Positions 1 to 35,606 of a DNA stretch of 35,606 nucleotides are shown piece after piece (the first letter of the stretch is position 1; the number at the start of each line of letters is the position of its first letter). The position numbers and the translations under genes were made by a program. The notes under the pieces are model-generated. The model made no database searches. It saw nothing but the letters and a program-made list of their open reading frames with translations, and had not been told where the DNA came from. Origin of the DNA: Verrucomicrobiota bacterium (GTDB lineage Bacteria > Verrucomicrobiota > Verrucomicrobiia > Opitutales > UBA953); NCBI GenBank assembly GCA_030831965.1, contig JAURJZ010000029.1, positions 1 through 35,606 of the forward strand. Direction: 5' to 3'.

Positions 1-630
1 CCAGATGCCATGCACCTCGCGCGCCCAATCTAGGTAGGGCTTTCTGGCCAGCGACCGCAGGTTGGTGCGGAGGCGGATGCCCCGCGCGCCGAATCGGCGA
101 AGCACCCGTTCGGCGGATTCCCAGCGCGCGCCGTGGGCGCCTTCCTCGGAAAGGGGAATGTCAAACCCATGGATGAGGACGCCCGCGGCGATCGGCGGCT
201 GGCTCGCCCCCTGTCCGTGTCGCCGCCGCGCCAGGACAGCCGTGCTGTCGACGCCTCCGGAAAAGCCCAGGACGCTCCCGCCCAGGCGCGGGACGACATC
301 CGCGCCCGGCGTCGCCGCAATCGGCACATGCTCGAGGCTCCATGGGAACCAGTGGGCGTAGACCGCCTGCCACTCCGCCAGATTGGCCAAGGTTGCCGGG
401 TCCAGGCGATCCGCGCAGCGAAGCTCCCACCCGCGCCGCATCGCCAGGGGAAGGAAGGCCAGCGCGAACGGACGCGCCCGGCGCGGCGGGGTCCAGCCGT
501 CGGGCGACTCAAATTCAAACCATGCCTCCCGCGGGCTTCCCCCTGGCGGCACCAGCCGGGCTGAGAGACGGATCCAACCCTCCCTTTCCAGGGGATCCGC
601 CACCTCCAGGAGAGCCGTCTCGCGAGCCAT
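1..630 (-). CDS. PP-loop ATPase-like protein, copy 1 (partial, 3' end beyond window)
   Basis: The frame is open for 210 codons from an ATG at 630-628 to the window edge without a stop, so the C-terminus is missing. Residues 124-129 read SGGVDS, the pyrophosphate-binding P-loop of PP-loop ATPases (adenine nucleotide alpha hydrolases), which adenylate a substrate carbonyl. The protein is collinear with the complete gene just upstream (634-1800): both share an N-terminal beta-rich part, a 'RPF-LAFLP-AMR-GW' block, a WQA-W-PWSLE block, the P-loop, an HG-DI strand and an RTN-RSL-R-P-L-W block. At the cut, residue 210 of each copy falls in the same GIW motif. Only 3 bases separate its ATG from the neighbour's stop and no Shine-Dalgarno is visible, so translation is probably coupled. 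Substrate unknown; QueC-like and asparagine-synthase-like chemistry are both possible. Confidence 0.75.
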   Translation of the reverse strand, partial: MARETALLEVADPLEREGWIRLSARLVPPGGSPREAWFEFESPDGWTPPRRARPFALAFLPLAMRRGWELRCADRLDPATLANLAEWQAVYAHWFPWSLEHVPIAATPGADVVPRLGGSVLGFSGGVDSTAVLARRRHGQGASQPPIAAGVLIHGFDIPLSEEGAHGARWESAERVLRRFGARGIRLRTNLRSLARKPYLDWAREVHGIW

Positions 631-633
631 GGC

Positions 634-1800
634 TCAGCGCTGGACGCGTCGCAGCCATTCCCAGAAAGCCGGCGCCACGCGCTGCCGAAGGGGGACGTTG
701 CCCCCCAGCTGCTCCAGCACCTCCAACACATCCTTTCTCCCCCGCAGCTCCGCGAGCTTGCGCAGCGGCGGCATGTAATAGCGGCGAATCTCGGGCGGCA
801 GCGGGATCGAGCGGATGTCCTCCAGCTTGCAGGCCTTCGGAAAAGCCGCGGGCCGATCCTCCCCGCCGAGCCAGAGGCAGAGCTGGGTCAGCATGCATTT
901 CCTGCAGACGCCGCAGTTGGCACCGGCCCCCTCCTGGCTGAAGCAGACCCGGAGTCGCCGCGTCAGCCGGGGCTCCGCCGCCAAGGCGGCCGCCTTCTCC
1001 ACCCGGCTCAACTCCGCCCCGTCGTGCTCATAGGCGACGCGCTCGCTGCCCAGGAAGCGGTCGGTGACCGGGTTCGATCCGCACGCCAACTGGAGGTGTC
1101 GGTAAGGATAGCTCGAGGCGATGAAGGCGCGGCTGTGCCAAGGCTCGAGACAGCTTAGCGCTGAGGCCAGCCAGATGCCGAATGTCTCCTCGCACCAATG
1201 CAGGAAAGGTCGGCGGCCGAGCGACCTCACGTTTGTCCGGACCCACAGGGGTCGCAGCCCCATGCTTTTCAGCGTCTCGGTCGCATCCGCCTTCGCCCGG
1301 TCGAACGCCGCCTTGTCCTCGACGGCGATGTCCATGCCATGGACCAGGACCCCGCTGGCCAGGTTTCCCGCCGCCGCCTGGCGCAAAACCGTGTACGAGC
1401 TGTCGACCCCGCCGGAAAAAGCCACCATGCCGCCAAGTCTAGCCCCGCAATCCGTCTCCGGTTCCGAGGGAATCTCCCAATCGATGTTGCCCAGGCTCCA
1501 CGGCCTCCAGCCCGCGAAGCTGGCCTGCCATTGCATGAGGTTGTCCAAGGTCCGCTGGTCCACGGATTCCCGACTCGCCAAGGTCCAGCCCTGCCTCATC
1601 GCCACCGGCAGGAAGGCCAACAGGAAAGGCCTTAGTCGCTTCGGCAAGGGGCGGTCGTCTGGCGCCTCGAATTCAAAGAAGATTTCCCTCCTCTTGCCGC
1701 CAGGACAATGCAGGCGGCCCACAAGTCGCCAAACGCGATTGGAGCGCTCGGGTTCATCCACCTCAATCCACGCAACAGGGGGCGAAGCGCCTATAGCCAT
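634..1800 (-). CDS. PP-loop ATPase-like protein with C-terminal four-cysteine cluster, copy 2
   Basis: This 388-residue protein carries SGGVDS at residues 129-134 (PP-loop) and a C-terminal cysteine set, C286-x9-C296-x2-C299-x2-C302 (NCGVCRKC), which looks like a structural zinc site. The combination of an N-terminal beta region, a PP-loop domain and a Cys cluster resembles QueC/asparagine-synthase-type proteins often found near polysaccharide or modification genes, but I cannot name its reaction. I chose the ATG at 1800 because it aligns with the start of the paralogue at 630 and because an AT-rich promoter-like block lies just upstream. An in-frame ATG at 1860 would add 20 residues that read through that block. 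It is transcribed away from the hemA operon. GC content is somewhat lower than in most of the window. Confidence 0.72.
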   Translation of the reverse strand: MAIGASPPVAWIEVDEPERSNRVWRLVGRLHCPGGKRREIFFEFEAPDDRPLPKRLRPFLLAFLPVAMRQGWTLASRESVDQRTLDNLMQWQASFAGWRPWSLGNIDWEIPSEPETDCGARLGGMVAFSGGVDSSYTVLRQAAAGNLASGVLVHGMDIAVEDKAAFDRAKADATETLKSMGLRPLWVRTNVRSLGRRPFLHWCEETFGIWLASALSCLEPWHSRAFIASSYPYRHLQLACGSNPVTDRFLGSERVAYEHDGAELSRVEKAAALAAEPRLTRRLRVCFSQEGAGANCGVCRKCMLTQLCLWLGGEDRPAAFPKACKLEDIRSIPLPPEIRRYYMPPLRKLAELRGRKDVLEVLEQLGGNVPLRQRVAPAFWEWLRRVQR

Positions 1801-1861
1801 GCATCTTATTGATGTGAAATGGTTTATATAATCAACAAAACATTCCTCCGGCATTGCCAAA
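1801..1861. promoter_or_regulatory. Divergent promoter region
   Basis: This AT-rich 61-base gap separates the leftward PP-loop gene from the rightward hemX-like gene. A perfect TATAAT lies at 1827-1832 on the plus strand. It would place transcription start near 1839, about 23 bases before the ATG at 1862. No good -35 hexamer lies 16-18 bases upstream. On the minus strand the same block reads TATAAA at 1828-1823, which would fit a start codon at 1800. Assignment is by sequence only. Confidence 0.45.
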
Positions 1862-2653
1862 ATGTCCCACTTCCTGTTTTATGGGTTTTCGATGGTCGAG
1901 TCTGCCCAACTGGGAATCAAGCTCTCCGCCGCCCTTTTCATGGGGACGGCTGCTTGGGATTGGGTGGGTCGTTCCAAGGGGTGGGCCTCGGCCCGGACGA
2001 CGCGATGGGGTCTGCGTCTGGGCTGGGTGGTCCTCACGGCATCCCTCGCCGCTCTGGGCGTCCAAGCCTTCGGCTCCCCTGGGGCCATCTTGGCCACCAT
2101 CGCCTGGGGGGCCTCGGGGCTCGCCCTTTTCCTGGACCTGACCTTCGACCACCGGCTTCCGCCTTGGTTGGTCGGATTGATCGCCGGGTTCGCCCTCTCG
2201 GGATCCGCCTTTCTCAGCCTGGTGGGAGGCGACCGCCAGCCCTGGACCGTCCTGCACGTGGCAGCCGCCATACTGGCTTACTGTCTCCTTGTCGCGCAGG
2301 CGCTCAACGCCGCGGTCTACCTTCTCCAGCATCGCGCCCTGACCACCCGACAATTCGGAGGGATTTACCAGGACCTCGATCCCCTCGTTGCGCTCGACCG
2401 CGTGGGAAGCCAGTTGCTCGGCGCCGCCATCTGGATGCTCGGACTGGTCCTTACCGTCGGCGCCGTGGCCTGGCTTCAGGGGCTCCAGGCCTCCCCCGCC
2501 AAGCTGGCCAGCGCCCTCGCCACCTGGGGCCTGGCCAGCGCCGTGCTCATGCTTCGCCGGCGCGGACGGCTTTCCGGCCCCGCCTTCGCCAAGGCCTCCC
2601 TGCTCCTCCTCATCCCGGCCGCGGCCGCGCTCCTCCTCGCCCTGCGCCGATGA
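1862..2653 (+). CDS. HemX/CcsA-like cytochrome c assembly family membrane protein
   Basis: This 263-residue, almost wholly hydrophobic protein has about eight predicted membrane segments (roughly residues 14-31, 49-69, 73-91, 102-120, 130-154, 184-205, 213-230 and 242-261). The segment around H132 (LHVAAAILAYCLL), followed by a YLLQHRALTTRQ-type loop and a D-R-x-G-x-L-G-helix, follows the pattern of the CcsA/CcmC/HemX superfamily. No WWD haem-handling motif is visible, so it is closer to HemX than to a true haem-delivery protein. It overlaps hemA by 4 bases (ATGA), and a hemX-hemA pairing is known from Bacillus, where HemX influences the level of glutamyl-tRNA reductase. An alternative start lies at 1892. 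The role is inferred from fold and neighbour. Confidence 0.7.
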   Translation: MSHFLFYGFSMVESAQLGIKLSAALFMGTAAWDWVGRSKGWASARTTRWGLRLGWVVLTASLAALGVQAFGSPGAILATIAWGASGLALFLDLTFDHRLPPWLVGLIAGFALSGSAFLSLVGGDRQPWTVLHVAAAILAYCLLVAQALNAAVYLLQHRALTTRQFGGIYQDLDPLVALDRVGSQLLGAAIWMLGLVLTVGAVAWLQGLQASPAKLASALATWGLASAVLMLRRRGRLSGPAFAKASLLLLIPAAAALLLALRR

Positions 2654-3677
2654 GAAAGGCCCGCGAGACGCTCGTGGCGCTCAGCGCCACCCACCGCACC
2701 GCCGGCCTGGATGCCCGCGCCGCCTTCGCCGTCACCCCCGAGGGGGCGGATCGCTTCTACGCCGCCGCGCGCTCGGCCGGCCTGGCCGAGGCCGTCATCC
2801 TTGCGACGTGCAACCGGCTCGAGGCCTACGTTGTCGGCGACGAGGCGGCCGCCTTGCACGCGCGCAGCGCCCTGGCCGCCGCCGCCGGCGCCGGGGCGGT
2901 CGCCATGGACACGCACCTTCGTCCCCTGCCCGGCCGGCTCGCCGTCGAGCACCTCTTCGCGGTCGCGGCCGGGCTCGACTCCCAGATGCTCGGCGAGGTG
3001 GAGATTGTCGGCCAGGTGAAGGACGCCTATGCCGACGCGCTCGCCCGCGGCATGACGGGACCTGTTCTGAACCGCGTCTTCCAAAAGGCCTTCCAGGCCT
3101 CGGCTTGGGCGCGGACCCACACCGGCATCGGCCAGGGGCAGGTCAGCCTCGGCAATGTCACCGTCGAGCTCGCCGAGCGGGCCTTCGGCCCCCTCGCCGC
3201 CGCGCGCGTCCTCGTGCTCGGCACGGGCGACGTGGGCAGGCGCGTCGCCCAGGCCCTCGTCTCGCGCGGCGCCGCCGAGCTCACCGTCGCCTCGCGCACC
3301 TTCGCCAACGCCGTGAGCCTCGCCGCCGAGCTCGGCGGCGCGGCGACCGAGCTGGCCGCCGCCCTCGCCCAGGTCCACGCCCACGACATCGTCGTCGGGT
3401 CCTCCGCCGTGGAGCGGCCGCTGCTCACGCGGGAGGCCGCGGCCGCCGCGCTCCAGCGACGCGCCGGCCGGCCCTGGCTGCTCGTCGACCTCGGCGTCCC
3501 CCGCAACATCGACCCCGCCGCCCGCCGGCTCGAGGGCGCCTACCTGGCGGACCTGGACGACCTCGCCGCCGTCGCCAACGCCAACCAGCGCGCCCGCGAG
3601 TCCGAGGCCGCGCGGGCCCGCGCCGCCCTCGCCGAGCGCGCGGCCCGCGCCTTCGACGCCACCCAGTCGCCGTCCGC

Positions 3678-3681
<4 letters not shown>
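2650..3681 (+). CDS. hemA: Glutamyl-tRNA reductase, short form
   Basis: It catalyses NADPH-dependent reduction of glutamyl-tRNA(Glu) to glutamate-1-semialdehyde, the first step of C5-pathway tetrapyrrole synthesis. Visible marks are the HRTA motif around H15, the catalytic cysteine C54 in ILATCNRLEAY, the conserved block GLDSQMLGEVEIVGQVKDAY at 108-127, and the NADPH-binding GTGDVG at 191-196. The 343-residue length is well below the usual 410-450 residues. The protein stops in the helix that would enter the C-terminal dimerisation domain, so that domain is missing or very reduced. Start and stop both sit in ATGA overlaps with neighbours, so this looks like a native short form rather than a sequencing break. 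It is translationally coupled to the hemX-like gene before it and the response regulator after it. Confidence 0.9.
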
Positions 3682-5075
<1,394 letters not shown>

Positions 5076-5089
5076 CATCCTCCGGCCCC

Positions 5090-5962
5090 ATGCCACGGCT
5101 TCTCCCGCTTCTCTTGCTCGCCGCCGCGCCCTGGCTTCGCGCCACCAACGTCGCCGGGAGCGACGCGCTCGCCGACACGCTCGGCGTCGCCGTGCAGCGC
5201 CAGCTTGCCGCCGACGGCCGCAAGCACGCCGTCGCCTTCCGGGGCACGCTGCCCGCCCTCGAGGGATTGGACAGCGGCGCGGTCGATGTCGCCCTCGTCC
5301 TCCTTCGCGACAGCCAGCAGGTTGAAAAGACGGCCGACGGGAAGCCGATCCGCCGCATCACCCTCGGCGCCGTGGCGGCCTACGTCTACGCCCATCCCTC
5401 CCTGCCCGTCCAGGAGGTCAGCCTCGGCACCCTCGCCGCCATCTTCGGGGTCGGGCAGGCGGCGGACTACAAGTTCTGGTCCGATGTCCCCGGCGTCCGC
5501 TTCCCCGAGCCCATCATGCCCTTCACCACGGGTTCCCAGGAGCACCCCAGCAGCACCCTCTTCCATGGCATCGCCCTTGGCGGCCGACCTTTCCGCAACA
5601 CGGTTCGGCTGCGCGTGGCCCCCGCCCTGGCGCGCGACACGCTCGCCTCGCGCACCAACGCCATCGTCGTCGCCGACCAGCCCATGCCCGAGGGCGTCGG
5701 AAGGCTCCTCCGGGTTTCCGACGGCCGGGAGGGCCGCTCTTCCACCGCCTATTTCCCGGACGAGAACAACATCTACAACGCCGACTATCCCCTGCGCCTC
5801 CCCCTTGTGCTCTGCGTGAGGGAGGAGCGGCTCGCCGCCCAGCGCGAGCTCGTCCGATGGCTCCTCTCCGACGAGGCCGCCAGCCATCTTCGCCGCGCCA
5901 ACTTCGTTCCCGCCCCCAAGCTCATCCGGGACCGGCTGGCGCAAAGGCTTGACAGCAACTGA
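5090..5962 (+). CDS. PstS-like periplasmic substrate-binding protein
   Basis: This 290-residue protein starts with a cleavable-looking signal peptide (MPRLLPLLLLAAAPWLRA) followed by a two-lobe binding-protein sequence of the PstS/PBP-like family. The early AGSDAL segment, the LGTLAAIFGVG hinge region, a TGSQEH segment typical of anion-contacting loops, and a late NNIYNADYPLRLPLVLCV strand support this. The natural ligand may be phosphate or another oxyanion, but the family also includes non-transport members. It starts 14 bases after the response-regulator gene and ends that operon. No pstC, pstA or pstB genes are in the window, so it is a solitary binding protein here. A PhoR/PhoB-like pair is encoded just beyond the following tRNA on the opposite strand. 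Confidence 0.7.
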   Translation: MPRLLPLLLLAAAPWLRATNVAGSDALADTLGVAVQRQLAADGRKHAVAFRGTLPALEGLDSGAVDVALVLLRDSQQVEKTADGKPIRRITLGAVAAYVYAHPSLPVQEVSLGTLAAIFGVGQAADYKFWSDVPGVRFPEPIMPFTTGSQEHPSSTLFHGIALGGRPFRNTVRLRVAPALARDTLASRTNAIVVADQPMPEGVGRLLRVSDGREGRSSTAYFPDENNIYNADYPLRLPLVLCVREERLAAQRELVRWLLSDEAASHLRRANFVPAPKLIRDRLAQRLDSN

Positions 5963-5991
5963 GCCCGCGGGCTTGCTCGTTATCCGCTTTC

Positions 5992-6067
5992 GCGGGCGTA
6001 GCTCAATTGGTAGAGTACCACCTTGCCAAGGTGGATGTTGACGGTTCGAATCCGTTCGCCCGCTCCA
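5992..6067 (+). tRNA. tRNA-Gly (anticodon GCC)
   Basis: A full cloverleaf can be folded. The acceptor stem is GCGGGCG (5992-5998) with CGCCCGC (6057-6063). The D arm is GCTC/GAGT, and the anticodon stem CCACC/GGTGG encloses loop TTGCCAA with anticodon GCC at 6025-6027. The T arm is GACGG/CCGTT around TTCGAAT. The discriminator base is T6064 and the CCA end is encoded at 6065-6067. It reads GGC and GGT glycine codons, of which GGC is very common here. It follows the PstS-like gene by 29 bases and is followed by a strong hairpin. Confidence 0.97.
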
Positions 6068-6077
6068 CTTTCCCCGC

Positions 6078-6104
6078 GACTCCCACCCTCAGCCGGTGGG
6101 AGTC
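6078..6104. terminator. Bidirectional hairpin terminator between tRNA-Gly and phoR-like gene
   Basis: A perfect 10-bp inverted repeat, GACTCCCACC (6078-6087) and GGTGGGAGTC (6095-6104), has a 7-base loop. It lies 10 bases after the tRNA CCA end on the plus strand. The leftward histidine kinase ends inside it: its stop codon (6091-6089) sits in the loop and its last codons form one arm. T-runs after the stem are weak on both strands. Confidence 0.7.
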
Positions 6105-7336
6105 GTCGTTTGGGAAGGTTCCAGCTCGGCCACCACGCGAAGGCCGCGCGGCCTCGCCGCCTCGGCCCAGGCCCGCCCGCCGTGCAACTCCGCCACCTGG
6201 CGCACGATGCTCAGGCCGATGCCCGACCCTCCCTGCCGGCGCGATCGGTCCGCCCGGTAGAATCGGTCGAAAAGCCGGCCAAGATCCGCCTCCGCCACCC
6301 CCTGCCCGTCATCCTCAACCTCGATGCGCGCTCCCCTCACGCGAACACCCAGCCGCGACATGCCCCGGGCATGGGCGACGGCGTTCTCGATCAGGTTCTG
6401 CACCAGCCGCCTAGCCTGGACAGGGTCGGCCGCGCCCGTCCGGTCGCCGATGTCGACTTCCAGCCGCGTCCCCGTCGCCCCGAGGCGCTCCCTCATCTCG
6501 GCCGCGGTCTCCTCCACGGCCGCCGCCAAACCGCCCGCGACCTTTTCCAGGCGGACGCCGCTCTCGAGGCTGGCGAGCGCAAGCAGGCTCTCCAGCAGCC
6601 GGCCGAGCCTCTGCGTGGCGTCCACCAGCTTGCCGATGAAGCGCGCCCTGTCCTCCGCCGACATCGTCGTGTGGTCCTGCTGCAATGTCTCGGCGTACCC
6701 GCGCAGGATGGTCACGGGCGTCCGCAGGTCGTGCGAGGCGTTGGCGATGAATTCCCGCTCAACCGCCTTCAGGCGCCGCAGCTGGGTCACATCCTCCGCC
6801 ACCAGGATCACCGCGCCCGGCCCGTAGGTCGCCGGATCCGTCGGCGCGCCGCTGGTTCGTATCCAGATGTCGGGCGAAGGCGCGCGGTTGAGCTGCACCT
6901 CCGATCCCAATCCACCCTCGAGCCGGACTCGCCGCAGGAAATCGACAAGGTCGGCGCTCCGCGCCATGGGCACGAACGGCTTCCCCGCCCAGCCCGCCTC
7001 CATCCTGAAAAGTCGCTGGGCCGCGGGATTGGCCAGCCTCAGGCGATCCTGCCCGTCCACGACCAGCACCGCCTGCGTCAGCTGGCCGAGAATTTCCCCT
7101 GTCCGGCGCTCGTGCTCGGCCCGGAGCGCCGCGAGCTCCGCCGCCTGGCTTTCCGCCCTCGCCAACGCGGGCTCGGCTCCGATCAGGCGCAACAGGCGGC
7201 TCCTCGGCCTGGGGCCGGCCTCGTCCCCCGCCAGCGCGCGACGCATCCACCTCGAGGCCTCGCGCGCCTCCGCCGACGCCCATGCCGCCGCTCCCACGGC
7301 GAGGGCCGACACCATCCAGGGAATCATCTCACCCAT
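6089..7336 (-). CDS. phoR: PhoR-like sensor histidine kinase
   Basis: This 415-residue membrane kinase has one N-terminal membrane segment (about 5-21), a basic linker with likely coiled coil (about 25-80), a PAS-type sensor region (about 80-185), a dimerisation/phosphoacceptor helix with H202 in FIANASHDLRTPVTILRGYAETL (the H box), and a catalytic HATPase domain. The ATP-site boxes are visible: N box NLIENAV 314-320, G1 DDGQGV 342-347 and G2 GGSGIGL 369-375. A single membrane segment plus PAS and no large periplasmic domain is the PhoR arrangement. It starts 45 bases after the stop of the phoB-like gene, so the two are probably co-transcribed. The last codons overlap the terminator hairpin shared with the tRNA. 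A phosphate role is inferred from architecture and the upstream Pho-box-like array. Confidence 0.85.
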   Translation of the reverse strand: MGEMIPWMVSALAVGAAAWASAEAREASRWMRRALAGDEAGPRPRSRLLRLIGAEPALARAESQAAELAALRAEHERRTGEILGQLTQAVLVVDGQDRLRLANPAAQRLFRMEAGWAGKPFVPMARSADLVDFLRRVRLEGGLGSEVQLNRAPSPDIWIRTSGAPTDPATYGPGAVILVAEDVTQLRRLKAVEREFIANASHDLRTPVTILRGYAETLQQDHTTMSAEDRARFIGKLVDATQRLGRLLESLLALASLESGVRLEKVAGGLAAAVEETAAEMRERLGATGTRLEVDIGDRTGAADPVQARRLVQNLIENAVAHARGMSRLGVRVRGARIEVEDDGQGVAEADLGRLFDRFYRADRSRRQGGSGIGLSIVRQVAELHGGRAWAEAARPRGLRVVAELEPSQTTTPTG

Positions 7337-7381
7337 GGGCGCATTTTTCCCCGCCTCGCCCGCCGCGCGAGCGCGAAACGG

Positions 7382-8077
7382 TCATCCCTGGGCCCGATAG
7401 CCGACGCCGCGGATGGTCTCGATCACCTCGCCCGCCCGCCCGAGCTTCTCCCGGAGGCGGCGCATGTGCGTGTCCACCGTCCTTGTCTCAAGGTCGGGGG
7501 CGTAGTTCCAGACATCCGCCAGCAGGCGATCGCGCGTCTGCACCCTGCCCTTCCGCTCCACCAAGGTTCGGAGCAGCTTGAACTCGGTCGCGGTGAGCTC
7601 AACCGGCTTGCCCCCCGCCGTCACCTCGTGCCGCTCAAGGTCGATGACCACGGGGCCCGCCGCGAGCCGGGAATCGGGTTTCGCCGCGGCCGACTTCGCC
7701 CGCCGCAGCAAGGCCTGCGTCCGCAGCACCAGCTCCCTCGGGTCGAAGGGCTTCGCCAGATAATCGTCCGCGCCGCCTTCCAGCCCCTTCAGCCGATCCT
7801 CGGTCTCCCCCTTGGCCGTCAGGAACATCACCGGCGTGTCCTGGAGCAAGGCATCCCCGCGGATCATCCGCAGCAGCTGGATCCCCGTCAGGTCGGGCAT
7901 CATCACATCGAGGATGATCAGGTCGGGCCGCAGGTCGCGCGCCATCCCGATGGCCCGAAGCGGATCATTCAGGGCACGCACCAGCAAGCCCGCCTGCTTG
8001 AGCTTGTACTCCAGCAGCTCGGTGACGTCCTTTTCGTCGTCGACCACCAGCACGCGCTTTTCCTCATTCTTTTCCAT
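7382..8077 (-). CDS. phoB: PhoB-like OmpR-family response regulator
   Basis: This 231-residue regulator has a receiver domain (about 6-122) with acidic D13/D14, phosphoacceptor D57 (IILDVMMP) and K109 (LAKPF), and a winged-helix DNA-binding domain (about 135-231) with the typical LTATEFKLLRTLVERKGRV and VDTHMRRLREKLG segments and a final IRGVGYR turn. The ATG at 8077 gives the standard length; an upstream in-frame ATG at 8170 would add 31 residues encoded by AT-rich intergenic sequence and is unlikely. The gene is first in a two-gene operon with the phoR-like kinase. Four 11-bp-spaced half-sites lie 106-144 bases upstream, consistent with autoregulation. Confidence 0.87.
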   Translation of the reverse strand: MEKNEEKRVLVVDDEKDVTELLEYKLKQAGLLVRALNDPLRAIGMARDLRPDLIILDVMMPDLTGIQLLRMIRGDALLQDTPVMFLTAKGETEDRLKGLEGGADDYLAKPFDPRELVLRTQALLRRAKSAAAKPDSRLAAGPVVIDLERHEVTAGGKPVELTATEFKLLRTLVERKGRVQTRDRLLADVWNYAPDLETRTVDTHMRRLREKLGRAGEVIETIRGVGYRAQG

Positions 8078-8095
8078 GTGGCCACATTGGAGGAG

Positions 8096-8124
8096 GAGAT
8101 AAAGGAAGCCACTATTTATGTCAA
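8096..8124 (-). promoter_or_regulatory. Possible -35/-10 promoter for phoB-like gene
   Basis: On the minus strand TTGACA (8124-8119) is a perfect -35 hexamer. It is followed after 17 bases by TATCTC (8101-8096), a weak -10 that matches the consensus at three of six positions. A transcript would start near 8089 and give a leader of about 12 bases. The region is AT-rich, unlike the coding sequence around it. Confidence 0.35.
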
Positions 8125-8182
8125 ATGTTACAATAGGGAAACATAAACACAAGGCACTAATAATCAGCAATTTATGTATTGT

Positions 8183-8221
8183 GTAACCCCATTGTAACCC
8201 CTGCTTATCCCAAAGGTAACC
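8183..8221 (-). promoter_or_regulatory. Pho-box-like array of four 11-bp-spaced half-sites
   Basis: Reading the minus strand, the hexamers GGTTAC (8221-8216), GGATAA (8210-8205), GGTTAC (8199-8194) and GGTTAC (8188-8183) begin exactly 11 bases apart. PhoB/PhoP-family regulators bind direct repeats with an 11-bp period, so one protomer per turn on one face of the helix is expected. The array lies between mnmG and the phoB-like gene, on the side from which phoB would be transcribed. The site identity is inferred; the spacing is seen. Confidence 0.55.
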
Positions 8222-8227
8222 TTGGGT

Positions 8228-8243
8228 AGTTCCACGTGGAACA
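8228..8243. promoter_or_regulatory. parS: parS-like centromere site (intergenic)
   Basis: GTTCCACGTGGAAC (8229-8242) is a perfect 14-bp palindrome. With flanks it reads AGTTCCACGTGGAACA, matching the broadly conserved ParB-binding parS consensus TGTTNCACGTGRAACA except for the first base. It sits between the mnmG stop and the Pho-box-like array. Confidence 0.75.
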
Positions 8244-8253
8244 ATGCCCTGCC

Positions 8254-10146
8254 CTACCCTTTGTTTTTAGCCCTTAGGTGCACCATCAACAAAGATATGT
8301 CGGCCGGATTAACCCCGCTGATTCGTGATGCTTGGCCAAGGGTTGAGGGACGTACCTGGGTTAGCTTTGCCCGCGCCTCTGACCTGAGCCCCTCGATGGG
8401 AGTGTACGAAAAATCGCCAGGAATGAGCCAGTCATCGAGGTCTTTCAGCTTCGAGGCCATGCGCCTTTCCCTATCAAGGTAGCCCTTGTATTTCACTTGG
8501 TACATAACCTCCTCTTTGACCGCGGGCGATTCCCGCAAGAAGCTGGGAGGCAGCGATTCGGAGGGTAACTCCTCGGATCGGCGAATAACCTCACCCATAA
8601 TACCCCCGGTAACAGGCGTTTTTTCCGCCATTTCGACCCAATGCCCTATGGCGGAGGCCTTTGTTTTCATCAGCGAAAGACGGTTTGATTCCACTAGACC
8701 ATAGTCGGATGCCTTGCCAACGAGCCTTGTCTCTGCGCTGCCATGATTCAACAAAAGCCGGTGCTCGGCACGGCTTGTAAACATACGGTAAGGCTCCTTG
8801 GTCCCCTTGGTTACCAGATCATCAATTAAAACACCGATATAGGCCTCATCCCGACCCAGAATCATAGGAGATAGTCCGAGAACCTGCGCGGCTGCGTTGA
8901 CGCCAGCCACAAGTCCTTGGCCTGCAGCTTCTTCGTATCCTGAGGTTCCGTTGATTTGGCCTGCAAAAAACAACCCCTTCAGCATCTTCGACTCCAGTGA
9001 AGGACTCAGTTGGGTTGGGGGAGCAAAATCATATTCAACCGCGTAGGCAGGCCGGATCATCACGGCGTTCTCCAGGCCAGGAATCGTTCGCAGCATCTCC
9101 AGTTGCACACTGAAGGGCAGGGAGGTCGAAAGCCCATTGATATACCACTCATCGGTGTGCCGGCCCTCAGGCTCGAGGAAGAGCTTGTGACTCTCTTTAT
9201 CCTCAAACTTCACAAATTTATCCTCAATGGAGGGGCAATAGCGCGGCCCCAGGGATTTAATCGTGCCCCCATAAAGAGGGGATAGGTGGAGGTTGGATTG
9301 GATAATAGCCCCCGTGGCTTCGGTCGCCTCCGTCATCCAGCAAGAGACTTGGTCCTTCCCAGGAAGCCATCCCGCTAGCGCCTCTCCGGCTTGTTCCACG
9401 TGGAACAAGTCGGACTTCTCCCGGGTATCGTAGAAGGCGAAAAGGGTAGGGCAGGGATCGCCTTTTTGCTCATCACATTTAGAGAAATCGATGGTCGATC
9501 CCAAGATTCTGGGAGGGGTCCCTGTTTTCAAGCGTTCCAACTCAATACCTATCTCTAAAAAACTGTTGCTCAATGACTTAGAACTAAAATCACCCATCCT
9601 TCCCCCTTCGGTTTTATTGGTCCCAATATGCATGAGGCCACGGAGAAAGGTGCCGGTTGTCACCACCACGTTGTGCCCAAAGAAATCCAAATCCAAGCCA
9701 GTGTGCACGCCTTTGACTTTACCCCCTTGGTGGATGAGGCCCGTGACCTGGGCCTGGAACACGGTCAGGTTGGGCTGAAGTTCGACCAGGTGCTTCATCC
9801 GGAATTGGTAGGCCTTCTTGTCGCACTGGACGCGCGGGGCCTGCACCGCCGGCCCCTTCGAGGCGTTGAGCAGCCGGTAGTGGATGCCGGTCACATCGGC
9901 GGTCAGCCCCATGGCTCCGCCCAGGGCGTCGATCTCCCTCACCATCTGTCCCTTGGCCTGCCCGCCGATGGCCGGGTTGCAGCTCATCTGCCCGATGGTG
10001 TCGAGGTTTCCGGTCAGCAGAAGCGTGTCGACGCCCATCCGGGCCGAGGCCAGCGCCGCCTCGATCCCGGCGTGGCCGGCCCCGCAGACAATGACGCCGT
10101 AGGGGCGATCAGGGTCGAGGCGTAGGGCCTTGGACGGTGCTGGCAT
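8254..10146 (-). CDS. mnmG: tRNA uridine-5-carboxymethylaminomethyl modification enzyme MnmG
   Basis: This is the FAD-dependent partner of MnmE that installs the 5-carboxymethylaminomethyl group on wobble U34 of certain tRNAs. At 630 residues it matches the usual length. The FAD dinucleotide-binding motif GAGHAG is at 22-27. Further conserved blocks include [12 protein letters not shown], a GTFLRG segment near 165-170, a [18 protein letters not shown] segment, and [11 protein letters not shown] near the C-terminal third. The ATG at 10146 lies 25 bases after the mnmE stop and gives a normal N-terminus. Base composition is odd: the first ~140 codons are about 65% GC, but from about 9720 down to the stop it falls to about 35-53% in the sampled 60-base lines. 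A perfect parS site lies inside the frame, encoding LFHVEQ at residues 247-252. Confidence 0.95.
9391..9408. promoter_or_regulatory. parS: parS-like centromere site inside mnmG
   Basis: TTGTTCCACGTGGAACAA is a perfect 18-bp palindrome, and its core 16-mer (9392-9407) matches the parS consensus fully. It is read in frame within mnmG as LFHVEQ. ParB sites inside origin-proximal genes are common in bacteria. Confidence 0.85.
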
Positions 10147-10171
10147 GGCGGGGGCGACCCCCCGCAGGGAA

Positions 10172-11533
10172 TCATTTCCCGATGCAGAAGGAAGCGAAGA
10201 GCTTGTCGAGCATGCGCTCGTTGTCCACCCGTCCCACGATCTCACCCAGCGAGTCCAAGCCCGCGCGCACCTGCGTGGCCGCCAGTTCCGACTCCGCCCC
10301 GCCTTTCTCAAGGTGGCGAGCGGCCGACCTCAGCGCGGCTGAGGCGGCCCGGAGGGCCGCCGCATGCCTGGCCCCCACCACCATGCCGTCTCCCGCCGGG
10401 GTCAGGTCGGCCTTTTCCAACAGTCCGGCGATCGCCGAGCGGGCGGCCTTGGCCCCCTCGGGGGAAAGGAGGTGGCATTCCACCCGCGGCAGCATCGGCA
10501 GGAAACCGGGCAGGGCAGGGTGGGGCGCCAAGTCCGATTTGTTCGCCACCACCGCCGCCCGGTCCGCCTTGAGCAGGTCGAGCAGGCGCCTCGGCAACGC
10601 CGGGGGTGGCGCGGCGCGGTCCACGACGCAGATGATGAAATCCGCCCGCTCGGCCTGGTCCAGCGCCCGCTCCATGCCCGCCCGCTCCAGCGAGCCGCCT
10701 TCCTCCCTCAGCCCGGCGGTGTCGACGGCCGTCACGCGCAGCGGCCAGCCCGTCACCTCGGCCTCGAGGAAATCGCGCGTCGTGCCCGCCTCCGGGCTCA
10801 CCAAGGCGCGCTCGCGGCCGCAAAGGGCGTTGAGAAGCGACGACTTGCCGGCGTTCGGCGCCCCGACCACCGCCAGCCGGATGCCGTCGCGAAGCGCGGC
10901 CGCATGGCGCTCCGTCGCCGCCGTCTCCTCCAGCTCGCCCGCCAATCCCAGCAGGCGCCGGCGCGGGCCGTCGGGAGCTTCCGGCGGAAGGTCCTCCTCG
11001 GGAAAATCGATGTGCGCCTCCAGCTCCGCCAACACCGCCAGCGCGCGGTCCGTCCATCCCGCCACGGTCCGCCCGAGCTCGCCGCCGAGCTGGCGCCGCG
11101 CGGCCTCGAGCGCCCGCTCGCTGTCTGCGTGGATCAGGTCGGCGACCGCCTCGGCCTGGGTGAGGTCCAGGCGGCCGTTCAGGAACGCGCGGCGCGTGAA
11201 CTCGCCCGGCTCCGCCATGCGCGCCCCGCGCGCCACGCAGTCCTCGACGAGCGCCTGCACAATCCTCGGGTTGCCATGGCAGCAGATTTCCGCCCCGGCG
11301 TTGCCGGTCGCGCTGGCTCCCCGCTCCCAGACCGTCGCCACCACCTGGTCGAGCGGGTTCCCCGCCAGGTCGCGCCAAACACCCAGCGTGGGACGACGGG
11401 CCCCGGGCGGCGCCGATCGGCCGAGCGCCGAGGTCACCCAACCCGCCGCCTCCGGCCCGTCGATCCGCACCAAGGCGAGCGCGGCCGTGCCGGCGGGCGT
11501 GGCGGGAGCGACAATGGTCTCGACGGGAGCCAT
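10172..11533 (-). CDS. mnmE: tRNA modification GTPase MnmE
   Basis: This 453-residue GTPase works with MnmG on wobble uridine modification. It has an N-terminal tetrahydrofolate-binding domain (about 1-118), a helical domain, and an inserted G domain with G1 GAPNAGKS (224-231), G2 TTRD (251-254), G3 DTAG (271-274) and G4 NKSD (331-334). It ends in the conserved CIGK (450-453), whose cysteine is required for modification. It starts divergently from the decarboxylase gene at 11627 and is followed 25 bases later by mnmG, so the two form an operon. All motifs are intact, and its GC content is high, in contrast to most of mnmG. Confidence 0.96.
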
Positions 11534-11626
11534 GCCGCATCCTGCCCCTTACCCTTGGCCTGGCGCAAGCGTAGGACAGGGAAAAGGCTGGAAGCGGCTT
11601 CCCGCCCTCGCACAGTCCGCCCTGCC

Positions 11627-12883
11627 GTGTCACGCGAGACGCCCTTCCTCACCCAAGCCCAGGCCGGCGCCATCGCCCAGGCCCACGGCACGCCCTGCTA
11701 TGTCTACGACCAGGGGCGCCTCGAGGCCCAGGCCGACGCCATGCTGGCTTTCCCCGCCGCCTTCGGCCTCACCGTCCGCTTCGCCATGAAGGCGTGTCCC
11801 AGCGCCGCCGTCCTGCGCCTCCTCCACCGCAAGGGACTCCACATCGACGCCTCGTCCGGCTGGGAGGTCAGGCGCGCCATCCGCGCCGGCTTCGAGCCGG
11901 CCCGCATCTCCCTCTCCACCCAGGAGCTCCCCGCCGACATCGCCGAGCTGCTCGCCCTCGGCATCGAGGTCAACGCCTGCTCCCTCCACCAGCTGGGGCG
12001 CATCGGCGCCGCCGCCCCCGGCCGCGCCGTCGGCCTTCGCTTCAATCCCGGCCGAGGTTCCGGCGGAACCGGCAAGACCAACGTGGGCGGATCCGACTCC
12101 TCCTTCGGCATCTGGCACGAGTGGTCCGCCGAGGCCGCCGCCCTCGCCGCCCGCCATCGCCTGCGCGTCACCCGCATCCACACCCACATCGGATCCGGCA
12201 GCGATCCCGCCGTCTGGCAGGCCGTCTCCGAATCCAGCCTCGCGCTCGTCGCCCGTTTTCCCGAGGTCGTCGCCCTCAACCTCGGCGGCGGCTACAAGGT
12301 CGCCCGGATGGAGGGCGAGAAGGGCACCGACCCCCAGGTGGTCGGCCTCCCCGTGCGCGCCGCGTTCGAGCGCTTCGCCGCCGAGCACGGCCGCCGCCTG
12401 CGCCTGGAGATCGAGCCCGGCACCTTCCTCGTCGCCAACGCCGGCGCGGTCCTCGCCCGCGTCGTCGACGTCGTCCGCACCGACACCCGCACCTTCGTCA
12501 AGCTCGACTCCGGCATGACGGAGATCCTCCGCCCCTCGCTCTACGGCGCCCAGCACCCCGTCGCCCTCTGGCCCGCCGCCGACCGGGGCCGCGCGCCCAC
12601 CGTCGTCGTCGGCCACTGCTGCGAGTCGGGCGACCTTGTCACCTGCGCCCCGGGCGAGTCCGAGACGCTCGCGCCGCGCGACCTTCCCGTTGTCGCGCCC
12701 GGCGACCTCGCCGTCATCGGCGGCGCGGGCGCCTACTGCGCGGCCATGAGCGCCAAGAATTACAACTCCTTCCCCGAGGCGCCCGAGGTCCTCCTCGGCG
12801 TCGACGGCCAGGTCCGCCTCATCCGCCGTCGCCAGACGCTCGACCAGATGCTTGCCAACGAGTCGGTGCCGGGCGACCTCTGA
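11627..12883 (+). CDS. lysA: Diaminopimelate decarboxylase-family PLP enzyme
   Basis: This 418-residue fold-III PLP enzyme probably makes lysine from meso-diaminopimelate. Visible marks are the PLP lysine K55 in RFAMKACPS, the HTHIGSGSD segment (185-193), the phosphate-binding NLGGGYK (218-224), [11 protein letters not shown] (263-273), the catalytic-cysteine motif HCCESGD (330-336), and [20 protein letters not shown] near the end. I chose the GTG at 11627 because it gives the normal N-terminus just before the YVYD strand. There is no Shine-Dalgarno. Related decarboxylases act on carboxynorspermidine, arginine or ornithine, so the substrate is not certain. It lies 3 bases before the next PLP enzyme and is probably co-transcribed with it. 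Confidence 0.75.
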
Positions 12884-12886
12884 GCG

Positions 12887-14362
12887 ATGACCGCCGCCCG
12901 CCATCCCCTCGGCGAGGTCCTTCCCTCGTTTCCCCATGGCACGGTCGTCTCCCTGCCCACCCTGGCCGATGTCGACGGCTATGAGCGCCGGGATCCCCGC
13001 GTCTGGTCCCGCATCCGCGCCGGCTACCCGCGCTTCGTGCTGAACGAGAGGGTCGCCCTCGCCCGCGACACCGCCGCCGCGCGCCTCGGCTGGGATTCCG
13101 CCCGGTGCGTCCCCCTGCACAGCCTCCGCGCCTGCTCCCAGGCCATCGCCCTCGCCGCGCCTCGCGCGCACCGCGAGGCCGACGTCGGGGGCTGGGCCCT
13201 GATCGAGGTCGACGCGCCCTCGCTCGAGCGCCTCGCCGCCTTGGTGAAGCACGCCGGCCTTCGCCTCGGCTCCCGCGTCGCCGAGGCGTGGCTGGTCGGC
13301 GGGGCGGGGCAGGGCGGGGCCGATGGAACACTCCCGCCCGACGTCGCCCCGCATCTCCTCCCGCTCCTCGCCCCCGCCGCCCTCGGCGACATCCGCCTCG
13401 CCGCGTCGGGCATGAACGCCGTCGCCGCCGCCCTCCACGCCGCCCGCGCCGTCCAGTCTCCCAAGGGCCGCCGCGCCTGGCTCCAGCTCGGCTGGCTTTA
13501 CGTCGACACCGCCGAGCTCCTGCGGAAGACGCTCGCGCCCGGCGAGACCCTCACCGTCATCGACGATGTCGCCGACCACGCCGCGCTGGAGGCCTTTTTC
13601 CAAAGCCATCGCGGCGAGGTCGCCGCCGTCGTCGCCGAGCTTCCCAACAACCCCCGGCTTGCCTCGCCCGACGTCGAGCGCCTCGCCCGGCTCGCCCGGG
13701 CCGAGGGCGCCCTCCGCATCCTCGACCCCTCCTCCGCCGGCCTCGTCAACGTCGACCTCCTGCCCTGGGCCGACCTCCTCGTCACCAGCCTCACCAAGTA
13801 TTCCGGCCACCGCGGCGACCTTCTCGCCGGCCTCCTCGCCGTCCATCCCGCCTCGCCCGACGCCGCCGCCCTGCGGCAAGCCGCCTTCGACTGGGTCAGC
13901 CCGCTGCCGCAAGCCGACCTCGCCGCGCTCGCCGAGCAGCTGCCCGCCATGCCGTCCGTCGCCGAGGCGCAGAATCGCAACGCCTCCCGCCTCGCGGATT
14001 TCCTCGCCCGCCATCCCGCCGTCAGCCGCGTCCTCGCCGCCGACCGCGGCGCGACCGCCGCCGCCTATGCCCGCGTCGCCCGCGGCCCACGCCGCCCCGG
14101 CTCCCTCATCACCTTCGAGCTCAAGGGCGACCTCGCCGCCTTCTATGACAAGGTCGGGCTCGTCAAGGGTCCCAGCTTCGGCCTCGGCTTCACCCTCCTC
14201 GCCCCCTTTCTCTGGCTCTCCCACCATTCGCTGGTGACCAGCCCCGAGGGGCGCGCCCGCATCCGCGAGGCCGGCCTCTCGCCCGACCTCATCCGCCTGT
14301 CGGTCGGCGCCGAGCCCGCCGAGACGTTGGAGGCCGCCCTCGGCGCCGCTCTCGGCGATTGA
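12887..14362 (+). CDS. Cys/Met-metabolism-type PLP-dependent transferase
   Basis: This 491-residue protein resembles cystathionine gamma-synthase/lyase and O-acyl-homoserine sulfhydrylase relatives. The PLP lysine is K304 in VTSLTKYSGHRGDLLAG, preceded by an ELPNNPRL segment and an acidic LRILDPSSAG strand that fit the cofactor-binding core. It carries an extra N-terminal part of about 150 residues compared with classic 380-400-residue family members. Which amino acid it handles cannot be read from the sequence. Its ATG follows the decarboxylase stop after 3 bases, so both genes are likely in one operon. A role in methionine/cysteine interconversion is inferred from the family. Confidence 0.72.
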   Translation: MTAARHPLGEVLPSFPHGTVVSLPTLADVDGYERRDPRVWSRIRAGYPRFVLNERVALARDTAAARLGWDSARCVPLHSLRACSQAIALAAPRAHREADVGGWALIEVDAPSLERLAALVKHAGLRLGSRVAEAWLVGGAGQGGADGTLPPDVAPHLLPLLAPAALGDIRLAASGMNAVAAALHAARAVQSPKGRRAWLQLGWLYVDTAELLRKTLAPGETLTVIDDVADHAALEAFFQSHRGEVAAVVAELPNNPRLASPDVERLARLARAEGALRILDPSSAGLVNVDLLPWADLLVTSLTKYSGHRGDLLAGLLAVHPASPDAAALRQAAFDWVSPLPQADLAALAEQLPAMPSVAEAQNRNASRLADFLARHPAVSRVLAADRGATAAAYARVARGPRRPGSLITFELKGDLAAFYDKVGLVKGPSFGLGFTLLAPFLWLSHHSLVTSPEGRARIREAGLSPDLIRLSVGAEPAETLEAALGAALGD

Positions 14363-14393
14363 AACCCACCCCCCGCGCGGCTGTATCAAGGGG

Positions 14394-17300
14394 ATGCGAC
14401 TGCTGACCCCCCTGGCGCTGCTCTGGGCCGCGCTTTGCCCCGCCGCTCCGCGAGTCGTTGTCTCGACCGACCTCCCCGTGCCCATGAAGGCCGCCTGGGA
14501 AGGCGCCGCCGCCGAGCTTCATTGGTCCCCCCGCCCCCTCGCCGCCGATCTCGCCGGGGCCCAGGTGCTCGTCCTTCATCGCGAGCGCGCCGAGGCCCTT
14601 CCGCCCGAATCCCTCGCCGCCATCCGCGCCTTCGCCGAGCAAGGCGGCGGCGTCGTCGTCCTCGGGCATGGCCTCGCCTCGGGTGACGCCGCCTGGGGCA
14701 AGGCCGTCGCCGGCGGCGGCTGGACACCCGCCAGCCGCTCCCACGCCGAGAAGCTTCTCCTCGTCCTTCGCACCGACGAGCATCCGCTCACCAAGGACGC
14801 CGCCAGCCTCGATCTCGACGACGCCACCCTCTTCGACCTCGACCTCGCGCCCGACATCCGGGTGCTCGGCGCCGGCTTCACCCCGCGCCTCGCCAAGGGC
14901 AACGCCGTGTCGGACAAGCTCACCGTCTTCGACAGCCAGCCCCAGCTCTGGATTCACGAGAGCCCCGCCCGCCGCGCCGCCGTCCTCCTCCAGGGCAACT
15001 CCACCTCGCTCGCCCAGCCGACCGTCCGCGCCCTCATGAAGCGCGCCGCCGCCTGGACCGCGCGCCTCCCCGGCGTCGACACCCTCTGCCAACCCTCCGA
15101 GCTCGCCGAGCTCCGCTATCCCGCCGGCGGACCCAGCCGGCCCGAGCGCACCGTGCAATCCCTCCGCCTTCCTCCCGGCTTCACCGCCCGCCTCGTCGCC
15201 GCCGAGCCCCTCATCCGCAAGCCCATCGCCGTCCAATGGGACGCCGCCGGCCGCCTCTGGGTCGCCGAGACGCCCGAGTACCCCAACGGCCGACGCCCCC
15301 TCAACACCGAGGCCTGGAAGGACGGAGGCTCGCTCGTGCCCGGCGTCACCGACCGGCCCGCCCAGGACAGCATCGCCATCCTTTCCGACACCGACGGCGA
15401 CGGCGTCGCCGACCGCCGCGACGTCTTCCACCAGGGTCTCGAGCTCATCACCGGGTTCTGCCTCCACCGCGACGGCGTCATCGCCGTCGCCCAGGGCCGC
15501 GTCACCTGGCTCCGCGACACCGACGGCGACGGCAAGGCCGACCGCGAGGAGGATCTCTTCCACGGCTTCACCCCGGGCGACACCCACTTCGTCTCCAACG
15601 GCTTCACCCACGCCCCCGACGGCTGGGTCTACGCCTCCACCGGCAGCGGCACCGTCGCCACCCACCCCGCCACCAAGCGCGAGATGGCCCGCCTCTCCCC
15701 CGGCACCTTCCGCTTCCGCCCCGACGGCTCCGCCATTGAGCAGGTCGCCTCGGCCGGCGGCAACGCCTTCGGCGCCGAGGTGACCTCCGACCTCGAGGTC
15801 TTCCACAACAAGGCCACCACCGGCAACCCCATCCAGCACGTCGTCCTCCCCGAGTCCGTCCTCGCCCGCTCCGGCGGCTCCCCCGCGCGCGCCTTCCAAT
15901 CCGTCAACCCCGGCCGCCGCGTCGCCGGCGTCTCCCTCCCGACCCGCGCCCCCTACATGCAGATCGACCAAGTGGGGCGCTACACGGCCTCCTGCGCCAC
16001 GCTCGTCCTCGAGGATCCCCTCTGGCCCGCCGACTACCAGCGCAACGTCTTCCTCACCGAGCCCATCCTCGACGTCGTCTCCCGCGAGCTCCTCGTGCCC
16101 GACGGTCCCACCTACCGAGGCGACCCCGGGCCCCACGAGGGCAGGTGGCTCCACGCCGGCGACCCCTGGTTCCTCCCCGTCGCCCTCGAGCTCGCGCCCA
16201 CCGGCGAGATGGTCGTCCTCGACTTCTACTCCCCCGTCGTCGCCCACAACGACACCCGCGGCCCCCTTCACAGCCGTTCCCACGCCGCCGTGCGCCCCGA
16301 CCGCGAGCATCTCCACGGACGCATCTACGCCCTCCTGCCCCCCGGGGCCAAACCCCGCCCCGCGCCCGACCTCTCACGCGCCACCCCCGCGCAGCTCGCC
16401 GCGGCCCTCGACCACCCCAGCCGACAGGTCCGCCACACCGCCCAGCGCCTGCTTCATGAGAAGGTGGCCCAGCCGTCCGCCGAGCTCGTCGCCGCGCTTC
16501 GCGCCCATCTCGCCGGCCGCGACGAGGCCGCCATCCTCGGCCTCTGGTCCCTCGCCCGCCTCGGCGACGCGACCGACGCCGACCTCGCCCGCCTCGCCGC
16601 CTCGCCCTCGCCCGGCGTCCGGCGCAACGTCTTCCTCGTTGCCGAGTCGCTCCGACGCCCCCTGCCCGCGGCCTTGGCCAAGGCCGGCCTCGCCGACCCC
16701 GACGCGCGCGTCCAGCTCGCCGCCCTCCGCGCCCTCGGCGCCGCCCCGATGGATTCCGCCGCCGCCGCCGAGCTCCTCGCCCTCCAGGCCTCCGGCCGGC
16801 TCAATCCCTGGGCCGCCGCCGCGGCGGCCGCCGCCGCCAACGGCCAGCCCGGGCCCATCCTCGCCAGCCTTCTCGCCGCGGCCAACCCGGGTCCCGCCGA
16901 GCAGGCCCTCGCGCGCAGCCTGGCCAACGGCCTGTCATTGGATGACAAAGACACCCTGGCTGCCGTCCTCCGCGCCCTCGCCCAACCCGGCGCGCGTCCC
17001 GAACTCGCCGCCGCCACCCTCGCCACCCTCGCCAGCCGCTCGGCCCCCGCCGCGGTTCCCGCCGCCGAGCTCGCGGCCCTCGTCGCCCAGCCCGACCTCG
17101 CGCGCGCCCTTGCCGCCGCCCCCTTGGTCCGCCGCTGGGTCGAGCCCGCCGACGACATCCTGCGCGACCTCGCCCGGCGCCTCGCCGCCTCGCCGGCCGC
17201 CGAGGCCGACCCCGCCTCGCTCGCCGCGCTCCGCGGCCTCGATGCCGCCGCCGACCGCCTGCTCGACGCCGCCCTCGCGGGCCCGCGCTCGCCCGCCGCC

Positions 17301-19346
17301 GTCGACGGCCTCCTCGCCACCGGTCGCGCCGCCGACGCCGATCACCTCGCCGCGCGCCTCGGCGCCCTGCCCGCCGCGGCGCGCGCCCGCGCCGTCGACG
17401 GCCTGCTTGACCGTCCCGCCTCCGCCGCGCGCCTTCTCGACCTCCTCGCCGCCGGCAAGCTCTCCGTCCTCCAGCTCTCGCCCTACCAGAAATCCCGGCT
17501 GAGCGGCCACCCCGACGCCGCCCTGGCGCGCCGCGCCGCCGAGGTCTTCGCCGCGCTCAACGCCGGCAGCGCCTCCGCCAAGGGCGACCTCATCGCGCGC
17601 CTCCTGCCCGAGATGGCCGGCCCCGCCGACCCCGCGAAGGGCAGGGCGGTGTTCCAGCAGGCATGCGCCATCTGCCATCGCCTCGGCGACGAGGGGATGG
17701 ACGTCGGACCCAACCTCACCGGCATCGGCCTCCATCCCCCCGGCGACCTGCTCCTCCACATCGTCGATCCCAACCGCATGGTCGACGACGAGCGCCGCGC
17801 CTGGAACTTCACCCTCCGCGACGGCTCCCAGGTCATCGGCCTCGTCGCGAGCGAGAACACCTCCGGCGTCACGCTCCGCCTTCCCGGAGGCGTCGACCGC
17901 GTCCTGCCGGCGGCGGACATCGCCAAGCGCGAGCCGCGCGCCCAGTCCCTCATGCCCGAGGGCTACGAATCCCTCGGCGCCGAGGCGCTCCGCCACCTCC
18001 TTGCCCACATGCGGGCGGCCGCCAGCCCCGCCGCCGCCGGCACCCAGGTGGGCCGCCACTTCCTCGTCGACCTCTCCTCCGCCGTCACCGCCGACAGCCG
18101 CAAGGGCATCTACGCCGCCAAGTCGGCGACCGACCAAACCCTGCGCTTCCGCAGGTTCGGCGACCTCACCGCCAACGGCGTGCCCTTCCGCGTCCTCGAC
18201 CCCGCCCAGCATCCCCGCGAGGCCAACCTCATCGTCCTCAAGGGCGGGCCCGGCGACGTCTTCGCGCGCAGCTTCCCCCGCGAGGTCTCCATCCCCGTCG
18301 GCCTTGCCGCCCACCGCCTCCACCTTCTCGGCGCCGTCGCCGGCTGGGGCAGCGTTGGCGACGGCCGCACGCCGGCCATGAGCCTCGAGATCCGCCATGT
18401 CGACGGCACCGTCCAGAAAGCCGAGTTCAACGCGCGCCGCGATTTCGTCGACTACATCAATCCCGAGCTCGACGCGCCCGGCTCCCGCCAAGCCCAGGGC
18501 CTGCTCCATGCCAACCAGGTCCGCACCCTCGCGCTCGACATCCGCTCCCGCTCGCCCATCGCCGCCCTCGTCCTCCGCAGCCCCGACAACATCGTCGTCC
18601 CCACCACCGCCGCCCTCACCCTCGAGACCGAGCCGCCCCAGGGCCCCGCTTCCACCGCCGGCCTTCCGCCCGCACCCCCGCCGGCTTTCCAAGCCCGCAA
18701 GCCCGGCCTCCTCCGCGTCCTTCTCGCCGGCGCCGGCTCCTCCCACGACTTCCCCCGACACTTCCTCGGGACCGACGCCGCCACGCTCCGCGCCGCCGGA
18801 GGCATGGATGTCGCGGCCACCGGCGACGCCGACCACGCCGCCGCCCTGCTCCCCGAGGCCGATGTCCTCGTCCTCAGCGCCAACGCGCCCGAGTTCGGCC
18901 GCGAGCCCTTCCAAAAGGCGCTCAACGCCTTCGCCGACGCCGGCAAGGGCATCGTCCCCCTCCACGCCGGCGTCTGGCACAACTGGCCCAAGGAAACATC
19001 CTACAACGCCCGCTTCGTGGGCGGCGGCGCCCGCGGCCACGGCGCCGGCATCGTCACCACCCGCCTCGGCGACAAGCCCCATCCCGTCCTGGGCGACCTC
19101 CCGCCCACCTTCGCCTTCTGGGACGAGAGCTACCATGTCGAGCTCGAGCCCGGCGCCAATGTCACCGTCCTCGCCACCAACGATCCCGACGACAGGACGC
19201 GCAAGCCCCACCCCAGCGTTTGGGTCGTCGCCCATCCCAAGGCCCGCATCGTCTGCCTCTCCCACGGCCACGACCAGCGCGCCCATGAGCACCCCGCCTA
19301 CCGCCGATTGCTGACCAACGCGGTCAACTGGGCCGGCGGCCGCTGA
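14394..19346 (+). CDS. PVC-type dehydrogenase / HEAT repeat / cytochrome c / ThuA fusion protein
   Basis: This is a 1650-residue exported multidomain protein. In order it has a signal peptide (about 1-19), a ThuA/glutamine-amidotransferase-like domain (about 20-230), a PVC-type beta-propeller dehydrogenase domain (about 258-640) with two acidic DTDGDG loops (near 332 and 376) that look like calcium sites, an alanine-rich HEAT-like helical stretch (about 660-1070), and a cytochrome c domain with C1091-x2-C1094-H1095 (CAICH). These are followed by a beta-rich carbohydrate-binding-like region (about 1215-1420) and a second ThuA domain (about 1440-1650) with PLHAGVWHNW and FWDESYHVEL. Propeller-plus-cytochrome c architecture is typical of Planctomycetota and Verrucomicrobiota and is linked to sugar or glycoside oxidation; the substrate here is unknown. 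It starts 31 bases after the PLP gene. Confidence 0.85.
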   Translation: MRLLTPLALLWAALCPAAPRVVVSTDLPVPMKAAWEGAAAELHWSPRPLAADLAGAQVLVLHRERAEALPPESLAAIRAFAEQGGGVVVLGHGLASGDAAWGKAVAGGGWTPASRSHAEKLLLVLRTDEHPLTKDAASLDLDDATLFDLDLAPDIRVLGAGFTPRLAKGNAVSDKLTVFDSQPQLWIHESPARRAAVLLQGNSTSLAQPTVRALMKRAAAWTARLPGVDTLCQPSELAELRYPAGGPSRPERTVQSLRLPPGFTARLVAAEPLIRKPIAVQWDAAGRLWVAETPEYPNGRRPLNTEAWKDGGSLVPGVTDRPAQDSIAILSDTDGDGVADRRDVFHQGLELITGFCLHRDGVIAVAQGRVTWLRDTDGDGKADREEDLFHGFTPGDTHFVSNGFTHAPDGWVYASTGSGTVATHPATKREMARLSPGTFRFRPDGSAIEQVASAGGNAFGAEVTSDLEVFHNKATTGNPIQHVVLPESVLARSGGSPARAFQSVNPGRRVAGVSLPTRAPYMQIDQVGRYTASCATLVLEDPLWPADYQRNVFLTEPILDVVSRELLVPDGPTYRGDPGPHEGRWLHAGDPWFLPVALELAPTGEMVVLDFYSPVVAHNDTRGPLHSRSHAAVRPDREHLHGRIYALLPPGAKPRPAPDLSRATPAQLAAALDHPSRQVRHTAQRLLHEKVAQPSAELVAALRAHLAGRDEAAILGLWSLARLGDATDADLARLAASPSPGVRRNVFLVAESLRRPLPAALAKAGLADPDARVQLAALRALGAAPMDSAAAAELLALQASGRLNPWAAAAAAAAANGQPGPILASLLAAANPGPAEQALARSLANGLSLDDKDTLAAVLRALAQPGARPELAAATLATLASRSAPAAVPAAELAALVAQPDLARALAAAPLVRRWVEPADDILRDLARRLAASPAAEADPASLAALRGLDAAADRLLDAALAGPRSPAAVDGLLATGRAADADHLAARLGALPAAARARAVDGLLDRPASAARLLDLLAAGKLSVLQLSPYQKSRLSGHPDAALARRAAEVFAALNAGSASAKGDLIARLLPEMAGPADPAKGRAVFQQACAICHRLGDEGMDVGPNLTGIGLHPPGDLLLHIVDPNRMVDDERRAWNFTLRDGSQVIGLVASENTSGVTLRLPGGVDRVLPAADIAKREPRAQSLMPEGYESLGAEALRHLLAHMRAAASPAAAGTQVGRHFLVDLSSAVTADSRKGIYAAKSATDQTLRFRRFGDLTANGVPFRVLDPAQHPREANLIVLKGGPGDVFARSFPREVSIPVGLAAHRLHLLGAVAGWGSVGDGRTPAMSLEIRHVDGTVQKAEFNARRDFVDYINPELDAPGSRQAQGLLHANQVRTLALDIRSRSPIAALVLRSPDNIVVPTTAALTLETEPPQGPASTAGLPPAPPPAFQARKPGLLRVLLAGAGSSHDFPRHFLGTDAATLRAAGGMDVAATGDADHAAALLPEADVLVLSANAPEFGREPFQKALNAFADAGKGIVPLHAGVWHNWPKETSYNARFVGGGARGHGAGIVTTRLGDKPHPVLGDLPPTFAFWDESYHVELEPGANVTVLATNDPDDRTRKPHPSVWVVAHPKARIVCLSHGHDQRAHEHPAYRRLLTNAVNWAGGR

Positions 19347-19352
19347 GGGCGC

Positions 19353-19385
19353 AAAAAGGCCGCCGGGCCGAGCGACCCGGCGGCC
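19353..19385 (-). terminator. Intrinsic terminator of the exported small protein gene
   Basis: A perfect 10-bp inverted repeat, GGCCGCCGGG (19358-19367) and CCCGGCGGCC (19376-19385), has an 8-base loop. On the minus strand it is followed by TTTTT (19357-19353). It lies 17 bases beyond the stop of the leftward gene ending at 19402. It may also help insulate the rightward dehydrogenase gene. Confidence 0.85.
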
Positions 19386-19401
19386 GTATCCGCCCGGCCA
19401 A

Positions 19402-19869
19402 TCAGCCCTCGTCGCCCTCCTCCTCGCCGTCCTCGTCCGCGGCCACCTTCGCGCCGGGCTTGCCCGGCTTGCGGCTCGACTCCATCCGCGCGCGGAACGC
19501 CGCCTTCTCCTTCTCCGCCAACGCCGAGGCCGCCGGATCCGCCTTGGCCAGCGCGTCCTCCATCAGCTTCTTCCAGGCGGCCTCGGACGTGGCGGCCTTC
19601 TCCCGCGCCGACTTGTAGTCGAGGTACAGCTTCCGGACCGCCGCCCGGTCCGCCTTGGCCTGCTCGTGCGCGGCGAGCACCTCCGGCTTGTCGCCCGCCA
19701 CGCGGCGCGCCGCGGTCAGGCGCTGCCGCTCCTCGGAGCTCAGCTCGATCGCCGAGGGCGGCTTGCCGGTTTCCGCCTTGGCGCTGGCCGACGGGGTCAG
19801 GGACGTGAGGGCCGCCAACAGGAGGGCGGCCACGAGGGTCTTTTGGGTGGTGTGCATGGTGATGTTCAT
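19402..19869 (-). CDS. Small exported charged alanine-rich protein, unknown function
   Basis: The protein has 155 residues from the ATG at 19869 (151 from the ATG at 19857; neither has a Shine-Dalgarno). It starts with a clear signal peptide (hydrophobic LVAALLLAALTSL, then a likely cut after SASA), followed by a lysine-, glutamate- and alanine-rich helical region with coiled-coil character and an acidic tail (DEDGEEEGDEG). I do not recognise a family. The helical layout loosely recalls small periplasmic stress proteins such as Spy, but the LTxxQ motif is absent. A strong terminator follows it. Confidence 0.7.
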   Translation of the reverse strand: MNITMHTTQKTLVAALLLAALTSLTPSASAKAETGKPPSAIELSSEERQRLTAARRVAGDKPEVLAAHEQAKADRAAVRKLYLDYKSAREKAATSEAAWKKLMEDALAKADPAASALAEKEKAAFRARMESSRKPGKPGAKVAADEDGEEEGDEG

Positions 19870-20051
19870 GGGAACGGGAGCCATCCAGCGCGCCCGTTCG
19901 CCTTGCGGCAAACGCGCCCAGCCAGGGTTGGTTGCCTGGGTCGAACCCCCCGGCTTCTCGCGGGCACAAGCCCCAGGCCGGCTCGCGCGGAATCGGCCGG
20001 CCCCGCCCATCGGCGCTTGCGGACGTCCGGCGGAACCCCAAGTTCCGTCGC

Positions 20052-20438
20052 ATGGACATCCTCGCCAAGGTTCACAAGCACTACGGGACCACCATCCTCC
20101 TCCTCGTCCTCATCGGCGCCATCCTCGCCCTCGCCAAGGGCCCCAAGGTCGCCTACCAGCGCGTGGTCGCGGTGCTGGTCGACATCAACGTGGTCCTCGG
20201 CCTCGCCTCCTGGTGGGTCTCCGGCAAGGCCCTCTCCCTCCTCCACCCCCTCCTCGCCCTCGCGGCCGTCGGCCTCCTCCACGCCTCCGCCAAGTCCGAC
20301 CAATCCCGCAAGGTCGCCACCTGCTGGCTGCTCGCCTTCGCCGCCCTCCTCCTCGCCTGGATGACCAACGCCTCCTGGGGCCCCGGCTTCCTCAAGGGCG
20401 TCTGGATGGTCTCGCTTCGCGGCGGCGCCCCCGCCTGA
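20052..20438 (+). CDS. Small membrane protein, unknown function
   Basis: This 128-residue protein has about four membrane segments (roughly residues 14-28, 38-55, 62-76 and 86-103) joined by short loops, with a basic N-terminus (MDILAKVHKHYG). I do not recognise the family, and no catalytic or metal-binding motif stands out. The ATG at 20052 was chosen because the hydrophobic core begins shortly after it; upstream codons read as proline- and arginine-rich intergenic sequence. It diverges from the small exported protein gene across 182 bases, which must hold both promoters, and it lies 61 bases before the tetR gene. Confidence 0.65.
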   Translation: MDILAKVHKHYGTTILLLVLIGAILALAKGPKVAYQRVVAVLVDINVVLGLASWWVSGKALSLLHPLLALAAVGLLHASAKSDQSRKVATCWLLAFAALLLAWMTNASWGPGFLKGVWMVSLRGGAPA

Positions 20439-20499
20439 GGCGGCGAGATTCCTCCAACACCCGTTTGACTCGGCCGCCCGCCCCCGTCTTGGTGGGCGG

Positions 20500-21138
20500 A
20501 TGGCCGTCTCCCGCCAAGCCGTCGCCACCCGCGAGCGCATCCTCGCCCGCGCCGGCGCCCTCTTCGCCCGCCAGGGACTCGACGGCCTCGGCATCCGCCA
20601 GCTGGCGCGCGAGGCCAAGGTCAACATCGCGGCCGTCAACTACCACTTCGGGTCCAAGCAGGCCCTCTTCCGCGAGGTCTGTCTCCGCCACCTCCGCGCC
20701 ATCAACGCCGAGCGCGTCGCCCTCCTCGACGCGCTCGAGGCCCGGCGCGGGCGCATCGCCGCCGACGAGATCCTGGCCGCGCACCTCGGCCCGGTCGTCC
20801 GCTTCGCCCGCGGCGGCGATCCCTCCAACCTGCTCTTCATGCGCCTGGTCATGGCGCAGATCGCCCGCCGCGACCCCGCCCTCCAGGCCGCCCTCGCCGC
20901 CGAGGGCAAGCCCGTCCTCGACCGCGCGCTGGGTCTCCTCGCCCGCGCCCTCCCCGGCGCCGCCCCGGCCGACCTCCGGCTCGGCCTCGCCCAGGTCATC
21001 GGCTCCACCACCCACCTCCTGATGAACGAGGAGCTCGAGCGCGCCGAGCGCGCCGGCGCCCGGCCCCTTTCCGCCGACGCCCTCCTCGGCCGGCTCGTCG
21101 CCCACGGCGTCGCCGGCCTGCGCGCCCTCCGGGCCTGA
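20500..21138 (+). CDS. TetR/CecR-family transcriptional regulator
   Basis: This 212-residue repressor-type protein has an N-terminal helix-turn-helix (about residues 28-50: GIRQLAREAKVNIAAVNYHF) and an alpha-helical ligand-binding domain. The AAVNYHFGSKQALFREV segment and the following LNAERVALLDALEA-type helix match TetR members of the CecR (YbiH, DUF1956) group, which often sit beside ABC or RND efflux genes. It is the first gene of the efflux operon, with 3 bases before the permease, so it probably regulates its own operon. CCGCCC (20474-20479) and GGGCGG (20494-20499) form an inverted repeat directly before its ATG and could be part of an operator. Confidence 0.88.
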   Translation: MAVSRQAVATRERILARAGALFARQGLDGLGIRQLAREAKVNIAAVNYHFGSKQALFREVCLRHLRAINAERVALLDALEARRGRIAADEILAAHLGPVVRFARGGDPSNLLFMRLVMAQIARRDPALQAALAAEGKPVLDRALGLLARALPGAAPADLRLGLAQVIGSTTHLLMNEELERAERAGARPLSADALLGRLVAHGVAGLRALRA

Positions 21139-21141
21139 CCC

Positions 21142-22332
21142 ATGTACCGCCTCGCGCTCAACATGCTCTTCGGCGACCGGGCCAAGCTCGCCATGCTCCT
21201 CGTCGGCCTGAGCTTCTCCGCCCTCCTCATGGCGCAGCAGAGCTCGGTCTTCTTCGGCATCATGAGCTGGACCTACACGCCGATGGTCAACATCCGCGCC
21301 TCGGTCTGGGTCAGCGACCGCGAGGTCGAGCAGGTCAACGACGCCAAGCCGATGCGCGACACCGACGTCACCCGCGTCCGCTCCGTCGACGGCGTCTCCT
21401 GGGCCGCGCCGCTCCACTCGTCCATCATGCAGGCCCGGCTGCCCAACGGGAACTTCAAGCTCATCTCCCTCGTCGGCATCGACAGCGACACCTTCGCCGG
21501 CGCCCCCGCCGTCCTCACCGTCGGCCGCATCGAGGACCTCCGCCTGCCCAACACCGTCCTCATCGACGAGTGGGGCGCCAACCTCCTCGGCCGCGCCGTC
21601 ACCCGCCCCGACGGCACCGTCGAGACCGTCCCCCTCGGCGTGGGCGACACCTTCGAGCTCAACGACACCGAGGCCCGCATCGTCGGCGTCTGCCGCGTCA
21701 AGCGCGCCTTCACCGGCGGCCCCTTCGTCTACACCACCTACGACCGGGCCAAGGCCTACACCGCCGGCGTCCGCCGCACCCTCAGCTACGTCCTCGTCGA
21801 GCCCCGCCCCGGCGTCACCCCGGCCGAGCTCTGCGACCGCATCGAGGCCGAGACCGGCCTCCGCGCCTGGACCTCCGAGACCGACCTCTGGACCTGGGGC
21901 GAGCGCAGCCTCGCCCGCAGCACCTTCTGGTGGTTCTGGCGCAACACCGGCATCCCCTTCTCCTTCGGCACCGCCGTCCTCCTCGGCCTCTTCGTCGGCA
22001 TCGCCATCTCCGGCCAGACCTTCTACTCCTTCGTGCTCGAGAACCTGCGCTACTTCGCCGCCATCAAGGCGATGGGCGCCGGCTCCGGCCTGCTCGCCCG
22101 CATGCTGCTCCTCCAGGCCCTCGCCGCCGGACTCCTCGGCTTCGGCCTCGGCGTCGGCATGGCCCAGGCCATCGGGCGCGTCATGATCGAGAAGGGCATG
22201 CCCCCCTTCGTCCTCTATCCCCAGGTCCTCGTCGCCACCCTCGTCCTCGTCCTCGGCATCAGCCTCTGCTCCGCCCTCATCGGGATGGTCAAGGTCGCCC
22301 GGGTCGACCCCGCCTCCGTCTTCCGTGCCTGA
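21142..22332 (+). CDS. DevC/MacB-like ABC transporter permease
   Basis: This 396-residue permease has one N-terminal membrane helix (about 12-35), a large extracytoplasmic domain (about 40-265), and three C-terminal helices (about 272-298, 318-345 and 362-388). This is the FtsX-type arrangement of MacB, LolC/E and DevC permeases. The first helix lacks the double-glycine features of lipoprotein-releasing LolE. It overlaps the ATPase gene by 8 bases. Together with the ATPase, fusion protein and outer membrane factor it should form a trans-envelope exporter; the cargo cannot be read from sequence. Confidence 0.85.
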   Translation: MYRLALNMLFGDRAKLAMLLVGLSFSALLMAQQSSVFFGIMSWTYTPMVNIRASVWVSDREVEQVNDAKPMRDTDVTRVRSVDGVSWAAPLHSSIMQARLPNGNFKLISLVGIDSDTFAGAPAVLTVGRIEDLRLPNTVLIDEWGANLLGRAVTRPDGTVETVPLGVGDTFELNDTEARIVGVCRVKRAFTGGPFVYTTYDRAKAYTAGVRRTLSYVLVEPRPGVTPAELCDRIEAETGLRAWTSETDLWTWGERSLARSTFWWFWRNTGIPFSFGTAVLLGLFVGIAISGQTFYSFVLENLRYFAAIKAMGAGSGLLARMLLLQALAAGLLGFGLGVGMAQAIGRVMIEKGMPPFVLYPQVLVATLVLVLGISLCSALIGMVKVARVDPASVFRA

Positions 22333-23047
22333 CCCCGCCCCCGCCATCCGCCTCCGCCGCGTCGACAAGTCCTTCGGCGCCGGCGAGGCGCGCATCTTCG
22401 CCCTCAAGCAGGCCGACTTCGAGGCGCGCGCCGGCGAGCTCATCATGCTCGTCGGCCCCTCCGGCTGCGGCAAGACCACCCTCCTCTCCGTCCTCGCCGG
22501 CACCCTCCGCGCCGACGCCGGCGAGGTCGAGGCCTTCGGCCGCCGCCTCGACGGCCTCGGGCAGGCCGAGCTCACCGCCTTCCGCCGCGCCAACCTCGGC
22601 TTCGTTTTCCAGTCCTTCAACCTCATCCCCACCCTCAGCGTCCGGGAGAACGTCATGGTGCCCCTCCTCATCCAGGGGGCCTCGCGCGCCGAGGCCGTCC
22701 GACGGGCCGACGCCATGCTGGCCAAGGTCGGCCTCGGGGGCCGGGAGGACGGCCCGCCCACCGCCCTCTCCGGCGGCCAGCAGCAGCGCGTCGCCATCGC
22801 CCGCGCCCTCGTCCACGAGCCCCGCCTCCTCATCTGCGACGAGCCCACCTCCGCCCTCGACAAGGACACCGGCCAGAAGGTCATGGCCATGATCCGCGAC
22901 CTCTCCCGCTCCCCCGACCGCTGCGTCGTCGTCGTCACCCACGACCACCGCATCTTCCGCCACGCCGACCGCATCGCCGAGATGGAGGACGGTCGCATCC
23001 GCCGCGTCGTCGACGATCCCTCGACCCTCGACACCCCCGCTTCCTGA
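22325..23047 (+). CDS. LolD/MacB-type ABC transporter ATP-binding protein
   Basis: This 240-residue nucleotide-binding subunit drives the exporter. It has Walker A GPSGCGKTT (44-52), a Q-loop glutamine at 96 (VFQSFNLIPTLSVREN), the signature LSGGQQQR (148-155), Walker B LLICDEPTSALD (168-179) and an H-loop in VVTHD. The FNLIPTLSVREN segment is typical of the LolD/MacB/DevA branch. The start is a GTG at 22325 inside the last codons of the permease gene, giving an 8-base overlap and likely coupled translation. All catalytic residues are present. Confidence 0.93.
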   Translation: MPDPAPAIRLRRVDKSFGAGEARIFALKQADFEARAGELIMLVGPSGCGKTTLLSVLAGTLRADAGEVEAFGRRLDGLGQAELTAFRRANLGFVFQSFNLIPTLSVRENVMVPLLIQGASRAEAVRRADAMLAKVGLGGREDGPPTALSGGQQQRVAIARALVHEPRLLICDEPTSALDKDTGQKVMAMIRDLSRSPDRCVVVVTHDHRIFRHADRIAEMEDGRIRRVVDDPSTLDTPAS

Positions 23048-23058
23048 AACCGCCTCCC

Positions 23059-23940
23059 ATGAACAAGTTCCCCCTCCGGCTCCTCCTCGCCGCCGTCGCC
23101 CTCGGCGGCGTCCTCGCCGCCACCCAGCTCGCCTCCACCGCCGCCGAGAACCCCGCCGTTTCCCCGCCCCCCTACCAACCCGCCGTGCGCGACAAGGACG
23201 GCCTGCTCTCCGCCTCCGGCCTCGTCGAGGCCGTGGCCGAGAACACCCTCGTCGGCGTCCCCTTCGCCGGACTCGTCGCCGACGTGCCCGCCAAGGTCTC
23301 CCGCGCGGTCAAGGCCGGCGATCCCCTCCTCGTCCTCGACACCCGCGAGCTTCGCCCCGCCGCCGCCGCCGCCGTCGCCGCCGCCGAGCGCGCCGAGGAT
23401 GTCGCCCGCCGCATGCAGCCGCTCCGCGGCACCGGGGCCGTCTCCGAGTCCGCGCTCAACGAGGCCCAGTTCGCCGCCCGCGAGGCCCGCGCCCGCGCCG
23501 ACCTCGCCGCCGCCCAGCTCGAGCGCGCCACCGTGAGGTCGCCCATCGACGGCACCGTGCTCCAGGTCTCCGTCCGCCCCGGCGAGTTCGTCGCCGCCGG
23601 GGGCAAGGCCCCCGTCGTCGTCGGCGACATCTCCCGCCTGCAGATCCGGTGCGACATCGACGAGCAGATGGCGCCCCGCATGCGCGAGGGCCTTCCCGCC
23701 AAGGGCTTCCTCAAGGGCGAGCTCGCCAAGCCCGGAGCCCCCGACCGCTCCCTCCCGCTCCGCTTCGTCCGCATCGAGCCCTTCGTCGTCCCCAAGACCT
23801 CCCTCACCGGGGCCAGCGCCGAGCGCGTCGACACCCGCGTCCTCCAGGTCATCTACCAGTTCGACCGCCCCGCCGACCGCCCCGTCTTCGTCGGCCAGCA
23901 GATGGACGTCTACATCGACACCAACCCCGATGCGAAGTAA
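23059..23940 (+). CDS. HlyD-family membrane fusion protein (periplasmic adaptor)
   Basis: This 293-residue adaptor links the inner-membrane ABC unit to the outer membrane factor. It has an N-terminal membrane anchor or signal (about 7-25), a lipoyl-like half (GLVADVPAKVSRAVKAGDPLLVLD), a short alanine-rich hairpin (about 95-150), and the second lipoyl half (ATVRSPIDGTVLQVSVRPGEFV), followed by beta-barrel sequence (ending MDVYIDTNPDAK). The hairpin is shorter than in MacA or AcrA. It starts 11 bases after the ATPase gene and overlaps the next gene by 11 bases. Confidence 0.88.
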   Translation: MNKFPLRLLLAAVALGGVLAATQLASTAAENPAVSPPPYQPAVRDKDGLLSASGLVEAVAENTLVGVPFAGLVADVPAKVSRAVKAGDPLLVLDTRELRPAAAAAVAAAERAEDVARRMQPLRGTGAVSESALNEAQFAAREARARADLAAAQLERATVRSPIDGTVLQVSVRPGEFVAAGGKAPVVVGDISRLQIRCDIDEQMAPRMREGLPAKGFLKGELAKPGAPDRSLPLRFVRIEPFVVPKTSLTGASAERVDTRVLQVIYQFDRPADRPVFVGQQMDVYIDTNPDAK

Positions 23941-25336
23941 GGCCCTGCTCCTCGCCGCCGCCCTCGCCGGCTGCGCCTCCGGCGAGGCGCCGACCAGGCC
24001 CGACCTCGGCCCCCTCGCCGCCGAGGCCCGCTTCGCCGCCGCCGGCGAGCGCGCCGTCGCCGCCTGGTGGCGCGCCTTCGGCGACGCCGACCTCGAGGCC
24101 CTCGTCGTCCGCGCCCTTCGCGAGAACCCCGACCTCGCCGTCGCCGCCGCCCGCGTCCGCGAGGCCCGCGCCACCGTCCAGGCCCTCGACGCCGATCTCC
24201 TCCCCCGGCTCGACGCCCAGCTCGCCCTCGCCTCGCGCCGCATCTCCAACCAAACCGGCCAGAACTTCCCCGGCCTGCCCCGCCGCAGCGACGTCGGGTC
24301 CGCCGGCATCCAGCTCTCCTGGGAAATCGACCTCTGGGGCCGCGCCGCCGACCGCGCCCAGGCCGCCCTCGCCGACGCCGAATCCACCGCCTTCCGCGCC
24401 GCCGCCGCCGAGGTCGCCCTCGCCGCCTCCGTCACCCGCGCCTGGTTCGCCGTGCGTCTTGCCCGCGAGGATCTCGTCTGCCTGCGCGGCGACTTCGCCT
24501 CCCGCCTGGCCGACATGGACCTCGTCACCCGACGGTCCCAGGCCGGCCTCGTCGACGACGACGCCCTCGCCGCCGCCCGCCTCGCCGCCGCCCAGGCCAA
24601 GGCCGCCGAGCTCGACGCCTCCCGTCGCCTCGCCGCCGCCGAGAACGCCCTCCGCGTCCTCGTCGCCCTCGCCCCCGGCGCCACCCTTCCCGGCAGCCTC
24701 CCCGCCGAATCCGGCGAGCCCGCCGTCGCCCGCCAGCCCGACTTCGGCCCCGGCCTCCCCTCGGATCTTCTCCTCGCCCGCCCCGACCTTCGCGCCGCCG
24801 CCCGCGCGCTCGACGCCTCCCTCGCCCGCGAGGGCGCCGCCCGCGCCGATTTCTACCCGCGGCTCCTCCTCGTCGGCGACGCCGGCTGGGCCGCCGACCC
24901 CGCCTCCAACCTCGGTCGCTCCGGGTCCGGCTTCTGGAACCTCACCCCCTCGCTCACCCTCCCCGTCTTCGAGGGCGCCCGCAACGCCGCCGGCCTCGAG
25001 GCCGCCCGCTCGCGGGTCGACCTCGCCGCCGCCGAATGGCGCCAAGCCGTCCTCGGCGCCTTCCGCGAGGTCGACGACGCCCTCGTCGACCTGCGCGACA
25101 TCGCCACGCAGGAGGATCTCGCCCGCCGCGTCCTCGACGCCGTCGCCTCCCGCCTCGCCAACGCCGAGTCCCGCCTCAAGGCCGGCCTCGCCGACCGCCT
25201 CGAGGTCGAGGCCGCCCGCCGCGACCTCCTCCTCGCCCGCCGCACCTTCGCCGGCTACGCCTGGGAACGCCGCCAGGCGGCCGTCCGCCTCGCCGCCGCC
25301 ACCGGCGGGGGGTTCCCGTTCCCTAACGGGAAATAA
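23930..25336 (+). CDS. NodT/TolC-family outer membrane efflux lipoprotein
   Basis: This 468-residue outer membrane factor has a lipoprotein signal with lipobox cysteine C15 (LLAAALAGC). Two tandem outer-membrane-efflux repeats follow, seen as long alanine-rich amphipathic helices interrupted by QLSWEIDLWGRAADRA in the first half and LTPSLTLPVFEGARNAAGLEAA in the second. This is the arrangement of NodT-type channel subunits of tripartite pumps. Its ATG lies inside the fusion protein gene, the last two of five genes in the operon. It ends at the start of a repeat-containing intergenic region that separates it from the convergent gnd gene. Confidence 0.9.
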   Translation: MRSKALLLAAALAGCASGEAPTRPDLGPLAAEARFAAAGERAVAAWWRAFGDADLEALVVRALRENPDLAVAAARVREARATVQALDADLLPRLDAQLALASRRISNQTGQNFPGLPRRSDVGSAGIQLSWEIDLWGRAADRAQAALADAESTAFRAAAAEVALAASVTRAWFAVRLAREDLVCLRGDFASRLADMDLVTRRSQAGLVDDDALAAARLAAAQAKAAELDASRRLAAAENALRVLVALAPGATLPGSLPAESGEPAVARQPDFGPGLPSDLLLARPDLRAAARALDASLAREGAARADFYPRLLLVGDAGWAADPASNLGRSGSGFWNLTPSLTLPVFEGARNAAGLEAARSRVDLAAAEWRQAVLGAFREVDDALVDLRDIATQEDLARRVLDAVASRLANAESRLKAGLADRLEVEAARRDLLLARRTFAGYAWERRQAAVRLAAATGGGFPFPNGK

Positions 25337-25531
25337 AGCGCACGGCTGCACAGGGGCACGGGAGGTGGCACTCGCCACCGCTCGCTGCCTTCTATGGGGA
25401 ATTAAAGAGATGAAGGGACATCGACCGCCCTCCGGCGTTTCTCTATATTCTGGCAACCCGAAGGGTTCGCCCTCCCGTGCCCCTGTGCCGCTGTGCTGCC
25501 GTAACCCGTGCCCTGTTGAGCGCTTGCGCGC
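25337..25531. repeat. Intergenic repeat element between outer membrane factor gene and gnd
   Basis: An 18-bp perfect inverted repeat, GCACAGGGGCACGGGAGG (25348-25365) and its complement (25471-25488), encloses about 105 bases. Inside are a hairpin GGTGGC/GCCACC (25364-25379) and a stem GGC-AACCC/GGGTT-GCC with one bulged C (25452-25471). The words ATTAAAGAGATGAAGGGA (25401-25418) and CCCGTGCCCCTGTGCCGC (25474-25491) recur near 33502-33519 and at 33916-33933. No coding sequence is seen. It probably also ends transcription of both convergent genes. Confidence 0.65.
25452..25471. terminator. Hairpin between convergent operons, possible terminator
   Basis: GGC at 25452-25454 and AACCC at 25455-25459 pair with GGGTT (25463-25467) and GCC (25469-25471), leaving a GAA loop and one bulged C. 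No T-run follows on either strand, so termination is inferred from position only. Confidence 0.4.
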
Positions 25532-27031
25532 TCACGCCTTCAGCTGGGGGCGCTTGGGGTGGGGCCAGTCGATGTGGAAGAACTCGCCCCGCGGCTTGTC
25601 GGTGCGCTCGTAGGTGTGCGCGCCGAAGAAGTCGCGCTGCCCCTGCAGCAGGTTCTGCGGCAGGCGCTCCGTGCGGTAGGAGTCGAAGTAGGCCAGGGCC
25701 GAGCCGAGGGTCGGCACGGGGATGCCGTGCTTCACCGCGAGGCCGATCACCTTGCGCCAGTTCTTCTGCGCCTTGCGCATCGTCTTCTTGAAGTGCCCGT
25801 CGAGCAGCAGGTTGGCCAGGCGGGGCTTCTTGTCGAAGGCCTCGGTGATCTTCTGCAGGAAGCGCGCCCGGATGATGCAGCCGCCCCGCCAGATCTGGGC
25901 GATCTCGCCGAAGTTCAGCTTCCAGCGGTGTTCCTTCTGGGCCTCGCGCATCAGCTGGAAGCCCTGGGCGTACGAGCAGATCTTCGAGCAGTAGAGCGCG
26001 TCGGCGATCATCGCCACGACCTTCGCCCGCTCGACCTTGCCCGTCATCCGCGGCTTGGGCCCGCGCAGCGACTTGGCCGCCGCCACCCGCTCCTCCTTGA
26101 TCGCCGACAGGCAGCGCGCGAACACCGCCTCGGCGATGGTCGGCGCGGCCACGCCCATGTCGAGCGCGTTGGCGCTCGTCCACTTGCCCGTGCCCTTCTG
26201 GCCGGCCGTGTCGAGGATGACGTCCACCAGGGGCGCGCCGGTCTCGGGGTCCTTCTGGCGCAGCACCTTCGCGGTGATCTCGATGAGGAAGGAGTTCAGC
26301 TCGCCCTGGTTCCACTCCTCGAAGACCGCCCCGATCTCGTCGGGCGTCATGCCGAGCAGGCCGCGCATCAGGTCGTAGGCCTCGCAGATCATCTGCATGT
26401 CGCCGTACTCGATGCCGTTGTGCACCATCTTGACGTAGTGGCCGGCGCCGTCGGCGCCGATGTGGGCCACGCAGGGCACGCCGCCCTTGATCGGCTTGCC
26501 GGGCTTGGCGCCCGTCAGTTCCGCGCCCGTCGCGGCGTCGACCTTCGCCGCCACCGCCTCCCAGATCGGCTTCAGCTCGGCCCAGGCCGCGGGGTCGCCG
26601 CCGGGCATGAGCGAGGGGCCGAACCGCGCGCCCTCCTCGCCGCCCGACACGCCCGAGCCGATGAAGCGGAGCCCCTTGGCCTTCAGCGCCTTCTCGCGGC
26701 GGATGGTGTCGGTCCAGAGCGCGTTGCCGCCGTCGATGATGATGTCGCCCGGCTCGAAGACCGCGGCGAGCTCGTCGATCACCGCGTCGGTGGGGCCGCC
26801 GGCCTTGACCAGGATGACCGCCTTGCGGGGCTTGCGCAGCGAGGCGGCGAACTCCGCCATCGTGCGGGCGCCGGTCAGCTTGCCCGGGGTTCCGCGGTTG
26901 GCCGCCACGAACTCGTCCGTCTTGGCCGTCGTCCGGTTGTAGACGGTGATGGGGAAGCCGTGGTCGGCGATGTTCAGGGCGAGGTTCTGGCCCATCACGG
27001 CCAGGCCGATGAGGCCGATGTCGGATTGCAT
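25532..27031 (-). CDS. gnd: 6-phosphogluconate dehydrogenase (decarboxylating)
   Basis: It oxidises 6-phosphogluconate to ribulose-5-phosphate and CO2 in the oxidative pentose phosphate pathway, yielding NADPH. The 499-residue protein starts with a dinucleotide-binding segment ([20 protein letters not shown], 6-25), then has IIIDGGNA near 97-104, [21 protein letters not shown] (126-146), and the catalytic K201 and N205 in [17 protein letters not shown]. The usual length is 468-482; the extra residues include an insert of about 20 around 168-187. The start at 27031 gives a normal N-terminus. It diverges from gltB across about 180 bases that hold both promoters. Its stop sits in a 7-bp inverted repeat, TGAGCGC (25517-25523) and GCGCTCA (25528-25534). 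Confidence 0.95.
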
Positions 27032-27210
27032 GGTTGGCAGAGGGAAGGGGCGGTGGGGCGGGGCTGGCAAACGGAAAAAACCCGCCCCCGCCCCGGGGTC
27101 AAAGTCCTTGCCTCCCCCCGTCGCTCCGCCATACGTCCACCCCCTGACGTCAACGTCCGGCGCGCCCCCCTGCCGCCGGCTCGCGCGCCGTCCCCCCTCC
27201 AGCACCGACC
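27032..27210. promoter_or_regulatory. Divergent control region between gnd and gltB
   Basis: This 179-base gap lies between the two divergent starts. It holds a palindrome TGACGTCA (27145-27152) and the short repeat ACGTCC on both sides of it (27134 and 27153). I see no convincing -35/-10 pair. The region is C-rich and G-rich rather than AT-rich. A regulatory role is inferred from position. Confidence 0.35.
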
Positions 27211-30200
27211 ATGGCCACGACCTTTCCCAACCCCTCCCCGCTCTGGCGTCCCGAGCAGGAGCGCGACGCCTGCGGCGTCGGCTTCATCGCCAACCTCCGC
27301 GGGGAGAAGTCCCACGCCCTGGTCGAGCGCGCCCTCGAGGGCCTCCGCAACCTCGCCCACCGCGGGGCCATCGACGCCGACTCCGTGACCGGCGACGGCG
27401 CCGGCCTCCTCACCCAGATTCCCCACGAGCTCATCCGCCGCCACCTGACCGGCAAGGGCAAGATCCTCCCGCGAGAGGAGGACACCGCCCTCGCCATGAT
27501 CTTCCTCCCCCGCGAGGACTACCAGCGCTCCCACGGCAAGAAGATCGTCGAGGAGGCCGTCCAGGCCGAGGGCCTCTCCTTCGTCGCCTGGCGCCAGGTC
27601 CCCGTCGACCCCGCCTGCCTCGGCAAGAAGGCCGAGCTCACCCGGCCCGACATCTGGCAGGCCGTCGTCGCCCGCAAGGCCGACGCCGAGTCCGCCATCT
27701 CCGACGACGAGTTCGAGCGCCGCTGCTTCCTCGCCACCAAGGTCGCCGAGCGCCGCGCCGCCGAGGCCCGCGTCGAGGGCTTCTACATCTGCTCCTTTTC
27801 CAGCCGCACCGTCACCTACAAGGGCCTCTTCAACGCCCCCCAGGTCCGCAAGTTCTACACCGACCTCAAGGACCCCGCCTTCGCCACCGCCTTCGTCCTC
27901 TTCCACCAGCGCTTCGCCACCAACACGCTGCCCGACTGGACCAAGGCCCATCCCTTCCGCTGCATCGCCCACAACGGCGAGATCAACACCATCCGCGGCA
28001 ACCGCAACATGATGCGGGCCCGCGAGTTCTCCGACATCTCCGGCAAGTGGGGCGAGCGCTACGCCGACCTCCGGCCCATCATCCAGCCCGGCATGTCCGA
28101 CTCGGCGTCGTTCGACAACGCCTTCCAGCTCCTCGTCGCCGACCTCCCCCCCGCCAAGCGCTGCGGCATCGTCGCCGCCTCCATGATGATGCCCGCCGCC
28201 TGGGAGAACGACCCCCACCTCCCCGGGCGCGTCCGCAACTTCTACCACTACCAGTCCCTCGTGATGGAGCCCTGGGACGGCCCCGCCGCCGTCGTCTTCA
28301 CCGACGGCCGCCTCGTCGGCGCCTCCCTCGACCGCAACGGCCTCCGCCCCCTCCGCTACAAGCAGTACGCCGACGGCACCGTCGTCGCCGCCTCCGAGGC
28401 CGGCCTCATCGCCTCCTGGGGCTCCCCCGTCGTCCGCGCCGGCCGCCTCGGCCCCGGCCGCATGTTCGCCCTCGACCTCGCCGCCGGCCGCTTCCTCGAC
28501 GACGCCGACTGCAAGCAGGTCCTCGCCGACCGCCGCGACTACGGCGCCTTCCTCCGCGACGCCGTGCTCGACCTCCACGGCCTCGCGCGCGGCAAGCCCG
28601 CCCCCGCTCCCGCCGGCGACACCCTCCCGCTCCAGCTCGCCTTCGGCTCCGACCTCGAGGAGCGCGACCTCATCCTCGCGCCCATGGCCAACACCGCCCA
28701 GGAGGCCGTCGGCTCCATGGGCGACGACACCCCGCTCGCCGCGCTCTCCCGCCGCCCCCGGCTCCTGCCCACCTACTTCAAGCAGCTCTTCGCCCAGGTC
28801 ACCAACCCGCCCATCGACCCCATCCGCGAGTCCTTGGTCATGTCCCTGACCAACTACCTCGGCGGCCAGATCGGCATCTACGAGACCCTCCAGGACAAGC
28901 GCACCTTCCTCCAGGTCGACACCCCCTTCCTCCTCCCCGCCGAGCACGCCGAGATCCCCGTCCACTTCGCGGCCAAGCTCCTCGACCTCGACGCCACCTT
29001 CGCCGCCGCCGCCGGACCCGGCGGCCTCGAGCCCGCCCTCCGCCAGCTCGGCGAGGCCGCCGTCGCCGCCGTCCGCGACAAGGGCGTCCGCGTCGTCCGC
29101 ATCTCCGACCGCGCCACCTCCGCCGCCCGCGCCCCCATCCCCGCCCTCCTCGCCGTCGGCTTCGTCCACCAGTCCCTCGTCCGCGCCGGCCTCCGCCTTC
29201 GCTGCGGCATCGTCGTCGAGACCGGCGAGGCCCGCGACGTCCACCAGCTCGCCTGCCTCATCGGCTACGGCGCCACCGCCGTCTTCCCCTGGCTCGCCTA
29301 CGAGGTCGTCCGCGACCTCCACGCCGGCGGCAAGCTCGACCCCAAGCTCGACCTCGCCAAGGCCTTCGAGAATTACCGCAAGGCCGCCGGCAAGGGCCTG
29401 CTCAAGATCATGTCCAAGATGGGCATCTCCACCCTGCTCTCCTACCAGGGCGCCCAGGTCTTCGAGGCCCTCGGCGTGGGCGACAAGGTCATCGCCGACT
29501 GCTTCGACGGCACCCCCTCGCCCATCGGCGGCGTCGGCTACGAGGAGCTCGCCGGCGAGACCCTCCGCCGCCACGCCCGCGCCTTCGCCCAGCCCGCCTC
29601 CGAGCTCCCCAACGAGGGCTGGTACCTCGTCAACAAGAAGGGCGACGGCGAGGCCCACGGCTGGAACCCCAAGGTCGTCGCCGGCATGGGCAAGTTCCTC
29701 AAGTCGGGCGGCGACGCCGCCGGCTGGTCCGAGTGGCGCGCCGCGGCCGACGAGCACGCCCCCGTCACCCTCAAGGACCTCCTCGCCTTCAACTTCGCGG
29801 CCAAGCCCGCCGACCTCGCCGAGGTCGAGCCCGCCTCCGCCATCCGCCGCCGCTTCACCACCGCGGGCATGTCCCTCGGCGCGCTCTCGCCCGAGGCCCA
29901 CGAGTGCCTCGCCATCGCGATGAACCGCATCGGCGGCAAGTCCAACTCCGGCGAGGGCGGCGAGGATCCCCGCCGCTTCCGGCCGCTCGACAACGGCGAC
30001 AACGCCAACTCCGCCATCAAGCAGGTCGCCTCCGGCCGCTTCGGCGTCACCGCCGAGTACCTCGCCTCCGCCAAGGAGATCGAGATCAAGATCGCCCAGG
30101 GCGCCAAGCCCGGCGAGGGCGGCCAGCTCCCCGGCCACAAGGTCTCGCCGCTCATCGCCACCCTGCGCTACTCCGTCCCCGGCGTCACCCTCATCTCGCC

Positions 30201-31734
30201 GCCGCCGCACCACGACATCTACTCCATCGAGGACCTCGCCCAGCTCATCTTCGACCTCAAGTGCGTCAACCCGCGCGCCAAGGTCTGCGTCAAGCTCGTC
30301 TCCTGCTCCGGCGTCGGCACCGTCGCCGCCGGCGTGGCCAAGGCCTACGCCGACGTCATCCTGGTCTCCGGCCACGAGGGCGGCACCGCCGCCTCGCCGC
30401 TCTCCTCCGTCAAGAGCGCCGGCTCCGCCTGGGAGATCGGCATCGCCGAGGCCCACCAGGTGCTGATGATGAACGACCTCCGCGGCCACGTCACCCTCCG
30501 CACCGACGGCGGGATGAAGACCGGGCGCGACATCGTCATCGCCGCCATCCTCGGCGCCGAGGAGTTCAACTTCGGCACCGCCGCCCTCATCGCCGCCGGC
30601 TGCGCCATGTTCCGCGTCTGCCACCTCAACACCTGCCCCGTCGGCGTCGCCACCCAGCGCGAGGACCTCCGGGCCAAGTTCCGCGGCAAGCCCGAGAACG
30701 TCATCCACTTCTTCAACGCCGTCGCCGAGGACGTCCGCGCCATCCTCGCCAAGCTCGGCAAGCGCTCGCTCGACGAGGTCGTCGGCCGCACCGAGCTCCT
30801 CCGCTTCGTGCCCGACGCCGACAACCCCAAGACCGCCCGCCTCCGGCTCGACCACCTCCTCTTCGACCCCGACCCCGCCGGCGACGCCGCCCGCATCCAC
30901 ACCCGCGAGCGCAACAACCCCCCGGGCCACGACCTCGTCGTCGACGACATCGTCCTGCAGGACGCCCGCCACGTCCTCGTCCACAAGGGCCCCGGCTTCT
31001 CCGCCACCCACAAGGTCCGCAACGTCCACCGCAACATCGGCACCCGCCTCGCCGGCGAGATCGCCTACCTCCACGGCAACAAGGGCCTCCCCGAGGGCCT
31101 CATCGACCTCACCTTCGAGGGCAGCTCCGGCCAGTCCTTCGGCACCTTCTGCGTCCAGGGCATGCGCCTCCGCCTCCTCGGCGAGGCCAACGACTACGTC
31201 GGGAAGGGCATGAACGGCGGCGAGATCATCCTCCGCCCCGCGGCCGACGCCGCCTTCCCCTGGCACGAGAACATCATCATGGGCAACACCTGCCTCTACG
31301 GCGCCACCGGCGGCACCCTCCTCGCCGCCGGCCGCGCCGGCGAGCGCTTCTGCGTCCGCAACTCCGGCGCCACCGCCGTCGTCGAGGGCCTGGGCGACCA
31401 CGGCTGCGAGTACATGACCGGCGGCACCGTCGTCGTCCTCGGCCCCGTCGGCCGCAACTTCGGCGCCGGCATGTCCGGCGGCCTCGCCTTCGTCTGGGAC
31501 CCCGACCGCCGCCTCGACACCCTCCTCAACCCCGAGATGGTCGAGCTCCGCGACGTCCCCGCCGCCGAGTCCGACGCGCTCCGCGCCCTCGTCTCCCGCC
31601 ACGCCGAGGCCACCTCGAGCCCCCACGCCAAGGCCCTCCTCGCCGACTGGCCCAAGACCCTCGCCGCCCTCCGCCGCGTCACCCCCATCGGCAGCGAGGC
31701 CACCCTCGCCGCGCCCGCCGTCGCCAAGGCCTGA
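27211..31734 (+). CDS. gltB: Glutamate synthase large subunit
   Basis: This 1507-residue enzyme transfers the glutamine amide to 2-oxoglutarate. Domains in order: a class II glutamine amidotransferase whose catalytic Cys is C21 (RDACGVGF) after a short propeptide, with conserved H-Q-R-F-A-T-N and HNGEINT blocks; a central domain; an FMN-binding TIM barrel (about 810-1190) with [13 protein letters not shown]; 3Fe-4S ligands C1131, C1137 and C1142 in [12 protein letters not shown]; and a C-terminal beta-helix (about 1260-1480) rich in G-x-N-G repeats. Length is standard. No gltD (small subunit, electron input) is adjacent, because miaB follows; the small subunit or a ferredoxin partner must be encoded elsewhere. 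The start ATG lacks a Shine-Dalgarno and follows a C-rich leader. Confidence 0.97.
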
Positions 31735-31742
31735 GCCCAGGC

Positions 31743-31784
31743 GCGCCGCTCGGCCGAGGGCGCGGCGCGGTTTCCCGGAAACCG
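31743..31784 (+). terminator. Tandem hairpins between gltB and miaB
   Basis: Two stems follow the gltB stop. GCGCCGC (31743-31749) pairs with GCGGCGC (31762-31768) around a TCGGCCGA-containing loop, and CGGTTTC (31768-31774) pairs with GAAACCG (31778-31784) around CCG. They share base 31768, so only one may form at a time. No T-run follows, so this could be a weak terminator or an mRNA-stabilising structure. Confidence 0.45.
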
Positions 31785-31805
31785 CCCCCGCCCCCTTACC
31801 TCCCC

Positions 31806-33134
31806 ATGCACCGCGTCCACATCCGCACCTACGGATGCCAGATGAACGAGCGCGACTCCGAGGGCGTCGCCGCCCTCCTCCGCGCCAAGGGCTATGTCGT
31901 CCAGGATGACGAGGCCGGGGCCGACATCGTCCTGGTCAACACCTGCTCCATCCGCGGCCTCGCCGAGGAGAAGGCCATCGGCAAGGCCGACCACCTCCTC
32001 CGCGCCCGCCGCGAGGGCCGCGGCCCCCGCCTCGTCGGCATCCTCGGCTGCATGGCCCAGAACCGCGGCGCCGAGCTCCTCGACCGCCTGCCCGACCTCG
32101 ACCTCGTCGTCGGCACCCAGCGCCTCCGCCACATCCCCGACCACCTCGGCCGCCTCCTCGCCGACCCCGCGCCCGCGCGGCGGATCGACCTCGCCGAGGA
32201 GGCCGGCTTCGAGGACGCCCTCCCCGGCCGCGCCGACGGGCGCCAGGTCGCCGCCTTCGTCAGCATCCAGCAGGGCTGCGACATGCGCTGCGCCTACTGC
32301 GTCGTCCCCCGCACCCGCGGCCCCGAGCGCTCCCGCCCGCCCGAGTCCATCCTCGCCGAGATCCGCGCCCTCGCCGCCGCCGGCACCCGCGAGGTCACCC
32401 TCCTCGGCCAGATCGTCAACCAATACGGCCGCGGCTCCCAGCGCGCCGAGGGCGGCCTCTCCCCCTTCGTCCGCCTCCTCCGCCAAGTCGCCGCCATCCC
32501 CGGCATCGACCGCATCCGCTACACCGCCTGCCACCCCATCGGCTACCGGGCCGACCTCGTCGCGGCGCACGCCGACATCCCCGAGCTCTGCGCCCACGTC
32601 CACCTCCCCTTCCAGTCCGGGTCCGACCGCATCCTCCGCGCCATGCGCCGCCCCTACCTCGCCGAGCGCATCCGCCGCCTCGCCGCCTCGCTGCGCGCCG
32701 CCCGCCCCGGCCTCACCCTCTCAACCGATGTCATCGTGGGCTTTCCCGGCGAGACCGACGCCGACTTCGCCCAGACCGAGTCGCTCTTCCGCGAACTCGG
32801 CTTCGAGCACGGCTTCCTCTTCAAGTACTCCCCCCGCCCCGGCACCCCGGGCCACGCCCTCGGCGACCCCGTCCCCGCCCCCGACAAGGAACGCCGCCTC
32901 GCCCGCCTCCAGGAACTCCTCGCCCTGCGCTCCTCCACCGAGAACCTCCGCCAAATCGGCACCACCCAGTCCGTGCTCGTCGAGGGACCCGATCGCCGCG
33001 GCGGCCGCCTCATGGGCCGCACCGAGAACGAGCGCCGCGTCATCCTCGACGGCCCCTCCTCCCTCATCGGGCACATCATCCCCGTCCATGTGACCGCCGC
33101 CGGCCAAACCTACCTCGAGGGCAAACCGGCCTGA
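31806..33134 (+). CDS. miaB: tRNA-2-methylthio-N6-dimethylallyladenosine synthase MiaB
   Basis: This radical-SAM methylthiotransferase adds the 2-methylthio group at A37 of tRNAs that already carry i6A. The 442-residue protein has the N-terminal UPF0004 domain with the second cluster cysteines C11, C47 and C82, then the radical SAM cluster C158-x3-C162-x2-C165 (CDMRCAYC), and a C-terminal TRAM domain (about 375-440). These are the three marks of MiaB. Early conserved text is RTYGCQMNERDSE. The start at 31806 gives the standard N-terminus and lacks a Shine-Dalgarno, like its neighbours. It lies 71 bases after gltB, and a small membrane-protein gene follows after 21 bases. Confidence 0.95.
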   Translation: MHRVHIRTYGCQMNERDSEGVAALLRAKGYVVQDDEAGADIVLVNTCSIRGLAEEKAIGKADHLLRARREGRGPRLVGILGCMAQNRGAELLDRLPDLDLVVGTQRLRHIPDHLGRLLADPAPARRIDLAEEAGFEDALPGRADGRQVAAFVSIQQGCDMRCAYCVVPRTRGPERSRPPESILAEIRALAAAGTREVTLLGQIVNQYGRGSQRAEGGLSPFVRLLRQVAAIPGIDRIRYTACHPIGYRADLVAAHADIPELCAHVHLPFQSGSDRILRAMRRPYLAERIRRLAASLRAARPGLTLSTDVIVGFPGETDADFAQTESLFRELGFEHGFLFKYSPRPGTPGHALGDPVPAPDKERRLARLQELLALRSSTENLRQIGTTQSVLVEGPDRRGGRLMGRTENERRVILDGPSSLIGHIIPVHVTAAGQTYLEGKPA

Positions 33135-33155
33135 GCCCCGCGCACCTCCCTTGCC

Positions 33156-33506
33156 ATGTCCTCCTCACCCACGACGACAAACCACGGCTGGGGCAATGTC
33201 CTCCTCGACACCGTCATCGCCTGGCTCCTTCCCTCGGTCGCCGGCACGATTTTAAGACTCATCGTTCCCGAGGGAGCCGTCCTCGTCGGCGCCCTCATCG
33301 CCCTTCAACTCCTCGCCTTCTTTCTCATCGGCAAGGTCCGGGGCAGGGCAGGGCTCGTCCCCCACCTCGCCAAGGTCGTCGGCCTCATGGCAGCCCTCTC
33401 CCTCGTCCTCTGTGGCTTACAAGTCGAAGGATGGCTCCTCCTCCTCCCCGTCCTCGCCGCCAACGCCGCCCTCGGCGGCTGGGTCGGCTCGCGTCAGAGC
33501 GATTAA
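33156..33506 (+). CDS. Small integral membrane protein, unknown function
   Basis: This 116-residue protein has about three membrane segments (roughly residues 38-57, 70-87 and 92-109). The hydrophilic N-terminus is short, and the chain has no recognisable catalytic motif. It starts 21 bases after miaB and may be co-transcribed. A 453-base noncoding repeat region begins right after its stop; the repeat word ATTAAAAGGATGAAGGGA (33502-33519) overlaps the stop codon itself. I do not recognise a family. Confidence 0.6.
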   Translation: MSSSPTTTNHGWGNVLLDTVIAWLLPSVAGTILRLIVPEGAVLVGALIALQLLAFFLIGKVRGRAGLVPHLAKVVGLMAALSLVLCGLQVEGWLLLLPVLAANAALGGWVGSRQSD

Positions 33507-33959
33507 AAGGATGAAGGGATGGATGGATTCCCGCTCTACCCTCCCAGGACTCTGCCATCCGATTCCTGTCTCGGGTAGGGACGCCTGTCCCTAGGCGTCC
33601 GTGCTATCTCCCGTGCCCCCGTGCCCCTGATGCCCGTTGCGCAGGGAGGCCTCTCCGAGGCCTCCGCGGGTAAGCGGTGACGGCGGCGTCCGCGGTGACA
33701 GCGGGCTACAACTCGCTGACGCTCGTCACCTCTCCCCCGCTCCCCTCTAACACCGCTATCTCGCTAGAGAACTTATAAGCTAGAGAGCTATCTGCCGTGC
33801 CCCTGTGCCCCCGAGCCGCCGTGCACCCCCCTTGCGCCCTTGGCGCCGCCCCCGTGCCGCCGAACACCCTCTCGCGCCCCTGGGCGCCGCCCCTGTGCCG
33901 CCGTGCACCCTTCCCCCCGTGCCCCTGTGCCGCCGTGCCCCTGATGCCCGTCATTAAAT
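33507..33959. repeat. Noncoding repeat- and hairpin-rich region
   Basis: I see no credible gene in these 453 bases. Hairpins include GGACGCCT (33579-33586) with AGGCGTCC (33593-33600), and GGAGGCCTC (33645-33653) with GAGGCCTCC (33657-33665). The 19-mer CCGTGCCCCTGATGCCCGT occurs exactly at 33619-33637 and 33933-33951. GCCGTGCCCCTGTGCC-type words repeat near 33794 and 33890-33935. GCTAGAGA is repeated directly around 33765-33787. These words are shared with the intergenic element at 25337-25531. tRNA-Gly(TCC) begins just beyond. Confidence 0.7.
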
Positions 33960-34033
33960 TGGTGCGGGTAACCAGATTCGAACTGGTGTCACCACTTTGG
34001 AAGAGTGGGGTCCTACCACTGAACGATACCCGC
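33960..34033 (-). tRNA. tRNA-Gly (anticodon TCC)
   Basis: On the minus strand the acceptor stem is GCGGGTA (34033-34027) with TACCCGC (33970-33964). The anticodon stem CCACT/AGTGG encloses CTTCCAA with anticodon TCC at 34001-33999. The T arm is ACCAG/CTGGT around TTCGAAT. The discriminator is A and the CCA end is encoded (33962-33960). It reads GGA and GGG glycine codons, complementing the GCC tRNA elsewhere in the window. Confidence 0.96.
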
Positions 34034-34084
34034 GTTCCGGACCCCCCCACGCTCGCCGCGAAACCCCCAACCGTCAAGGTAAGG

Positions 34085-34262
34085 CTGAGTTGATCCCGAA
34101 CAGGGATGAGAAGATGAGGGGATGGAGGGACAATCCCGGCCGCGGGACGGCGGGATTCCTCTCATCCGACGTTCCTCTTTGATTTCCCTTCCGCCTTGCC
34201 CCTTTATCCCCCGACACCTCCCCCACTCCTCGCCCCTCACTCCTCGCTCCTCACTCCTCACA
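34085..34262. repeat. Structured noncoding repeat region upstream of M24 peptidase gene
   Basis: ATCCC/GGGAT forms a small hairpin (34093-34107). GGATGAG (34104-34110) can pair with CTCATCC (34161-34167), enclosing AATCCCG (34132-34138) and CGGGATT (34151-34157), so a long imperfect hairpin is possible. The AGATGAGGGGATGG text recalls the ATGAAGGGA repeat words at 25401 and 33502. Next to the start codon lies a pyrimidine-rich stretch of repeated CTCCTCAC units (about 34229-34262). No gene is seen. Confidence 0.55.
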
Positions 34263-35411
34263 ATGCCCGACGTCCTCCTGTTCGCCGCTCCCACCGTCAA
34301 CGCCGACATGCGCTGGTTCTCGCGCTTCAAGGCCGGCGACCCCTTCCCCGCCTTCTCCCACCGCGGCAAAAAGGTCGGCCTCCTCCCCCTCCTCGAGGTC
34401 GGGCGCGCCAAGACCGAGTCGGACTTCGACACCGTCCTCAACCTCACCGAGATGATCAAGGAGGCCCGCGCCAAGGACCCGAAGGCCGGCGTCGCCGAGG
34501 TCATCGCCCTCGCCGCCAAGGCCCGCGGCATCCGCCGCTTCACCGTGCCCCATGACTTCCCGGCCGGACTCTGGGAGCGCCTCCGCGAGCTCGGCCTCAG
34601 GCTCGAGCTGCCCGGCAAGGGACGCGACGAGCGCGCCGTGCCCCAGGTCTTTCCCGGCCGCGCCCTCAAGGACAAGGCCGACGCCGCGGGCGTCGCCGCC
34701 GGCAACCGCGGCTCCTCCGCCGCCTTCAGCGCCGTCGAGCGCATCCTCCGCGCCTCCACCATCAAGGGCAAGTGGGTCCGCTGGAAGGGGCGCATCCTCA
34801 CCGCCGAGGACCTCCACGCCGCCGCCCACCGGGCCGTCCTCGAGGTCGGCTGCATCAACGACCACGGCCTCATCATCGCGCCCGGCGACCAGGCCGTCGA
34901 CTGCCACGCCGCGGGCACCGGGCCCGTGCCCGCCCACCAGCCGATCGTGGTCGACATCTACCCGCGCCACCTCGCCACCGGCCTCTACGGCGACATGACC
35001 CGCACCTACCTCAAGGGCAAGGCCTCCCCCGAGCGCCGCCGCATGATCCAGACCGTCAAGGACGCCCATGCCGCCGCCCTCAGGACCCTCCGCGCCGGCG
35101 TCACCGGCGCCGCCGTCTACGCCGCCGCGGCCGACCTCATCAAGGCCCGCGGCTACTTCACCGGGAAGAAGGCGGGCACCTACGTCGGCTTCTTCCACGG
35201 CCTCGGCCACGGCCTCGGGTTCGACATCCACGAGTCGCCCTATCTCTCCCCCGCCGCCCACCAGCCCCTCGAGGCCGGCCATGTCATCACCATCGAGCCC
35301 GGACTCTATTACCCGGGTCTCGGCGGCTGCCGCTTCGAGGACGTCGCCCTCGTCACCAAGACCGGCCACCGGCTCCTCTCCCGCCACCCCTACGCCTGGG
35401 AGATTCCCTGA
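34263..35411 (+). CDS. M24-family metallopeptidase (Xaa-Pro aminopeptidase-like)
   Basis: This 382-residue protein has an N-terminal creatinase-like domain (about 1-150) and a pita-bread catalytic domain with the five expected metal ligands: D231 (VVDIYP), D244 (GDMTRTYL), H316 (FHGLGHGLG), E345 (IEPGLYY) and E359 (GGCRFEDV). It probably cleaves N-terminal residues next to proline, although M24 members also include creatinase-type enzymes. The start ATG at 34263 directly follows a pyrimidine-rich repeat with no Shine-Dalgarno. The next gene starts one base after its stop. Confidence 0.85.
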   Translation: MPDVLLFAAPTVNADMRWFSRFKAGDPFPAFSHRGKKVGLLPLLEVGRAKTESDFDTVLNLTEMIKEARAKDPKAGVAEVIALAAKARGIRRFTVPHDFPAGLWERLRELGLRLELPGKGRDERAVPQVFPGRALKDKADAAGVAAGNRGSSAAFSAVERILRASTIKGKWVRWKGRILTAEDLHAAAHRAVLEVGCINDHGLIIAPGDQAVDCHAAGTGPVPAHQPIVVDIYPRHLATGLYGDMTRTYLKGKASPERRRMIQTVKDAHAAALRTLRAGVTGAAVYAAAADLIKARGYFTGKKAGTYVGFFHGLGHGLGFDIHESPYLSPAAHQPLEAGHVITIEPGLYYPGLGGCRFEDVALVTKTGHRLLSRHPYAWEIP

Positions 35412-35412
35412 G

Positions 35413-35606
35413 ATGGCCCGGGCGCGGGGCAGGGCGGGATCCCACACGACCCTCATCGAGGCCGCCGTCCCCCTCGTCCGCCGCCTCGACCGCCTCGGCC
35501 GCGTCTCCCGCGGCATGATCGAGGCCGGCATCGGCGCCCGCGGCCACGCCGTCAAGGTCGCCGCCCTTCCCGGCTGCCTCCGCCTCACGGTTGTATCCAA
35601 AGGCTC
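35413..35606 (+). CDS. DUF2103-like predicted metal-binding protein (partial, 3' end beyond window)
   Basis: An ATG one base after the M24 stop opens a frame that runs to the window edge (64 codons plus two bases). The text GSHTTLIEAAVPLVRRL, then a basic-glycine stretch and a CLRLTVVSKG strand, follows the layout of short DUF2103 proteins, which are predicted metal-binding proteins of unknown role. The 1-base gap suggests co-translation with the peptidase. The identification is tentative because only the N-terminal part is visible. Confidence 0.5.
   Translation, partial: MARARGRAGSHTTLIEAAVPLVRRLDRLGRVSRGMIEAGIGARGHAVKVAALPGCLRLTVVSKG

Follow-up and report, generated by a model that had tools for sequence, protein, structure and literature searches.

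What kind of protein is encoded by the very long reading frame at the centre of this stretch of Verrucomicrobiota DNA (35,606 nucleotides, hereafter the window), and what could a haem protein that carries a ThuA domain at each end do? The frame runs from an ATG at 14394 to a stop codon ending at 19346, giving 1,650 aa, and its homologues align with it in one frame, over nearly the whole length, at 47-58% identity, so it is a real gene. A chance ORF or an assembly fusion was ruled out by the identical layout in many separate assemblies. The domains follow in the order ThuA, DUF7133 (the PVC-type core), a HEAT-like stretch, a one-haem cytochrome c, a beta-sandwich and a second ThuA (Table 1). 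The initial annotation of this DNA had claimed ThuA domains at both ends and a cytochrome c domain among those between them. Both ends score above the Pfam cut-off, as does the cytochrome c, which holds a single CxxCH motif, and the product (here called the giant protein) is confirmed as a haem protein with ThuA at each end. It is probably exported, judging from its first residues; the A-A-P that would open the mature part is invariant or nearly so in an alignment of 23 sequences (A1).

Table 1. Features of the giant gene (positions in the window; residues of the encoded protein)
Feature	Residues	Positions	Strand	Basis or remark
Whole gene, giant haem protein	1-1650	14394..19346	+	1650 aa; homologues aligned over about full length
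Putative signal peptide	1-18	14394..14447	+	Basic residue, hydrophobic run, A-A-P; judged by eye
N-terminal ThuA domain, motif residues lost	17-225	14442..15068	+	Pfam, model, alignments
DUF7133 / TIGR02604 core, most conserved part	250-647	15141..16334	+	Pfam, NCBIfam
HEAT-like stretch	660-1065	16371..17588	+	HEAT match below cut-off; low conservation
Cytochrome c domain, TIGR02603	1078-1207	17625..18014	+	Pfam, NCBIfam
CxxCH haem-binding motif	1091-1095	17664..17678	+	Sole CxxCH in the protein
Beta-sandwich domain, AziU3-like fold	1206-1425	18009..18668	+	Predicted structure
C-terminal ThuA domain, motifs intact	1433-1650	18690..19343	+	Pfam, profile, alignment

When the full-length protein was scanned, the Pfam ThuA model matched two stretches, the best at residues 1467-1647 (E 2.5e-31). 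Scored alone, the C-terminal domain reaches 86.1 bits against a cut-off of 33.4, and its profile matches the solved ThuA-like proteins 4jqs and 4e5v. Profile matches to designed Pizza6 propellers were taken as artefacts. The motif residues of this domain, H1451, H1524, H1563, D1577-E1578, Y1580 and G1625-H1626, are retained in 64-66 of 66 sequences, in agreement with the intact core motifs described for it initially. At the other end, residues 17-245 alone pass the ThuA threshold only barely (PF06283; 34.1 bits, cut-off 33.4, E 4.4e-8); the corresponding piece of a relative from the same genus (L009) scores 49.3 bits. An AlphaFold model of the N-terminal piece was built from an alignment of 23 relatives (pLDDT 76, pTM 0.80; residues 102-112, 119-131 and 143-165 below 50 pLDDT). 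Its closest structural match is the ThuA-like protein 1t0b (Z 14.6, rmsd 3.4, 178 residues), and 4e5v, also ThuA-like, gives Z 14.0. The Pfam score and these fold matches thus place a ThuA fold at residues 20-230, where one had been predicted.

Active-looking ThuA domains share a motif set of first His, elbow His, DE, Tyr and GH. The N-terminal domain of the window has lost the first His, the elbow His, the Tyr, the GH and the Glu, so its description as divergent was correct for the window. The complete set is present in 0 of 29 rows from the window's family (the window included), with the first His, Tyr and GH gone from every row and the elbow His retained in seven. Most other families do not share this loss: of 53 genomes from outside the window's family, 45 keep elbow His, DE, Tyr and GH. 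In the alignments, the motif loss is specific to the window's lineage and one or two groups of family f30, and both ThuA domains look active in most other lineages. The N-terminal domain is also the least conserved part, with a mean identity to the window of 0.40 over 25 rows (0.52 for the C-terminal ThuA and 0.64 for the core). It is not drifting freely, since 31 alignment columns are invariant in 23 sequences (an alignment that takes in about 20 linker residues), and probably persists as a structural relic in the window's lineage. The absence of a full motif set from the family, yet with these columns invariant, would also suit a protein in which ThuA serves as a structural adaptor at either end and catalysis is left to the core alone. 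We consider this quite unlikely, given the near-complete retention of the motif residues in the C-terminal domain and their survival in the N-terminal domain of most other-family genomes.

The two ends are not copies of one another. A phylogeny of 90 ThuA domains (36 N-terminal, 33 C-terminal and 21 others) resolves a clade of C domains and a clade of N domains, both supported at 100/99. This marks the two as separate ThuA subfamilies and rules out a tandem duplication. The N clade also includes two free-standing ThuA proteins from the window's family. One of them, intact, comes from the window's own genome (L005, identical with L173), and there it may carry out the chemistry of the N-terminal domain. 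Motif residues are present in all 30 free-standing N-type proteins read. Such copies occur in 35 of 79 family genomes (the match in G053 is partial); among the 29 family genomes for which the fused N domain could be read, 25 have one. The other four, all with a decayed domain, yielded no free-standing copy (G002, G004, G049, G061), and none was found in the genus mates G002-G005, which carry the giant protein. Outside the family, where copies were called by match and without a tree (E under 1e-40, ORF under 450 aa), they were detected in 6 of 53 genomes: three of the eight whose fused N domain is decayed and three of the 45 in which it is intact. With family and other genomes taken together, a free-standing copy accompanies 28 of 37 decayed vs 3 of 45 intact N domains (Fisher p 5e-11; p 0.038 outside the family alone), in tests that count genomes singly, ignore kinship and have only about two decay events behind them. 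These events are placed in the tree in the family together with L145/L152 and in a second group within f30 (L134, L148, L156). The free-standing copies branch with the intact N domains of other families, apart from the decayed ones of the window's family. This position contradicts a hand-over in which the family's own N domain was cut loose; instead of a detached domain, the free-standing protein may represent a copy that is older or was acquired.

Between the two ThuA domains, DUF7133 matches residues 250-647 in Pfam (E 6.5e-92), and TIGR02604 matches residues 262-646 with 179 bits against an NCBI cut-off of 122.2. In DUF7133, 42% of positions are invariant in 25 family rows, and many charged residues are invariant across 38 class-wide sequences. 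Compared by sequence with the PDB, DUF7133 gave no solved relative, PQQ glucose dehydrogenase-like propellers included (best E 0.36); the words 'dehydrogenase' and 'propeller' in the initial annotation are names that the PVC family has inherited. As for the HEAT-like domain of the initial annotation, a single HEAT match was obtained, below the Pfam cut-off (21 vs 23.5 bits). The cytochrome c is recognised both by Pfam (residues 1081-1127, 22.4 bits, cut-off 21.3) and by TIGR02603 (residues 1078-1207, 112.8 bits, NCBI cut-off 68.15), and all 85 homologue rows have CxxCH in their cytochrome domain. The carbohydrate-binding-like domain proposed for the following segment is modelled as a beta-sandwich (pLDDT 88) that is closer to AziU3 (Z 16.3) than to any carbohydrate-binding module listed (Z 8.3 or less). 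For residues 1206-1425 the module label found no support in Pfam, and the likeness is distant and of fold only. The sandwich is dispensable, being missing from six homologues.

How widely is this architecture distributed? Among the relatives searched, 84 of 141 genomes (the window's own counted) contain some match, and many genomes of the same family match the giant protein over nearly its whole length. Thirty homologue loci carry names; 29 are labelled Verrucomicrobia, Opitutia/Opitutae, Opitutales or Opitutus, while the remaining locus, L043, lies on a MAG contig that bears the name Polynucleobacter. The class was searched in a sample of 384 genomes with the homologue L068 (genome G139, family f8), and 198 of them match some part of the query. 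Among the matches listed, the giant protein was counted in 65 genomes from 39 genera and 21 families. It was called on match strength, with a best E of 1.5e-139 or lower and the next best at about 1e-75, and for 57 of these genomes the order of domains was read as well (all but G213, G247, G293, G306, G329, G334, G346 and G356). In a phylum sample of 387 genomes, 22 of the matches listed reach E 1e-80 or lower, every one within the class; in one of them (G328) the match is confined between the ThuA ends. The query itself, at 896-5026 on the minus strand of its locus, has its N-terminal ThuA match split over two frames, probably by an assembly frameshift.

We read architectures with our own domain profiles on 85 homologue rows with a core, taken as stop-to-stop ORFs. 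Both ThuA domains are present in 69 of these rows. The order ThuA-core-cytochrome-sandwich-ThuA is found in 63, and six are identical save for the absent sandwich (L068, L088-L091 and L096, the last counted as a holder although only the start of its C-terminal ThuA precedes the contig end). The C-terminal ThuA is absent from the ORF in 16 rows. Seven of these are truncated where the contig or the fetched stretch ends (L011, L030, L031, L034, L035, L122, L151), and in three it is a separate adjoining ORF (L133, L140, L152). In the last six, which represent five genes (L142, L145, L155, L156 and one gene entered twice, as L098 and L157), it was not found; for L142, L145, L155 and L156 it was not found in further downstream DNA either. 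Two ThuA domains in one chain are recorded in 21 families, comprising f8 and all but one of the 21 families in the class sample; the exception is f89, where the layout is split.

The genome of the window (1.85 Mb) contains 11 DUF7133 matches and 10 matches to the 3-keto-disaccharide hydrolase family PF06439. Of seven sister DUF7133 proteins scanned, two have this hydrolase in the same chain, two a GDSL match below the Pfam cut-off and one an NPCBM domain. Fusion of a core with ThuA is seen in seven further loci of other genomes (L204-L206 and L208-L211), and three of the fused ThuA domains (L165 = L204, L182 = L205, L175 = L206) lie outside both the N and the C clade, which indicates that such fusions arose more than once. 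Neighbouring genes were surveyed in the 16 lake-type loci for which flanking DNA was available and the giant ORF had been located; several of these loci are cut on one side, and one representative was scanned per neighbour cluster. A Dabb gene lies directly 3' of the giant gene in 13, and nearby are a periplasmic binding protein (10) with a matching permease (9), GFO_IDH_MocA (8), a GMC oxidoreductase (6) and Gluconate_2-dh3 (6). A second PVC-core ORF stands upstream of the giant gene in seven loci. In a related MAG, the upstream ORF of L050 (2899-6624, plus strand) combines 3-keto-disaccharide hydrolase, GDSL, DUF7133, HEAT and cytochrome c. The PF06439-fused sisters and the neighbours in related genomes make plausible the link that the initial annotation drew between ThuA-type sugar chemistry and c-type electron transfer, a link that, like every mechanistic step beyond the domains themselves, we infer. 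Its overall interpretation thus stands for the two ThuA domains, the haem and, as a plausible reading, the sugar link; the middle domain is better described as AziU3-like, and the N-terminal motif loss as confined to particular lineages.

The window's gene has housekeeping, regulatory and efflux genes as neighbours, namely MnmE/MnmG, a LysA-like gene, a PLP enzyme, TetR, an efflux set and glutamate synthase. The lake-type sugar-related genes were not found around it, which counts against the sugar reading. The PLP enzyme directly upstream (12887-14362, plus strand) scores 269 bits to NF042918 (BesB), whose cut-off is 800, and is probably another relative from Cys/Met metabolism. The ORF at 10364-12883 (plus strand) matches LysA only from about residue 428, and its first part overlaps MnmE on the opposite strand (10175-11533), so the LysA-like gene likely starts near 11,640. 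Most of the 2062-aa ORF at 26946-33134 (plus strand) overlaps glutamate synthase (27211-31734, plus strand) in another frame; only its 3' end is genuine and corresponds to a UPF0004/radical SAM/TRAM gene.

The presence of GMC oxidoreductase and Gluconate_2-dh3 genes near the lake-type loci raises the question of where oxidation would take place. The core and the cytochrome c could act as a scaffold or electron carrier for another exported enzyme of this kind, with the ThuA domains and the sandwich merely binding glycans. Such an arrangement would fit the failure to find a solved DUF7133 relative by sequence, and the sandwich and the decayed N-terminal ThuA do resemble binding or structural parts. 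The conservation of DUF7133 with its invariant charged residues is, however, what is expected of a catalytic core, and the motif residues of the C-terminal ThuA are strictly retained; we regard a scaffold role as rather unlikely.

The tightest genomic association of the giant protein is with two families that correspond to the halves of a Tm-1-type protein, PEP_hydrolase-like and UPF0261. We know of no bacterial reaction for either family, and to our knowledge neither is a sugar enzyme. In L040, the region upstream of the giant gene encodes an AraC regulator, a TIM barrel of the PEP_hydrolase-like family and UPF0261. In 16 twenty-kb regions from the class, a PEP_hydrolase-like match is nearby in seven, AraC in six and UPF0261 in four; in genomes with the giant protein outside the window's family, a PEP_hydrolase-like gene lies within 2 kb (between ORF ends) in 14 of 60. 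Across the class sample of 384, the PEP_hydrolase-like gene is present in 65 of 65 genomes with the giant protein vs 28 of 319 without, and UPF0261 in 65 of 65 vs 33 of 319, at a presence threshold of E 1e-60 or lower that admits a few matches only about 50% identical in the genomes lacking the giant protein. By genus, the PEP_hydrolase-like gene accompanies 39 of 39 with the giant protein vs 14 of 133 without; all of these are plain genome and genus counts that ignore kinship. In the window's family, 40 genomes have both, five the giant protein only, two the PEP_hydrolase-like gene only and 32 neither. The five exceptions among 45 family genomes with the giant protein count against a pathway link, as do the 28 class genomes in which the PEP_hydrolase-like gene occurs with the giant protein absent. 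In the window's genome each family is found at one place, both on contig C95 outside the window, where the stretch 13-3572 (L267) holds the 3' end of another HEAT and cytochrome c-like ORF, with the PEP_hydrolase-like and UPF0261 genes directly behind it. Their placement on a contig other than that of the giant gene also counts against the pathway reading. Co-occurrence of the two Tm-1 halves in bacteria is already on record in the accessible text of PMC5028733. A paper on a fusion of ThuA with a PVC haem protein, or on a link to UPF0261, was not found among the open-access matches listed (titles and abstract starts).

With partners that are not known sugar enzymes in 65 of 65 genomes, the substrate might not be a glycoside at all, and the giant protein might oxidise something else in the periplasm, such as a sugar acid or an aromatic compound. 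The sister proteins fused to 3-keto-disaccharide hydrolase and the sugar-type neighbours in related genomes point the other way, and we hold a non-glycoside substrate to be unlikely. Our preferred reading, which we judge to be about evenly poised between right and wrong, is that the giant protein is an exported PVC-type haem protein oxidising a sugar or glycoside in a keto-sugar pathway, with the C-terminal ThuA acting on the product. The DUF7133 core would take electrons from a ring hydroxyl, most likely yielding a 3-keto sugar, the c-type haem would pass them on, and the C-terminal ThuA would process the keto product, which the Tm-1-type pair would probably take further in the cytoplasm.

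A broader proposal is tentative, and we treat it as possible rather than probable: the giant protein would be the periplasmic front end, and the Tm-1-type pair the cytoplasmic back end, of an undescribed class-wide keto-sugar system. Two different ThuA enzymes would then sit on one haem-oxidase chain, the N-terminal one having become a relic in one lineage, where a free-standing protein of the same subfamily would supply its activity. PVC bacteria carry many PVC-type haem proteins of unknown function. The recurrent class-wide layout, the Tm-1-type partner and the 3-keto hydrolase sisters together offer a concrete substrate class to test, and the giant protein could reveal at once what DUF7133, ThuA and the bacterial relatives of plant Tm-1 do.

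Among known systems, the planctomycete-specific cytochrome c (PSCyt) proteins of freshwater Verrucomicrobia are comparable in being multidomain c-type cytochromes from lake bacteria of this group, some of which include carbohydrate-binding modules (PMC5615132). That source, in its accessible part, describes PSCyt1-3 with PSD1-5 domains and does not mention ThuA fusions (PMC5615132). The PVC-type heme-binding CxxCH proteins (TIGR02604 with TIGR02603) are closer: both models score above their cut-offs in the giant protein, and core, HEAT-like part and cytochrome follow in the order of the sister proteins. The giant protein differs from them by a ThuA domain at each end and by the AziU3-like sandwich, in place of which some of the scanned sisters have the hydrolase, GDSL or NPCBM parts described above. 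With the ThuA family (PF06283; 1t0b, 4e5v, 4jqs) it shares both ends, the N-terminal one matching in the fold of its model and the C-terminal one by profile (4jqs, 4e5v). It departs from that family in having ThuA joined to haem-protein domains and, within the window's lineage, in an N-terminal domain that has lost the motif residues. A further parallel concerns LacA and LacC, which belong to the GMC and Gluconate_2-dh3 families. The two families recur near the giant gene in related genomes, as PF06439 does in the sister proteins. In the Caulobacter 3-keto-glycoside route, as given in the accessible part of its description, a LacABC-type periplasmic 3-dehydrogenase works with DUF1080 (PMC9007349). 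The likeness lies in a presumed periplasmic oxidation that feeds a 3-keto hydrolase (PMC9007349), and the difference in the presumed oxidising core of the giant protein, which would be DUF7133 with a fused cytochrome, ThuA taking the place of DUF1080.
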